Source of the DNA: Phytohabitans houttuyneae
Lineage (GTDB): Bacteria; Actinomycetota; Actinomycetes; Mycobacteriales; Micromonosporaceae
Direction: 5' to 3'
Length of the DNA: 64,000 nucleotides
NCBI RefSeq assembly: GCF_011764425.1
Contig: NZ_BLPF01000001.1
Coordinates: 2,099,001 to 2,163,000 of the forward strand
Below the pieces are notes generated by a model. It made no database searches. It was not told where the DNA came from and worked only from the letters and a program-made list of their open reading frames with translations. Positions 1-64,000 of the stretch are shown piece after piece. Both the position numbers and the translations under genes were made by a program. Position 1 is the first letter of the stretch. Every line of letters starts with the position of its first letter.

Positions 1-1
1 G

Positions 2-1045
<1,044 letters not shown>

Positions 1046-1051
<6 letters not shown>

Positions 1052-1112
1052 TCAGGGAGCGGTTGATCAGGGAGTAGGTGGGCGTGGCGCCACACCAAGT
1101 CCCTGATCAACC
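1046..1112 (+). terminator. Terminator with duplicated left arm after malic enzyme
   Basis: The 13-base arm GGTTGATCAGGGA occurs twice in tandem (1046-1058 and 1061-1073) and its complement TCCCTGATCAACC once (1100-1112). Either left copy can pair with the right arm, giving two mutually exclusive hairpins; the loop contains a smaller palindrome GTGGCGCCAC. It separates converging genes (malic enzyme on plus, lipoprotein on minus). No U-tract is visible. Confidence 0.7.
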
Positions 1113-1123
1113 GAGCGATGAGA

Positions 1124-1651
1124 TCAGGCGGAGGGGCACTGGTTGGACGACTTGCGCTTGGCGATCGCCGCGTCGGCACCGCCCGCGTACTCGACCAGCG
1201 TGTCGCCCGCCGGCTCGTAGAGCCACTTGCCGCCGGTCAGCCGCAGCGAGCTGTGGCCGACCTTTTCGCCCTGGCGCCAGGTGAGCTCGACAAGCTCCAT
1301 GCTGACCGGGCGGACGTCCTGGAGCTCGATCTTCTGCCCCTTCTGGACCGGGCAGGCCTTGTTGACCGCCTCGAACGCTTTCTGCGGTACCTCTTTCTTG
1401 GCCGCCTCGGTCCACTGGCCCCACGCGCTTGCCCAGTTGCCCTCGGCCAGCAGCGTGAACTGCTTGTTGGCCACGTCGAGCGCCTCCTGCACGTTCGGAC
1501 CGTTGGGCACGGGCGTGCCTTCGACCGGGGCGGGGGCGGACGTTCCGGAGGTGCCGCCGGGCGGGCCGGCGTTGTCCCCCTGCGGGCCGTTGCAGCCGGT
1601 GGCGAACGCCAGCACAGCGACACCGAGCAGCACACCGCTGGTCCAGCGCAT
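1124..1651 (-). CDS. Putative secreted lipoprotein
   Basis: Not assigned to a named family. The predicted 175-residue protein begins MRWTSGVLLGVAVLAF followed by a lipobox ending ATGC at about residue 20, so it is probably cut by signal peptidase II and anchored to the outer face of the membrane. A Pro/Gly/Thr-rich linker to about residue 50 precedes a compact domain of roughly 115 residues that resembles the NTF2-like or DUF4878-type domains often found behind lipoboxes. The start at 1651 is preferred to the longer frame at 1702 because GGAGG sits seven bases upstream and the hydrophobic core then starts near the N-terminus. It stands alone between converging malic enzyme and dapF. Confidence 0.72.
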   Translation of the reverse strand: MRWTSGVLLGVAVLAFATGCNGPQGDNAGPPGGTSGTSAPAPVEGTPVPNGPNVQEALDVANKQFTLLAEGNWASAWGQWTEAAKKEVPQKAFEAVNKACPVQKGQKIELQDVRPVSMELVELTWRQGEKVGHSSLRLTGGKWLYEPAGDTLVEYAGGADAAIAKRKSSNQCPSA

Positions 1652-1741
1652 CGGTAGACCTCCACGAACGAGATAGATCAGGGTCAGTGGGAGCGTTCCC
1701 AAGCGTGCAGTCTGGCACCTGGACCAACATCGATCAAGAGG

Positions 1742-2530
1742 TCACTGCAAAAGGTCGCCCGAAGCCACGATCACCGCGGGTCCGGCGAGGTGGCACTCCG
1801 CACCGTCGAACGTCACCGTCAGCCGCCCACCCGGCACGTCGACGGTCACGGCCCCGGTATCCCGTCCGGAAGCGGCGAGCGCGACGGCCGCCACGGCCAC
1901 CGCTCCGGTGCCGCACGACAGGGTCTCCCCCGAGCCGCGCTCGTGCACCCGCATCCGGACGTGCGCCTCATCCACGGGAACGTAGAACTCGACGTTGACC
2001 CCGGACGGGTAGAACTCCTCGTCGTGTCCCGGCGGCACGTGCAGGTCGAGCGAGTCCAGCGGCAGGCCGGCGGGGAGCGCGCACACGAGGTGAGGGTTGC
2101 CGCAGTCGACCGCCACGCCGGGCAGCTCCAGTCCGCCGACCCGGGCGCTGCTGTCCCCGTACACCTTGGGGAGGCCCATGTCGACGCTGATGGTCTCCTC
2201 ACCGATCACCGCGCGCACGACGCCGGCCCGGGTTTCGATCGGCACCGTGCCGGCCGCGAGGCCGGCGGCGGCGAGATAGCGCGCGAAGACGCGGACGCCG
2301 TTGCCGCACATCTCGGCGAGCGAACCGTCGGCGTTCCAGTAGTCCATGAACCACTCGACGCCGGGCAGCGACGACCGCGCGACGCGCAGCACGCCGTCAC
2401 CGCCGATGCCGCGCCGCCGGTCGCAGACCGCGGCCACGAACTCGGGCGTCAGCTCGGGCGTGCCCTCCGGCAGGATGACGAAGTCGTTGCCGGTGCCGTG
2501 GCCCTTCAGGAATCGCACGCCACCCATCAT
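1742..2530 (-). CDS. dapF: Diaminopimelate epimerase
   Basis: Converts LL- to meso-diaminopimelate, the precursor of lysine and of the peptidoglycan cross-link; cytoplasmic, cofactor-independent. The 262 residues carry both catalytic cysteine motifs: MCGNGVRVFARY near residue 74 and SCGTGAVAVAAVAL near residue 210, plus the N-terminal KGHGTGNDFV signature. Length is normal for actinobacteria. The start codon overlaps the stop of miaA by four bases (ATGA at 2527-2530), implying translational coupling in a LigB-like / miaA / dapF operon. Confidence 0.96.
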   Translation of the reverse strand: MMGGVRFLKGHGTGNDFVILPEGTPELTPEFVAAVCDRRRGIGGDGVLRVARSSLPGVEWFMDYWNADGSLAEMCGNGVRVFARYLAAAGLAAGTVPIETRAGVVRAVIGEETISVDMGLPKVYGDSSARVGGLELPGVAVDCGNPHLVCALPAGLPLDSLDLHVPPGHDEEFYPSGVNVEFYVPVDEAHVRMRVHERGSGETLSCGTGAVAVAAVALAASGRDTGAVTVDVPGGRLTVTFDGAECHLAGPAVIVASGDLLQ

Positions 2531-3414
2531 CCCGCAAGGTCCAGCGCGGCATCGACCAGATCCGGGCGGGTGGCGTCCAGCCAGGTGATTCGCGGGTCAC
2601 GACGAAACCACGTGCGCTGCCGCCGCACGAAGCGGCGGGTGGCCCGCACGGTCTCGTCCCGGGCCTCCTCGCGCGTGTACTCGCCGGCGAGGTGGGCGAG
2701 CACCTGCTGGTACCCGAGCGCGCGGCTCGCCGTCCGCCCCTGCCTGAGTCCCCGCTCAGCGAGCGCCGCGGTCTCGGCGACCAGCCCGGCGGCGAACATC
2801 ACGTCCACCCGCTCCTCCACCCGCGCGGCGAGGTCGTCGCGGTCGACGCCGATCTGCACCGCGTCGTAGAAGGGCTTGGGGTCCGGCAGCGAGGCGGTGA
2901 ACGGCGCCCCGGTCAGCGCGATCACCTCCAGCGCCCGCACGATGCGCCGCCCGTTGGTCGGCAGGATCTTCGCGGCCGCGGCGGGGTCGGCGGCACGCAG
3001 CCGCTCGTACAGCGGTGCCGGCCCGCCGGCGGCCAACGCCGCCTCGAGCTCGGCGCGCAGCTCCGCGTCGGTGCCCGGAAACTCGAACTCCTCCAGCACC
3101 GCGCGCACGTACAACCCTGAGCCGCCGGTCAGGATCGGCACGCGGCCGCGCGCCCGCACGTCGTCGACGGCCGCGCGGGCCACCCGCTGGTACGCCGCGA
3201 CGCTCGCCGGCTCGGTCACGTCCCAGATGTCCAGGACGTGGTGCGGCACTCCCTCGCGTTCGGCAACGGTGAGCTTGGCCGTGCCGATGTCCATGCCGCG
3301 GTACAGCTGCATCGAGTCGGCGTTGACCACCTCGCCGCCGAGCGCGTGGGCGAGCGCGATGCCGAGCGCCGACTTGCCCGCGGCGGTCGGCCCCACGACG
3401 GCGACGACGCTCAC
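2527..3414 (-). CDS. miaA: tRNA dimethylallyltransferase
   Basis: Transfers a dimethylallyl group to A37 of tRNAs reading UNN codons; the product is the substrate of MiaB, also encoded in this window. The 295-residue protein opens VSVVAVVGPTAAGKSALG, a P-loop, followed by NADSMQLYRGMDIGTAK and the GGSGLY motif. The GTG start at 3414 is chosen because it overlaps the stop of the upstream gene (GTGA at 3411-3414) and places the P-loop at residue 8; an open frame continues to 3894 but lacks family similarity. It overlaps dapF downstream by four bases. Confidence 0.95.
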   Translation of the reverse strand: MSVVAVVGPTAAGKSALGIALAHALGGEVVNADSMQLYRGMDIGTAKLTVAEREGVPHHVLDIWDVTEPASVAAYQRVARAAVDDVRARGRVPILTGGSGLYVRAVLEEFEFPGTDAELRAELEAALAAGGPAPLYERLRAADPAAAAKILPTNGRRIVRALEVIALTGAPFTASLPDPKPFYDAVQIGVDRDDLAARVEERVDVMFAAGLVAETAALAERGLRQGRTASRALGYQQVLAHLAGEYTREEARDETVRATRRFVRRQRTWFRRDPRITWLDATRPDLVDAALDLAG

Positions 3415-4106
3415 GCCCGCTCCCAGGTCGCCACGAAGTAGGCCACGCCGTACGGCGCGTCGGCGTACTCCATCGTCGCCCGCCACGTCCCGCCCTCGGC
3501 GGCCGCGGCCAGCACCTGCCACGGCGCGCGGCCGGCGACAAGCAGCTCGGCGGAGAGCACCGGGTCCAGGCCGCGCAGGGCGGCGAGGTCCGCGGTAGCC
3601 AGGGCCCGTTCGACCGATTTGTCGTACGGGAGCGCGCGCGGGTCGTCGTACCCCGGCGCGGCGGTGCCCCGGCAGGCCGACCCGTCGCCCATCGCGAGCA
3701 ACGCCCACGGGCCGTCGGGCTCGAACGCGCGGGCGAGATCGGCGCACTCCTGGACAGAGGCACCATCCGCAATCGCGACGAAACGCCGGGTGAACGCCGG
3801 AACCGGGACGAACGCCCGATTGATCAGCCACGCGCCAACAGACAGGCTGAGCGGCAACGATGGCGGCTCCCCCGGAGGCTCGGGCAGTCCCCATCGGGCA
3901 AACGAGGCCCGCACCGGAGAGCTATAGTCCACCGTCAATGAATCGCTACCCACGACCAGCAGTGACCGGGCGCCAGATGCGGCGAGCCGGCGCACCGCCA
4001 CGTCACAGGCGGCACGCAGCGGCTCGAGTTCCGCAGCCGCACCGCTGGCCAGTTCTGGGACGATCATGGGCGGATGCGGACACACCGCTGCAGCGACCAA
4101 TGGCAC
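3411..4106 (-). CDS. Class III extradiol dioxygenase subunit B-like protein
   Basis: A 231-residue cytoplasmic protein that begins MPLVAAAVCPHPPMIVPELA; the early CPHPP histidine pattern and the later MGDGSAC and DDPRALPYDKSVERAL stretches fit the LigB/MEMO-like fold regularly found beside miaA and dapF in actinobacteria. Actual ring-cleaving activity is undemonstrated for this group, and no aromatic degradation genes are near. It is the first gene of a tightly overlapping operon with miaA and dapF. The physiological role is unknown. Confidence 0.78.
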   Translation of the reverse strand: MPLVAAAVCPHPPMIVPELASGAAAELEPLRAACDVAVRRLAASGARSLLVVGSDSLTVDYSSPVRASFARWGLPEPPGEPPSLPLSLSVGAWLINRAFVPVPAFTRRFVAIADGASVQECADLARAFEPDGPWALLAMGDGSACRGTAAPGYDDPRALPYDKSVERALATADLAALRGLDPVLSAELLVAGRAPWQVLAAAAEGGTWRATMEYADAPYGVAYFVATWERA

Positions 4107-4332
4107 GAGGACACCGTATCGGTGGGGTCACCGCACCTTCTGGCGGTGGGTTTGTGACAGGCGCAAGGCGACCAAGGACACCGTATGGTCACGGTCAACG
4201 TTTAGCGCTCGACGCGGACCGGGTTGGACCTGTGACAATGCCGAGAGATACTCCGCTGCAAACATACTGCGCTGTGGCGGTAGCCGCCGGGTAACCCCCG
4301 CCCGACGGCGCCGGGAGAACGAGGATGGGCAC

Positions 4333-5541
4333 ATGAGCGACTGGACCGCCTTCGGTCGAGTGGACGCCGATGGCACGGTGTACGTCAAGACGGCCGAAGG
4401 CGAGCGAGTGGTCGGGTCGTGGCAGGCCGGGCCGCCGGAGGAGGGATTGGCCCACTTCGCCCGCAGGTTCGCCGACAAGGTCACCGAGGTCAATCTCGTC
4501 GAGGCCCGCCTCAACTCGGGCGCCGCGGACGCGGCCCACTCCCTCGCCAGCGTGCGCCGGCTCCGCACCGAGCTGGCCGAGGCGCACGTGGTCGGTGACA
4601 TCGACGGGCTGTGCGCACGCCTCGACAAGCTGGCCAGCCTGGCCGAGCAGAAGGCCGGCGAGGCCCGCGCGGCCCGCGACGCGGCCCGCGCGGAGGCGTT
4701 GGCCCGCAAGACCTCGCTCGTCGAGGAGGCGGAAAAGCTCGCCGCCGAGTCCACCGGCTGGAAGACGGCCGGCGACCGGCTCAAGGAGATCCTCGACGAG
4801 TGGAAGACGATCCGCGGCGTCGACAAGAAGACCGACGGCGAGCTGTGGAAGCGGTTCGCGGCGGCGCGTGACTCGTTCACCCGGCGGCGGGGCGCCCACT
4901 TCGCCACGCTGGACGCCCAGCGCAAGCAGGCGCAGGGCGCCAAGGAAGAGCTGGTGGTCGAGGCCGAGCAGCTGGCCGAGTCCAGCGACTGGGCGCCGAC
5001 GGCCGCCCGCCTCAAGGACCTCATGACCCAGTGGAAGGCCGCGCCCCGCGCCTCGAAGGAGGCCGAGCAGCGGCTGTGGGAGAGGTTCCGGGCGGCGCAG
5101 GACGCGTTCTTCACGCGGCGCAGCGAGGTCTTCTCGGCGCGCGACGCCGAGCAGCGCGGAAACCTCGATCGCAAGCAGGCGCTGCTGGCCGAGGCGGAGG
5201 CGCTCGACGTCGACGCCGACCCGCGCGCCGCGCAGGCCAAGCTCCGCGAGATCCAGGGCCAGTGGCACGAGGCCGGCCGCGTGCCCCGCGAGTCGGCCGC
5301 CGGCCTGGACCGCCGCCTCCGCGCGGTCGACGACAAGGTCCGCCAGGCGATGGAGTCGGCGTGGCGGCGCACCGAGCCGTCCGCCAACCCGCTGCTCGCC
5401 CAGATGCGCGAGCAGGTCGCCGAGGCCGAGCAGCGCCTCAACCGCGCCCGCGCGGCCGGCGACGCCAAGCGGATCCGCGAGGCGGAGAAGGCGCTCGAGT
5501 CGAAGCGGCAGTTCCTGAAGCTGGCCGAGCAGGCGAGCTGA
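4333..5541 (+). CDS. DUF349 domain coiled-coil protein
   Basis: A 402-residue, highly charged, Ala/Glu/Arg-rich protein consisting of repeated helical DUF349 units, seen as WKTAGDRLKEILDEWKTI, WAPTAARLKDLMTQWKAA and AKLREIQGQWHEAGRVPRE, each about 70 residues apart. No signal peptide or membrane segment. The function of the family is not established in actinobacteria. The start at 4333 follows GAGG by about eight bases and gives MSDWTAFGRVDADGTVYV, the usual N-terminus of this group; the frame is open further upstream but that part is not conserved-looking. Divergent from the LigB-miaA-dapF operon. Confidence 0.88.
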   Translation: MSDWTAFGRVDADGTVYVKTAEGERVVGSWQAGPPEEGLAHFARRFADKVTEVNLVEARLNSGAADAAHSLASVRRLRTELAEAHVVGDIDGLCARLDKLASLAEQKAGEARAARDAARAEALARKTSLVEEAEKLAAESTGWKTAGDRLKEILDEWKTIRGVDKKTDGELWKRFAAARDSFTRRRGAHFATLDAQRKQAQGAKEELVVEAEQLAESSDWAPTAARLKDLMTQWKAAPRASKEAEQRLWERFRAAQDAFFTRRSEVFSARDAEQRGNLDRKQALLAEAEALDVDADPRAAQAKLREIQGQWHEAGRVPRESAAGLDRRLRAVDDKVRQAMESAWRRTEPSANPLLAQMREQVAEAEQRLNRARAAGDAKRIREAEKALESKRQFLKLAEQAS

Positions 5542-5560
5542 CGCTCCCCACCTCACCACA

Positions 5561-5594
5561 CGACCCGCCGCAGGCCCCGGCCCGCGGCGGGTCG
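5561..5594 (+). terminator. Hairpin terminator after DUF349 gene
   Basis: An 11-bp perfect stem, CGACCCGCCGC (5561-5571) with GCGGCGGGTCG (5584-5594), 19 bases after the stop codon and followed by a short T run. Confidence 0.65.
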
Positions 5595-5749
5595 CGCCGT
5601 TTCACACCGGCCGCGTCGATCACGACCTCCACGTCGCCGAGCCGACGGCAGCAGGTGACGTTGAGCGGTGACTGGTGCCGCGGTGACCGGGGCGTTGCGC
5701 GGGGCTGGGCTGCGTCACCCCTCCGTGAGGCCGCGCCGCGGGTCGAGTC

Positions 5750-5964
5750 GGGCCGGGCTGCCGCGCACGCACGCTCTCAAGCTGGGCGCACCTCTGCGCC
5801 CAGCCCACGATCGGCGGCGGGGGTGTCCGCTCCCACACCCGACGACCACCCCCCACGCGATGTCCTGCACACGAGGATCACCGGCGTCGTTATGAGCGCG
5901 CCCACCGCGGAGGGTGAGGCCGCGGGAGCAACGGTCCGGACCACGGCGGGCATCGCGGCAGCTC
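5750..5964. repeat. Dispersed intergenic repeat, right end is family A copy 1 (5901-5964)
   Basis: The 480 bases between DUF349 and the TetR gene hold no convincing gene. From 5901 to 5964 runs the element GGGTGAGGCCGCGGGAGCAA followed by CGGTCCGGACC and ending GCAGCTC; near copies are at 9111, 19733, 40706 and 49392. Upstream, 5768-5806 (CTCTCAAGCTGG then TGCGCCCAGCC) resembles the inverted repeat of the 48.7-49.5 kb element, suggesting a degraded copy of the same element. Confidence 0.7.
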
Positions 5965-6022
5965 TATTCCTGAATGTCACGCCGCTGCGGACCCGGACCG
6001 GCGCGAGCAGCGCGAGTGGGGC

Positions 6023-6634
6023 TCAGGCGCGCTGGTTTACCGGGACGCGCTGGCTGGCCACGGGGGCGGAGGGCTCGGGCGGCAGCTTCATGCCGAGCAC
6101 GCCCATCGCGCAGTCGAGCAGCGTCTGGCGCAGGACGATCGGTGAGACCTCGGCGATCGTCACCACCGACGAGACGGCGCCGCCGAGGACCTCGGAGGCG
6201 GCGACGGCCTTGATCCGGTCGATCTCGGTCGGGTGGGGGCCGGCCAGCCAGGTGTGCAGTCGCGTGCCGACCTGGACCATCTCCTGGAGGATCGGCTTGA
6301 CCGAGGCGAGCGCCGGGGTGTCGCGCATGACGATCGCGCACGCGTCGCGGTGGCGGATCATCGTGTCGAGGATGCGGCCGAGCGCGACGCGCACGCTCGC
6401 CGGGTCGTTCGGCTCCTGCTCCGCCGCCTCCACCTCGCGCCGCCACTCTTCCACGAGCGGCTCGATCAGCGCGATCAGCAGCGCCTGCTTCGACGGGTAG
6501 TGGTAGTAGAGCGAGGCCTTGGTCATGCCGACCCGGTCGGCGATCTCACGCAGGCTCGTCTGCTCGTATCCCTGTGCGGTGAACAGCTCCATCGCCACGG
6601 CACGGATCCGGGCCTTGGTGTCATCTGCGACCAC
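6023..6634 (-). CDS. TetR-family transcriptional regulator
   Basis: A 203-residue one-component repressor with an N-terminal helix-turn-helix (ARIRAVAMELFTAQGYEQ, then SLREIADRVGMTKASLYYHY at about residues 30-50) and an unrelated C-terminal ligand domain. GTG at 6634 is chosen because AGGAGG lies nine bases upstream. It is divergent from the MMPL exporter gene, and a 38-bp near-perfect palindrome lies between them (6782-6819), so it probably represses the exporter and perhaps itself until a hydrophobic ligand binds. The ligand cannot be predicted. Confidence 0.92.
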   Translation of the reverse strand: MVADDTKARIRAVAMELFTAQGYEQTSLREIADRVGMTKASLYYHYPSKQALLIALIEPLVEEWRREVEAAEQEPNDPASVRVALGRILDTMIRHRDACAIVMRDTPALASVKPILQEMVQVGTRLHTWLAGPHPTEIDRIKAVAASEVLGGAVSSVVTIAEVSPIVLRQTLLDCAMGVLGMKLPPEPSAPVASQRVPVNQRA

Positions 6635-6781
6635 GGTCTCGCACCTCCTCAGCGCGCCGATCGTACCCAGCAACGTCCGCGTTACGCACTCTCAGCAGGC
6701 TCTCAGCGCGCCTCCCGCATCATCATCCTGCGAGCCTGGTCATACGCCCAGAAAGTCCTTGCCGTACGCTGAGATCTTATC

Positions 6782-6819
6782 TACCGTGCGGCAGGTAGAC
6801 ATCTACTTGCCGGACGGTA
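6782..6819. promoter_or_regulatory. Predicted TetR operator, 38-bp palindrome
   Basis: Arms TACCGTGCGGCAGGTAGA (6782-6799) and TCTACTTGCCGGACGGTA (6802-6819) are complementary at 16 of 18 positions around a two-base centre. It lies 31 bases upstream of the exporter start, where bound repressor would block transcription. Its length would suit two dimers or one extended site. Confidence 0.75.
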
Positions 6820-6850
6820 AGGACCGGATTCGGCCGACTGAGGGGGAGTC

Positions 6851-9021
6851 ATGTTCGAACGGTTGGGACGCTTCGTCGTCTACAACCCGTGGAAGGTCAT
6901 CTTTGCCTGGATCATCGCGGCGGTGGGCATCGTCGTCTTCGCCCCCACCCTGTCCGACGTCACCACCGGTGACCAGGCGAACTTCCTGCCCAACAGCTAC
7001 GAGTCGGTCAAGGCTCAGGAGCTGGCGGAAGAGAAGTTCTCGCAGTCCAGCGACTCCACGGCGACCGTTGTCGTACGCCGCACCGACGGCCAGCCGCTGA
7101 CCGAGGCCGACCAGGCCAAGGTCGGCGAGCTGGCCGGCGCGGTGCAGTCGGCCAACATCGAGAAGGTCGCCGGGGTCGCCACCGGACCAGAGGCCCTTTC
7201 CCCCAACAAGCAGGTCCAGCTGATCACCATCGGCATCCAGGGCTGGCCGACGACCAGAAGACCCTCGACTCCGTCCAGCGGATCCGCGACACGGTCAAGC
7301 CGATGATCGCCGGTACGCCGCTCACGCTCGCGGTGACCGGTGACGTCGCGATGCAGCTGGACAACCAGGACGCCTTCGAAAACGCGCTGACCATCGTCAG
7401 TATCGCCACGGTTGTCCTGATCATCCTGCTGCTGCTGGTGATCTACCGCAGCCCCATCGCGGCGCTCCTGCCGATCGTCACGGTCAGCATCGTGAGCGCC
7501 ATCTCGCCGGGGTTGATCGCGCTCGTCGCCAAGGCCACCGATCTGCAGGTCGACCAGTCACTACAGATCATCCTGACGATCGTGCTGTTCGGCGTCGGCA
7601 CGGACTACATCCTCTTCCTGCTCTTCCGCTACCGCGAGCGCCTGCGCGCCGGCGACGACAAGAAGGAAGCGCTGGTCAGCGCCGTCTCGCGGGTCGGCGA
7701 AGTGATCGCCTCGGCGGCGGCCGCGATCATCATCGCGTTCATGGCGCTGCTGCTGGCCATCTTCGGCGCGTTCCGCAGCCTTGGCCCCGGCCTCTCCATC
7801 GCCGTCGCGGTGATGGCGCTCGCCGCGGTCACGCTCGTGCCGGCGGTGGTGTCGCTGCTCGGTCCGCGCGTGTTCTGGCCGTCCAAGTCGTACAAGCGGG
7901 TGCCGAAGGGCACCGCCTTCCAGGCCGTCGGCAGGTTCGTCGGCCGCCGGCCGGCGGTGGTGGCGGCCGCTTCCGGCCTCTTCATGATCGCGCTCGCGCT
8001 CGGCTCGCTCGGCATGGCCACCGACTACGACCAGACCAGCCAGCTGCCCGAGGACACCGAGTCGTCACAGGGCTTCCGCGACCTGCAGGCCGGCTTCCCG
8101 GCGGGCGCGCTCAACCCCACGACGGTGTACCTGCGCAGCGACGGCGGGCGGCTCGACACGGCGACACTGGACCAGTTCGCGACGAAGCTCAAGGAGACGC
8201 CGGGCGTCGGCGGCATCATGCCGGCGCGCGGTGGCGCACAGGCGGCGGTGAGCCAGGACGGCTCGGCGGCGCGGATCAACCTGTTGCTCGCGACGAGCCC
8301 GTACTCGAACGAGGCGCTCGACCTCGCCGGCGGCGAGCTCCGCGACGTGGCGCACGCGAACGCGCCGGCAGGCACCACCGCGTACGTGGGCGGGGCCAGC
8401 TCGATCTTCGCGGACGTCCGTCACGCCAACGACCGCGACCTGCGGGTCATCTTCCCGGTCGCGGGCGTGCTGATCGCGATCATCCTGGCCCTGCTGCTGA
8501 GGGCCGTGGTGGCACCGATCTACCTGATGCTCGCGGTGGTGCTCGGCTTCTTCAGCACGCTGGGCGCCACGGTGCTTGTCTTCCAGGGCATCGGCGACCG
8601 GCCCGGCCTGTCGTTCATGCTGCCCACGATCTTGTACCTCTTCGTGGTGGCGATCGGCACCGACTACAACATCCTGATGATCGCCCGACTCCGCGAGGAG
8701 GCGAGACTCGGCAACGACCCGCGCAAGTCCGCCGACCTCGCGGTGGAGCACGGCGGCCCCTCGGTCGCCTCGGCGGGCCTCATCCTGGCGGGCACCTTCG
8801 CCTCGATGATGCTGGCCGGCATCGCGTTCCTGAGCGAGATGGGCTTCGCGGTCTCGATCGGCATCGCGATCTCCGCGTTCGTGATGTCGATGTTCCTGGT
8901 GCCGAGCCTGACCGCGCTGCTGGGTCACAAGGCGTGGTGGCCCGGCCACGGCGACGCACCGGGCGGCCACGGCCAGCCCGCGCCCGACCGCGAGCCGGTG
9001 GGGGCCGGCACGCGCCAGTAG
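6851..9021 (+). CDS. MMPL/RND-family lipid exporter, frame broken by one missing base
   Basis: Inner-membrane MMPL transporter of about 723 residues if one base is restored. Residues 1-130 (MFERLGRFVVYNPWKVIFAWI then first periplasmic loop) are read to about 7240; the rest continues in the next frame from LADDQKTLDSVQRIRDTV. One extra G in the GGG run at 7240-7242 joins the two exactly. Both RND halves are present with paired transmembrane clusters (VLIILLLLVIYRSPIAALLP and FPVAGVLIAIILALLLRAVV) and the GVGTDYILFLL / AIGTDYNILMIARLREE motifs used for proton coupling. Divergent from a TetR regulator that probably controls it. Substrates of relatives are lipids or hydrophobic drugs. The defect is probably a sequencing error, not a pseudogene. 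Confidence 0.85.
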
Positions 9022-9040
9022 CTGTTCCTCCTCCCAATGA

Positions 9041-9079
9041 GGTGAGGGCTCTCCGGCGGCGGGTCGGGGAGCCCTCACC
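9041..9079 (+). terminator. Hairpin terminator after MMPL gene
   Basis: Perfect 11-bp stem GGTGAGGGCTC / GAGCCCTCACC with a 17-base loop, 19 bases past the stop codon; no clear T tract. Confidence 0.7.
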
Positions 9080-9110
9080 CCTTTCACCTCCGGCGGCGCC
9101 GGGGTGCTTG

Positions 9111-9174
9111 CCCACCGCGGAGGGTGAGGCGGCGGGAGCAACGGTCCGGACCACAACGGACATCGCGGTAGCTC
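9111..9174. repeat. Dispersed repeat family A, copy 2
   Basis: Starts CCCACCGCGGAGGGTGAGG and ends CATCGCGGTAGCTC, differing from copy 1 at a handful of positions. It lies between the MMPL terminator and the cellulase gene; the remaining 230 bases before the cellulase show no other recognisable feature. Confidence 0.8.
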
Positions 9175-9407
9175 AATTATTTGGAATTGGTCGAAAAGAG
9201 AAACTCGCCGCGGACGCGGAATGCTCGAAGGTTGTTGGGCGGCGCAATGCGCACCGTGGGAGCAGCGCGACAAAACGCCTCGCAGGCGGCGCGACCTGGG
9301 CAACACAGGGTTTGACGAGGACATTTACAGGGATAAGAATGGGCGGCGGAGCCAGGGCAACGTTCTTTCCTTGACGCTGCATTCCCTCTGAACGGAGAGA
9401 CCTGGCA

Positions 9408-11051
9408 ATGTCCCGCAGAGCGCTCGCGAGCGCCCTTGCCGTCGCCACCGCCGCAGCCGCCGGATTCCTCGTCGCCATCGCCATGGCACCGGCGGCGCTC
9501 GCGGCGGGTACCGGCACCGGCTACCTGCGCACCAACGGCAACAAGATTGTCGACAGCACCGGCGCGACCGTCCGGCTGACCGGCATCAACTGGTTTGGCA
9601 TGGAGACGGACAACAAGACCTTCCACGGCTTGTGGTCCAACAACCCCTGGCGCGGCCAGCTCGACAAGATGGCCAGCCTGGGCTACAACACCCTGCGCAT
9701 CCCCTACTCCAACGACGCCCTCAAGGCCGGTGCGACCGCGACCGGCATCAACGACTTCGTCAACCCGGACCTGGTCGGCAACTCGCCGCTGCAGATCCTC
9801 GACAAGGTCATCGACTACGCCGGCACCAAGGGCATGCGGGTCATCCTCGACCGGCACCGCCCGACGTCGGCTGGGCAGTCGGCGCTCTGGTACACCCCCA
9901 CCGTGTCAGAGGCGACCTGGATCAGCGACTGGCAGATGCTGGCCCGGCGGTACGCGGGCAACACCACCGTCATCGGCGCGGACCTGCACAACGAGCCGCA
10001 CGCCGACGGCACCAACCCCAACGCCACCGGCGCCTGCTGGGGCTGCGGCGTGCAGACGCGTGACTGGCGGCTGGCGGCCGAGCGGGCCGGCAACGCGATC
10101 CTCGGCGTGCAGCCCAACTGGCTGATCTTCGTGGAGGGCGTGAGCTGCCCCAGCGGTGGCCTGTCGAACGTGTGGGACGGCGACCCCAGCAACGACGAGA
10201 GCTGCGGCTGGTGGGGTGGCAACCTGTCCAAGGCGGGCGAGTTCCCGGTACGGCTGAACGTGGCCAACCGCCTCGTGTACTCGCCGCACGAGTACGCGAT
10301 CTCGGTGTACCACCAGGACTGGTTCGACGAGCCCAACTACCCGGCGAACCTGCCGGCGATCTGGGACGGCTTCTGGGGTTACCTGTACAAGCAGAACGTC
10401 GCGCCGATCATGATGGGCGAGTTCGGCAGCACGCTGGCCGACCCGAAGGACAAGGTGTGGCTGCAGGAGCTGATGCGGTACACCGGCACGGGCGTCAACG
10501 GCATGTCCTTCACGTACTGGTCGTGGAACCCCAACTCGGGTGACACGGGCGGCATCGCGCTCGACGACTGGACGAACATCAACACGGAGAAGCAGGCGAT
10601 CCTCCAGCCGTACCTGATCGCACCGGTCGGCGGCGGACCCACGACGGGTGGGCCGACGACGGGTGGGCCGACCACCGGCGGACCCACGACCGGCGTGCCG
10701 ACCACGGGCCCGCCGCCCACGACCAACGGGCCGCTCGGCTGCCAGGTGACGTACCAGCAGACGAACGCCTGGCAGGGCGGCTTCCAGGGCAACCTGACCG
10801 TGCGGAACCAGACGGGCAACGCGGTCAACCCGTGGAGCGTCGTCTGGACCTGGCCGGCCGGCGTGACGCTCGGCAGCGGGTGGAACGCGACCGTGACGCA
10901 GAGCGGCACCACCGTGACCGCGGCGGCGCCGTCCTGGAGTCCGTCGCTGCCGGCGGGCAGTTCGGTGACGATCGGCTTCACGGCGAACGGTGCCGCGACC
11001 GCGCCGGCGAACGTGCGTCTCAATGGCGGTAACTGCACGGCGACCGCATAG
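9408..11051 (+). CDS. Secreted GH5 endoglucanase with C-terminal CBM2
   Basis: Hydrolyses beta-1,4-glucan (cellulose or related) outside the cell. The 547-residue protein has a signal peptide of about 33 residues ending ALAAG, a GH5 barrel (residues ~38-400) containing LTGINWFGMET, the acid/base glutamate in DLHNEPHADG and the nucleophile glutamate in MMGEFGSTLADP, a linker of repeated PTTGG units, and a CBM2 cellulose-binding module from about residue 440 (CQVTYQQTNAWQGGFQGNLT ... NGGNC). GGAGAG precedes the ATG. It forms a small polysaccharide-degradation locus with the CBM2-pectate lyase 1.2 kb downstream, separated by transposase remnants. Confidence 0.93.
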   Translation: MSRRALASALAVATAAAAGFLVAIAMAPAALAAGTGTGYLRTNGNKIVDSTGATVRLTGINWFGMETDNKTFHGLWSNNPWRGQLDKMASLGYNTLRIPYSNDALKAGATATGINDFVNPDLVGNSPLQILDKVIDYAGTKGMRVILDRHRPTSAGQSALWYTPTVSEATWISDWQMLARRYAGNTTVIGADLHNEPHADGTNPNATGACWGCGVQTRDWRLAAERAGNAILGVQPNWLIFVEGVSCPSGGLSNVWDGDPSNDESCGWWGGNLSKAGEFPVRLNVANRLVYSPHEYAISVYHQDWFDEPNYPANLPAIWDGFWGYLYKQNVAPIMMGEFGSTLADPKDKVWLQELMRYTGTGVNGMSFTYWSWNPNSGDTGGIALDDWTNINTEKQAILQPYLIAPVGGGPTTGGPTTGGPTTGGPTTGVPTTGPPPTTNGPLGCQVTYQQTNAWQGGFQGNLTVRNQTGNAVNPWSVVWTWPAGVTLGSGWNATVTQSGTTVTAAAPSWSPSLPAGSSVTIGFTANGAATAPANVRLNGGNCTATA

Positions 11052-11063
11052 TGCGGTGACTAC

Positions 11064-11131
11064 CGTGGTTCGCCGGGCTTCCGGCGAACCACGGCCCGTG
11101 CCGGACGCGGTGTTTCGGGTCCGGCACGGGC
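11064..11131 (+). terminator. Tandem hairpin terminators after cellulase
   Basis: Two adjacent perfect 13-bp stems: CGTGGTTCGCCGG / CCGGCGAACCACG (11064-11093) and GCCCGTGCCGGAC / GTCCGGCACGGGC (11094-11131). Confidence 0.75.
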
Positions 11132-11213
11132 GCTCGCGAGGCCAGGGCGAAGTCTCGGGGTTTGGCACGGGCGTCGGCATGGCGTGATCTTTGGGTGAGC
11201 CGTCGTCGGTGAC

Positions 11214-11797
11214 ATGAGGAAGCGCGACCCCCAGCCTTGGCTGGTCGGTGACGACCTCTGGGCCCGCATCGAGCCGTTGCTGCCGAAGCAATCGGCTCGT
11301 TCGGGCCCTGGTCGTCGGCCGGTCGATGACCGCAAAGTGTTGTGCGGCATCTTGTTCGTCCTGTTCACCGGCATCCGTAGGGAATGGCTGCCCAACGCGT
11401 TCGGCTTCGGCCGCGGGGGACGACCTGCGGGCGACGGCTGCGCGACTGGACAGTGCCGGTGTGTGGCAACGCCTGCACGAGGTACTGCAGGCGGCTGGGT
11501 AACTCGACTTGTCCCGGGTGGTGGTCGACTCCAGCCATGTCCGAGCGCTCAAGGGCGGCCCAAACCCGGCCGGAGTCCGACGCCCGCGGAATCCCGTTGG
11601 CGGTGCTGCTGATCGGCGGCAACCGCAACGACGTCACCCAGCTTCGTCTCGTTAATGCAGACCATCCCGCCGATCCGCGGCAAACGCGGCTCCGGGCTGG
11701 GGAAGCGGAGGGAGATCCGCGACGACCTCCACGAAGCCCTGCTCAAGCTGGGTTGCGCCCTGATCTGCAGGCGTCTGAGTTCTTGGAGTTCCTGACG
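11214..11797 (+). pseudogene. Decayed IS5-type transposase remnant 1
   Basis: Pieces of one transposase appear in successive frames: WLVGDDLWARIEPLLPKQSA and VLCGILFVLFTGIR (from 11214), then DSAGVWQRLHEVLQAAG, DLSRVVVDSSHVRALKGGP and GIPLAVLLIGGNRNDVTQL in other frames, then PPIRGKRGSGLG directly joined to RDDLHEALLKLGCALICRR. The jump deletes most of the C-terminal catalytic part. At least three frame changes and an internal deletion make it non-functional. Terminal inverted repeats were not identified. Confidence 0.8.
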
Positions 11798-11856
11798 CAA
11801 TGGGGTGAACCTGGTGGGTGGTGCCATGCCGCCGCTGGCGGGTCGGCCTCGTGGGC

Positions 11857-12110
11857 ATGCGTCGTGGTGAACGGCCGCCGTGGGTCGTTCCGGATGGGTT
11901 GGGGCAGCGGGTCGAGCCGTTGCTGCCGGACAAGCCGCGCCGGTTCCGCACGGCGTCCTCTTCGTAGTGCACACGGGCATCCACTGGGAGTTCCGACCCC
12001 AGCAGCTCGGCTTCGGTTGCGGGATGACCAGCTGGCGCAGGTTGGGAGAGTGGAACACCGCCGGGGCGTGGACCCAGCTCTACTCATCGATGCTCTTGAG
12101 TGGCACCCCG
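11857..12110 (+). pseudogene. Decayed IS5-type transposase remnant 2
   Basis: An N-terminal fragment of a second, different transposase: PPWVVPDGLGQRVEPLLPDK from 11857, then in another frame VLFVVHTGIHWEFRPQQLGF and MTSWRRLGEWNTAGAWTQLY. A short stretch between the two is missing and the catalytic DDE part is absent. It sits directly behind remnant 1, so the gap between cellulase and pectate lyase was an insertion hotspot. Confidence 0.72.
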
Positions 12111-12231
12111 ATCCGTGGTTTTATGGGAAAGCGCTTACCTCCGGGCTGGAGGCGCTGAGCCGGATGAGTTCCCACGATCCTCGCGAGGGCAACTGGGCAG
12201 GGCCCCCGCAACACGAAGCCCAGGAGACAGC

Positions 12232-13598
12232 ATGTTCAGAACACGGCGTCGCATCGCCCTGTTCACCGCAGCGACCGCCGCCGCAGCCCTCTCCGCGGCG
12301 GGCGTCGTCATCGTCGCCACCGGAGCGCAGGCCGCGGCCGGCTGCCGGGTGACGTACACCGTCAGCAACCAGTGGGGCGGCGGCTTCGGTGCCAGCGTGA
12401 CCGTCACGAACCTCGGCGACCCCATCACGAGTTGGGCGCTCACCTGGTCCTACTCCGCCGGCCAGACCGTCACCCAGGCGTGGAACGCCACCGTGACGCA
12501 GAGCGGCAGCCAGGTCACCGCCCGGAACGCCAGCTACAACGGCAACCTCGCCACCAACGCGAGCGCCGACTTCGGCTTCAACGGCTCGTGGAACAACAGC
12601 TCCAACCCGGCACCGACCAGCTTCGCGGTCAACGGCACGGCCTGCACCGGCAGCGTCTCGCCGACGACGCCGGGCACCAACCCGACGACGCCGGGCACGA
12701 GCCCCGCACCACCCACCACTCCCCGCCGAACAACCCGCCACAGACCGGCCTGGTCGGCTGGGGCACACAGAACGGTGGTACCTCCGGCGGTGGCGGCGCG
12801 GGGACCACGACGGTCACCTCCGCTTCCGCACTGACCAGCGCGCTCGGCTCCACCAGTGCCTCGGTCATCCGCGTCTCCGGCACGATCTCCTGCTCCGGCA
12901 TGCTGCGGGTGCGGTCCAACAAGACCATCATCGGCAACTCGGGCGCGACGATCTCCGGTTGCGGCTTCAACATCAATGGCGACCGCAACGTCATCATCCG
13001 CAACCTCACCTTCCGCGGCTGGGACGACGACGCGATCAACGTCCAGGAGTCGGCCACCAACATCTGGATCGACCACAACAGCTTCACCAGCGGGTACGAC
13101 GGTGCTGTCGACATCAAGCGCGGCTCGGACTTCATCACCGTCTCGTGGAACCGCGTGTTCGGCCACGACAAGTCGATGCTGCTCGGCCACAGTGACGACA
13201 ACGCCAGCCAGGATCGTGGCCACCTGCGCGTGACGTACCACCACAACTGGTTCGACGGCTCCAACCAGCGCCACCCGCGGGTCCGCTTCGGCAACCCGGT
13301 GCACGTCTACAACAACCTCTACAGCAACGTCGGCGGCTACGGCGTGGCGTCCACCGAGGGCGCGGGCGTGCTCGTCGAGGGCAACTACTTCGAGAACACC
13401 GACGACCCGTACCACCTGGGCGAGGGCGACTCCGGCCCGGGCACGCTCGTGGCCCGCAACAACTGCTTCGTCAACTCGGGCAGCGGGCAAGCCGGTGGCA
13501 GCGTGGCCGGCATCCCGTACTCGTACCAGCTCGACACCGCGTGCAACGTGAAGTCCATCGTGTCCGGCGGCGCCGGCGCGGGGCGGATCAGCCTCTGA
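12232..13598 (+). CDS. Secreted pectate lyase (PL1) with N-terminal CBM2, one-base frame break
   Basis: Cleaves polygalacturonate by beta-elimination outside the cell. If one C is restored to the CCCC run at 12721-12724, a single 455-residue protein results: signal peptide (MFRTRRRIALFTAATAAAAL ... AQAA), a CBM2 module (CRVTYTVSNQWGGGFGASVT ... NGTAC), a Thr/Pro/Gly linker, then a pectate lyase domain beginning GLVGWGTQNGGTSGGGGAG with the calcium-site region IWIDHNSFTSGYDGAVDIKR and the catalytic-arginine region HPRVRFG. The 5' part reads in one frame, the lyase in another; both have normal codon use, so the break is probably sequencing error. AGGAG lies six bases before the ATG. Confidence 0.88.
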
Positions 13599-13602
13599 TC
13601 GT

Positions 13603-15060
13603 CTAAACAGGACGGACGGCGGGCATCCCGAGAAGCACCCCTGGTGTGCGGGGTGCCCGCCCCTTCTCCCACGCGTCACCGGCCCGCGTGCGCCGGTGGT
13701 GCAGCGGGGCACCGTCGGCGTTGAGGTGGTGCGGCGCCGCGTACGTCACGACGGTGTGCACGATGTCGCCCGGCCGGATCTGGTCGCCGATCGCGCCGGT
13801 GGCGAAGTGCACCAGGCGGCCGTCGCGCGCGCGGCCGGACAGGCGGCCGGTGCGCTCGTCCTTGCGCCCCTCGCCGACGGCCACGAGCAGCTCGACGCTC
13901 TCGCCGACGAGCGCCTTGTTTTCCGCCCAGGTGACCTCTTCGACCAGGGCCATCAGCCGCTCGTACCGCTCCTGCACCACCTGCTTCGGCAGCTGGTCGG
14001 GCATGGTCGCGGCGGGCGTGCCGGGCCGCTTGGAGTACTGGAACGTGAACGCGCCGGCGAACCGGGCCTCCCGCACCACGTCGAGCGTGCGGGCGAAGTC
14101 GTCCTCCGTCTCGCCCGGGAAGCCGACGATGATGTCGGTGGTGATCGCCGCGTCCGGCATCGCCGCGCGCACCTTCTCGATGATGCCGAGGTACTTGTCC
14201 GCCCGGTACGACCGGCGCATCGCCTTGAGCATCGCGTCGGAGCCGGACTGCAGCGGCATGTGCAGCTGGTGGCAGACGTTGGGCGTCTCGGCCATCGCGG
14301 CGATCACGTCGTCGGTGAAGTCCTTGGGGTGCGGGCTGGTGAACCGCACCCGCTCCAGCCCCTCGATGCCCCCGGTGGCGCGCAGCAGCTTGCCGAAGGC
14401 GAGCCGGTCGCCGAACTCGACTCCGTACGAGTTCACGTTCTGCCCGAGGAGGGTCACCTCCAGCACGCCCTCCGCGACGAGCGCCTCGACCTCGGCGAGG
14501 ATCTCACCCGGCCGGCGGTCCTTCTCCTTGCCGCGCAGTGCCGGGACGATGCAGAAGGTGCACGTGTTGTTGCACCCCACCGAGATCGACACCCACCCGG
14601 CGTACGTGGACTCGCGGCGGGTCGGCAGCGTGGAGGGGAAGACCTCCAGCGACTCGAGGATCTCCACCTCGGCCGCGGCGTTGTGGCGGGCCCGCTCCAG
14701 CAGGGCGGGCAGCGAGCCGATGTTGTGGGTACCGAAGACGACGTCGACCCACGGCGCGCGGCTCACGATCTCACCGCGGTCCTTCTGCGCCAGGCAACCG
14801 CCGACCGCGATCTGCATGCCGGGGTGCTTGTCCTTGACCGGGCGCAGGTGGCCGAGGTTGCCGTAGAGGCGGTTGTCGGCGTTTTCCCGCACCGCGCAGG
14901 TGTTGAAAACCATCACATCCGGCTCGTCCGACTCGCTGGCACGCACATAGCCGGCCTGCTCCATGAGGCCGGAGATGCGCTCGGAGTCGTGGACGTTCAT
15001 CTGGCAGCCGTACGTCCGCACCTGGTAGGTGCGCGGGTTGCCGGTGGGTGCGGTAGTCAT
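13603..15060 (-). CDS. miaB: tRNA-2-methylthio-N6-dimethylallyladenosine synthase
   Basis: Radical-SAM methylthiotransferase that converts i6A37 (the MiaA product) to ms2i6A37. The 485 residues contain the N-terminal UPF0004 domain with three cluster cysteines (YGCQMN, NTCAVRE, GGCLAQ), the radical-SAM motif CNNTCTFC, and a C-terminal TRAM domain. The start at 15060 ([20 protein letters not shown]) is chosen because the family signature begins immediately after it; the frame is open to 15255 without conserved sequence. Its last 60 bases hold an imperfect stem (13618-13661) that may end transcription between it and the converging pectate lyase. Confidence 0.95.
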
Positions 15061-15115
15061 GGCAGAGTCAAGACTAACTGTCGGAGGTCGGAAGCCAATT
15101 TTCTGGGAGGCGTAA

Positions 15116-15393
15116 ATGTGCCGGAGCATCATGACGCTGCGGGAGCCGTTCGTCGAGGAGGTCACCGAGGCTGACATCCAGGCGGCCGCGCTGCAGTACG
15201 TCCGCAAGATCTCCGGCTTCCGTACCCCCGCTGCCCACAACGCCGATGCCTTCAACGCCGCGGTCGCCGCGGTCGCCGATGCGACGCGGACGCTGCTCGA
15301 AGATCTTGTGGTCCGCCCCAGCCCGAACGCGGACTCCCCGAGGTGCGGCGCGAGAAGGCCCGCGCCGCCCGCCTGGCCTCAGGCCGCGGTTAG
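15116..15393 (+). CDS. DUF2277 family protein, one-base frame break near the 3' end
   Basis: A small protein starting [12 protein letters not shown] and containing [17 protein letters not shown], the hallmark of DUF2277, whose function is unknown. As read, the frame runs into unrelated sequence after residue 74. Adding one C to the CCCC run at 15336-15339 gives the normal family ending [17 protein letters not shown] and a stop at 15391-15393, total 92 residues. The corrected stop overlaps the end of the converging gene by 15 bases. Confidence 0.8.
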
Positions 15394-15900
15394 GTCGGAC
15401 GCGGTCACGATCAGATCGGGCTCCCAGCGCGACTGGCGGCACTCCTCCGACTCGCGGCACCGCTGCGTGGCGATCGTGCACGGGCGGGCGTTGGAGTGCG
15501 CCGCGCCGTCATCGGTGTCGGCCACGTCGACGTGCGTGGGCCGGAGCGTGCCGTCCGGCATCGCCAGCAGGTGGCGGCCGGGGTTGAGCGTGTCGTCGGC
15601 GACGAGGCAGCGGTGACCGAGCCGGCGCGCGACGGCGGCGACCACCGCGGACTCCGGGATGCCGGTGGGAGGGCCGTAGCACTCCACGATCGTGGGAAAG
15701 TCGCCCGAGGTATGCCACACGTCACAGAGCACCGCATCCGCCGGTAATCGGGCGGGGTCGGCGGCGCCCAGCGGCACCACGGGACGGCCGAGCACCGCTT
15801 CGAGAGTGGCGCACAACCGGGCCGGGTGAACCCGGGCGTCGACCGACCAGGACCAGATCACGGCCGGAGATTCCATATGACGATGGTCGCTGGCCAGCAC
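15379..15900 (-). CDS. Hypothetical protein
   Basis: A 173-codon open frame with normal GC-rich third positions; no family recognised. Visible features are a Trp-rich start (VIWSWSVDARVHPARL), a central segment AVVAAVARRLGHRCLVADD and a Cys-containing, polar C-terminal third. The start is uncertain: GTG at 15900 or ATG at 15876 (MESPAVIWSW), neither with a well-spaced ribosome site. No signal peptide. It converges with the DUF2277 gene and is divergent from the amino-acid transporter operon. Confidence 0.6.
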   Translation of the reverse strand: MLASDHRHMESPAVIWSWSVDARVHPARLCATLEAVLGRPVVPLGAADPARLPADAVLCDVWHTSGDFPTIVECYGPPTGIPESAVVAAVARRLGHRCLVADDTLNPGRHLLAMPDGTLRPTHVDVADTDDGAAHSNARPCTIATQRCRESEECRQSRWEPDLIVTASDLTAA

Positions 15901-16023
15901 CGTATGCGTGGCCGGTGTTATTCCTCCGTGACCAAGTAAGTGGCTTTACCGAACTCTGAGCCGCTTAAAGTTGCCGAAGCCGAGGAATCGGCCAACGGAG
16001 AGTAGTTGCGACGTTACAGGGCG

Positions 16024-16779
16024 GTGACCACAGTGGCAGCGGGCGAACCGCTCATCGTGCTCGACTCAGTTAACAAGTGGTTCGGACCGCTGCACGTGCT
16101 GCAAGACGTCAGCCTCTCGGTCGACCGCGGCGAGGTCGTCGTGGTCATCGGGCCGTCCGGTTCGGGCAAGTCCACACTGTGTCGGGCGATCAACCGGCTC
16201 GAGCCGATCAACTCCGGCACCATCACGTTCGACGGCCAGCCGCTCCCCGCCGAGGGTCGCGACCTCGCACGGCTGCGCAGCGAAGTCGGCATGGTGTTCC
16301 AGTCGTTCAACCTCTTCGCGCACAAGACCATCCTGCAGAACGTGACGCTGGGTCCGATCAAGGTGCGCAAGGAGAAGCCGGCCGCGGCCCGCGACCGGGC
16401 GATGACGCTTCTGGAGCGCGTGGGCATCGCGAGCCAGGCCCAGAAGTACCCGGCCCAGCTCTCCGGCGGTCAGCAGCAGCGGGCGGCCATCGCCCGGGCC
16501 TTGGCGATGCAGCCCAAGGCGATGCTCTTCGACGAGCCCACGAGCGCGCTCGACCCGGAGATGGTCGGCGAGGTGCTCGACGTGATGACGTCGCTGGCCC
16601 GGGACGGAATGACGATGGTGGTGGTGACGCACGAAATGGGGTTCGCGCGGCACGCCGCCAAGAGGGTGGTCTTCATGGCTGACGGCCAGTTGGTCGAGCA
16701 AGCACCACCGGACGAGTTCTTCGGCAGCCCGAAGAGTGAACGGGCCAAGGATTTCCTGTCGAAGATCCTGACGCACTAG
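16024..16779 (+). CDS. gluA: Polar amino-acid (glutamate-type) ABC transporter ATP-binding protein
   Basis: Powers uptake of glutamate or a related polar amino acid together with the next genes. It contains Walker [11 protein letters not shown]-loop [10 protein letters not shown], signature LSGGQQQR, Walker [15 protein letters not shown] and switch histidine VVTHEMGF, in the order and spacing of the GluA/GlnQ class. About 251 residues. The start is uncertain: GTG at 16024 is used, but an in-frame TTG at 16006 follows a GGAGAG with very short spacing. First gene of the operon. Confidence 0.88.
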
Positions 16780-16839
16780 GCGTCCATTGTGGAGCGCACC
16801 GCCAGGATTCGGGGGCTCCGTCGAACGAGGAGGGTAACA

Positions 16840-17724
16840 ATGCGTATTGCTCGCTTGACCGCGGTCGCCGCGGCGGCGGTGCTGTCTTTGGGTATCGCCG
16901 CTTGTGGTGGCGATGACGGTGACGACAGCGGTTCCACGGGTACCGGGACCAAGTCCTTCGAGGCCGGCAGCACCATGGAGCGGCTCAACAAGGCACAGAA
17001 GATCGTGATCGGCACCAAGTTCGACCAGCCGGGCTTCGGCCTGAAGGGCCTCGACGGCAAGCCGGCCGGTTTCGACGTCGAGATCGGCAAGATCATTGCG
17101 GATGAGCTCGGCATTCCCGCGGGCAACATCGAGTACATCGAGACGCCGTCCGCGGTGCGCGAGGAGAAGATCGAGAAGGGCGAGGCGGACATCGTCGTCG
17201 CCACGTACACGATCAACGACAAGCGCAAGCAGCGGATCGACTTCGCCGGCCCGTACTACGTCGCCGGGCAGAACATCCTTGTGAAGGCCGACGACACCTC
17301 GATCACCGGCCCGGACTCCTTCAAGGCCGGCGACAAGAAGGTCTGCTCGGTGCAGGGCTCGACCCCGGCCGCGAAGATCGAGGAGTACCTGTCGAACAAG
17401 GCCGAGCAGCTGGTGCTCTTCGACGTGTACACCAAGTGCATCGACGCCCTCAACAGCGGTCAGGTCAACGCGGTGACCACGGACAACGTGATCCTGCTCG
17501 GCTTCATCGCCCGCAACGAGGGCAAGTTCAAGCTCGCCGGTGAAAACTTCACCGAGGAGCCGTACGGCATCGGTGTGAAGAAGGGCGACACGGCCTTCCG
17601 CACGTTCATCAACGACACGCTCGAGAAGGCCTACAGCGACGGCCGCTACGAGAAGGCGTGGAAGGACACGGCCGGCAAGTTCGACGACCAGGTGCCGACC
17701 GGCCCGGCCGTCAACCGGTACTAG
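16840..17724 (+). CDS. gluB: Glutamate-type ABC transporter substrate-binding lipoprotein
   Basis: Extracytoplasmic solute receptor of the transporter. The 294-residue protein starts MRIARLTAVAAAAVLSL and has a lipobox ending GIAAC near residue 21, then a Gly/Asp-rich tether and a family 3 periplasmic binding fold (VIGTKFDQPGFGLKGLDGKP ... GFDVEIGKIIADELG, AVTTDNVILLGF, EEPYGIGVKKGD). The ATG at 16840 is preceded by a strong AGGAGGG. It follows gluA by 60 bases and precedes gluC by 40. Confidence 0.93.
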   Translation: MRIARLTAVAAAAVLSLGIAACGGDDGDDSGSTGTGTKSFEAGSTMERLNKAQKIVIGTKFDQPGFGLKGLDGKPAGFDVEIGKIIADELGIPAGNIEYIETPSAVREEKIEKGEADIVVATYTINDKRKQRIDFAGPYYVAGQNILVKADDTSITGPDSFKAGDKKVCSVQGSTPAAKIEEYLSNKAEQLVLFDVYTKCIDALNSGQVNAVTTDNVILLGFIARNEGKFKLAGENFTEEPYGIGVKKGDTAFRTFINDTLEKAYSDGRYEKAWKDTAGKFDDQVPTGPAVNRY

Positions 17725-17764
17725 GTCAACGCGGTAGCTGGAAGGTGAGCGGTAGGAGATTTCC

Positions 17765-18472
17765 GTGAGTGTGCTAATCGATCACTTCGACGTCTTCGCC
17801 AGCGGCCTGTGGCTCACCTTCCAGCTATGCCTGCTCTCCGCGATCGGTGCCCTGATCCTGGGCACCATCGTGGCGGTCATGCGAATCTCGCCGGTCCCGC
17901 CGCTGCGGTGGGTCGGCACGGCGTACGTCACCGTTTTCCGCAACTGCCCGCTGACGATCGTGTTCTTCTTCGCGGCGTTCGGGCTGCCGGCGCTGGGCTC
18001 CAACGGCGACTTCCTCAGGATTCCCGGGCTGACGACGCTCTTCACCCGGCTCGGGGTGGACATCCCGTACTTCCGGTTCGCCATCATCGCGCTCAGCGTC
18101 TACACCGGCGCGTTCGTCTGCGAGGCGATCCGCAGCGGCATCAACGCGGTCCCGCCGGGACAGGCCGAGGCCGCGCGGGCGATCGGCCTGACGTTCACGC
18201 AAAACCTGCGCTTCGTCGTGCTGCCGCAGGCGTGGAAGGCGGCCATCGTGCCGCTCGGCAGCGTGATCATCGCCATGATCAAGAATTCCGCGCTGGCCGG
18301 CTTCTTCGGCCTCGTCGGCGACCTGTCCAACTCGGGGGTCAACCTCACGAGCGCGCTCGGTGAGCCGATCATCCCGGTCTTCATCGGTGTCTCGATCGGG
18401 TTCCTCATCATGACCGCGCCCCTCGGCATCCTCCTCGACCGCATCGAGCGCCGCCGCGCGGTGGCCCGATGA
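17765..18472 (+). CDS. gluC: Glutamate-type ABC transporter permease
   Basis: First of two membrane subunits. The 235-residue protein starts with GTG at 17765 and has several hydrophobic helices and the permease EAA loop seen as GQAEAARAIGLTFTQNLRFV followed by LPQAW, the coupling site to GluA. HisM-type family. Its stop codon overlaps the ATG of a micro-ORF by four bases (ATGA at 18469-18472). Confidence 0.93.
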   Translation: MSVLIDHFDVFASGLWLTFQLCLLSAIGALILGTIVAVMRISPVPPLRWVGTAYVTVFRNCPLTIVFFFAAFGLPALGSNGDFLRIPGLTTLFTRLGVDIPYFRFAIIALSVYTGAFVCEAIRSGINAVPPGQAEAARAIGLTFTQNLRFVVLPQAWKAAIVPLGSVIIAMIKNSALAGFFGLVGDLSNSGVNLTSALGEPIIPVFIGVSIGFLIMTAPLGILLDRIERRRAVAR

Positions 18473-18573
18473 CCGAGGCGACGGTGCACAGCCGCGCGCG
18501 AGCCCGCCAGGCGTCTGGACGGAGCCGCACGGCCGACGCAGTCGGGGTTTCCGGGCGGCGGAGGAAGGCATGA
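18469..18573 (+). CDS. Micro-ORF between gluC and gluD (34 codons)
   Basis: Begins with an ATG overlapping the gluC stop (ATGA) and ends in a stop that overlaps the next micro-ORF (ATGA). The product, starting MTEATVHSRARARQ, is basic and has no recognised family. It may serve as a translational relay, with the peptide itself unimportant. No strong ribosome site of its own is seen. Evidence is the overlap architecture only. Confidence 0.4.
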   Translation: MTEATVHSRARARQASGRSRTADAVGVSGRRRKA

Positions 18574-18689
18574 GCGGGAGTCGCGAGGCTACGGGCCCGG
18601 ACCACGACGGCGGACGAGCGCCGAACGACGGAGCGTGGCAGGCACTGCCCTCAGCGCCGCACGAGCGAGCCAGCCAGGAGAGACTGTGA
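18570..18689 (+). CDS. Micro-ORF between gluC and gluD (39 codons)
   Basis: Starts at an ATG overlapping the preceding micro-ORF stop, with GGAGG a few bases upstream, and ends in a TGA that overlaps the GTG of gluD (GTGA at 18686-18689). Product MSGSREATGPDHDGG... is polar, with no recognised domain. The good ribosome site and the unbroken chain of four-base overlaps suggest it is translated and couples gluD to gluC. Confidence 0.45.
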   Translation: MSGSREATGPDHDGGRAPNDGAWQALPSAPHERASQERL

Positions 18690-19663
18690 AGGACCAGCAG
18701 ACCGTCCTCTACGACGCGCCCGGCCCGCGTGCCCGCCGCTTCACGATCATCTTCAGCGTCTTCGCGGTGCTCGCGCTTGCTGCCGGCGCCTACTTCCTCG
18801 TGTACCGGCCGCTCGACGAGCAGGGCCAGTTCTCCATGGAGCTGTGGGGCCCGCTGATCGACCCGAACAACGAGGTCTTCTCCCTGGTGTGGGCGCGCCT
18901 CCGGGACGGCTTCGTGGCCACGCTGACCGCGGCCGCGCTGGCGATCGTCTCCTCGCTGATCTTCGGTACCGCCCTCGCCGTGCTGCGCATCCAGCTCAAG
19001 GCGCTCAGCCGCCGCAAGTTCACCGGGTTGGCCGCGCCGGCCGCGTACGCGCTGCGCGGGCTCAGCTGGTTTCTCAGCCTCGTGTCGCGCTTCTTCGTGG
19101 AGGTCTTCCGCGGCCTGCCGGTCGTCATCACGATCTTCTTCGTCGCCAGCGCGCTGCCCGAGCTCGGCGTCGACCTCGGCGACATCCTGTGGTACCTGGT
19201 GATCGGCCTGACCCTGTACAACATGGTGGTCATCGGCGAGATCCTCCGCTCCGGCATGGAGGGTCTGCCCGGCGGCCAGCGCGAGGCGGCGGAGGCGATG
19301 GGCCTCAGCTCGTTCCAGACGACGCGCATGATCCTGCTGCCACAGGCGTTCCGCATCATGCTGCCGGCGCTGATCAGCCAGCTGGTGGTCGTGCTGAAGG
19401 ACACCTCGCTCGGCTTCATCATCGGCTACGAGGAGGTGCTGCGGGTCAGCGGCCAGATCATCCAGGCCCTCCCGGAGCCCAACCCCATCCAGGTGTACTT
19501 CGTCGTCGGCGCCATCTACATCCTGGTCAACTACCTGCTCTCCAAGCTCGCGGAGTACGTGCAGCGCCGCCTCGCCCGCGGCCGCAAGACGGCTGCTCTG
19601 CCCGCCGAGCAGCCGCCGGCAGCCGTGGCCGCCGAGATCGAGCCGACACCCAGCAGCATCTGA
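18686..19663 (+). CDS. gluD: Glutamate-type ABC transporter permease
   Basis: Second membrane subunit. About 325 residues starting MKDQQTVLYDAPGPRARR, the typical GluD N-terminus, which is why GTG at 18686 is preferred over GTG at 18635; AGGAGAG lies just upstream although with tight spacing. Several transmembrane helices and the EAA loop GGQREAAEAMGLSSFQTTRM with LPQAF are present. The C-terminal ~35 residues are a Pro/Ala-rich tail. Last gene of the operon, ended by a hairpin at 19665-19699. Confidence 0.92.
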   Translation: MKDQQTVLYDAPGPRARRFTIIFSVFAVLALAAGAYFLVYRPLDEQGQFSMELWGPLIDPNNEVFSLVWARLRDGFVATLTAAALAIVSSLIFGTALAVLRIQLKALSRRKFTGLAAPAAYALRGLSWFLSLVSRFFVEVFRGLPVVITIFFVASALPELGVDLGDILWYLVIGLTLYNMVVIGEILRSGMEGLPGGQREAAEAMGLSSFQTTRMILLPQAFRIMLPALISQLVVVLKDTSLGFIIGYEEVLRVSGQIIQALPEPNPIQVYFVVGAIYILVNYLLSKLAEYVQRRLARGRKTAALPAEQPPAAVAAEIEPTPSSI

Positions 19664-19664
19664 T

Positions 19665-19699
19665 CTGCGGGCCCGCCAAAAAGCGGCGCGGGCCCGCAG
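19665..19699 (+). terminator. Terminator after gluD
   Basis: Perfect 12-bp stem CTGCGGGCCCGC / GCGGGCCCGCAG beginning just past the stop codon; no T tract. Confidence 0.7.
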
Positions 19700-19732
19700 G
19701 TCAACCGCTCAGCTCGCGTGGGGCGACCTTCA

Positions 19733-19795
19733 CCACCGCGAAGGGTGAGGCCGCGGGAGCAACGGTCCGGGCCACCGCGGACATCGCGGTAGCTC
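19733..19795. repeat. Dispersed repeat family A, copy 3
   Basis: CCACCGCGAAGGGTGAGG followed by CCGCGGGAGCAACGGTCCGG and ending GCGGTAGCTC; lies between the converging gluD and rny genes. Confidence 0.8.
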
Positions 19796-19815
19796 TATGA
19801 ATCTCGAAAGATCGG

Positions 19816-21594
<1,779 letters not shown>

Positions 21595-22011
21595 GCCGCC
21601 TCCCTTCGCCGCCTCGGGCGTCGCGGACGGGTTTTGCCCACCCACCAACGCGCCTTACGGCTGTGTCGCCCGACCGAGGCAGCTGGCCGCAGGTACGACC
21701 ACCAGCGGCACCCTCGCGGGCACCGCCACTGGCCTGATATGTACGTGCCGTCGCCGACGCGGCCTGGTCGACGACGGATCTAAAGTGATGCCGTACTGTT
21801 ACGCGATCTATGTTGTGCGATTAGCCTGCGATGGTCGGGCTTCCTCGTCTGTAACGCGAGGCTAGGTCGCGAGTGGCGGTTCGGTCAAGGACCCATGATC
21901 CGGCCGAACCGGGGACGTAGGGCATCGGAACGCTCACGCGCAGGTCATGGCCGGTACGGGCATTCCGGGACGAGTCACGAACGCCGCACATTTTTCGGAT
22001 GACCCAGCAGG
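21595..22011. other. Intergenic region upstream of rny, no gene seen
   Basis: About 415 bases between rny and the BKACE gene, both on the minus strand. It should contain the rny promoter. A small stem ATGACC / GGTCAT lies at about 21993-22009 just past the BKACE stop and may be a weak terminator. No RNA gene was recognised. Confidence 0.5.
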
Positions 22012-22734
22012 TCATTCGGCTGATCGAGGGGTCCTCTGAAAGGTCAGCGCGGCTTCCACCAGAGCGCGATTGTCGGGTGCCATCGTGCCATCCGGCATCA
22101 TCCGGGTGTCTTCCAGCCCCACCCGCGCATGCAGGCCGAGCCGCATCGCCTCCTCCAGGACGGCCCAGACGGCGGGACCTTCGGCGTGGAGCAGTACCGG
22201 CACGGGCTGCCCCCCGCCCAGCGCGTCGAGCATGGCGTGCGCGTTGGCCAGCGCCGCCTCCTCCTCGGGCTCCATGCACTCCAGCAGCAGGCGGAGGCAG
22301 GGGACGCGCCAGTCCCGGTACGCCGCGACGGCCGCCGGGGTCCACAGCCCCGCCTCCACCCCGATCCCCCGCGAGTGCAGGGCCGCCGCGACCCGCTCTG
22401 CGCCCTCCTCGTGCACGTTGACCGAGGCGAAGTCGGGCAGCACCGTCCACGACTCCACGGCCGCCACACGCTCGTCCGGATCGGGCGCCACCCACGCTCC
22501 GGTGGTCACCCCCACGGGCAACTCCGGGCAGGCCCGCCGCAGCGCCGCCACGGTCGCGTCGACCGCCTCGGCCGCGAGCGTCTCCCGCCCGTCCTCGTCG
22601 CGCGGATGGACATGGACGGCCGTTGCGCCCACCGTCTCGCACCGCACGGCGTCGGCCGCCACCTCGGCTGGGGTGATCGGCACGGCAGGGTGCTGGTGGC
22701 GGAGTACTCCCCCGTTGAGGCAGGCCTTGAGCAT
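22012..22734 (-). CDS. BKACE family beta-keto acid cleavage enzyme (DUF849)
   Basis: Zinc enzyme of the 3-keto-5-aminohexanoate cleavage family, which condenses a beta-keto acid with acetyl-CoA. The 240 residues begin MLKACLNGGVLRHQHPAVPI and keep the substrate and metal residues expected in the TIM barrel: AVHVHPRDEDG (two histidines), SVNVHEEGAE and the C-terminal VGLEDTRMMPDGTMAPDN. It is shorter than most members (about 270-300). No lysine fermentation genes adjoin it, so the substrate is unknown. Start at 22734 chosen because similarity begins there. Confidence 0.85.
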   Translation of the reverse strand: MLKACLNGGVLRHQHPAVPITPAEVAADAVRCETVGATAVHVHPRDEDGRETLAAEAVDATVAALRRACPELPVGVTTGAWVAPDPDERVAAVESWTVLPDFASVNVHEEGAERVAAALHSRGIGVEAGLWTPAAVAAYRDWRVPCLRLLLECMEPEEEAALANAHAMLDALGGGQPVPVLLHAEGPAVWAVLEEAMRLGLHARVGLEDTRMMPDGTMAPDNRALVEAALTFQRTPRSAE

Positions 22735-24115
22735 CTCTTCATTCTGGGGAGTGCGGGGGTGTGGCGCTCGCCGTTGGTACTCGGCGGGACGGGGGCGCTG
22801 GGTGTTGTCGTCGCCCAGGCGGGCGGCTGTCACGCCCGTGGCGCCGGGGTGACTCGGCGCTTCTGGTGTCCTCCCAGCACACAGTGCCCGCGCCGCACTG
22901 GCCAGCTTTTACGGGGTAAGGCATTGACCAGGCAAGATGCAAGATCCACGTGTCCTATCGACCCCGCCCGTGCTTCTGCAGATCTTCGAGGCGGGAGTGC
23001 CCGAGTCCGCCGTCGTCGCGGTCTGTGACTGTTGATCAGGCGCAGGCGGTGTGAGCTTCGAAATCTTGGTGAGTTAGCGCGCCATTTCGACGCCAACTTG
23101 CCAAGATCTGCCGGAGCAGGCTCCCGGGTTGAACTGGGCGACCACGGAGGGTGAGGCGGTGACCGCGAAGGACTCCAGACGACGAAAACTCCGAGTGTCG
23201 AGTTGTCCCCTCCAGGGGCGGCTAGTGCGCTGGCCACTTACCTTCAACGGGTGACCCGTGGCCTTCGGCAACTGGTCACCCGTGCCGGCGAAGGGCCAGG
23301 GTGAGTGGTCACCGCACTAGCGACCACGATCTCGACGCGACCACTCAACGCACACGGCAGCATCCTGCGGTGATCTCCGCGGCGAGCGCCAGGTCGCAAG
23401 GTTGGGACCCCTCCGAGATGCCTTGCAGACAGCGAGGTTGCCGCGTACGCCGAGGAGATCACCGCCCGAGCCCTTCCCATCGTGAGGCACCGTCACCGCC
23501 CAGACGACTGGACGCTGGCGACCACGCCAGCGGCGCAGGCCATGCCACGGCTCAGAGGACTCATCGCCGGCGCCCCCGGGCCGCGCCGACAACGCCGACA
23601 CAACTCGACGACCGGCAGGCCGCTGTCACCGCTGGGGCGACCCGCCAGACCGGCCACAGCCGAACGGCCGACGCTCTTCGCTACATACGCCACAACGGCT
23701 CCCCACTTGGCCAGCCACGGGGCACGCCCCAGCGGGCGGCGCCAGCCAGACACCAACGCGGCGGCACCACCCACCCGCGGGACAAGCTGCCGGATCGTGG
23801 TACGGATCGGCCCTCCCAGGGGCGGATTCCCACCACGATCTACTCCCCAAGAGCGGTAGCGCGCTCCCGCTGGGTCCGCGGACCGGCCCGGACAGTCACC
23901 GAACGCGCGGGCTGACCCTAAGACGGCCCGCACCGGGCTCCGGCGGCACAGGGCCACGCCCGAGCACCACGACGACGTCCCAGACCGTCAACAAGGCCAG
24001 ACAACGACCAGCCGCAAGCCGCACACACCACCCCGGCATGCGACCCCGCGCCCGCCCACCAGCAGCGAACCTGCTGACTCACCGGGACGCCCGCCCAGCT
24101 CACCTCAACAGAATC
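22735..24115. other. 1.4-kb region without a supported gene
   Basis: Several open frames exist (for example plus 23301-23915 and plus 23482-23859) but their translations are Arg/Pro/Thr-rich and resemble no family, as expected of non-coding high-GC DNA. A 9-bp stem CGGGTGACC / GGTCACCCG lies at 23248-23282, and 23141-23160 resembles the left part of repeat family A. It may be an eroded mobile element or old pseudogenes. Confidence 0.5.
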
Positions 24116-24913
24116 TCACTCGGTGCGCTCGCCGCCCTCAAGGTCGGCAAGCGCATCCGCGTCGACCCCGTCGGCGAACTCGGCTGCCTCCGCGCTCTGC
24201 GCCGCCATCGCGTCCTTGACCACGCGGATGGCCAGCCCGGCACCGTATCCCTTCCGGGCCAGCATCCCCACCAGCCGCCGGAAGACGGCCTCGGGCTCGC
24301 CCCGTGCGCTGCGCAGCTTGCGGTCGACCAGCGCCCGCGCGGTGGCCGCCTCGGTGTCGGGGTCGAGGTCGTCGAGGGCGGCGCCGGCCGTGTCGGCGTC
24401 GACGCCGCGCTGGCGCAGCTCGCTGGCGAGAGCGCGGCGGGCCAGGCCTCGGCCGCGGTGGCGGTCGGAGACCCACGCGCGGGCGAAAGCGGCGTCGTCG
24501 ATGATGCCGACCTCGTCGTAGCGCTCCAGCACCTCGACCGCCACCTCGGTGGAGATGCCGCGCCGGGCGAGCGCGGTGGCCAGCTCGGCGCGGGTGCGCG
24601 GTCGAACGGCGAGCTGGCTGAGACAGATCTCGCGGGCCCGCTCGGCCTCGTCGCGGGGTTGGGGGGCCTGCTGCGCCCGGCCACCACGGCGCTCACGCGG
24701 GGCCGGGGTCTCCTCCGGCTCCCGCTCGACGGTGATCGGCACGGGCACCGACCCCTCCGGCCACTCGAACTCGCCCTCGTCGGTGCTCAGCGTCGGCGGC
24801 GGCGCCCCTCGGCGGGAACGCGCCGCAGACGCACCATCCGATCCGGAACGCGCTCGGGACGGTGCGGCATCCCAGCCCCGCCCCGAGCGTGCGCCACGCC
24901 GTCGTCCAGGCAT
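24116..24913 (-). CDS. recX: RecA regulator RecX
   Basis: Binds RecA filaments and limits their activity. The 265-residue protein has an unusually long, disordered N-terminal extension (about 100 residues rich in Arg, Ser, Pro, Glu) before the RecX helical repeats: AREICLSQLAVRPRTRAELA, IIDDAAFARAWVSDRHRGRG, VFRRLVGMLARKGYGAGLAI. ATG at 24913 lies 11 bases past the recA stop, the usual recA-recX arrangement. Confidence 0.92.
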   Translation of the reverse strand: MPGRRRGARSGRGWDAAPSRARSGSDGASAARSRRGAPPPTLSTDEGEFEWPEGSVPVPITVEREPEETPAPRERRGGRAQQAPQPRDEAERAREICLSQLAVRPRTRAELATALARRGISTEVAVEVLERYDEVGIIDDAAFARAWVSDRHRGRGLARRALASELRQRGVDADTAGAALDDLDPDTEAATARALVDRKLRSARGEPEAVFRRLVGMLARKGYGAGLAIRVVKDAMAAQSAEAAEFADGVDADALADLEGGERTE

Positions 24914-24924
24914 GGCGAGCCGGG

Positions 24925-25974
24925 TCAGAAGTCGACCGGGGGCAGCTCGACCCCGCCGGCCTCGTCGCTCGCGCCCTGCCCGACGCCGAGCTTTTCGAGG
25001 ATCTTCTTCTCGATCTCGGCCGCCACGTCGGGGTTTTCCTTCAAGAACTCGCGGGCCTTCTCCTTGCCCTGCCCGAGCTGGTCGCCGTCGTACGTGTACC
25101 ACGCGCCGGACTTGCGGATGATGCTCTGCTCGACACCGACGTCGATGAGCGAACCCTCGCGGGAGATGCCCTTGCCATACATGATGTCGAACTCGGCCTG
25201 CTTGAACGGCGCGGCCACCTTGTTTTTCACGACCTTGACGCGGGTGCGGTTACCCACCACGTCGGTGCCGTCCTTGAGGCTCTCGATGCGCCGCACGTCG
25301 AGGCGGACCGACGCGTAGAACTTGAGCGCGCGGCCACCCGTCGTGGTCTCCGGCGAGCCGAACATGACGCCGATCTTCTCGCGGAGCTGGTTGATGAAGA
25401 TGGCGGTCGTGCCGGAGTTGTTGAGAATGCCGGTGATCTTCCGCAGGGCCTGGCTCATCAGGCGGGCCTGGAGGCCGACGTGGCTGTCGCCCATCTCGCC
25501 CTCGATCTCGGCGCGCGGCACGAGCGCGGCCACCGAGTCGATCACGATGATGTCGAGCGCGCCGGAGCGGACCAGCATGTCGGCGATCTCCAGCGCCTGC
25601 TCACCGGTGTCGGGCTGGGAGACGAGCAGCTGGTCGGTGTCGACGCCGAGCGCCTTCGCATACTCCGGGTCGAGCGCGTGCTCCGCGTCGATGAACGCGG
25701 CGATGCCGCCGGCCCGCTGCGCGTTGGCCACCGCGTGCAGCGCGACAGTGGTCTTACCGGAAGACTCCGGACCGTAGATCTCCACCACGCGGCCGCGGGG
25801 CAGGCCACCCACGCCGAGGGCCACGTCAAGGGCGATCGAGCCGGTGGGGATGATCGCCGTCTGGATGACCGGCCGCTCACCCAGCCGCATGACCGAGCCC
25901 TTGCCGAACTGCTTGTCAATCTGCGCCAGAGCGAGGTCGAGCGCCTTTTCCCGGTCAGGTGTTCCTGCCCCCAT
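24925..25974 (-). CDS. recA: Recombinase A
   Basis: ATP-dependent strand-exchange protein for homologous recombination and SOS induction. About 349 residues with Walker [13 protein letters not shown] motif region [20 protein letters not shown], Walker [13 protein letters not shown] and loop L2 sequence [16 protein letters not shown] at 25974 ([20 protein letters not shown]) gives the standard actinobacterial N-terminus; an in-frame GTG at 26034 would add 20 residues. Cotranscribed with recX. An SOS-like box lies about 150 bases upstream. Confidence 0.97.
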
Positions 25975-26117
25975 TGCCGCCACCCCTACATTCGCCGCCT
26001 TCGCGGGCGTCTTCGCCGAAGAGCTTCTCGTCACGCGGACACGCTAGGCGCTGGGTCTGACAGAAAACAGCCGACGGGCCGCGTCCTGTGGACAAGCACC
26101 CAGCTGTGGACAATAGC

Positions 26118-26131
26118 CGAACACCTGTACG
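26118..26131 (-). promoter_or_regulatory. Possible LexA (SOS) box upstream of recA
   Basis: CGAACACCTGTACG matches the actinobacterial SOS palindrome CGAAC-N4-GTTCG with one mismatch in the right arm. Position between DUF3046 and recA fits control of recA. Confidence 0.5.
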
Positions 26132-26201
26132 ACGCAAGTGCCGACACGCCGCACAAAGCGTCCGTTAACCCAAAGGTGACCGAACGAAGCGGCGGCGGCA
26201 C

Positions 26202-26402
26202 TCAGCGCAGCCGAGCGGGCACCCGATCGGGGTACGCCGCCACCACCGCCCGCCACACCACGACCGTCTCCATGCCCGCGTCGAGTGCCTCCCGGATGGT
26301 CCGGCCACCGAGCTGGGGCAGCACCTGGTCGGAGGCGAGGCTGGACGCATACCCCGCGCCGAACGTCTCCTCCAGCCGCGTCCAGAAGTCCGTGAGCCGC
26401 AC
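26202..26402 (-). CDS. DUF3046 family protein
   Basis: A 66-residue protein, VRLTDFWTRLEETFGAGYA followed by LGGRTIREALDAG and ending VPARLR, matching DUF3046, a small actinobacterial protein nearly always found next to recA. Function unknown. GTG at 26402 is chosen because the family starts with (M/V)RLTDFW; the frame is open to 26525. Confidence 0.85.
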   Translation of the reverse strand: MRLTDFWTRLEETFGAGYASSLASDQVLPQLGGRTIREALDAGMETVVVWRAVVAAYPDRVPARLR

Positions 26403-26584
26403 CCCAACCCCCAAGAACGAGCCGCGCGCCGAAGCCCGCGTCGAACCCACACCAGCCGCAACGCTAGCGCGACCACCGGCACGGCGATCGACGGCGTACG
26501 CGTACACCCTTGACAGCCAGGTCAACCCGCATTATTGAGCGGTAGATATATGCCCCGGTCCGCATCAGCTGCGGACCGCATGCT

Positions 26585-26668
26585 CCCGCGGGCACCGCGG
26601 AGGCCGGCGGCTCGCAGGGCTCGCCGAGATCCCCGCCCTCCGCTGCCGGGTCCGCGCGCCAAGCCCAA
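26585..26668. repeat. Dispersed hairpin repeat family B, copy 1
   Basis: GCGGGCACCGCGGAGGCCGG ... CCCTCCGCTGCCGGG, able to fold into a long interrupted hairpin. A close copy lies at 40601-40685. Confidence 0.7.
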
Positions 26669-26681
26669 CACCGCCCGGCAG

Positions 26682-26738
26682 GCGGCAAAGGGTGTTGATG
26701 TCCGTCGTCACAGACGGATCGTCAACACCCTTCGCCGC
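26682..26738. terminator. Strong hairpin downstream of the antiporter gene
   Basis: Nested stems GCGGC / GCCGC, AAGGGTGTTGA / TCAACACCCTT and TCCGTC / GACGGA form one long hairpin ending 22 bases before the antiporter stop codon (minus strand), consistent with a terminator for that gene. Confidence 0.75.
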
Positions 26739-26760
26739 ACTCGCAGGCCCGAACGCTCGT

Positions 26761-28139
26761 CTAGGCGGTGGCCTCGCCGGCACCGGCCTTTCGCGACGTG
26801 CCGGTGTCCTGCTTGTCGCCGCTGGGCGCGAGGCCGATCCAGGCGCCGTGCTCCATCTCGCGCAGGCGCTCCTCGTCGCTGTGCTCCACCTTGGCCATCG
26901 CCCGCCGCAGCATCGGCGGCGCCATCAGCGAGGTGACGATCGCGACCAGGACGAAGACGGTGTACATCGCCGGGTTGAGCACGCCCAGCCGCAGGCCGGT
27001 CATCGCGACGATCACCTCGACCACGCCACGGGCGTTCATGCCGGCGCCGATCGCGATGCCCTCCCACCGGCTCATGCGGCTGAGCCGGGCGCCCGCGTAG
27101 GCGCCGGCGAACTTGCCGGCGATCGCGATGGCGAGCACGGCCAGGGCGGCGAGCGCGACCGTCGGGTCGGCCAGCGCGGTGAGGTCCATGCGCAGGCCGG
27201 CGGTGGCCAGGAAGATCGGGGCGAGCACCGACATCACGAGCGTGCGCAGCGGCGCCAGCTTCGCCTTGTTGGGCGCGACGGCGCCGATGAGGATGCCGGC
27301 CACGAACGCGCCGAACACCGCCTCCATGCGCAGCACGTGGGTGGTCACGGCGCCGGCCAGCACCACGGTGACCGCCGCGGCGACGCTCGGGCCGGACTCG
27401 TCGGAGCGGTCCGCGACCTTCATGAAGCGGCCGACCAGGGGGCGGCCGAGCAGCGCGGCGAGGATGACGAAGCCGACGAGGTACACAAAGGTCAGTGACA
27501 CCTGGCCCGCGCTCAGGCCGCTGATCGCGACGGCCGACACGATGGACAGCAGGAACCATCCGACGACGTCGTCGAGCGTGCCGGCCAGGAGGATGAGCTG
27601 GCCGACGTTGCGGTGCAGCAGGCGCATGTCGGTCAGCGTCTTGGCGATGACCGGGATGGCCGACACGCACATCGCCACACCCACGAAGAGCGCGAAGCTC
27701 ACGCGGTCCTTGTCGCCGGTCTCCATGACCGTCGGGAGGAACGCGCCCAGCGCGAGGCCGAAGACCAGTGGTATCAACAGTCCGCCCAGGCTGACCTTGG
27801 CCGCGGTGCCACCGCGCCGGCGCAGCAGGCGGAGGTCCAGGTGCGCGCCGGTCACGCCGACCAGCAGGAGTACGCCGATCTGGCCGACCGCGTCCAGCAG
27901 GTGCATCTGCTCCGACTCGGCGGGCAGCAGCCAGTCGGTGATCCCCGGTGCCAGGTGGCCGAGGATCGACGGGCCCAGCACGACGCCAGTGAGGAGCTCA
28001 CCGACCAGGGCGGGCATTCCCGCTTTTCGGGCGAGCCACCCGAAGCATCGGGCGAGTACGAGCAGGACCGTGATCGCGAGCAGGAAGACCAGCAGCTTGT
28101 GGCCCCCAACGGTGGTGCTACCGACGCCGCCCAGGTCAC
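26761..28139 (-). CDS. Kef-type cation:proton antiporter, one-base frame break at the 5' end
   Basis: Monovalent cation:proton antiporter (CPA2) of the inner membrane, a 12-13 helix protein with ELLTGVVLGPSILGHLAPG and GLRMDLTALADP. The frame open from 28017 starts inside the family, and in-frame sequence upstream (GGHKLLVFLLAITVLLVLAR) is clearly the first helix but has no ATG, GTG or TTG. A GTG at 28139 with AGGAGG seven bases upstream is out of frame by one base; adding one base near 28130-28137 gives an uninterrupted 459-residue protein. No RCK/TrkA-N domain follows. The C-terminal 30 residues are polar. Confidence 0.8.
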
Positions 28140-28182
28140 CTGTCGTCCTCCTTGTACATTTCCGGGTTGCCCGCTACTCGGC

Positions 28183-28623
28183 TCAGACCTCGATCCACCC
28201 GTGGGACCGGGCGTGCTCGCCAAGTCGCTCGCGGATCTGCGAGATCTGCGCCCCGGTGAGCGTCGGCACGTGCTGCAGCAGGATCTCGGTCACCTCCGTG
28301 GTGAACTCGGACGGCGCCAGCACGTCGCACATGCCGTCGTCGTCGGCGGCAGCCGCCTTGGCGCGCGCGTCGACGCCCGGCGGGCGGCGGTCGGCCGGCC
28401 GGTTGACCAGCGGATCGACCATCCGCACCGACGAGACCTTCGGACCGCGCTCGCCTTGCTCCACCTCATATTCGACGCGCATGCCGGCGTGCACCAGATG
28501 CCTGAGCTCACCGAGGTCGTTCGCATGGACGAAGACGTCCACGCCGCCACCGGCCGGCGCGATGAAGCCGTATCCGCGAACGTCGTCGAAGCGCAGCACT
28601 CTGCCGACAGCCACCGCCACCAC
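28183..28623 (-). CDS. Cold-shock domain protein with C-terminal extension
   Basis: A 146-residue RNA/DNA-binding protein. Residues 5-70 form a cold-shock domain (GRVLRFDDVRGYGFIAPAGG, DVFVHANDL) with an RNP1-like KGFGFI variant RGYGFI; the last ~75 residues form a second, acidic helical part (EVTEILLQHVPTLTGAQISQ) typical of the larger actinobacterial Csp proteins. Start ambiguous between GTG 28623 and GTG 28614. It lies 43 bases upstream of the antiporter on the same strand and may be cotranscribed. Confidence 0.85.
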   Translation of the reverse strand: MVAVAVGRVLRFDDVRGYGFIAPAGGGVDVFVHANDLGELRHLVHAGMRVEYEVEQGERGPKVSSVRMVDPLVNRPADRRPPGVDARAKAAAADDDGMCDVLAPSEFTTEVTEILLQHVPTLTGAQISQIRERLGEHARSHGWIEV

Positions 28624-28864
28624 CCGTCATCCACCAACTCCCATAGGCCCGACCTCGGCGGCGGACGGGCCAGACCCTACGTCGCCCCGGCTGAGTTCGG
28701 TGTCGCGAAGTTATATCCCCGCGCACAAGTTGCACACATCCGTGTGGTGGACAAAAAATCGCTGCTACGGTCCCGCGCGGCTTCTTTTCTCCGCTGGTGC
28801 CGTGGTGTGCAACCGTACCGTCGCGGCAGTCGCACAGCACGGTTCACGCAGGGAGTCGGCGCTA

Positions 28865-28895
28865 TTGACACACTTCCGGCCGGCCCTGCGATAGT
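28865..28895 (+). promoter_or_regulatory. Predicted promoter of the beta-hydroxylase gene
   Basis: TTGACA (28865-28870), 16 bases, then TGCGATAGT (28887-28895). The same layout, TTGACG-16-TGCGATAGT, precedes the alpha/beta hydrolase gene at 47836-47866. The rest of the 380-base gap before 29004 shows no gene. Confidence 0.55.
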
Positions 28896-29003
28896 AGGGC
28901 CCGGAACGCGACGGCAGCCCGCTGCCCGCTCCCGCTGATGCGGCCGCAAGGCAAATCAATTCTTACCGAAAGTACGACTGACTATCCCAACGGGAGGGCT
29001 CAA

Positions 29004-30593
29004 ATGGGTGTCAGTGAGGAGCCGGTCTTTCTGCGCTCCAATGCGATTATCGAGCCACTGGTTGACAGGTTCTATGCGTGGCTGCATATCACCGCACCGG
29101 TGCAGGCGTCGATGAACCTGAAGAACCTGCAGGTTCCGCTGCTCGAGTCGTATCTGCAGAATCCGCAGGTGCACATGGCCGCGAGCGTCAACCCGGCCCT
29201 GCGCGGCGGATACTTCGTCAACATCGACGAAACCCGCAGCATGGAGGTCGCGGCCCTGCTCGACACCATCAAGCGGGACCGCGCGGACATGCTGAACCTC
29301 GCGGCCGCCGTGGCCGAGGCGGACGACCTTCTGCGGCAGAGCGCGACGGGCTTCGACCTGACGCCGCTCTACCCCAAGCTGCCGTCCGCGCTGAACGGTC
29401 TCGTCGAGCTGGCCTACGACACCAGCAACCAGGCGTCGATGCACTTCATCGAGCCGCTCACCTACACCAGCCCCTACTACGACGTGAGCCGCCAGTCGGT
29501 GCAGCTGTCGTTGGAAGACGGTGTGGAGCGGCCGTTCATCCTCAGCACGCCGCGGCTGCCTGGACCCAACGTGCTGGACCTGCAGATCCCCTTCAACCAC
29601 CCCGGGCTCGACGAGCTGTTCAAGGCGCGCATCAAGCCCACCACCGCCGCGCACCTGCGTGAGGCGCTGGAGCTCAACGACGAGCAGGCGGCCTGGCTCC
29701 AGCGGCTGCTGACGTCGGAGCCCAGCGGTGCGCCGGACCGGCACATCACCGCGGGCGGGCGGGCCCGCTACTTCGGCCACGCGTGCCTGGTGTTCCAGTC
29801 GCCCGAGGCGACCGTGGTTACGGACCCGTTCATCAGCGCGGACAACCGCCACGGCGACCGGTTCACGCTCGACGACCTGCCGGACTACATCGACCTCGTG
29901 CTGATCACCCACGGCCACCAGGACCACATCGTGCTGGAGACCCTGGTGCAGCTGCGCTCGCGGATCGGCGCGGTGGTGGTGCCGCGGTCGTCCCGGGGCA
30001 ACCTGTGCGACCCGTCGATCGCCCTGTACCTGAAGGCGCTCGGCTTCACCGTGATCGAGGTGGACGACTTCGACGAGGTGCCGATCCCCGGTGGAAAGGT
30101 GATCGCGACGCCGTTCCTCGGCGAGCACTCCGACCTGGACATCCGCGCCAAGTCGACGTTCATCGTGAAGATCGCCGGCGCGAGCCTCTTCGTCGGCGCG
30201 GACTCCTCCGGCATCGACCCGGTCCTGTACCGCTACATCCGCAGTCACCTCGGTGACGTGGACATGGCGTTCCTGGGCATGGAGTGCGACGGCGCCCCGC
30301 TCACCTGGCTCTACCAGGGCCTGCTCACCCGCCCGGTGACCAAGAAGATGAGCGACTCGCGCAAGCTTTCGGGCTCCAACGCGGCGCAGGCCGCGGCGAT
30401 CATGACCGAGCTCAAGGCCGACGAGGCGTACATCTACGCCATGGGCGAGGAGAGCTGGCAGGGCCACGTCATGGCCACGACGTACACGGAAGACACGTAC
30501 CAACTCAAGCAGATCGAGGAGTTCCTGGGCTGGTGCTCCGGTCGCGGCATCACTGCCGAGCATCTGTTCAACAAACGGGAGTGGCGCTGGTAG
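29004..30593 (+). CDS. CmlA-type diiron beta-hydroxylase acting on a carrier-bound amino acid
   Basis: A 529-residue protein with an N-terminal domain of about 240 residues and a metallo-beta-lactamase-fold domain bearing the diiron motif HGHQDHIVLETL, later FLGEHSD and GADSSG. This length and layout match CmlA of chloramphenicol biosynthesis, which beta-hydroxylates an amino acid while it is attached to an NRPS carrier; relatives occur in ramoplanin-type clusters. ATG at 29004 follows GGGAGGG. It is the leftmost gene that clearly belongs to the peptide cluster. The two aspartate-coding A domains make carrier-bound Asp a candidate substrate, but Hpg, an aromatic residue or others are possible. 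Confidence 0.85.
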   Translation: MGVSEEPVFLRSNAIIEPLVDRFYAWLHITAPVQASMNLKNLQVPLLESYLQNPQVHMAASVNPALRGGYFVNIDETRSMEVAALLDTIKRDRADMLNLAAAVAEADDLLRQSATGFDLTPLYPKLPSALNGLVELAYDTSNQASMHFIEPLTYTSPYYDVSRQSVQLSLEDGVERPFILSTPRLPGPNVLDLQIPFNHPGLDELFKARIKPTTAAHLREALELNDEQAAWLQRLLTSEPSGAPDRHITAGGRARYFGHACLVFQSPEATVVTDPFISADNRHGDRFTLDDLPDYIDLVLITHGHQDHIVLETLVQLRSRIGAVVVPRSSRGNLCDPSIALYLKALGFTVIEVDDFDEVPIPGGKVIATPFLGEHSDLDIRAKSTFIVKIAGASLFVGADSSGIDPVLYRYIRSHLGDVDMAFLGMECDGAPLTWLYQGLLTRPVTKKMSDSRKLSGSNAAQAAAIMTELKADEAYIYAMGEESWQGHVMATTYTEDTYQLKQIEEFLGWCSGRGITAEHLFNKREWRW

Positions 30594-30602
30594 GACACCA
30601 GT

Positions 30603-30647
30603 AGCTGGCCGACGGCAGGGCCCCCACTGCCGTCGGCCAGCTTTTTT
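30603..30647 (+). terminator. Rho-independent terminator after the beta-hydroxylase
   Basis: A 16-bp stem AGCTGGCCGACGGCAG / CTGCCGTCGGCCAGCT followed by a run of T; the best intrinsic terminator in this part of the window, lying between converging genes. Confidence 0.9.
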
Positions 30648-30662
30648 ATGCGCGAAACGCGG

Positions 30663-31468
30663 TCAGCGCCCCCGCCACACGGGATCCCGGCGCTCCGCGA
30701 ACGCCTTCGGACCCTCGACCGCGTCCTGGCTGTGCATCCGCCGCTGCTCCCACTCGAAGCGGGTCGCGAACGCCTCGTCCAGCGGCATCTCCAGCGACCG
30801 CATCGCCGCCTCCTTGATGGCCCGTACCGCCAGCGGCGCGGCACGCACCAGGTCCTCGACCCACCCGGCGACGCACTCGTCGAGCCGGTCGGCCGGTACG
30901 ACCTCGTTGACGAGGCCGAGCTCGGCGGCCACCCGCGCGGGCATGCGGCGCCCGGTCAGCAGGTAGCCCATCGCCGTCTTCAGCGGGATCTGCCGCGGCA
31001 GCCGGAACGCACCTCCCGCGCCCGGCACCAGCCCGAGCCGCGCCTCCGGCAGCGCGAAGACCGCGTCCTCCGCGGCGATCACGATGTCGCAGGCGAGGAC
31101 GAGCTCGAATCCCCCACCCAGCGCGTACCCGTTGACCCGCGCCACGACCGGCTTCGAGAACGTGGTCCGCTCGGTCAGCCGCGGCCAGCCGGGCAGCCCG
31201 CGGCTGCCGAACGTGGTCGGCGGCGCGCCCCCCTCGTTGAGCCGGGCCCGCTCGCGCAGGTCCTGCCCCACCGAGAACGCGCGGTCGCCGGCGCCGGTGA
31301 GCACCACCACCCGGACGTCGTCGTCGGCCTCGGCCTCGTCCCAGACGGACCCCAGCTCCTCGTGCATGCGCAGGTCCATCGCGTTGAGGACCTCGGGCCG
31401 GTCGAGCGTCACGTACGCGGCGTGGCCGCGCTTCTCGTAACGCACGCGGGAGCGCTCGGCGGCGCTCA

Positions 31469-31469
<1 letters not shown>
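30663..31469 (-). CDS. dpgD: Enoyl-CoA hydratase-like protein of the Dpg pathway
   Basis: Crotonase-fold enzyme that with DpgB assists dehydration/aromatisation of the DpgA tetraketide to 3,5-dihydroxyphenylacetyl-CoA. The 268 residues include [20 protein letters not shown], the oxyanion-hole segment [16 protein letters not shown] and [20 protein letters not shown] with a glutamate typical of active hydratases. ATG at 31469 shares one base with the dpgC stop (TGATG), so the two are translationally coupled; the long open frame further upstream belongs to a dpgC shadow. Confidence 0.9.
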
Positions 31470-32857
<1,388 letters not shown>

Positions 32858-32875
32858 TCAGCCGGGAAAAGCGGA

Positions 32876-33967
32876 TCAGCCGGGCGAGCTCGTGCGTTGC
32901 TCGAGTTCGTTGGCCAGCTGCAACCACTCATCCGCACAAACCCGAGCCACGTTAGCGACTATGTACGTGCAGTGTGGAGGCACCTTACCCACCACATCAA
33001 GCCGCTCATCCGACCGGATCGCACGCGAAAAAATCCACCGCAACAACATCCGACCAGACTCCGTAAACCGCAACGACGGATCACTCTGCAACCCACGCAA
33101 CATCGAAGCCAACCGCGGACCCTCAACACCACCCACACCAAACGACTTCACACCCGAACCATCACCACGCCCACGACGCACCGACGGCACCGGATCCTCA
33201 CCACGCTCAATCCGCTTCCGCACATCCCGCACCGTCGACGGCGACACCCCCGCCTCCCGCGCCACCTCACGCAACGACGCACCCGGCCGCTCACGAATAA
33301 TCGCCGAAGCCCTCAACCGACCCTCAGCATTATCCAACGGACGCACCCGACCATCCCGACCAGTCCGCGCCCGCACCTCACCATCCCCACCACCCAACGA
33401 ACGACGACGAACATTCCCCACCGTCCGCGCACCCAACCCCGTCACCGACGCAATCGCCCGATCCGACCAATTCGGATGCGACGCAATAATCCGCTCCGCA
33501 GCCCGCGTCCGATCCGCCAACGACAACGGCAACCCATGAGCAATATTCGTCTGCACCGCAAGCACAAACGCTTCCTGCTCCGAACCATCAAAAAACCGAA
33601 CCTCAATCAACTCGTCACCACGCAACAACGCAGCACCAAGCCGATGATTACCATCAATCACCCGCATCGAAGAACGATGCACAATAATCGGAGGCAACCG
33701 CTGATCCACACTCGCCAACATACGAGTATGCTCAATATCCTCCCCCGCCTGCCGCGGCGAATTCGCCGGCAGCAACGACTTGACGGGTACGAACTGGACT
33801 TCCTGGTCGATCTCGAGTGAGTTAACCGCTGGTAACTTCTGGTCGGACAGGTCGAATTGCATCCATGCCGGCACAATCGGTGACGCCGTCACCGTGGCGA
33901 CATTGCTCCCGTACTCCAAGGTGTGTCCCCCCGATAAGGATTGGATCCTCGGCACAACCCGTTGCAT
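32876..33967 (-). CDS. StrR/ParB-like pathway activator, copy 1
   Basis: Cluster-situated transcriptional activator of the StrR/Bbr/Tei15* type. It has a ParB-like N-terminal part (LLPANSPRQAGEDIEHTRML, IIVHRSSMRVIDGNHRLGAA), a central helix-turn-helix (SDRAIASVTGLGARTVGNVR) and a conserved C-terminus. Residues encoded by 32892-33772 are identical to those of the second copy at 42863; the first ~65 residues and last four differ. The coding strand is rich in G- and T-ending codons, unlike its neighbours, and the unique 5' part has two TTA leucine codons (codons 11 and 45). The start is uncertain: ATG 33967 or ATG 33862. Probably cotranscribed with dpgCD. Confidence 0.9.
   Translation of the reverse strand: MQRVVPRIQSLSGGHTLEYGSNVATVTASPIVPAWMQFDLSDQKLPAVNSLEIDQEVQFVPVKSLLPANSPRQAGEDIEHTRMLASVDQRLPPIIVHRSSMRVIDGNHRLGAALLRGDELIEVRFFDGSEQEAFVLAVQTNIAHGLPLSLADRTRAAERIIASHPNWSDRAIASVTGLGARTVGNVRRRSLGGGDGEVRARTGRDGRVRPLDNAEGRLRASAIIRERPGASLREVAREAGVSPSTVRDVRKRIERGEDPVPSVRRGRGDGSGVKSFGVGGVEGPRLASMLRGLQSDPSLRFTESGRMLLRWIFSRAIRSDERLDVVGKVPPHCTYIVANVARVCADEWLQLANELEQRTSSPG
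32892..33772. repeat. 881-bp direct repeat, left copy
   Basis: Apparently identical, base for base, to 42879-43759 (constant offset 9,987). It covers nearly the whole StrR-like coding region; identity stops abruptly at both ends inside the genes. Confidence 0.92.
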
Positions 33968-34399
33968 TTGGTGCAGCCATTTGGCCAGGAATGAGCTTCA
34001 TAGCTGACCAAGATTCGGATTGATCGTACGGGAGATGACCAAGCCCGCGGGGGTGTCCAAGTGCGCATCGACGCAGTTGAACACCGGCGTCCGGCTATGC
34101 TGGCGCGCTCCAGATCGCCCATATACGGGCACAGCTGGCATTTTGCAGCGCTAACACACGCGTCACTGTCCGAAACTTTGAGGAAATACACAGGCGACGT
34201 AATGACGACAGCGGCATTCTTCGCGGGTAATGGCCTCGGATCGCCCACTTAGTGGGATCGGACCGCGAGCATCCGATGTGGATGAAAACGATCCAACCAC
34301 GGTGATCCACATGGATACGGCTAAGGCTCGAAAAGCCGCAAATCACCCACGCGCCTGGTCTGAGAGGCGGCGCGGGGTCGGATGGCGATTGTTCGGCCG
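33968..34399. other. Intergenic region between StrR copy 1 and free PCP
   Basis: About 430 bases, less GC-rich than the genes. It contains the probable StrR promoter and a short palindrome CCCACT-T-AGTGGG at 34244-34256. No coding sequence is supported. Confidence 0.45.
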
Positions 34400-34711
34400 C
34401 TACGCGGCGAGACCGTGCTCCGCCACGTACGCGTGGCCGGCCCGGTCCAGTTCGGACGACGGGACGCCGGAGTCTCGAAGAGCCCGTGCCAATGCGGCGA
34501 CCGTGAGGTGCTCTAGCACCATTCCGTAGTCCACCGTCACGCCGAGGCTCTTCCGCAGCCGAGTCGCGACCCTCATCGCGGCCAGCGAGTGGCCGCCGAG
34601 CGCGAAGAAGTTGTCGTCCACGCCGATCGGCTTCTTCCGCAGGGTCGACTCCCAGCAATGCACGAGCACGACCTCAAGGACGTCACGCTGGGTGCCAGTT
34701 TCCACGGACAT
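34400..34711 (-). CDS. Free-standing peptidyl carrier protein
   Basis: A 103-residue thiolation protein with the canonical phosphopantetheine site [20 protein letters not shown] (Ser at about residue 43). ATG at 34711 follows GGAGGAG. Divergent from the second carrier protein at 35006, which has the different PltL/CloN5-type motif. Either it carries an amino acid loaded in trans, or it is the acceptor of the pyrrolyl group, analogous to CloN1/CouN1 in the aminocoumarin pathway. The window has no obvious second free A domain to load it. Confidence 0.88.
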   Translation of the reverse strand: MSVETGTQRDVLEVVLVHCWESTLRKKPIGVDDNFFALGGHSLAAMRVATRLRKSLGVTVDYGMVLEHLTVAALARALRDSGVPSSELDRAGHAYVAEHGLAA

Positions 34712-35005
34712 CGACGGCTCCTCCTTCGCCCAGGCGACAGGTGGGCGTCGCGCGGCCGGCGCGGCATCGGCCGCGCCCGGACTTGGTTCACTCTGGACAG
34801 TCGGGAGATTCGCACGGGGAAGGCGCGGCCGTCAACGCGGCGCCGGCGCAGGCTCATACGGCTTGGGACAGCGAATGTGCAACTGCGAAAACAGCAGCAG
34901 TCGCACGACTGCGACCACCAATCATCGCGGTCTACCCTCTGCTCGAAATGGCGTGGCGGCGTGGCGTCCCACGTCCGGGACAGACTCGCGATTCGGAGAG
35001 GTTCG

Positions 35006-35323
35006 ATGCCAACGGATCAGTACACGCATGTGCTGGAGATCCTGACCAACTACGTTTCCACCGGTCTGCTCGGTGACGAGAACGCAGCGGATCTCACCGC
35101 CGACACCCCTCTGCTGGAGCTCGGCGTACTCAACTCGGTCGAGACGGCGCGCCTCGTCGCGTACATCCGCGAGACCTTCGGGGTGCGGCTGCCGCCGGCC
35201 TCTATGACCGCCGGCAACTTCCGTGACCTGAAGGCGATCGCCACCCTCGTGGCCGCCCAGCTGCCGGAAGCTGCCGCCGACAAGCCGGTCCCGGCCGGTG
35301 TGGACGGAGGCGTCCGTGGCTGA
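35006..35323 (+). CDS. Prolyl/pyrrolyl carrier protein, PltL/CloN5 type
   Basis: A 105-residue acyl carrier protein with the motif LLELGVLNSVETARLVAYI; the serine after GVLN is the phosphopantetheine site, the form seen in PltL, CloN5 and RedO, which hold proline during its oxidation to pyrrole. ATG at 35006 follows GGAGAGG; the longer frame to 34589 is not conserved. The 3' end overlaps the halogenase gene by eight bases, tying carrier and halogenase expression together. Confidence 0.88.
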   Translation: MPTDQYTHVLEILTNYVSTGLLGDENAADLTADTPLLELGVLNSVETARLVAYIRETFGVRLPPASMTAGNFRDLKAIATLVAAQLPEAAADKPVPAGVDGGVRG

Positions 35324-36671
35324 CGACTACAAGTACGACGTCGGTGTGATCGGCGGCGGACCGGCCGGCTCCACCGTCGCGTCCTACCTGGCCAAGGCGG
35401 GCCTCGACGTCGCCGTCTTCGAGTCGGAGATGTTCCCGCGCGAGCACGTCGGCGAGTCGCTCGTGCCGGCGACGACGCCGGTGCTGCACGAGATCGGCGC
35501 GCTCGACAAGATCGAAGCAGCCGGCTTCCCCCGCAAGTACGGCGCGGCGTGGACCTCGGCCGACTCCCGGCCGACCGCACCGCTCGACTTCCACGTCAGC
35601 TCGCACGGCTGGGGCGTCGCGGAGATCAGCTACCACGAGCGCAACCAGCGGGGCGTCGACCGGCCGTACTCGTTCCACGTCGACCGCGGGAAGTTCGACC
35701 TCATCCTGCTCAAGCACGCCGAGGAGCTCGGCGCCTCGGTCTTCAGCGGCGTACGGGTGAACCGCGTCGACTTCACCGACCCGGACCGTCCGGTGCTGGA
35801 GACCACGATGGGCCGTACGCGGGTGCCGATCCCGGTGCGGATGGTGGTCGACGCCAGCGGGCGGCAGACCCAGCTCGGCAACCAGCTCAAGATCAAGGTG
35901 TCTGACCCGGTCTTCAACCAGTACGCGATCCACACCTGGTTCGAGGGCCTGGACCGGGAGAGCCTGGCCCGCGACCACGCCCAGTCCGACTACATCCACG
36001 TGCACTTCCTGCCGCTGGAAGACACGTGGGTCTGGCAGATCCCGATCACCGACACGATCACGTCGATCGGCGTGGTGACCCAGAAGGAGCGGTTCAAGGC
36101 CGCCAAGGACGACCTGGAGACGTTCTTCTGGGACTCGGTCCGCAGCCGCCCCGACCTGTACGACAGCCTGCAGGCGTGCAAGCGGCTGCGGCCGTTCAAG
36201 TCGGAGGGCGACTACAGCTACGCCATGCGGCAGATCGCCGGCGACGGCATGCTGCTCATCGGCGACGCGGCCCGGTTCGTCGACCCGATCTTCTCCAGCG
36301 GCGTCAGCGTCGCGATGAACAGCGCGCGGTTCGCGGCGGCGGACATCGTGGCCGCGGCCAAGGCCGGAGACTTCCGGCGGCCGAGGTTCGACAACTACGT
36401 CGACACGCTGCGGCGCGGTGTGAACAGCTGGTACGACTTCATCTCGATCTACTACCGGCTCAACATCCTCTTCACCGCGTTCATCGACGACCCGCGGTAC
36501 CGCAACGACGTCATCCGCATGCTGCAGGGCGACGTCTACGACGGTGAGGAGCCGCCGGCGCTCGGCGCCATGCGGGACTTCGTCGCCGCGGTCGAGGCGG
36601 ATCCCGACCACCTGTGGCACGACCGGCTCGGAAACCTCAAGGCGTCAGCGAGCGCCGCGGCCCTTTTCTGA
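35316..36671 (+). CDS. FADH2-dependent pyrrolyl-carrier halogenase, PltA type
   Basis: Chlorinates pyrrole-2-carboxyl bound to the PltL-type carrier, using FADH2, O2 and chloride. The 451-residue protein closely follows PltA along its length: FAD motif GVIGGGPAGSTVASYLAKAG, EHVGESLVPATTPVL, the halogenase motif TWVWQIPIT, GDAARFVDPIFSSGVSVAMN and the C-terminal WYDFISIYYRLNILFTAF. One or two chlorines cannot be told from sequence, though PltA makes the 4,5-dichloro product. GTG at 35316 lies five bases after GGAGG and overlaps the carrier gene. FADH2 may come from the flavin reductase at 61590. Confidence 0.93.
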   Translation: MADDYKYDVGVIGGGPAGSTVASYLAKAGLDVAVFESEMFPREHVGESLVPATTPVLHEIGALDKIEAAGFPRKYGAAWTSADSRPTAPLDFHVSSHGWGVAEISYHERNQRGVDRPYSFHVDRGKFDLILLKHAEELGASVFSGVRVNRVDFTDPDRPVLETTMGRTRVPIPVRMVVDASGRQTQLGNQLKIKVSDPVFNQYAIHTWFEGLDRESLARDHAQSDYIHVHFLPLEDTWVWQIPITDTITSIGVVTQKERFKAAKDDLETFFWDSVRSRPDLYDSLQACKRLRPFKSEGDYSYAMRQIAGDGMLLIGDAARFVDPIFSSGVSVAMNSARFAAADIVAAAKAGDFRRPRFDNYVDTLRRGVNSWYDFISIYYRLNILFTAFIDDPRYRNDVIRMLQGDVYDGEEPPALGAMRDFVAAVEADPDHLWHDRLGNLKASASAAALF

Positions 36672-36718
36672 GCAACGCGATGCGCGAGCGGTCCGGCGGC
36701 ACGAGGCTCCGGCCGACC

Positions 36719-37849
36719 TCACAGACCCAGCTCCCGAGCGATGATCTGGCGCTGGATGTCCGAGGTACCGGAGAAGATCGTGCCGCCGACCGCGTCGCGC
36801 AGTGCCGCCTCGACCCCGTTTTCGCTCAGGTAGCCGCGGCCACCGAGGACCTGCACGGCGTCGGCGGCACTGGCCACCGCCGCCTCCGAGACGGCCAGCT
36901 TGGACAATGCCGAAGCAAGCGGGTCGGCGTCCCCGCGGTCGATCGACCAGCAGGCGCGGTACAGCAGGAGGCGGCCGCTCTCCAGCCGCAGCTTCATGTC
37001 CACGATGCGGTTGGACACCGACTGAAACTCGCGCAGCGCCCGGCCGAACTGGCTGCGCCTCTTGGCGTGCTCCACGACCGCGTCGACGAGCCGGTCCTGC
37101 ACGCCGAGGTAGAGGGCGAACAGGCAGGTCCGCTCCCAGAGCATCGAGTGCTGGAAGACGACCGAGCCCTGGCCCCGCTCGCCGAGCACGCCCTCGTCCG
37201 GCACGAAGCAGTCCACGAACTCGACCTCGCTCGCCGGGCACGACGCCATGCCGAGCTTGCGGAACGGCGGGCCCACGCGGATCCCCTCAGCGTCCCGCCC
37301 GACTGCGAACGCCGTGAGCGAGAAGTGGCCGGCCGCCGGGTCGGTCGTGGCGTAGGTGACGAACACGTCGGCCGCCGGGCCGTTGCTCACGAAGCTCTTG
37401 GTGCCGTTGAGCAGGTACCCGCCGTCGACGCGGGTCGCCGTCGTGGCCAGTGTGGACACGTCGGAGCCGGCGCCGGGCTCGGTCATCGCGTTGGCGGCGA
37501 CGGCCCGGCCGGCGCACATGTCGGGCAGCAGCCGCTCCCGCAGCGCCGGCGCGCCGAAGTCGGCGATCGGCATCGCGCAGGCGAACAGGTGCGCGGCGGC
37601 CGCGAAGACAAGCCCGGTGTCCGGGCAGCCGCGGCCGAATGCCTCGAAGAGGTGGGCGGTGTCGAGGGCGCCGAGCCCCGCCCCGCCGTACTCGGGTGCC
37701 ACGCTCGCCCCGAGCAGCCCCTGCTTGCCCAGGGCCAGCCAGTCGTCGGGCGCGAGGCCCGGTGCGCCCGTCTCGGGCCCGAAGCCGCGCGCGGCAGCGA
37801 GCGCCTCGTCGTACCGCGCCCGCTGCTCGGGCGTCCAGCCGAACTCCAT
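36719..37849 (-). CDS. Prolyl-carrier dehydrogenase (PltE/CloN3 type, acyl-CoA dehydrogenase family)
   Basis: FAD enzyme that oxidises carrier-bound L-proline to pyrrole-2-carboxyl in two two-electron steps. The 376 residues show the acyl-CoA dehydrogenase fold with AITEP-like segment AMTEPGAGSDVSTL, RRSQFGRALREFQSVSNRIV, LLYRACWSIDRGD and the family ending GTIFSGTSDIQRQIIARELG, all arranged as in PltE. ATG at 37849 has GGAGG five bases upstream and is preferred to GTG 37861. It lies 45 bases downstream of the KAS III-like gene, same strand. Confidence 0.9.
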   Translation of the reverse strand: MEFGWTPEQRARYDEALAAARGFGPETGAPGLAPDDWLALGKQGLLGASVAPEYGGAGLGALDTAHLFEAFGRGCPDTGLVFAAAAHLFACAMPIADFGAPALRERLLPDMCAGRAVAANAMTEPGAGSDVSTLATTATRVDGGYLLNGTKSFVSNGPAADVFVTYATTDPAAGHFSLTAFAVGRDAEGIRVGPPFRKLGMASCPASEVEFVDCFVPDEGVLGERGQGSVVFQHSMLWERTCLFALYLGVQDRLVDAVVEHAKRRSQFGRALREFQSVSNRIVDMKLRLESGRLLLYRACWSIDRGDADPLASALSKLAVSEAAVASAADAVQVLGGRGYLSENGVEAALRDAVGGTIFSGTSDIQRQIIARELGL

Positions 37850-37894
37850 CGGTCCTCCCACAATCGATCGGCCCGGTCGGCCGCGCCAGACCGG

Positions 37895-38929
37895 CTACGG
37901 CGCCCAGGGCGGTGCGGCGAGCACGCGGACCACCGCGCCGGCGATGTTGACGCCCGGCCCGACGCCGAGCAGCAGCAGGTGCGTCCCCGGCACGGCCACG
38001 CCCGTGTCCAGCAGGTGGTCGAAGCCGATGACCTGGTCCGCCGCGCCGACGTGCCCGATCGTGCTGCCGTACTCCCAGGTGGTGCGCGTGAGCGGCACGT
38101 CCAGTGGGCCGAGCCGGTCTTCGACGAGCTCGCGGCCGGCGTGGTTGAACAGGACCCGGTCGACCTCGTCGAGCTTGATGCCGGCCTCGTCGAGCAGCTG
38201 GTCGACCAGCGCGCCGAACTGCTGCACGAAGCGCAGCCCGCTGTTCGTGCCGAAGCCGCCGGAGCTGGCGAACTCGGCGAACCGCGCGCCGAAGTCCAGC
38301 CGCTGCCCGAGCGTCATGTCCGGCGGGAAGAGCGGCGTGTCGCCGCGGTGCAGGCCCTCCAGCTCGGCCAGCGTCACCGAGGAGACGGACAGGATCTCGG
38401 CGAAGCCGGCTTCCCGGCTGAGCACCAGCGCGCCCGCGCCGTCCGCCATGACCAGGCCCGGGTTGCAGCGCCACCGGTCCAGCAGCGGGGAGCCGCCGAA
38501 GTTGTCAGCGGCCACGAGCAGGGCCGACCGGTCGGTGGGCACCACGCGCAGCGCCGCGTCGGCCAGCAGGAGCGCGCCGAACATGCCGTTGCAGCCCTGC
38601 CGGATGCCGGTCGCGAACACGTCAGCGGCGTCCAGGTTGCGCTGCAGGTAGGCGTACGGGCACCAGCCCTCCGGACCGGAGTGGTAGACGTCGATGTGAA
38701 AGAGGTGGCTCAACGACCGCCCCGGCACGCCCGCGCGACCCAGTGCCGTCCGGGCCGCGGACAGCGCAAGGTCGGGAGCCGACTCGTCGCCGGCGATCGC
38801 GATGCTGACGAACCCGGTCGCCTCGGCCTCGTCGGCGTCGTACCAACCGGCGGCGACCGCGTCCTCGACCGGCACCCGGTCGGCGACCCGCACCCCTATC
38901 CCACGTACGAACAGTCCTGGTGTCCGCAT
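37895..38929 (-). CDS. KAS III-like acyltransferase (CloN2/CouN2-type candidate)
   Basis: A 344-residue thiolase-fold protein. The nucleophile is in FATGIRQGCNGMFGALLLAD; a histidine occurs in VLFNHAGRELVED. The region that in true condensing enzymes supplies the catalytic asparagine (N-T-S) here reads WEYGSTIGHVGAADQ, so that Asn appears to be replaced by Ser. This fits an acyl-transfer rather than a condensing role. CloN2 of clorobiocin biosynthesis, a KAS III homologue, moves the pyrrolyl group between carrier proteins; the present gene lies inside the pyrrole cassette, which supports the same role. AAGGA precedes the ATG at 38929. Analogy to CloN2 is inference. Confidence 0.75.
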   Translation of the reverse strand: MRTPGLFVRGIGVRVADRVPVEDAVAAGWYDADEAEATGFVSIAIAGDESAPDLALSAARTALGRAGVPGRSLSHLFHIDVYHSGPEGWCPYAYLQRNLDAADVFATGIRQGCNGMFGALLLADAALRVVPTDRSALLVAADNFGGSPLLDRWRCNPGLVMADGAGALVLSREAGFAEILSVSSVTLAELEGLHRGDTPLFPPDMTLGQRLDFGARFAEFASSGGFGTNSGLRFVQQFGALVDQLLDEAGIKLDEVDRVLFNHAGRELVEDRLGPLDVPLTRTTWEYGSTIGHVGAADQVIGFDHLLDTGVAVPGTHLLLLGVGPGVNIAGAVVRVLAAPPWAP

Positions 38930-39097
38930 TCCTTCACCACCGCCGGTAGTTCGTCCGTCCAAGTGGCGCCGTTCCGTGGTTCGGCGCCCTCGGAACACTA
39001 TGTAGGCGGCCGAGGCGAGGCAAGCGAAGTCAGTTCGTGCGACAAAAACCCTATCGAGGTGGCAAATGACTGGTAAAAGCATGGCGGTGCGCGCGCG

Positions 39098-40573
39098 ATG
39101 AACACCCATTCCCATGCGGCTCATCTCCCGGCCCTGGTCCGCGACGCGGCTGCCCGCACCCCGCACGCGCCGGCCGTTCGGGACGGCGACACCACGTTGT
39201 CCTATGTAGACCTTGACCGCCTCGCCGGCCGGTACGCGCAGGCCTTGGCCGCGTCGGGTGTCGGCCGCGGCGAGCGGGTCGTGCTCTGGACGTCCAAGAG
39301 CGTCGACACGGTGGCGGTCATGCAGGGCGCGCTGCGGCTCGGCGCCGTGTACGCACCCGTGACGCCGTCGAACCCCGTCGCGCGGGTCCTGCGCATCGCG
39401 GACGGCTGCGCCGCGACGGTCATCGTCACGGACGAGCCGGTGGCCGGCGACCCCCGGTTCGTCAGCCTCGGTGAGCTGCTCGCCAAGCCGGTCCTGCCGA
39501 CGCCGCGCGTGCCTACGCACGACGTCACGCCGGAGCCGGACGACTGCGCGTTCATCCTCTACACCTCCGGTTCGACCGGTGAGCCGAAGGGCGTGTGCAT
39601 CAGCCACCGCAACGCACTGGCCTTCGTGTGCTGGGCCGCGGACGAGACCGGCCTTGTCGCCGGCGACCGGCTCGCCAACCACGCGCCCTTCAACTTCGAC
39701 CTGTCGGTCTTCGACATGTACGGCGCGTTCCACTCTGGAGCGTGCGTCGACCTGGTGCCGGCGGCGTTCGCGTACGCGCCGGAGGCCCTCACCGAGTTCC
39801 TGTTCGACCGCGGCATCACGGTCTGGTACTCGGTGCCGTCGGCGCTCCAGCTGATGATGAACGACGGCGGGATGCTCGACCGCGGCGTACCGGCCTCGTT
39901 GCGGGTCTGCGTGTTCGCCGGCGAACCGTTTCCGCTCGCCGACGCGCAGCGCCTGCGGGCCGCGTGGCCCTCGGTCCGGATGTTCAACTGGTACGGGCCG
40001 ACGGAGACGAACGTCTGCACGTCCTACGAGATGACGGAGCGGGACCTGGCCGCGACCCGGCCGCTGCCGATCGGAAAGGCGTGCAGCTCCGACCGGGTGT
40101 GGCTCGACCCGCCCGGCGCCGAGATCGGCGAGATCGTCGTGGAGGGGCCCACGGTCATGCTCGGCTACTGGGGCCAGCCCCGCCACGAAGGGCCCTACCG
40201 CACCGGCGATCTGGGCCGGGTCGATCCCGACGGCAACTTCGAGTACGCCGGGCGCCGCGACCAGATGATCAAAGTGCGCGGCCACCGCGTGGAGCCCGGC
40301 GAGATCGAGACGGTCCTCGCCACGCATCCCGCGGTCGCCACGGCCGCGGTCGTCGTGGTCGGCACCGGCCTCGAGGCCCGCATCCTCGCCGTCGTCGTCG
40401 CGGCCGACGGCCAGCGCCCCACGCTCCTCGGGCTGAAGGCGCACTGCGTCGCCCACCTTCCCGGCTACATGGTGATCGACGCGCTGCGACTCGTCCCCGA
40501 GCTGCCCCGCACCTCCAACGGAAAGGTGGACCGGACCGCCCTCACGACCGGCTCGCCGGTCCGCGTCGGATAA
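39098..40573 (+). CDS. L-prolyl-AMP ligase (PltF/CloN4 type)
   Basis: Stand-alone adenylation enzyme that activates proline and loads the PltL-type carrier. The 491 residues have the A-domain core motifs LYTSGSTGEPKGV, FNWYGPTETNVCT, YRTGDLG and the C-terminal lysine motif RTSNGKVDRTAL. No carrier or condensation domain is attached. Proline specificity rests on resemblance to PltF and on the neighbouring dehydrogenase, halogenase and carrier, not on a decoded pocket. It diverges from the KAS III-like gene across about 170 bases and is followed by two repeats and a terminator. Confidence 0.87.
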   Translation: MNTHSHAAHLPALVRDAAARTPHAPAVRDGDTTLSYVDLDRLAGRYAQALAASGVGRGERVVLWTSKSVDTVAVMQGALRLGAVYAPVTPSNPVARVLRIADGCAATVIVTDEPVAGDPRFVSLGELLAKPVLPTPRVPTHDVTPEPDDCAFILYTSGSTGEPKGVCISHRNALAFVCWAADETGLVAGDRLANHAPFNFDLSVFDMYGAFHSGACVDLVPAAFAYAPEALTEFLFDRGITVWYSVPSALQLMMNDGGMLDRGVPASLRVCVFAGEPFPLADAQRLRAAWPSVRMFNWYGPTETNVCTSYEMTERDLAATRPLPIGKACSSDRVWLDPPGAEIGEIVVEGPTVMLGYWGQPRHEGPYRTGDLGRVDPDGNFEYAGRRDQMIKVRGHRVEPGEIETVLATHPAVATAAVVVVGTGLEARILAVVVAADGQRPTLLGLKAHCVAHLPGYMVIDALRLVPELPRTSNGKVDRTALTTGSPVRVG

Positions 40574-40600
40574 CCAACTCCGGTCTCAAAAGGCAGATTG

Positions 40601-40685
40601 CCCGCGCGGGCACCGCGGAGGTCGGCGGCGAGCCGGCGCTCGCCGAAATCCCCGACCTCCGCTGCCGGGCCCGCGCGACAAGCCC
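40601..40685. repeat. Dispersed hairpin repeat family B, copy 2
   Basis: CGCGGGC / GCCCGCG, GCGGAGGTCGG / CCGACCTCCGC and GGCGAGC / GCTCGCC nest into one long hairpin. It starts 28 bases past the prolyl-AMP ligase stop and may help end transcription. The copy at 26585-26668 keeps the fold with compensating and single changes. Confidence 0.75.
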
Positions 40686-40705
40686 AACGGTTTTTGAAGC
40701 CCGAC

Positions 40706-40767
40706 CCCCGCGGCGGGTGAGGCCGCGGGAGCGACGGTCCGGACCACGACGGGCGTCGCGGTAGCTC
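40706..40767. repeat. Dispersed repeat family A, copy 4
   Basis: CGCGGCGGGTGAGGCCGCGG, then GAGCGACGGTCCGGACC, ending GCGGTAGCTC. Confidence 0.78.
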
Positions 40768-40800
40768 ACCTCTGCCTTTGTCCAAAATGGAGCAACGACA

Positions 40801-40829
40801 ATCGGCCCGACCGCGGTGGTCGGGCCGAT
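40801..40829. terminator. Bidirectional terminator between prolyl-AMP ligase and dpgB
   Basis: Perfect 12-bp stem ATCGGCCCGACC / GGTCGGGCCGAT with a five-base loop, followed by CGCGTTTT on the plus strand; it ends 12 bases before the dpgB stop. Confidence 0.8.
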
Positions 40830-40841
40830 CGCGTTTTCGGG

Positions 40842-41534
40842 TCAGGCCGGTGTCGCCTCGGCGGCGGCCCGCCGCAGCGCCCGGTCGCAGGCGGCCAGGT
40901 GCACGCCCAGCGCGTCCTCGTAGCCGACGCTCTGTGCCTCCGAGGTGAGCTGCCGGCGCACGGCCAGCTCGGTCCCGGAGCCGGCCGCGACGCGGCGGAC
41001 GGCCGCCGCGAGAGCCGCGGAGGGATCACCGCTCACCTCGTGCACGAGGTGCAGGTCGCGCGCCTCGTTAGCGGTCAGCGCACCGCCGAACAGCGCCGCC
41101 CGGCGGACCACGCCGGCCGGCAGCTGGCGGGACAGCCGGTAGAGCGACATCCCCGGCCACATGAGGTCGCCCTCGGTCGAGAGCACCAGCCGGGCCGACT
41201 CGCCGGCGATCCGCAGGTCGGTCACGAGCAGCGCGTCCAGCGCGGCCCCGCCGCAGTCGCCGGTGGCCACCGCGATCGTGGCGGCCGGAAGCCGCTCCAG
41301 GCGGCGCAGCGCCTGCTCCCATTTGCTCACGAGCTTGACCGTCAGCCCGCCGGCACGCGCCCCCGCGGGCGCACCGGCCGCCTGCACCACCACGATGGCC
41401 TTGCCATCGAGGTCTTCCGCCCGGTCGCAGGCCGCGGCGACGGCGGCGGTGTGGTCGACCAGCCGCCCGTCCGCGCCGTCGATCCGGACCACCAGAACAT
41501 CGCCGTCGCCCGACACGCTCACGTCGGTGAACAT
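40842..41534 (-). CDS. dpgB: Enoyl-CoA hydratase-like Dpg pathway protein
   Basis: Crotonase-fold partner that increases DpgA output and helps form 3,5-dihydroxyphenylacetyl-CoA. The 230-residue protein starts MFTDVSVSGDGDVLVVRIDG and shows AIVVVQAAGAPAG, ATGDCGGAALDALLVTDLRI and LTSEAQSVGYEDALGVHLAA, characteristic of DpgB and shorter than ordinary hydratases. GGGGGGAG precedes ATG 41534, 14 bases past the dpgA stop. The second half of the operon (dpgCD) lies 8 kb away. Confidence 0.88.
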   Translation of the reverse strand: MFTDVSVSGDGDVLVVRIDGADGRLVDHTAAVAAACDRAEDLDGKAIVVVQAAGAPAGARAGGLTVKLVSKWEQALRRLERLPAATIAVATGDCGGAALDALLVTDLRIAGESARLVLSTEGDLMWPGMSLYRLSRQLPAGVVRRAALFGGALTANEARDLHLVHEVSGDPSAALAAAVRRVAAGSGTELAVRRQLTSEAQSVGYEDALGVHLAACDRALRRAAAEATPA

Positions 41535-41548
41535 GTTGCTCCCCCCGT

Positions 41549-42673
41549 TCACCACTGCACCAGCACCGTCTCGATTGTGGAGCCCGGTCCCATCGTCATC
41601 AGTACGCCGTAGTCCCCCGGCGCCACGATCCGCTCGCGCAGCAGGCGCTGGTAGGAGAAGAGGAACGAGCCGCTGGACAGGTTGCCGTAGTCGCGCAGCA
41701 CACCGGTCGTGTGCCGCAGGTCGTGCCGGGTCAGCCCCAGGTTCACCCGCACCGCGTCGATGACCTTCTTGCCGCCGGAGTGGACCAGCCAGTGCTTGAC
41801 GGCGCCGCGGCGCAGGCCGGCACCGGACAGCAGGCGGTCCACGACCTGCTCCGCGTGCGCGCCCACCACATACGGGATCTCGGGGTCGAGGAAGAAGCTG
41901 AACTTGTTCTGCTCGTCGTCCCAGTCGTAGCGCATCGCGTCGAACGCGTCGGTGATGATGTGGCTGGCGAACGACAGCACGCGCGGGCCGTCGAAAGCGG
42001 CCTCGCCGCCGGTCGCGGGCGCCATCAGCGCGATGGCCGCCGCGCCGTCGCCGAAGAGGCTGTTGACCACCGCGGTGCGCATCGTCGAGTCCATCACGTA
42101 CGCCGCGGAGCACGCTTCCGCGCACACCATGACGGCCACGCGGCCCGGGTTGGCCTTCGCCCAGTTGGCGGTCGCGTTGAGCCCGTTGAGGCCGGCGTTG
42201 CAGCCCATGCCGACGACGTCGGCGCGGTGGCAGCTCGGGTCGATGCCGAGCTCGCGGATGAGCAGCGCGGTCAGGCCCGGCGTGAGGAAGCCGGTGGACG
42301 TCACGCAGCACAGGTAGTCGATGGCCGACAGCGTGATGCCCGCGTCCGCCAGCGACGCCCGCAGCGCGTCGGCGCCCATCTCGACCGCGAGCTTCTTGTG
42401 CTTCTGCAGCAACGCACCCTGCCGCTCCTCGGCGAAGGTGCCGTCAGCATTGAGCGGCGGCACCGTCAGGTGCCGCCGCTCGATGGCGCTGTTGCCGAAC
42501 ACCGAACGCACCTTCGGGTCGGCGATCCGGAACATGTCGAGCAGCTCCTGCTGCGTGTACGACATGTCGGTGACAGCCGTGCCGACGCCGATGATCTGCG
42601 CGTCCGGGACGACCGTCTCGTGCCGGGCCGCACTGAGGGCGTGGGGCGCCGGGGCGTTGAGGGTCAGTGTCAT
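41549..42673 (-). CDS. dpgA: Type III polyketide synthase making 3,5-dihydroxyphenylacetyl-CoA
   Basis: Condenses four malonyl-CoA units in the first step of Dpg synthesis. The 374 residues include the catalytic cysteine in VVGMGCNAGLNGLNATANWA, the active-site Phe/His regions and the C-terminal GPGSTIETVLVQW (chalcone-synthase-like GPG loop). Length equals known DpgA proteins. ATG at 42673 (MTLTLNAPAPHALS) is chosen because similarity starts about 25 residues later; the frame is open to 42862. It lies downstream of StrR copy 2 with a 32-bp inverted repeat between them. Confidence 0.95.
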   Translation of the reverse strand: MTLTLNAPAPHALSAARHETVVPDAQIIGVGTAVTDMSYTQQELLDMFRIADPKVRSVFGNSAIERRHLTVPPLNADGTFAEERQGALLQKHKKLAVEMGADALRASLADAGITLSAIDYLCCVTSTGFLTPGLTALLIRELGIDPSCHRADVVGMGCNAGLNGLNATANWAKANPGRVAVMVCAEACSAAYVMDSTMRTAVVNSLFGDGAAAIALMAPATGGEAAFDGPRVLSFASHIITDAFDAMRYDWDDEQNKFSFFLDPEIPYVVGAHAEQVVDRLLSGAGLRRGAVKHWLVHSGGKKVIDAVRVNLGLTRHDLRHTTGVLRDYGNLSSGSFLFSYQRLLRERIVAPGDYGVLMTMGPGSTIETVLVQW

Positions 42674-42774
42674 CGGAACGTCCACCCCCACATACGGGGT
42701 TTGCTGCGCGGACGGAACACTACCGTGGTCATGTCGACCGCCTTTCTGCGTCGTTCGGACATGGGTAGGGATAC

Positions 42775-42806
42775 CGGCACGGGACAGCGGACGCTGTCCC
42801 GTGCCG
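42775..42806. promoter_or_regulatory. 32-bp inverted repeat between StrR copy 2 and dpgA
   Basis: CGGCACGGGACAGCG and CGCTGTCCCGTGCCG, a perfect 15-bp palindrome around two bases. It could be a terminator for the StrR gene or an operator of dpgAB; no T tract follows. Confidence 0.6.
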
Positions 42807-42862
42807 TCGTCGTTTGGCCCACGCGACACAGCGCGCGGGAGCTGAGCGGGCAACGGCGCCAA

Positions 42863-43891
42863 TCAGGCCGTTTCGGCGGTGCGTTGCTCGAGTTCGTTGG
42901 CCAGCTGCAACCACTCATCCGCACAAACCCGAGCCACGTTAGCGACTATGTACGTGCAGTGTGGAGGCACCTTACCCACCACATCAAGCCGCTCATCCGA
43001 CCGGATCGCACGCGAAAAAATCCACCGCAACAACATCCGACCAGACTCCGTAAACCGCAACGACGGATCACTCTGCAACCCACGCAACATCGAAGCCAAC
43101 CGCGGACCCTCAACACCACCCACACCAAACGACTTCACACCCGAACCATCACCACGCCCACGACGCACCGACGGCACCGGATCCTCACCACGCTCAATCC
43201 GCTTCCGCACATCCCGCACCGTCGACGGCGACACCCCCGCCTCCCGCGCCACCTCACGCAACGACGCACCCGGCCGCTCACGAATAATCGCCGAAGCCCT
43301 CAACCGACCCTCAGCATTATCCAACGGACGCACCCGACCATCCCGACCAGTCCGCGCCCGCACCTCACCATCCCCACCACCCAACGAACGACGACGAACA
43401 TTCCCCACCGTCCGCGCACCCAACCCCGTCACCGACGCAATCGCCCGATCCGACCAATTCGGATGCGACGCAATAATCCGCTCCGCAGCCCGCGTCCGAT
43501 CCGCCAACGACAACGGCAACCCATGAGCAATATTCGTCTGCACCGCAAGCACAAACGCTTCCTGCTCCGAACCATCAAAAAACCGAACCTCAATCAACTC
43601 GTCACCACGCAACAACGCAGCACCAAGCCGATGATTACCATCAATCACCCGCATCGAAGAACGATGCACAATAATCGGAGGCAACCGCTGATCCACACTC
43701 GCCAACATACGAGTATGCTCAATATCCTCCCCCGCCTGCCGCGGCGAATTCGCCGGCAGGATGGTTTTGACCGGCACCCATTCTGTTTCCACAGTCTCCG
43801 CGGGTGTTGCCTGGATCAATACCGACGAACTTCTCCACACCGCTGGTTTGGGTTGGTCCAGGACCGTCCCGACCAAACTCGCTTGTTCCAC
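42863..43891 (-). CDS. StrR/ParB-like pathway activator, copy 2
   Basis: Second activator, identical to copy 1 from IIPANSPR-equivalent residue ~50 to four residues before the end (it ends TAETA instead of TSSPG). The domain layout is the same: ParB-like part, helix-turn-helix, C-terminal DNA-binding region. GTG at 43891 follows GGGGGAGG by nine bases, giving a 342-residue protein starting MEQASLVGTVLDQPK. Unlike copy 1, its unique N-terminal part has no TTA codon. It lies upstream of dpgA on the same strand. The two proteins could therefore respond to different translational controls while binding the same targets. Confidence 0.9.
   Translation of the reverse strand: MEQASLVGTVLDQPKPAVWRSSSVLIQATPAETVETEWVPVKTILPANSPRQAGEDIEHTRMLASVDQRLPPIIVHRSSMRVIDGNHRLGAALLRGDELIEVRFFDGSEQEAFVLAVQTNIAHGLPLSLADRTRAAERIIASHPNWSDRAIASVTGLGARTVGNVRRRSLGGGDGEVRARTGRDGRVRPLDNAEGRLRASAIIRERPGASLREVAREAGVSPSTVRDVRKRIERGEDPVPSVRRGRGDGSGVKSFGVGGVEGPRLASMLRGLQSDPSLRFTESGRMLLRWIFSRAIRSDERLDVVGKVPPHCTYIVANVARVCADEWLQLANELEQRTAETA
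42879..43759. repeat. 881-bp direct repeat, right copy
   Basis: Same sequence and orientation as 32892-33772. The 9,106 bases between the copies contain the pyrrole cassette, the free PCP and dpgAB. Confidence 0.92.
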
Positions 43892-44454
43892 GCCTGTCGT
43901 CCTCCCCCGTTTGCGTGCAACTCCTGGCAAAACGCGAAGACCAATCGCTTTTCGCGCTCACAGCCGCCAAGAAGATCGATGCCCGTAATGACTGCGAAGC
44001 TAGCCGACGGGGACACACGTGTGCGACCGCGCACTTTACGCACTCGAACATCGATGCGAGGGGCGGATGCGAGGGGAACTTGCGTTCGCCAATAGCGGGT
44101 TTGGTGCCGATTTGCACTGCATTGGGGCGACTGCGCCATCACGCAGTCATACGAACGTAGGAGGCGATCTTACCCAACAGGGCGCCTGTTTCACCAGGGC
44201 GGGTCAAGCGAGCCGGCCCGGTAGGCGGCGCGACGTAACCCTCCGTCGTCATATCTCGCTCCACTGGCGGCGGAGACTCCCCCGCGCGACCCCATGGACA
44301 TCGATTGTCACTTTTCGGCAAAGCTAACGAGAATACGATTTCCCTGCCCTGGAGCAGCAGATCTTTGCACTGCCCGTGAATCTATTGCAGCCTCAAGCAA
44401 ATGCCAAGCCGACACGCTTGGTTATGGTTTGGTTAGCCCTGCGTCGACTGGAGA
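43892..44454. other. Intergenic region upstream of StrR copy 2
   Basis: About 560 bases with lower GC than the genes. It should contain the StrR copy 2 promoter and the end of the hydroxymandelate oxidase/aminotransferase transcript. No coding frame resembling a protein family was found. Confidence 0.45.
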
Positions 44455-46788
44455 TTACTGGCTCATGGCGATCTGGGCGTTGATGAACCGGGCCAGGCGA
44501 GCGGTCCCCTCCGCAATCTGCGCGCCGGTGAGGTAGCTGGTCGACAGCCGGATGCCCCGCTCGCCCCCGCCACCGGGATGGAAGTAGGACATCGGCGTCC
44601 ACAGCACTCCGAACTCTTCTGCGGAACGCACCAGGGCCGCGTTGTCGGCGCGGAAGGGTACGGAGACGCTCAGGAAGAAGCCGCCGCTCGGCCTGTTCCA
44701 GGTGACGCCCAGCTCGGTGCGGATGGCCGGCGGAAACCGCTCGTCGAGCTGCTCCAGCATCAGGCGCATCGACTCGCCGTAGTGGGTGGCCGGTCCGGCG
44801 TTGAGGGCGGTGAGGCTGCTGTCCGCGGCGAGGAGCGCGCCCGCGACCGCCGCCTGGCTCAGCGACGAGGTGTTCACCGTCACCATGCTCTTGATCCTGG
44901 TCAGCTCGCCGGCGAGCAGGCCCGCCCGACCGTCGTCGTCGACCACCGGCTGGTCGGCGACGACGAAACCCACCCTCGCGCCCGGGAAGATCGTCTTCGA
45001 GAACGAGCCGAGGTGAACGACCTGCCGCCGCGTGTCCAGCGACTTGAGCGTCGGCAGCTGCGCGCCAGGACTCACCAGCCGGTACGGGCTGTCTTCCAGC
45101 ACCAGGACGCCGGCCTGCGCGGCGATGTCGAGCAGCACCCGCCGCGCCTGCAGCCGCATCGTGGTACCGGCCGGGTTGGAGTGGTCCGGGATGACGTAGA
45201 GCGCCTTCGGGCGGCGACCCCGCGCCACCTGCGCCGCGATCGTCTCGGCCACGTCGGCGGGGTCGAGCCCGTCCGCCCGTTCCAGGACGGGCACCACCTC
45301 GATGTCGAGCAGCCGCGCCACCCCGCTGATGCCGACGTAGCAGGGGCTGGACACGAGCAGCACGTCGCGCGGTTCGGAGAACAGCGCGCGCAGCGTGAGA
45401 AGCATCGCCTCCTGCGCGCCCACGGTCACCACAATGGACTCGGCCGCCACGTCGATGCCTTCGTCGCGCCGCAGCGTGTCGGCGATCAGCTCGCGGATCT
45501 GCCCGGCCGTCGGGCCGTACTGGTACATCGCGCTGCGGATCTGCTGGGGTGTACGCCCCTCGTCCTCGAGGTGCTTGAGGTACCGCCTGATGTGGTCGAA
45601 GATCTGCTCGGTCGAGAAGAACTCGTCGTTGGGACGCCCCGGCGCGAACGAGATCGCCTCGGGGTAGCGCATCGCGATCTCGTTCAAGAAGTTCATCGTG
45701 TCCATGACCGGGTCGGACAGGCTGGCGTGCAGCTCCGACCGGCGCAGCGCGATGCCGCCGCTGGCCGGCTCGACGGGCGTCACCAGGTCCGGGCCGGCCG
45801 CGGCCACGTCCTTGACCCCGGCGAGCGACATGGCCTCGACCAGCTCCTCCCGCACGATGTCGAGGACCTGGGCGACGCCGGCCTGGTCTCCGATCGCGAG
45901 CCCGTGCAGCACCGGGCGGCCGAGCAGCACGCCGTCCGCGCCGAGCGCGAGCGCGGCCAGCACGTCGGTGCCGCGGCGCACCCCGCCGTCGACGAGGACC
46001 GCGCAGGTCCCCGCCACCGCGGCGGCGACCTCGGGCAGCACGTCGAGTGCCGGCGGCGCACCGTCGAGCTGGCGGCCGCCGTGGTTGGACACCACGACAC
46101 CCTGCGCGCCGGCCTTTGTCGCTTCGAGCGCGTCGGCCCCGCTGAGGACGCCCTTCACCACGACGGGCAGCGAGCTTTCCGCACGCAGCCACTCCACGAA
46201 CGACCAGTCGAGCGCCGGGTCGAGGTCGGCCCCGCCGGGAAGGTTTGCCGCTCGCACGCCCGCGGGGAGCGTGAACCCGTTGCGCTCGTCGCGCAGCCGC
46301 CGGCCCGGGTGCGGCGTGTCCACGGTGAGCACCAGTGCCCCGAAGCCCGCGGCCTGCGCACGTGCCACAAGGTCCCGCGTGATCCCGCGGTCGCGGAAGC
46401 AGTACACCTGCGCCCACAGCGGCGCGCCGGCCGCCTCGGCGAGCTCCTCGAACGTGCGCCCGGCGAACGCGCTCACCACGACCGGGAGGCCCGCGGCAGC
46501 GGCGGCGCGCACGGTCGCGAGCTCACCGTCCGGGTGCAGCAGCGTCTGGTACTCCAGCGGGGCGACGCCGAACGGCGCGGCCCACCGCCGGCCGAGGATC
46601 GTGGTGTCGGTGCGCGGCGTGCCGGCGGCCCGGAGCGCGGTCGGGCGCAGCCAGAACCGGTCGAAGGCGGCGCGGTTGGCGGCGAGGGTGCGCTCCTGCC
46701 CCGCTCCGCCCTCGATGTAGTCCCAGATCGCCGGCTCGAGTCGCGACTCGGCCAGCCTGGCTACGTCGGCGAGGGTCTGGATGCTCAT
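44455..46788 (-). CDS. Fused 4-hydroxymandelate oxidase / 4-hydroxyphenylglycine aminotransferase (HmO-HpgT)
   Basis: A 777-residue bifunctional enzyme for the last two steps of Hpg synthesis; HpgT also makes Dpg. Residues 1 to ~360 are an FMN alpha-hydroxyacid oxidase (DYIEGGAGQERTLAANRAAF, lysine in PVVVKGVLSGADA, active-site histidine/arginine in VVSNHGGRQLDG). Residues ~370-777 are a fold type I aminotransferase (YQYGPTAGQIRELIAD, IPDHSNPAGTTM, PLP lysine in LGSFSKTIFPGARVGF). The frame is continuous across the junction. AGGAGG precedes ATG 46788. It follows the SIP gene by 19 bases. The 4-hydroxymandelate synthase that supplies it is not in the window. Confidence 0.93.
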   Translation of the reverse strand: MSIQTLADVARLAESRLEPAIWDYIEGGAGQERTLAANRAAFDRFWLRPTALRAAGTPRTDTTILGRRWAAPFGVAPLEYQTLLHPDGELATVRAAAAAGLPVVVSAFAGRTFEELAEAAGAPLWAQVYCFRDRGITRDLVARAQAAGFGALVLTVDTPHPGRRLRDERNGFTLPAGVRAANLPGGADLDPALDWSFVEWLRAESSLPVVVKGVLSGADALEATKAGAQGVVVSNHGGRQLDGAPPALDVLPEVAAAVAGTCAVLVDGGVRRGTDVLAALALGADGVLLGRPVLHGLAIGDQAGVAQVLDIVREELVEAMSLAGVKDVAAAGPDLVTPVEPASGGIALRRSELHASLSDPVMDTMNFLNEIAMRYPEAISFAPGRPNDEFFSTEQIFDHIRRYLKHLEDEGRTPQQIRSAMYQYGPTAGQIRELIADTLRRDEGIDVAAESIVVTVGAQEAMLLTLRALFSEPRDVLLVSSPCYVGISGVARLLDIEVVPVLERADGLDPADVAETIAAQVARGRRPKALYVIPDHSNPAGTTMRLQARRVLLDIAAQAGVLVLEDSPYRLVSPGAQLPTLKSLDTRRQVVHLGSFSKTIFPGARVGFVVADQPVVDDDGRAGLLAGELTRIKSMVTVNTSSLSQAAVAGALLAADSSLTALNAGPATHYGESMRLMLEQLDERFPPAIRTELGVTWNRPSGGFFLSVSVPFRADNAALVRSAEEFGVLWTPMSYFHPGGGGERGIRLSTSYLTGAQIAEGTARLARFINAQIAMSQ

Positions 46789-46807
46789 GCACCGCCTCCT
46801 ACTTGTC

Positions 46808-47686
46808 TCACTGGTGAATCCCGCTGCGAGGCGCCGGCGGGGCGTCGTCGACCGGGTGGGCCGCTTTCCACGCCCGCCACGCCTCGTCGTTCATGCCGAG
46901 GCGCCAGTAGCCGGAGATCGACAGCTGGTCCTTGCGCAGGCCGCGCTCCTTGAAGAGGTGCCGGCGCAGCAGGTGGGTCGCCCTGGCCTCGCAGTGCACG
47001 AACGCGTCGACCTCCCCGTCGCCGAAGCGCATCCGCTCGACGGTACGGACGACGTCGTCGCCCTCGGCCCGGTGCAGCCAGGTGACGTCCAGGTCGGCGG
47101 CGCTCACCAGCGGCTGGTGGTCGGCGGCGTCGGTGACGTCGAGGACCACGCGGGCCCGCGCGCCGATGTCGAGGGCCTCCAGCGCCGCGGCTATCGCGGG
47201 CAGCGCCACCTGATCGCCGACGAACAGGTGCCAGTCGGCGTGCTCGTTCGGCCGGTACCGCCCGCCCGGCCCCTGCATGAGCACGTCGTCGCCGGGCTCG
47301 ACGCTCGCGAGCCACGACCGCGCCAGGCCGGGGCGGCCGTGGTCGAAGAAGTCGATGGCGAGCTCGCCGGCCAGCCAGTCGACGTACCGCACGGTGTAGG
47401 TGCGGGTGCGCGGCCAGTGCTCGCGCGGCAGCCGGGCGAGGATCCACCGCATGTCGAAGTCGTCCGGGTACGTGACGCCCGCCCGGGGAAAGAGGATCCG
47501 GACGTGAGCGTCGGTACACCCGTTCTCCTGGAAGGCCGACAGCCCCGGACCACCGGCCACCATGCGGGTGACGCGCGGACTGATCCTCTGGAGGCTGCGG
47601 ACCGTGAGCCGGAAGGTGGGGCACCCGTTGACCGAGCCGCGGACCGCGGTGGTGCCCGCGAGCGGGGGTCGGGTCAGCCGCACCAT
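46808..47686 (-). CDS. Siderophore-interacting protein / NAD(P)H-dependent flavin ferric reductase
   Basis: A 292-residue FAD-dependent SIP-family protein with an N-terminal ferredoxin-reductase-like FAD domain (RTYTVRYVDWLAGELAIDFF, GDDVLMQGPGG) and a C-terminal SIP domain (DWHLFVGDQVALPAIAAALE, HCEARATHLLRRHLFKERGL ... GYWRLGMND). Relatives reduce ferric siderophores in the cytoplasm. Start ATG 47686 follows GGGAGGG. Cotranscribed with the HmO-HpgT gene. It might supply iron or electrons to the diiron hydroxylase, or process an iron-binding product; both are speculation. Confidence 0.85.
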   Translation of the reverse strand: MVRLTRPPLAGTTAVRGSVNGCPTFRLTVRSLQRISPRVTRMVAGGPGLSAFQENGCTDAHVRILFPRAGVTYPDDFDMRWILARLPREHWPRTRTYTVRYVDWLAGELAIDFFDHGRPGLARSWLASVEPGDDVLMQGPGGRYRPNEHADWHLFVGDQVALPAIAAALEALDIGARARVVLDVTDAADHQPLVSAADLDVTWLHRAEGDDVVRTVERMRFGDGEVDAFVHCEARATHLLRRHLFKERGLRKDQLSISGYWRLGMNDEAWRAWKAAHPVDDAPPAPRSGIHQ

Positions 47687-47835
47687 CTGGCTGCCCTCCC
47701 CTGTGGACGCGATGGCGTTGGATTTGTTGGATGTTCCGCCAGCGTCACAGGGTGATGCGGCGGGCGCAATCGATGTACAACCGAAGCGGTGACTCAGTCG
47801 CACAGGCTGGGATAGGTTCGTGCGCTTCCGCGGTG

Positions 47836-47866
47836 TTGACGGTGTCGCGCCCCACGATGCGATAGT
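47836..47866 (+). promoter_or_regulatory. Predicted promoter of the alpha/beta hydrolase gene
   Basis: TTGACG (47836-47841), 16 bases, TGCGATAGT (47858-47866), 60 bases before the start codon. Same structure as 28865-28895. Confidence 0.55.
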
Positions 47867-47925
47867 GAAACACGCTCCACTCTCCGGCCGCGCCTCTCGC
47901 GGACCGTCCTATTCGGAGGATTCAC

Positions 47926-48729
47926 GTGCCGTACCTGGCCGCCAACGGCATCCAGCTCTCCTATCAGCGCTCCGGTAGCGGCGAACCCGTCCTGCTCATC
48001 ATGGGATCGTCGGCCGCGGGTCACGTCTGGACGTTGCATCAGACACCCGCGCTGCACAAGGCGGGATACGAGACCGTCGTATTCGACAACCGCGGCATCC
48101 CGCCGTCGGACGCGCCGCCCGGAAAGTACACGCTCCCCGAGCTGGTCGCCGACACCAAGGCCCTCATCGAGGAGCTCGACCTCGCCCCCTGCCGGATCGT
48201 CGGCACGTCGATGGGCGCGATGATCGCGCAGGAGCTGGCGATCGGCTGGCCCGACCTGGTCCGCTGCGCGGTGCTGATGGCCACACGAGCCCGGGCGGAC
48301 GCCGTCCGTCTGGCTCAGGCCGCCGCCGACCGCGCCCTGATCGAGAGCGGGATCAAGCTGCCGGCGAAGTACGAGGCCGTCGAGACGGTCATGAAGATGC
48401 TGTCGCCGACAACCCTCAACAACGACGACGCCATCGCCGGGTGGCTGGAGGTCTTCGAGCTCGCGGGCGAGGCGAGCACCACGGCCAGCGGCCAGGTGTG
48501 GGTCGACCTCCTCCAGGACCGCCGCGACGCCCTCCGCACGATTTCCGCTCCTTGCCGCGTCATCGGCTTCGCCGACGACCTGATCACCCCGTCACACTTG
48601 GCCGCCGAGGCCGCGGACGCCATTCCCAACTGCGACTTCGTGGAGATCCCCCGCTGCGGCCACCTGGGCTACCTGGAGCGCCCCGACGAGGTGAACGCCG
48701 CCATCATCGAGTTCCTCGACAAAAACTGA
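47926..48729 (+). CDS. Alpha/beta-hydrolase fold protein (possible acyltransferase or thioesterase)
   Basis: A 267-residue enzyme with the complete triad: nucleophile serine in IVGTSMGAMIAQELA, aspartate in IGFADDLITPSHLA, histidine in IPRCGHLGYLERPDEV. GTG at 47926 follows GGAGG by six bases. It differs from typical type II thioesterases in its HG/oxyanion region (VLLIMGSSAAGHVW). In aminocoumarin pathways an enzyme thought to be of this superfamily (CloN7/CouN7) attaches the pyrrolyl group to a hydroxyl; with a CloN2-like protein and free PCP present, that role is worth testing. Simple hydrolysis or proofreading is equally possible. Confidence 0.78.
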   Translation: MPYLAANGIQLSYQRSGSGEPVLLIMGSSAAGHVWTLHQTPALHKAGYETVVFDNRGIPPSDAPPGKYTLPELVADTKALIEELDLAPCRIVGTSMGAMIAQELAIGWPDLVRCAVLMATRARADAVRLAQAAADRALIESGIKLPAKYEAVETVMKMLSPTTLNNDDAIAGWLEVFELAGEASTTASGQVWVDLLQDRRDALRTISAPCRVIGFADDLITPSHLAAEAADAIPNCDFVEIPRCGHLGYLERPDEVNAAIIEFLDKN

Positions 48730-48744
48730 CGCCGCGTCTTCCTT

Positions 48745-49452
48745 GAGGCTCCCGCGGCCTCACCCTCCGCCGTAGCGCGGCCACCCTGACGCCCCAGTCC
48801 GCGGCTGGGCTCGGACCCTAGGGATGGGGCGGGAGGAAGCGGGACCCTCTCAAGCTGGTAGCAGCAATGCGCCCAGTCGACAGCCCGGCTATACCCGTCA
48901 CCGCCACCGGCGCTCGCGGCCGCTTCCCCACCGCCGCGTCGCTGGCCGGGCTGGCCGGCGTCGCACTCTCGGCCGCCGGATGCGACAGGTCCGCGTGGCC
49001 GCGTTTCGGCTGGGCCGTCGACAACAACTCCGCGGCGCGGTCCATCGACTCGACACCGGATACGGATCAGCCGGCGAACCGAACGGACCCCGACACCGGC
49101 GCCCCGTAGGCCACCGGCAGCTCCGGCACCGACGGCGCCACCCCAACCGCTCGACGCGGTTTGAGGCCGGCCCTTGCTCTGTGCCGAAGAACGCCGGGGC
49201 CCTCTACACCGAAGCCAGCGCCTGCGGCCAGCGCCCCCACGCCGCGCGCATCCTGGCCCCAGGGCCCGCCTCGGGCCCTGCGACAACCGCCGACACCCGC
49301 GCTGTGAGCGTTCCCCTCGAAGGCTGGGCGCATTGCTGCTACCAGCTTGAGAGCGTCCCGCGGCCCAACCCCGGCGGGGGTTGGTTCTGCAAACGCGGAG
49401 GGTGAGGCCGCGGGAGCAACGGTCCGGACCATCGCGGACGTCGCGGTAGCTC
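48745..49452. repeat. About 700-bp MITE-like element bounded by inverted repeats
   Basis: The left end (48745-48772) is a truncated, inverted family A repeat; the right end (49392-49452) is a full family A copy. Inside these, 48839-48876 and 49324-49361 are 38-bp inverted repeats matching at 37 positions (arm core CTCAAGCTGGTAGCAGCAAT). The interior carries no transposase. An 80-codon frame at 48867-49109 with a lipobox-like LSAAGC is judged incidental. It lies between the hydrolase and NRPS genes. Confidence 0.75.
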
Positions 49453-49474
49453 AAAGCTTCTTCGGGTCGAAGGG

Positions 49475-52400
49475 TCAGGAATCCCTCCGCATCGGGCGCA
49501 GGGCGGGGCGCTCCGACTTCGTCGTCGGCAGCGCGCCGGCGAGCTCGGCCACCGTGGGCGCGTCGAAGAGCTCGCGGACCTCGACCTCGACGCCGAGGGC
49601 CGACCGGATCCGGGAGGTGAGCCGGACGGCGAGCAGCGAGTGGCCGCCGAGGTCGAAGAAGTTGTCGTCCACGCCGACCGAGTCAAGGCCGAGTACCTGG
49701 GCGAATGCGCCGCAGAGCAGCTCCTCCGTGCGGTTGGCCGGCTCCCGCCTCGGCCCGGCGGCCACCGCGGCGTCGGGCGCGGGCAGGGCCTTGCGGTCGA
49801 GCTTGCCGTTTGGCGTGAGGGGCAGCTCGAGCAGCACGACGACCGCGGCCGGCACCATGTAGTCGGGCAGGCGCTGGGCGGCGTACTTGCGCAGTGACGT
49901 GGGCAGCTCGCCATCCGCGTCCTCGGGCTCGTCCGGCACGACGTAGGCGACGAGTCGCCGGTCGCCGGTGCTGTCTTCGCGGGCCACCACGACAGCCTGG
50001 GCGACGGCCGGGTGGGTTTGCAGGACCGTTTCGATCTCGCCCGGTTCGATGCGGAAGCCGCGGATCTTGACTTGCTCGTCGGCGCGGCCGAGGAAGACGA
50101 CGTTGCCACCGGCGGTCCACTTGGCACGGTCGCCGGTGCGGTACATCCGCTCGCCGCTGCCGAACGGGCACGCGACGAACCGGGCACCGGTCAGGCCCGC
50201 CTGGCGCACGTAGCCGCGGGCCACACCGGCACCGGCGACGTACAGCTCACCGGGCACACCGACCGGCACGGGCCGCAGCCCGTCGTCAAGGACGTACAGA
50301 CGGGTGTTCCCGATCGGGGAGCCGACCGGGACCACGCCGCCCTCCACGGCGTCTGCGGTCAGCTGTGTGGTGGCGACACCGATCGTGGTCTCGGTCGGAC
50401 CGTAGTGGTTGAACACCTTCCGGCCGTTCTGATCCGCCGCGGCCACCAGCTCCCGCAGCCAAGCAATCGGCGCTGCCTCACCACCCAGGACCAGGGACCG
50501 GGCCGGCAGCACTCCGGCGACATCGGAGCCGCTGGACAGCGCGGCGAGATGGGACGGGACAGCCTTTACGTAGTCGATGCGGTGCTCGGCCAGGTATCGA
50601 GATACCGCCGCCGGGTCCACGACCGCCCGCTCGTCGAGGATGTGCAGCTGACCGCCGGTCGCGAGGCTGATGAAGACCACCGTGTTGCCGAGGTCTGTCA
50701 CCTGGGCTTGCAGCAGTGCGTAGCGGGCGTCCTGGCCGGTCCACTCCAGACGGTCCGACACGCTCGACACATAGTTGGTCAGCGAGCCGTGGGTGACCGC
50801 GACACCCTTCGGCGTGCCGGTCGAGCCCGAGGTGTAGATGACGTAGGCGAGGTTGCCCGCATTCGGCGTCACGCCGACCGGGGTGTCCGGGCTCGCGTTG
50901 ATCATCATCTCCACCAGCGGAGAGTCGATCGCCACCAGACGCACCCGACCCGCCGGCAGATCGCCGATCACGTCCTCGGTGCCCAGCAGCATCGTGGCCT
51001 TGCTGTCCGCGGCCATGAACGCGATGCGGTCCACCGGCAGCGTGGCGTCCACCGGGAGATAGGCCGCGCCGGCCTTCCACACGCCGAGAATCCCCGTGAT
51101 CATCTCCACGCCGCGGGGCAGGCAGAGACCGACCACCGACTCGGCACCCACACCCTGCTGGCGCAGGTAATGACCGAGCCGGTTCGCCGCCGCGTCCAGC
51201 TCCCGGTAGGTCAGCTCGACGCCGTCGGCGACCACCGCCACCGCATCCGGGCTCGCCGCCACCCGCCGCTCGAACAGCGCGGTCACCGACTCGTCCGGCA
51301 CGGCGGCCGAGGTGTCGTTCCAAGCGGACACGACGCTGGTCCGCTCGGTCTCGCCGAGCACGTCGACGGCGTGTACCCGCACCTCGGCCGACCTTGTCAC
51401 GACGTCGAGCACGCGCCCCAGCCAGCCGGCGAACCGCTCCGCCGCATCGGCGTCGAACAGGTCCGCCGCCACCGTCACCGAGCCACGCAGCCCGGCCGGC
51501 CGCCCCTCGCCGTCGAACACCTCCCCCACCAGCACGTCCAGGTCGAACTTCGCGGCCGGCTTGCCGGCGAAGACCGCCTGCGCCTCGACGCCGGTCAGGT
51601 CCAGCACGTCGACGCCGGTCTGGGTGGTGGAGGCGGGGTTCAGCATCGTGAGGACGACCTGGAAGAGCGGGTGCCGGGCCCGCGATCGGGCCGGTGCCAG
51701 CTCCTCGACAAGCCGCTCGAACGGCACATCCTGATGCGCCAACCCGCTCAGCGTCGTCTCCCGCACCCGCGACAGCACCTGCCGGAACTCCGGATCACCC
51801 GACAGGTCCGTACGGATCACCAGCGTGTTCACGAAGCAACCCACCAGGTCGTCGACGGCGCCGTCGGTGCGGCCCGCGATGGCCGAACCGATCGGCACGT
51901 CGTCGCCGGCGCCCACGCGGGACAGCAGCACGGCCACCGCGCCGTGCAGCACCATGAACGGCGTCACGCCCTCGACCCGCGCCAGATCCACGAGCCGCTG
52001 ATGTACCTCGGCCGGCACCTGCAACGGCACGCTGAACCCACGGTGGCTCGCCACCTGCGGGCGCGGCCGGTCATGCGGGAGCGCCAGCTCGTCGGACATC
52101 CCGGCCAGGGCCTGCCGCCAGTAGCCGATCTGGGCCGCCAGCAGGCTCTCCGGATCGCCTTCGTCGCCGAGCAGCTCGCGCTGCCACAGCGTGTAGTCCG
52201 CGTACTGCACCGGCAGCGGCTCCCACGCCGGCGCCACACCACGGATGCGGGCGGCGTAGGCGGCGGACAGGTCGCGGCTCAGCGGCCCCATCGACCAGCC
52301 GTCGCCCGCGATGTGGTGGACGACGAGCACGAGGACACCCTCGTCCGCGCCGCTGTCGAACAGCCAGGCCCGCACCGGCACCTCGACCGAGAGGTCGAAC

Positions 52401-52729
52401 GCGTGCTGCGTCGCCCGCGCCACCGCGGCGTCCACATCGGACGCACCGACCCGCTCGACCTCCAGCCGCCAGTCAAGGTCCGCCGGCTCCAGGATCCGCT
52501 GGTACGGCTCACCCTCCTGGGTGGGGAAGACCGTGCGCAGCGACTCGTGCCGGCCGATCACGTCCTGCAGCGCGGCGTCGAGCGCGACGGTGTCCACGGC
52601 GCCGGTGAGGCGGACGACGATCGGGAGGTTGTAGGTCGGGCTGGGGCCTTCGAGCTGCGCCAGGAACCACAGCCGCCGCTGGGCGAACGAGAGCGGTACA
52701 AGCTGGGGACGGTCACCCGCGCGCAGCGC
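49475..52729 (-). other. NRPS module 3 (C-A-PCP), aspartate-specific, no thioesterase
   Basis: Same aspartate pocket as module 2. The protein ends about 20 residues after the PCP ([12 protein letters not shown]), leaving no room for a TE, reductase or C-terminal docking domain of usual size. Confidence 0.8.
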
Positions 52730-55700
52730 CGGGCGTACCCGATCGGTCTCCGCCTCGTCCAGCAGCGCCGCGAGGCCAGCCGGGGTGGGCGTCTCGAAGA
52801 GGGTGCGGATCTCGATCTCGACGCCGAGTACCGCCCGGATCTGGGAGGTGAGCCGCACCGCAAGCAGCGAGTGTCCACCGAGGTCGAAAAAGCTGTCGTC
52901 GACGCCGACCGAGTCGACGCCGAGCACCTGCGCGAACGCGGCGCACAGCAGCTCTTCGCGCACCGTCCCCGCGCGGCGTCCACCGCTGGCACCGGTCGCG
53001 TAGTCGGGGCGGGCAGCGCCTTGCGGTCGAGCTTGCCGTTCGGCGTGAGGGGCAGATCGGACAGGGTCACAACGGCGGCGGGGACCATGTACTCCGGCAG
53101 CCGCTGCCCGACGAAGGCTTTCACGTCGGCGTCGGTGAAGCCCGGCTCGTCCAGGTCGTCCGGCACGACGTAGGCGACGAGTCGCTTGTCACCCGCGCTG
53201 TCTTCGCGGGCCACCACCACAGCCTGGGCGACCGCCGGGTGGGTTTGCAGGACCGTTTCGATCTCGCCCGGTTCGATGCGGAAGCCGCGGATCTTGACTT
53301 GCTCGTCGGCGCGGCCGAGGAAGACGACGTTGCCGCCGGCGGTCCACTTGGCACGGTCGCCGGTGCGGTACATGCGCTCGCCGCTGCCGAACGGGCACGC
53401 GACGAACCGGGAGCCGGTCAGGCCGGCCTGGCGCACGTAGCCGCGAGCCACGCCGGCGCCGGCGACGTACAGCTCACCGGGCACACCGACCGGCACGGGC
53501 CGCAGCCCGTCGTCGAGGACGTACAGACGGGTGTTGCCGATCGGGGAGCCGACCGGGACCACGCCCCCGTCCACGAGGTCCGGGGTCAGTTGTGTGGTGG
53601 CGACACCGATCGTGGTCTCGGTCGGGCCGTAGTGGTTGAACACCTTCCGGCCGCCGGCCGCGGCGACCAGCTCCCGCAGCCAAGCAATCGGCGCGGCCTC
53701 ACCACCCAACACCAGGGACCGGGCCGGGAGTACGCCCGCCATCCCGGCGCCCGCCGACAGCGCGGCAAGGTGGGACGGAACAGCCTTCACGTAGTCGATC
53801 CGCTGGTCGCTGAGGTAGCTCGCGACCGCCACCGGATCCACCACCGCGTCCTCGTCGAGGATGTGCAGCTGACCGCCGGTCGCGAGGCTGATGAAGACCA
53901 CCGTGTTGCCGAGATCCGTCACCTGCGCTTGCAGCAGGGCGTAGCGGGCGTCCTGGCCGGTCCACTCCAGACGGTCTGACACGCTCGACACATAGTTGGT
54001 CAGCGAGCCGTGGGTGACCGCGACACCCTTCGGCGTGCCAGTCGAACCGGACGTGTAGATGATGTAGGCGAGGTTGTTCGGGTCCGTGCGCACGCCGACC
54101 GGGGTGGCCGGGCTCGCGTTGATCATCATCTCCACCAGCGGAGAGTCGATCGCCACCAACCGCACCCGACCCGCCGGCAGATCACCGATCACATCCTCGG
54201 TGCCCAGCAGCATCGTGGCCTTGCTGTCCGCGGCCATGAACGCGATCCGGTCCACCGGCAGCGTCGCGTCCACGGGCAGATACGCCGCGCCGGCCTTCCA
54301 CACGCCGAGAATCCCCGTGATCATCTCCACGCCGCGGGGCAGGCAGAGACCGACCACCGACTCGGCACCCACACCCTGCTGGCGCAGGTAATGGCCGAGC
54401 CGGTTCGCCGCCGCGTCCAGCTCCCGGTAGGTCAGCTCAGTACCGTCGGCGACCACCGCCACCGCATCCGGGCTCGCCGCCACCCGCCGCTCGAACAGCG
54501 CGGTCACCGACTCGTCCGGCACGGCCACGACCGTGTCGTTCCAGCCGGACACGACCCGCACCCGCTCCGCCGGATCGACCACGTCGACGGCGTGTACCCG
54601 TACGCCGGCCGAGGCCGTCACGACGTCGAGCACCCGGCCGAACCAGCCGGCGAACCGCTCCGCCGCCGCGGCGTCGAACAGGTCCGCCGCCACCGTCACC
54701 GAGCCACGCAGCCCAGCCGGCCGCCCTTCAGTGTCGAACACCTCCCCCACCAGCACGTCCAGGTCGAACTTCGCGGCGGCCCGCGAGGTGGCACGCGGTT
54801 CGAGGGTGACGCCCGCCAGGTCGAGGGTGATCTCGTCCGGGTCGAAGACCGTCAGCACCACCTGGAAGAGCGGGTGGCGGGCGAGCGACCGGGCCGGCGC
54901 CAGCTCCTCGACAAGCCGCTCGAACGGCACATCCTGATGCGCCAGCCCACTCAGCGTCGTCTCCCGCACCCGCGACAGCACCTGCCGGAACTCCGGATCA
55001 CCCGACAGGTCCGTACGGATCACCAACGTGTTCACGAAGCACCCGACCAGATCGTCGACAGCCTCGTCGGTACGGCCCGCGATAGCCGAACCGATCGGCA
55101 CGTCCACACCCGCGCCGAGCCGGGACAGCAGCACCGCCAGCGCCCCGTGCAGCACCATGAACGGCGTCACGCCCTCGACCCGCGCCAGATCCACCAGCCG
55201 CTGATGCACCTCGGCCGGCACCTGCAGCGGCACACTGAAACCACGGTGGCTCGCCACCTGCGGACGCGGCCGGTCATGCGGCAGGGCCAGCTCCTCCGGC
55301 GCGCCGGTCAACGCCTGCCGCCAGTAGCCGACCTGCTTCGACAGCAGGCTCTCCGGATCGCCTTCGTCGCCGAGCAGCTCGCGCTGCCACATGGCGTAGT
55401 CCGCGTACTGCACCGGCAGCGGCTCCCACGCCGGCGCCGCACCACGGGTCCGCGCCGTGTAGGCCGCGGACAGGTCGCGGCTCAGCGGCCCCATCGACCA
55501 GCCGTCGCCCGCGATGTGGTGCATCACCAGCACCAGCACGCGCTGGTCCGCGCCGCTCTCGAAGAGCCAGGCCCGCAGCGGCACCTCGGCCGAGAGGTCG
55601 AACGCGTGCTGCGTCACCCGCGCCACAGCTTCGTCCACATCGGACGCCGCGACCCGCTCGACGCTCAACCGCCAGTCCAGCGCGGCCGGCTCCAGGATCC

Positions 55701-58700
55701 GTTGGTACGCCTGGCCTTCGCGGCTCGGGAAGACGGTGCGCAGCGACTCGTGCCGGCCGATCACGTCCCGCAGCGCGGCGTCGAGCGCCTCGGTGTCCAC
55801 GGGCCCGGACATGTTCAGCACGAGCGGCGCGTTGTAGGTGGGGTTGGGCCCCTCGATCTGCCCGAGAAACCAGAGCCGCTGCTGGGCGAAGGAGAGCGGG
55901 ATCCGTTCCGGGCGCGCCATCGGCCTGATCGGGCTGGCCGCCGGGGCCTCGCCGGCGCCGCGCGACTCGATCCACTCGGCGAGCTCGGCGACCGTGGGCG
56001 CTTCGAAGAGGGTCCGCAGCGGTACCGCCGCTCCTGTCGTCGCCCGGATCCGGCCGAGCAGTCGCGTCGCGGTCAGCGAGTGGCCGCCGAGCGCGAAGAA
56101 GCTGTCCTCCACGCCGATCGTGTCGAGCCCCAGCGCGTCCGCGAATTCCGCACACAGCCGCTCCTCCAGGGCGGTGGCGGGCGCCCGGCCGCCGCCGGTC
56201 CGGTACTGCGGTGCGGGAAGGGCCTTGCGGTCGACCTTGCCGTGCGGGGTCAGCGGAAGCTCGGCCAGCACGACGATCGCGGCCGGCACCATGTGCTCGG
56301 GCAGCCGCTCGCCGGCGAACGCCCGCAGCTCCTGCTCCTCGACGTCGCCCACAACGTAGGCGACGAGCCGCTTGTCGCCGGGTACGTCCTCCCTGACGAG
56401 GACCGCGGCCTGCGCGACGCCGGGGTGCCTGAGCAGGACCGCTTCGACCTCGCCGGGCTCGATCCGGAATCCGCGGATCTTCACCTGGTCGTCGGCCCGG
56501 CCGAGGAAGACGAGCTGGCCGTCCTTGTTCCACCGGACCCGGTCGCCGGTGCGGTACATGCGTTCGCCGGAGCCGAAGGGGCAGGCCACGAAGCGCGCCC
56601 CGGTCAGCCCTGCCCGGCCGATGTACCCGCGCGCGAGCCCGGCACCGGACATGTACAGCTCGCCCGCCTCGCCAACGGGCGCCGGGCTCAGCTGGTCGTC
56701 GAGCACGAAGGCCCGCATGTTGGTGATCGGGGTGCCGATCGTGGGGTCGTCCCCGGCGACGAGCCGCGGCGAGATCGTGGCGGCGACTGTCGTCTCGCTC
56801 GGCCCGTACCCGTTGAACATCTGCCGGCCCGGCGCCAGCCGCCCGATCAGCGTGGCGTCCAGCGCCTCACCGGCCGATACGAGCGTGGTCACCGAGGCGA
56901 GGGCGTCGGTGTCCATGGCGGACAGCACCGCGGGCGGCAGTCCGGCGTACGTCACGCCGTGCCGGGAGATCACCTCGGCGAGGCCGGCACCCGGCAGCAG
57001 CTCGTCGGCGTCCGCGACGACCAGCGCCGCCCCGGTGCACAGCGCGGAGAGCACCTCCCACGTCGCGGCGTCGAAGCCGATGGACGCGAACTGCAGCACC
57101 CGCTCGCCGGGGCCGACGCCGAACCGCTGCTGGAGCGTGGCGGTCAGGTTCACCGCGCCGGTGTGGCTGAGGCCGACGCCCTTCGGCGTGCCGGTGGAGC
57201 CGGAGGTGTAGATCACGTACGCGAGGCCGTCCGGCGACACGCTGACCGCCGGCGTGGTGGCCGGCTGGTTGTCGACGACGGTCCGCACCAGCGGGTTGTC
57301 CATGTGAACGGGGATCACGGCGGACGAGGGCCCGGCGGCAGGGCCGTCCGAGGCGGTCAGCAGGACCTTCGCGCCGCTGTCCTCGATCATGAAGGCGATC
57401 CGGGCGGCGGGGTACCGAGGGTCGATCGGCAGGTACGCGGCGCCGGCCTTGAGCACGCCGAGGAGCGCGACGACGAGGTCCACCCCGCGTTCCAGCGCGA
57501 CGGCGACCACCGACTCCGCGTCCACGCCGAGCCCTCGCAGGTACCCAGCCATCCGGTTGGCCCGCTCGTCGAGGTCGGCGTAGCTCAGCTCGACGCCGTC
57601 GCCGACGACCGCGGTGGCGTCCGGCGCGGCGGCGACCCGCGACTCGAACAGCTCGACGATCGAGCCGCCCCCGGTCGGCCACCCGGTCGTGTTCCAGCCG
57701 ACCAGCACGCGGCGGCGCTCGTCCACGCTGAGCAGGCTCGTCCGGGACACCGGCTCGTCGGGCGCCAGCTCGGCGAACGCGCGCAGCACCCGCAGGTACC
57801 GCACGGCGATGCCCTCCGCCGCGGCCGGTTCGTGGATGTCGTCGTTGACCTCGGCCTCGATGACCATCTCGGCGGTGCCCGGCCGGTCGTAGACGTTGAT
57901 GCGCTGGTCGTGGGTGGGCCCGGACCACAGGGTGCGGGCGACCGCCGTGCAGGCGCCGAACCGCTGCGGGTACTCGAATCCCATGATGTTGAGGCTCAGG
58001 TCGAAGAGCGGCGCGCCGTCGACGATCTTGAGGTCGCGCAGCATGTCCTCGTACCGGTACCGCTGGTGCCGCATCGACGCGCGCACGACCCGCGAGGTCT
58101 GCCGCACGACTTCCGCGAGGGTGTGCCGCGGATCGATCCTGAGGCGCAGCGGCAGTACGTTGGCGGTCATGCCGACGGCGGCGAGCTCGTCGGTGTCGCC
58201 CCGGCCGAGTGCCGGCACGCCGAGGACGATGTCGCGTGCGCCGGTGACCCGGTGGCGGTACACGGCGGCGGCCGCGATCGCCAGCTGGGCGAAGCTCGTG
58301 CCGTACCGCGCGGCGGTCGTCCTGAGGTCGGCGGCGTCCTGGCGCAGCAGCGGCCGGGCGTGCCGCGTCAGCGTGTCCGGCAGCCACCGGCGCCGTCCGG
58401 CGTGCCGCGCCGGCTCCGGCGGGTCGGCAAGCGTGTCGAGCCAGAAGCCGCGGTCGCCGGCGAAGTCGGCCGACTGCCGGTAGTCGCGCTCCGCGTCGAG
58501 CAGGACGGAGATCGGCTCCAGCTCGGCGTCCGGCGAGCGGCCCTCGGTCAGCGCGTCGTAGTTTTCGGCCACGGCCGAGGTGAAGAGCGAGAGGCTGTAG
58601 CCGTCCACGACGAGGTGGTGCAGGCGCTGGTACCAGAAGTGCCGCCGCGGCTCGAGCACGAAGACGATGTGGACGCAGAGCGCGCTGCCGGTCAGGTCGA

Positions 58701-59033
58701 TCCGCTGGGCGCGGTCGGCCCGCATCAGCTCCTCCGCGGCCGCCTGCGGGTCGGCCTCGCCGCTGACGTCGACGACCCGGATGGGGCACTCCCCGCTGGG
58801 TCGACGTACTGCCGGGGCCCGCCGCCGGAGTCGGTGAAGCGCAGGCGGAACGCGTCGGCCCGGTCCAGCGTCCGCCGCAGCGCCTCCTGGAAGAGCTCGA
58901 CGTCGAACTCGCCACGGAGCTCCACGTACTCGCTGACGTTGAACGCCAGGCTCTCCGGTTCGAGCTGTTGAGCGTTCCAGATGCCCAACTGTCCGGCCAT
59001 CAGTTCGCGGAGCACGTTCTCAGCAGCAGCCAT
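49475..59033 (-). CDS. Three-module nonribosomal peptide synthetase (C-A-PCP x3), two one-base frame breaks
   Basis: Restoring one base at each of two CCCC runs (58791-58794 and 52967-52970, plus strand) gives one 3,186-residue protein. Order and rough residues: C1 1-440, A1 450-935, PCP1 950-1020, C2 1043-1490, A2 1500-2000, PCP2 2025-2095, C3 2110-2570, A3 2580-3080, PCP3 3095-3165. C1 has HHLVVDG and an EntF-like start ([12 protein letters not shown]); C2 and C3 have HHIAGDG. All PCPs have GGHSL. Pocket residues read by alignment to GrsA: A1 D-A-W-G-V-A-G-V-A-K (aromatic-like, unassigned); A2 and A3 both D-L-T-K-V-G-H-I-G-K, the known aspartate code. No epimerase, methyltransferase or thioesterase domain. 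ATG 59033 follows AGGA. A later NRPS or separate thioesterase must finish the chain. Confidence 0.92.
52730..55929 (-). other. NRPS module 2 (C-A-PCP), aspartate-specific
   Basis: The A domain has [24 protein letters not shown] and [13 protein letters not shown], giving the aspartate code. Sequence from about 53185 to 54540 is nearly the same as the A domain of module 3. The second frame break (52967-52970) lies between the A and PCP domains. Confidence 0.8.
55930..59033 (-). other. NRPS module 1 (C-A-PCP), unassigned aromatic-like A domain
   Basis: The first C domain starts at the protein N-terminus without a docking or carrier domain, so it may accept an acyl group in trans, for example the pyrrolyl group. 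Its A domain core has FDAATW, AGLPP, LVSAGEA and [13 protein letters not shown]. The small Gly at position 278 and Ala at 331 suggest a larger pocket than in Phe domains; tryptophan, possibly chlorinated, is a candidate because a tryptophan-type halogenase is encoded 3 kb away. The first frame break lies within this C domain at 58791-58794. Confidence 0.7.
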
Positions 59034-59367
59034 TCCGCTTCCTCAGTCCTTGGGCCACGCCATGCGGCAATCAAACTCGCGGCCATCTTGTACGACGGCC
59101 ATCCCCGCACGCCATGGCGTGCGGGGATGGTGTGAGCGCAGGATCGGCACCGGCCCGAAAAGGGCTGTGCAACTGGTGCGACGCTTCAGTCGAACAAGCA
59201 GAATCCCGGCCGACATTGGCATCGTGCCGCTTTACGGCGATGGTTGGCCATTGGACTAAGTGGACACTCGACCGGCGGGCGCACGCGGCGCGGTCGGGGT
59301 CAGGCTGGGCTCGCGCCGGGCGCGGTGCGCCAGGGTCGGCGGCTGCCCTTGACAGCCGAGGTGCACC

Positions 59368-59399
59368 TTGTCATTCTACTAGTATCGTAGTTATATACA
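59368..59399 (+). promoter_or_regulatory. Promoter with embedded palindrome for the ABC exporter
   Basis: TTGTCA (59368-59373), a 17-base spacer, then TTATAT/TATACA. The spacer contains TACTAGTA and the arms CTAC...GTAG, resembling operators of YtrA-type GntR repressors that often control such transporters; no such regulator is in the window. The rest of the 520-base gap between the NRPS and ATPase starts shows no gene. Confidence 0.5.
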
Positions 59400-59553
59400 G
59401 GTAGCGCAGTTTGCGTCAGTCATGCCTCTTGCCTCGGGGGCCCTTCAGCCGGCACCGCGCGTGCTCAGCGTGCCGCCGCCGCGCGGATTACCGCAGGCCG
59501 GAGCAGACCCCTTTTCCGTGTTCGTGTCTGAGAAAGGCCGCGAGGGTGCACCC

Positions 59554-60482
59554 ATGATCCCAGTCCTCCACACCCAAGGACTCACCAAACTCTACGGACA
59601 ACACCCCGGCCTCATCGAGGCCAACCTCACCATCCCCGCCGGCCGCGTCGTCGGACTCGTCGGCCCCAACGGCGCCGGAAAATCCACCCTCCTCGGCCTC
59701 ATCTCCGGCATGCACAAACCCACCCACGGCACCATCCACGTCCTCGGCAACAAACCCGCCGCCAACGCCCACCAACTCGCCCGCGTCGGCTTCGTCGCCC
59801 AAGACACCCCCGTCTACCCCACCCTCACCGTCGCCGACCACCTCAAACTCGGCGCCAAACTCAACAAAACCTGGGACCACCACCTCGCCCAACGCCGCAT
59901 CAACCAAGTCGGCCTCAACCCCAACCACAAAGCCGGCCGACTCTCCGGCGGCCAACGCGCCCAACTCGCCCTCGCCCTCGCCGCCGCCAAACGACCCGAC
60001 CTACTCATCTTCGACGAACCCGTCGCCGCCCTCGACCCCCTCGCCCGCCGACAATTCCTCCAAAACCTCATGGAATTCGTCAGCGAACTCAACGTCACCG
60101 TCATCCTCTCCTCACACCTACTCTCCGACCTCGAACGCGTCTGCGACTACCTCATCCTCCTCGCCGCCGCCAAAGTCCAACTCGCCGGCGAAGTCGACGA
60201 CCTCCTCGCCACCCACTTCCGCCTCACCACCACCCCCACGACCTCCACCACCTCCCACCCCAACTCGACATCATCACCACCCACCACACCAACCGACACA
60301 CCACCCTCATCGCCCGACGCACCACCACCACACCCATCCCCCACACCATCCACACCGAACGCATCGACCTCGAAGACATGGTCCTCGCCTACATGACCCG
60401 CGCCACCAACCCCACACCCACCCACTACCAGCAGCAGCCGTACAACACCGGCTGGCCGCACCCGATGGAGGCACAGCGATGA
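59554..60482 (+). CDS. ABC exporter ATP-binding protein, one-base frame break near the 3' end
   Basis: ATPase of a two-gene exporter, probably for the peptide or for self-resistance. It shows Walker A GPNGAGKST, signature LSGGQRAQ, Walker B LLIFDEPVAALDP and the H-loop ILSSHLLSD. As read, the tail after residue 227 becomes Thr/Pro/Ser-rich nonsense; adding one C to the run at 60233-60237 restores the usual family C-terminus (HTNRHTTLIARR ... IDLEDMVLAYMTRA) and a stop overlapping the permease ATG (ATGA at 60479-60482), total 309 residues. The coding strand is very C-rich and G-poor, unlike neighbours, hinting at separate acquisition. Confidence 0.85.
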
Positions 60483-61504
60483 CCTGGCTAACCTGGCGGC
60501 AGTTCCGCGCCCAGTTCTTCGCGACCGTCGGGCTGCTGGTGATCCTCACGGCGTACCTGATCTACCTCGGCACCTCGATGCGCAGCGCCTACACCTCTGA
60601 CATCGTCGGCTGCCTCGCCGCCAACGGCTGCCAGCTCGACGACGCCAAAGACCGCTTCATCCAGGACTACCGCAGCCTCGTCACCATCCCGGCCATCATC
60701 CTGATCGCGGTGCCCGCCATCATCGGCGTCTTCTGGGGCACGCCGCTCATCACCCGCGAGCTGGAGACGAACACCCACCGTCTGGTGTGGAACCAATCCA
60801 TCACCCGCACGCACTGGCTCGCCGTCAAGCTCGCCGTCGTCGGCCTCACCGCGATCGTGACCACGGCCGCCTTGTCGCTGCTGCTGACGTGGGCCGCCAG
60901 CCGGTACGACCAGACCCTGGGCAACCGGTTCGACCCGCTCTCCTTCGCCACCCGAAACGTCGCACCACTCGGCTACATCACGTTCGCCTTCGTTCTCGGC
61001 CTCACCGTCGGCCTGCTCATCCGCCGCACGGTCCCGGCCATGGCCGCCACGCTCCTGATCGTCGGCGTCGTGCAGCTGCTCCTTCCGACGATCACCCGCC
61101 CGTACCTGCGCCCGCCGGCCACGATCACGGTGGCCTACAACCAGGAGACGCGGTTCAACGGTGGGCAGTTGAGCGTGAGCCCGGCCGAGCCGTTGATGAT
61201 TACCGGCTACTCCATTCCGGGTTCGCTGACGCTCACCGAGCGCACGCCGCTGCTGACCTCGGGGGGCAAGCAGGTCAGCGCCACGGACGTGCAGGACTGC
61301 ACGAACGCTCCCGGCCAGTCGGAGGTCACCGCCGCGTCATGGGACGCGCTGGAGCAGTGCATCGGCGGCAAAAACCTCCACTTCGAGATCGAGGCGCAGA
61401 CTCCCGACCGGTACTGGCCGTTCCAGTGGACCGAGTTCGGTGCGTTCCTCATCATGGGGTTCGTGCTCACCGGCGTCGCGTTCTGGCGGATCCGGCAGCT
61501 GTAA
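60479..61504 (+). CDS. ABC exporter membrane subunit
   Basis: A 341-residue permease with about six hydrophobic segments (ATVGLLVILTAYLIYLG, LVTIPAIILIAVPAIIGVFW, AVVGLTAIVTTAALSLLL, LGYITFAFVLGLTVGLLI, AMAATLLIVGVVQLLL, FGAFLIMGFVLTGVAFW) and a large extracytoplasmic loop of about 110 residues before the last helix. The sequence TPLITRELETNTHRLVWNQS is typical of the ABC-2 type permeases paired with this ATPase. Translationally coupled to the ATPase; followed by a strong terminator. Confidence 0.87.
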   Translation: MTWLTWRQFRAQFFATVGLLVILTAYLIYLGTSMRSAYTSDIVGCLAANGCQLDDAKDRFIQDYRSLVTIPAIILIAVPAIIGVFWGTPLITRELETNTHRLVWNQSITRTHWLAVKLAVVGLTAIVTTAALSLLLTWAASRYDQTLGNRFDPLSFATRNVAPLGYITFAFVLGLTVGLLIRRTVPAMAATLLIVGVVQLLLPTITRPYLRPPATITVAYNQETRFNGGQLSVSPAEPLMITGYSIPGSLTLTERTPLLTSGGKQVSATDVQDCTNAPGQSEVTAASWDALEQCIGGKNLHFEIEAQTPDRYWPFQWTEFGAFLIMGFVLTGVAFWRIRQL

Positions 61505-61515
61505 GCCCGAAAGCG

Positions 61516-61553
61516 AATGCGTCCCGAGACGGCTGTCTCGGGACGCATTTTTT
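61516..61553 (+). terminator. Rho-independent terminator after the exporter
   Basis: A 15-bp perfect stem AATGCGTCCCGAGAC / GTCTCGGGACGCATT with a four-base loop and a run of T. Confidence 0.92.
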
Positions 61554-61589
61554 GTGCCCGGCCGCGGCCGCGCGGATGGTGAAGGTTCG

Positions 61590-62084
61590 TCAGGCGATGG
61601 CCGGTGCGGTGCTGGACCACTGGCCGTACTGCCGGAAGCCGTACAGCAGGGCGCTGTCACTGCGCAGCCGCTCGACCGACCGCACCGCCCCGATGACGAT
61701 CACATGATCGCCAGCGGGGTGGGTGCGTTCGACGACGCAGTCGGCGACGGCGTGAGCCGCCTCGACCAGCGCGGGGCTGCGCGTGTGGAGCGTCGGGCGC
61801 CAGAGCACGCGGTCGAACCGGTCCGGTGCGCCCGAGGCGAAGAGCGAGGCGACCCCCTGCGCGTCACCGTGGAGCAGGTTGACGGCGAACCCGCCGCTCC
61901 TGACCGCGGCCTGTAGCGTCGGGCTCTCCGTACGCAGGCACACGAGCAGGGTCGACGGGTTCATGCTGAGGCTGCACAGCGCCGAGCAGGTCATGCCCCA
62001 CGGCGCCGCGTTTGCATGCTGGGCCGTGACAACCGAAACCCCGGTTGGGAACGACGCCATCATGTCGCGGAAGTCGACGTCCAT
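61590..62084 (-). CDS. NAD(P)H:flavin oxidoreductase, halogenase partner
   Basis: Reduces FAD or FMN for flavin-dependent halogenases. The 164-residue protein belongs to the HpaC/RebF-type flavin reductase family: MDVDFRDMMASFPTGVSVVT, GMTCSALCSLSMNPSTLLVC, FAVNLLHGDAQGVASLFAS and the FMN-binding GDHVIVIGAV. AAGGA precedes ATG 62084. It lies 44 bases downstream of the tryptophan halogenase on the same strand and probably also serves the PltA-type enzyme. Confidence 0.9.
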   Translation of the reverse strand: MDVDFRDMMASFPTGVSVVTAQHANAAPWGMTCSALCSLSMNPSTLLVCLRTESPTLQAAVRSGGFAVNLLHGDAQGVASLFASGAPDRFDRVLWRPTLHTRSPALVEAAHAVADCVVERTHPAGDHVIVIGAVRSVERLRSDSALLYGFRQYGQWSSTAPAIA

Positions 62085-62128
62085 CGTCAGTCCTTCCCCG
62101 CGCTCCCGCAGATCGTCCATGCGAGTGC

Positions 62129-63718
62129 TCAGATCTCGTTGCGCATCCTCTTGAAGTACTCGTTCTGCGTCGGCAGCTTCTGCACAAGCTCCTTCGCCTT
62201 GCCGGCGATGAGCTGGAACTCGGCCAGCGCGGCCTTCTCGTCGGCCAGGCTGAGCGCCGGCGACGGCTTCACGTCGATGCCACCCATGCCGAGCAGGATG
62301 CAGTTGTACGAGTAGGGCGGCAGCCCGTGGTACCGCGAGTACACCGTGCTGGCGTCCGGCACCTTGCTCCCCCACATCTCCAGGCGCTCGGCCAGCGAGT
62401 CCGGGATCACGCGGGTCTTCGTGTCACGCCAGTACTGGTTGTCCTGCCGCTTCGCCGCGCGGTAGTGCAGCACGAGGAACTCGCGAACGCCGTCCATGAC
62501 GTGGTTCATCGAGTTGTTGTACTGGGTGCGCAGCGACGGGTCCCAGTCGAGGCCGGGGAAGTACTTCACCAGCTGCTCGATCGCGTAGTGGATGAAGAAG
62601 ATGCCGGTGGACTCCAAGGGCTCCACGAAGCCGCTGGACAGGCCGATCGCCACGCAGTTGTTGACCCAGGAGCGGCGGCTGCGGCCGATGCGCATCCTGA
62701 TGTGGTTGGCGGTGGCGTCCTTCGCGGCCGGGCCGACGAACTCGCGCAGCGTGCGCTCGGCCTCCTCGGGCTCGAGGTAGTCGCGCGCGTAGACGTACCC
62801 GGTGCCGATCCGGCTGATCAGCGGGATCGTCCAGATCCAGCCGGCGTCCTGTGCGGTGGCGGTGGTGCACGGCCGGATCGGGTCACGGTCCATGTCCATC
62901 GGCACCTGCAGCGCGACCGCGCTGTCGTTGGGCAGGGTGTCCTGGTAGGACTCGAACGGCTCGCCGAGCGCCTTGTTCAGCAGCAGCGCGCGGAAGCCGG
63001 TGCAGTCCACGAAGACGCCGCCGTCGATCTGGCCGTTTTCCTCGGTCTGGATGTGCGAGACCCAGCCGCGCTCGTCGAGCGCGACGTCCACCACGTTGTC
63101 GACGATGTGCCGCACGCCGCGCTGCGTGGCGTAGCGCGTGAGGAACTTCGCGAGCAGGTGCGCCTCGAAGTGGTAGGCGTACGGGAACTGGGCACCCTGG
63201 TACTCGGCGATCGTGGAGGGGATCTCCTCGTTCTCCACGAACTCCTGCTCCAGCAGGCGGCCGTCGGCGTACCGCGGGCTGCGCCCGGCGTCGCAGAGCG
63301 AGGCCATGACGAAGCAGTCGACGTCGAAGCGGCTGGTCGTCGGGTAGCGCAGCCACCAGTCGGTCATCGGGAAGCCCAGCACCGAGCGCAGCTGCTCGAA
63401 CGGGTGGTAGAAGTGATGACCTGGCTCGCGCCAGTCCTGGAAGCGGACCGCGAGCTTGTACGTCGCGTTGCACGCCGGCATCCAGTCCCGCTCGGCCAGG
63501 CCGAGGAACTCGAAGAAGTGCCGGATGTCGCTGAAGGTGGCCTCGCCTACGCCGATGGTGCCGACGCTCGCCGACTCGACCAGCGTGATCTTGACTCGGT
63601 CGCCGAACGCGGCTGTCAGGTATGCGGCAGTCATCCAACCGGCGGTACCGCCGCCGACGATGACGACGTCATTCGCGGCGGTCTCGGTGCCCTGTCCGGT
63701 CGAAGGGTCGTTCGCCAT
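62129..63718 (-). CDS. FADH2-dependent tryptophan halogenase
   Basis: A 529-residue enzyme of the PrnA/RebH family, which chlorinates free tryptophan. It has the FAD motif VIVGGGTAGWMTAAYL, the catalytic lysine in CNATYKLAVRF, the tunnel motif GWIWTIPL and the glutamate in GFVEPLESTGIFF; the C-terminal half matches the substrate cap. Regiochemistry (5-, 6- or 7-) cannot be judged safely. ATG 63718 follows GGAG and is preferred to ATG 63730. It may instead act on another indole or aromatic group. Operon with the flavin reductase. Confidence 0.93.
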   Translation of the reverse strand: MANDPSTGQGTETAANDVVIVGGGTAGWMTAAYLTAAFGDRVKITLVESASVGTIGVGEATFSDIRHFFEFLGLAERDWMPACNATYKLAVRFQDWREPGHHFYHPFEQLRSVLGFPMTDWWLRYPTTSRFDVDCFVMASLCDAGRSPRYADGRLLEQEFVENEEIPSTIAEYQGAQFPYAYHFEAHLLAKFLTRYATQRGVRHIVDNVVDVALDERGWVSHIQTEENGQIDGGVFVDCTGFRALLLNKALGEPFESYQDTLPNDSAVALQVPMDMDRDPIRPCTTATAQDAGWIWTIPLISRIGTGYVYARDYLEPEEAERTLREFVGPAAKDATANHIRMRIGRSRRSWVNNCVAIGLSSGFVEPLESTGIFFIHYAIEQLVKYFPGLDWDPSLRTQYNNSMNHVMDGVREFLVLHYRAAKRQDNQYWRDTKTRVIPDSLAERLEMWGSKVPDASTVYSRYHGLPPYSYNCILLGMGGIDVKPSPALSLADEKAALAEFQLIAGKAKELVQKLPTQNEYFKRMRNEI

Positions 63719-64000
63719 TTCCCACTCCATTTCAACGGTTCGGGGTCGTCAGCACCATGTGGACTGCCCCGAAACGGGCCAGCCGCTCGCAGGCCGGTCG
63801 GAAGTGAGCTTGTGACCGCAACGCAGCAAGTACGGCACGTGGGCAGCACCAGACGCCGCCGGAGCACTCGTTCCGGTGCCGTCTCCGGCCGTCACTCTGG
63901 CCTGCGGAAGCCGGTGTGACAAGCGGTGACCGCCACCGTCCAACCGCCGCACACCCGCAGTCGAACGCCGCCATCGCACAGCATGGCGTCCCCCACCTGT
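63719..64000. other. Right edge, no gene recognised
   Basis: The last 280 bases upstream of the tryptophan halogenase contain its promoter region; no coding frame with family resemblance is visible. The cluster probably continues beyond the edge. Confidence 0.4.

Follow-up and report, generated by a model that had tools for sequence, protein, structure and literature searches.

In the pyoluteorin and marinopyrrole pathways a ligase, a carrier, a dehydrogenase and a halogenase act in succession. Hormaomycin is a nonribosomal peptide capped by a chlorinated, N-hydroxylated pyrrole-2-carboxyl group, and ramoplanin and chersinamycin are lipodepsipeptides with a 17-residue, Hpg-rich order. CloN2 of clorobiocin biosynthesis is KSIII-like. 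A two-carrier relay, from CloN5 through CloN2 to CloN1, is reported for clorobiocin in an excerpt of PMC11218499, and a reference title describes gunungamide A as a sponge depsipeptide with a chloropyrrole.

By sequence homology, a chloropyrrole cassette, dpg genes and NRPS genes lie together at one locus of Phytohabitans houttuyneae NBRC 108639T, an actinomycete of plant roots (Table 1). Homology supports the predicted ligase, PltL-type carrier, dehydrogenase, halogenase, KSIII, second carrier, starter condensation (C) domain, dpg genes and 23 NRPS modules, the last with a thioesterase (TE). We estimate a probability of about 0.6 that these form one cluster directing a 23-residue, phenylglycine-containing peptide with its N-terminus capped by a chlorinated pyrrole-2-carboxyl group. 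The chlorination, attachment site and structure of this putative product are predictions.

Table 1. Features of the locus, with positions counted from the start of the window (the whole 64,000-nucleotide stretch of DNA analysed).
Feature	Position	Strand	Support
CmlA-type di-iron beta-hydroxylase	28938..30593	+	Pfam CmlA_N 290 bits
dpgD	30663..31439	-	NCBIfam DpgD 462.7 bits (cut-off 400); 81% homologue in G334
dpgC	31469..32710	-	NCBIfam DpgC 657 bits (cut-off 530)
StrR-like regulator copy 1 (name inferred)	32876..33967	-	Pfam HTH_23
Stand-alone NRPS-type carrier	34400..34711	-	Pfam PP-binding 53.6 bits; best PDB matches PvdL, linear gramicidin synthetase
PltL-like prolyl carrier	35006..35323	+	Best PDB matches PltL 6o6e_E and 2n5h, E 2e-11; Pfam PP-binding 33.1 bits
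FADH2-dependent PltA/Mpy16-type halogenase	35298..36671	+	PDB 5buk 702 bits, ChlB4 685, PltA 601
Prolyl-carrier dehydrogenase (PltE/RedW/PigA-like)	36719..37861	-	NCBIfam PigA 426 bits, RedW 420 bits, both below equivalog cut-offs (500, 650)
KSIII-like acyltransferase (ChlB3/CerJ type)	37895..38929	-	ChlB3 322 bits; Cys-His-Asp triad
PltF-like L-proline:carrier ligase	39098..40573	+	Best PDB match 6o6e_B, 463 bits
dpgB	40842..41534	-	NCBIfam DpgB 269.8 bits (cut-off 140)
dpgA, type III PKS for 3,5-dihydroxyphenylacetyl-CoA	41549..42595	-	NCBIfam DpgA 650.6 bits (cut-off 425)
StrR-like regulator copy 2 (name inferred)	42863..43930	-	Shares identical block with copy 1
Hmo-HpgT fusion (FMN dehydrogenase + aminotransferase)	44455..46788	-	Pfam FMN_dh 401 bits, Aminotran_1_2 88 bits
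Alpha/beta hydrolase	47926..48729	+	Also in chersinamycin-like G164
NRPS N9: T-C-A(Asp)-T, third module	49475..52963	-	Domain analysis
NRPS N8: starter C-A(aromatic, DAWGVAGVA)-T-C-A(Asp)	52558..59033	-	Frame broken within starter C
ABC transporter pair (ATPase + membrane protein)	59422..61504	+	Membrane match below its Pfam cut-off
Flavin reductase	61593..62087	-	Pfam Flavin_Reduct 116 bits
Free-tryptophan halogenase (5-/6-halogenase type)	62129..63730	-	Six best PDB matches tryptophan halogenases, 960-649 bits

The pyrrole cassette and a proposed route to a cap

A first-pass annotation of the window had described a complete chlorinated-pyrrole cassette of four genes, starting at 34400 and lying between dpgCD (30.7-32.7 kb) and dpgAB (40.8-42.6 kb). 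Gene positions agree with this placement, and PDB and NCBIfam matches confirm the PltF-like ligase, PltL-like carrier, PltE-like dehydrogenase and PltA-like halogenase. The cassette is thus real, but its start needs correction: by its best PDB matches the frame at 34400 is an NRPS-type carrier, and the PltL-like carrier, with its LNS serine motif, is the gene that follows. Nor are the four genes the whole set, as the KSIII gene, which had gone unmentioned, also belongs to it.

The best match of the ligase, 6o6e_B, we take to be PltF from its PltL partner. Prolyl-carrier dehydrogenases are included among the best PDB matches of the dehydrogenase, and residues C120, H300 and D305 of the KSIII (numbering from 38950) align with C113, H296 and D301 of ChlB3. 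The halogenase is assigned to the family acting on carrier-bound pyrrole, with its substrate predicted. A chance origin of the cassette matches is very unlikely: they extend over almost the full length of the proteins, and two further genomes have the cassette together with the same starter C. One point against a chloropyrrole cap is that ChlB4, an enzyme for a salicylate-type acyl group, is almost as good a match to the halogenase as 5buk, presumably Mpy16.

We propose that the ligase would load proline on the PltL-like carrier, the dehydrogenase would oxidise it to a pyrrolyl group, and the halogenase would add one or more chlorines. The ChlB3/CloN2-like KSIII would then pass the pyrrole to the second, NRPS-type carrier, from which the starter C of N8 would take it and acylate the first residue (aromatic, perhaps chlorotryptophan), with extension over the remaining modules to the TE. 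A chloropyrrole starter would thereby replace the fatty-acyl starter of ramoplanin- and chersinamycin-like lines. Both relay components, a KSIII with the Cys-His-Asp triad and a second stand-alone carrier, are found here.

The chloropyrrole may instead sit elsewhere in the same molecule, on a side-chain hydroxyl (of beta-hydroxy-Tyr/Asp, Thr or Dpg) or another nucleophile, delivered by the KSIII or the alpha/beta hydrolase in the manner of CerJ or CloN7, with a different group at the N-terminus. Enzymes related to the KSIII, CerJ among them, move acyl groups to sugar hydroxyls (an excerpt of PMC9573744), eight of the 54 PltA-type loci examined have a KSIII of this family (38-49% identity), and hydroxyls could come from beta-hydroxylase-type genes, of the TauD family and of the CmlA type. 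The CmlA-type gene (homologues 79% identical in G334 and 84% in G331, P. alkalitolerans) probably encodes a beta-hydroxylase acting on the carrier, with Tyr/Asp as predicted substrate. However, the hydrolase, the candidate CloN7-type partner, also occurs in G164, where the KSIII and PltL-type carrier were not found, and is therefore not pyrrole-specific; in G334 the second carrier directly precedes the starter-C gene, and in G331 it does so at a distance of 3.6 kb; and the cluster yielded no alternative acyl source for the starter C. We consider side-chain attachment unlikely.

Conservation of the cluster

In G334, a one-contig genome of the genus Plantactinospora, the whole set recurs, reordered, in the same cluster, with homologues of the ligase (77%), KSIII (78%), dehydrogenase (81%), halogenase (83%) and carriers (PltL-like 73%, NRPS-type 64%) side by side. 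In P. alkalitolerans the KSIII, dehydrogenase and second carrier (58%) stand in a row ahead of the starter-C gene, with an exporter and the alpha/beta hydrolase on the opposite strand between, and the first three codes are again aromatic-Asp-Asp; the halogenase, ligase and PltL-type carrier (66%) are on another contig. The dpg genes found there are less similar (DpgA 66%) and may be part of some other cluster; their contig, a third one, also has an HpgT half on its own and a further halogenase. Among 354 Micromonosporaceae genomes, with five to six candidates scored per genome, the three listed KSIII matches above 51% identity (100, 78 and 72%) come from three genomes, and these also supply the three best starter-C matches (100, 60 and 58%).

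These comparisons bear on whether the pyrrole genes serve a small product of their own and sit in the Dpg-peptide locus by happenstance. In this strain the dpg operon is interrupted, and identical repeats flank the insert (881 bp of StrR-like copy 1 are 100% identical to 42879-43759 in copy 2), so a rearrangement took place. Moreover, dpgB, C or D occur in the flanks (up to 10 kb) of none of the 54 PltA-type loci examined, one of which has a 32% DpgA relative, and G005 and G181 each have a halogenase relative and a DpgA, though megabases apart. Against this, the dpg operon of G334 is unbroken and the cassette still lies in the cluster, between other shared cluster genes, and the cassette here holds no PKS or other finishing enzyme among the ORFs scanned. 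A separate product is therefore a very improbable reading. Since the full set stands together in G334, and pyrrole genes and starter C recur in P. alkalitolerans, the peptide's cluster very probably includes the pyrrole genes, as the first-pass annotation had it.

The assembly line and its starter

The NRPS genes encode three modules opened by the starter C and 20 ending in the TE. Table 5 of PMC7692728 gives the N8 domains as CS/Aphe/T-LCL/Aasp/T. This assembly has breaks in several NRPS frames, and the line would work in this strain only if the breaks are sequencing errors. From the adenylation (A) domain codes the predicted order is Ar-Asp-Asp-X-Asp-X-Gly-X-Tyr-Thr-Dpg-Asp-Gly-Asp-Tyr-X-Dpg-X-Thr-Tyr-Asp-Tyr-Asp, and three dual E/C domains imply D-Thr, D-Tyr and D-Dpg. 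Two A domains carry the code DALSLGTVM, as does position 13 of G164, which has dpgA-D and whose Hpg positions read DAYHLGLLC or DAYHLGMLC. Going by this position of a ramoplanin-like array, DALSLGTVM is probably a Dpg code; A8-like A domains also occur in G318 and G208, both without DpgA above cut-off, so the assignment is not certain.

The locus had been called an Hpg/Dpg peptide cluster. The Dpg half stands, with dpgA-D above their NCBIfam cut-offs. The Hpg half is weaker: the Hmo-HpgT fusion is present, but the genome's two over-cut-off 4HPPD/HmaS-type genes both lie outside the cluster, which thus does not encode a supply of Hpg. The flavin reductase is the likely partner of the halogenases.

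The solved structures that the N8 starter C resembles are condensation domains taken to be starters, namely 7c1k (presumably RzmA) and CDA synthetase I, followed by ObiF1, EntF and 1l5a (presumably VibH). Outside its own clade its nearest relatives are starters of lines taken as lipid-started (G164, 44% identity; CDA), before the aryl starters EntF and VibH. This homology, together with an acyl-CoA dehydrogenase gene beyond the far end of the NRPS genes, could indicate an ordinary lipopeptide, with its fatty acid activated by an enzyme encoded elsewhere and the cassette modifying something minor or providing an alternative starter. Despite the homologous starter C, a search of 181 kb here and of 200 kb around G334 turned up no fatty-acyl-AMP ligase that would feed it, the prolyl ligase being the one non-NRPS AMP ligase found in either region; the same kind of search found a fatty-acyl-AMP-ligase-like protein in G164. 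As the cassette is also kept with the starter C in three genomes, we regard a lipid start as decidedly improbable and favour the chloropyrrole cap.

Comparison with known systems

The combination had been put forward as a new class, no described product being known to join the two features. No product joining chloropyrrole and Dpg was found in the open-access literature searched, but the cluster has been published as pks/nrps-7 of this strain (Komaki and Tamura 2020, PMC7692728), with neither a pyrrole nor a Dpg interpretation. The domain order agrees, and the ORF sizes given there (3673, 1353, 4620, 2056, 459, 492, 104 and 106 aa) are each one above ours. That report counts 24 residues, with the prolyl ligase as residue x, against 23 modules here, and reads the type III PKS (DpgA) as a polyketide moiety; its main text lacks 'halogenase', 'phenylglycine' and 'Dpg', and has 'pyrrol' only for the pyrrolomycin of another species. 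Because chloropyrroles on peptides are already known (hormaomycin, gunungamide A), the novelty is a new combination or variant, not unprecedented chemistry.

At about even odds, a Phytohabitans/Plantactinospora family of lines has swapped a ramoplanin-type lipid starter for a chlorinated pyrrole (PltL carrier to KSIII to NRPS-type carrier to starter C), and makes long (16-23 residue), acidic, lipid-free, Dpg-containing peptides that bear a chloropyrrole cap and probably contain chlorotryptophan, a class not yet described. If so, a whole starter-unit pathway is exchangeable in an assembly line related to ramoplanin-type antibiotics, and a concrete carrier-to-carrier relay is offered for testing. 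The type strain and its genome-finished relative would be places to seek a chlorinated peptide of ~2.7-3.3 kDa, and the published reading of the type III PKS and the free A domain would be corrected.

The ligase, carrier, dehydrogenase and halogenase are common to pyoluteorin (PltF/PltL/PltE/PltA) and marinopyrrole (Mpy16), where a polyketide synthase follows; here a KSIII and a second carrier do. Hormaomycin is a short cyclodepsipeptide without Dpg, in contrast to the long Dpg peptide predicted here, and we know of no KSIII relay in it. Glycopeptide antibiotic clusters encode cross-linking P450 enzymes, whereas none is present here (0 of 23 P450 matches in the genome fall at C1 2.128-2.240 Mb); no glycosyltransferase was seen among the ORFs scanned, a part of all ORFs. 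The clorobiocin pyrrole pathway (CloN5/CloN4/CloN3/CloN2/CloN1), in the excerpt of PMC11218499, likewise has a prolyl ligase and a carrier, a dehydrogenase, a transfer enzyme and a second carrier. Its pyrrole, however, receives a methyl group and is attached to a sugar with CloN7, whereas this locus has a halogenase, and in the relatives the second carrier keeps company with an NRPS starter C. With the ramoplanin and chersinamycin clusters (G164, taken as Micromonospora chersina) the locus shares the CmlA-type gene, alpha/beta hydrolase, ABC exporter, HpgT half, StrR-like regulator, dpgA-D, a homologous starter C and MbtH. It departs from their 17-residue, Hpg-rich order in having 23 A domains against 17 in G164, with different residue codes in another order, and a prolyl/pyrrole set instead of a fatty-acyl-AMP ligase.

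The cluster and its chloropyrrole cassette

The locus lies in a genome of 11.34 Mb (5 contigs), and its cluster in Phytohabitans houttuyneae NBRC 108639T was tabulated as 'pks/nrps-7' by Komaki and Tamura 2020 (PMC7692728). In the window's left 28 kb, the reading frames that were scanned mainly have housekeeping or other functions without a link to the cluster (recA, recX, transporters, hydrolases), and we infer that the cluster spans from about 28.9 kb, past the right end of the window, to about 141 kb in extended coordinates (the same numbering carried onward).

Features of the cluster (window coordinates; ext., extended coordinates)
Feature	Position	Strand	Remarks
881-bp direct repeat, copy 1	32892-33772		inside a StrR-like gene
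Second carrier, NRPS type	34400-34711	-	best solved relatives NRPS-type carriers
PltL-like carrier	35006-35323	+	best solved relative PltL
Halogenase	35298-36671	+	best solved relatives 5buk/ChlB4/PltA
Dehydrogenase	36719-37861	-	best solved relatives 6cxt_B and prolyl-carrier dehydrogenases
KSIII	37895-38929	-	best solved relative ChlB3; CerJ, DpsC lower in list
Prolyl ligase	39098-40573	+	best solved relative proline ligase 6o6e_B
881-bp direct repeat, copy 2	42879-43759		inside a StrR-like gene
SIP (siderophore-interacting) flavoprotein	46808-47803		directly adjoins Hmo-HpgT fusion
N8-N9	49475-59033		starter C-A-T-C-A-T-C-A-T
Flavin reductase	61593-62087		adjoins Trp halogenase
Free-tryptophan-type (second) halogenase	62129-63730		resembles free-Trp 5-/6-halogenases
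N1-N7	67299-131488 (ext.)		20 modules, last with TE
1.6-kb near-identical stretches	87366-88978 and 106327-107941 (ext.)		98% DNA identity

The first-pass annotation had placed pyrrole genes between dpgCD and dpgAB, and this holds: the dpg genes are split into two parts that flank the cassette, and DpgA, DpgB, DpgC and DpgD all exceed their NCBIfam cut-offs. The PltL-like carrier of that annotation is likewise present, but on the forward strand; the frame at 34400 was rejected for this role because it matches NRPS-type carriers, while the forward-strand frame matches PltL. Residues C120, H300 and D305 of the KSIII align with C113, H296 and D301 of ChlB3 in the structure-match alignment (motif checked in the window and in G334, a one-contig relative), and an excerpt of PMC9573744 describes the Cys-His-Asp of ChlB3-type KSIII enzymes as an acyl-transfer triad.

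The assembly line

Domain searches gave 23 NRPS modules over N8-N9 and N1-N7. Because N8-N9 opens with a starter C and has no TE, it would precede N1-N7. Taking N8-N9 first, and with two of the codes drawn from realignment, the A domains run DAWGVAGVA (aromatic), Asp, Asp, DTLDAGLVD, Asp (positions 1-5); DALFMGIVM, Gly, DALFLGAAI, Tyr/Bht, Thr (6-10); DALSLGTVM, Asp, Gly, Asp, Tyr (11-15); DTLDMGFID, DALSLGTVM, DTLNVGLVD, Thr, Tyr (16-20); and Asp, Tyr, Asp (21-23), the residue names being those that the codes are taken to denote. A 23-mer of this composition would weigh about 2.7-3.3 kDa, the five unassigned positions being bracketed by Ala and Tyr. A dual-type linker, recognised by its motif, occurs at three places. 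These coincide with the three dual E/C domains that Table 5 of PMC7692728 lists beside one starter C, and the same table gives the same residues wherever residues are named, bar three positions: the DALFLGAAI position is Leu, one position that is Tyr here is left open, and the first residue is Phe. Since the second halogenase resembles free-Trp halogenases and a flavin reductase adjoins it, that aromatic first residue could, on sequence grounds, be chloro-Trp instead of Phe. A glycopeptide product was rejected because no P450 was found in the cluster.

Several junctions in both NRPS gene sets show interrupted reading frames, the breaks falling inside A or C domains, and whether such breaks are a technical artefact was left undecided by Komaki and Tamura (PMC7692728). 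Homopolymers (5-base runs) occurred at the breaks in only 2 of the 8 spans searched, and the NRPS frames of G334 are long and unbroken. The 1.6-kb near-identical stretches cover both DALSLGTVM A domains (A8 and A14 of N1-N7), and the pairs A4/A10, A7/A16 and A9/A11 share 96-98% protein identity; such pairs are predicted to be recent module duplications within the line.

A proposed N-terminal chloropyrrole and its alternatives

We favour, at a probability of roughly 0.6, a chlorinated pyrrole attached to the peptide N-terminus through the starter C. This domain would require an acyl donor, which the prolyl/pyrrole route would supply. In G334 the genes for the second carrier and the starter C are immediate neighbours. 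A fatty-acid start is improbable: the starter C does group with starters from lines taken to be lipid-started, but no non-NRPS AMP ligase other than the prolyl ligase turned up in 181 kb here or in 200 kb around G334. Attachment of the pyrrole to a peptide side chain is the less doubtful alternative, though still unlikely, and draws on relatives of the KSIII that, in an excerpt of PMC9573744, are able to acylate hydroxyls. That the pyrrole genes make a separate product we regard as very improbable. Among the matches listed, the three KSIII matches above 51% identity and the three best starter-C matches fall in the same three genomes.

Conservation of the pyrrole genes and the dpg genes was followed in two sets of genomes. 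Firstly, a halogenase scan of genome contigs returned 54 PltA-type loci. With flanks of up to 10 kb, dpgB, dpgC or dpgD occurred at none of them (0/54), on which count Dpg genes were rejected as usual neighbours of PltA genes, and a single locus (L036) had a DpgA relative, of only 32% identity. DpgA exceeded its cut-off in 3 of 39 genomes (these 39 hold 40 of the 54 loci, the other 14 lying outside the comparison); Plantactinospora alkalitolerans, one of the three, is a member of the cluster family, and at the halogenase locus of another, S. albiflavescens, no dpg gene was found; the third is A. thailandensis. Secondly, among 354 Micromonosporaceae genomes, searched with few candidates scored per genome and the best matches given, DpgA passed its cut-off in 47 and a halogenase reached E<=1e-100 in 20. 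By these two lists five hold both: the present genome; G334, with the two genes 21 kb apart; P. alkalitolerans, with them on different draft contigs; and both G181 and the Phytohabitans genome G005, where megabases separate them.

G334, presumably a Plantactinospora by way of its genus-mate P. alkalitolerans, carries the full set on its single contig: CmlA, hydrolase, exporter, TauD-type protein, Trp halogenase, ligase, KSIII, dehydrogenase, halogenase, both carriers, starter C, Hmo-HpgT, StrR and dpgA-D, with 16 NRPS modules (4+8+4) within the 160 kb examined. P. alkalitolerans, identified by a DpgA with the same place and score as in the genome of the named locus L032, has halogenase, ligase and PltL-type carrier together on one contig; a second holds KSIII, dehydrogenase, second carrier, starter C and aromatic-Asp-Asp codes, with MbtH, TauD-type, StrR and CmlA genes. 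Its dpg genes, on a third contig and of lower similarity, may serve a different cluster, and A domains resembling A8 (67-69%) lie on other contigs.

A locus in another Phytohabitans genome (G003:C1:5468000-5481000; L088, L089), where halogenase (71%), ligase and dehydrogenase adjoin an Hmo-HpgT homologue without dpg genes, was rejected as a sister cluster: the 140 kb examined yielded no homologue of the Trp halogenase, the KSIII, the second carrier or any of dpgA-D and, in addition to the genes just named as present, only a 39% PltL-type carrier. It is perhaps the pyrrolomycin-like cluster that PMC7692728 assigns to P. rumicis. Within the P. houttuyneae genome, two further PltA-type halogenases and three KSIII acyltransferases occupy 17 kb (G000:C2:8763-25468; L097, L098), perhaps the deschlorothricin-like cluster of the same paper.

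Supply of Dpg and Hpg

A type III PKS as the source of a polyketide part was rejected, since the protein exceeds the DpgA equivalog cut-off and DpgB, C and D lie alongside. Two StrR-like genes bracket the cassette and dpgAB, and share the 881-bp block at 100% identity; it may stem from gene conversion or a duplication of recent date, or be a fault of the assembly. In G334, whose DpgD is 81% identical to that of the cluster, the order strR-dpgA-dpgB-dpgC-dpgD is uninterrupted, which makes the split arrangement the probable derived state; tandem duplication with subsequent losses could have produced it. The cluster also encodes an Hmo-HpgT fusion. No HmaS-type gene was found in the cluster; the genome has two 4HPPD-type genes over the cut-off, both elsewhere, one of them (C1:747764) at most 11 kb from Hmo/HpgT homologues. 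Such a gene is retained beside other cluster genes in G334 and P. alkalitolerans.

We consider it likely that DALSLGTVM is a Dpg code. It stands at position 13 of the array in G164, a genome with a chersinamycin/ramoplanin-like cluster and dpgA-D, while the other Hpg positions there carry DAYHLGLLC or DAYHLGMLC; we take this genome to be M. chersina and its array to follow the ramoplanin order, Asn-Asn-Hpg-Orn-Thr-Hpg-Hpg-[trans Thr]-Phe-Orn-Hpg-Thr-X-Gly-... A second array (G053:C97:1-38000; L159, L160), presumably feglymycin-like, is one frame of ~11,960 aa in which ten of 12 A domains have DALS/DVLS codes, and dpgABC sit on a contig apart from it. Against the Dpg assignment, G318 and G208 have related A domains and no DpgA over the cut-off, although both codes of this class in the 40 kb of G318 examined are DALSVGAVI, differing from DALSLGTVM. 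The code strings had no match in the open-access papers searched.

Comparison with known systems

In clorobiocin biosynthesis, according to an excerpt of PMC11218499, CloN2 moves the pyrrole from the carrier CloN5 onto a second carrier, CloN1, and each of the three has an equivalent in the cassette. The starter C of G164 is homologous (44% identity). However, that cluster has a fatty-acyl-AMP-ligase-like protein (best NCBIfam model 401 bits against a cut-off of 775) beside an MbtH gene, whereas a prolyl ligase, KSIII and PltL-type carrier are found here; neither KSIII nor PltL-type carrier was found in the 120 kb of G164 examined.

The locus is published, while its pyrrole, halogenase and Dpg content goes without mention in the main text of PMC7692728. 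The first-pass annotation knew of no product joining chloropyrrole and Hpg/Dpg, and the open-access literature searched likewise yielded, among the papers listed, no Dpg/Hpg product bearing a chlorinated pyrrole (one paper mentions both, in two unrelated references), but the locus itself was already in print. Hormaomycin is a precedent for pyrrole-capped NRPS peptides. Taken together, these points place the predicted product as a variant of known chemistry, not an unprecedented kind.
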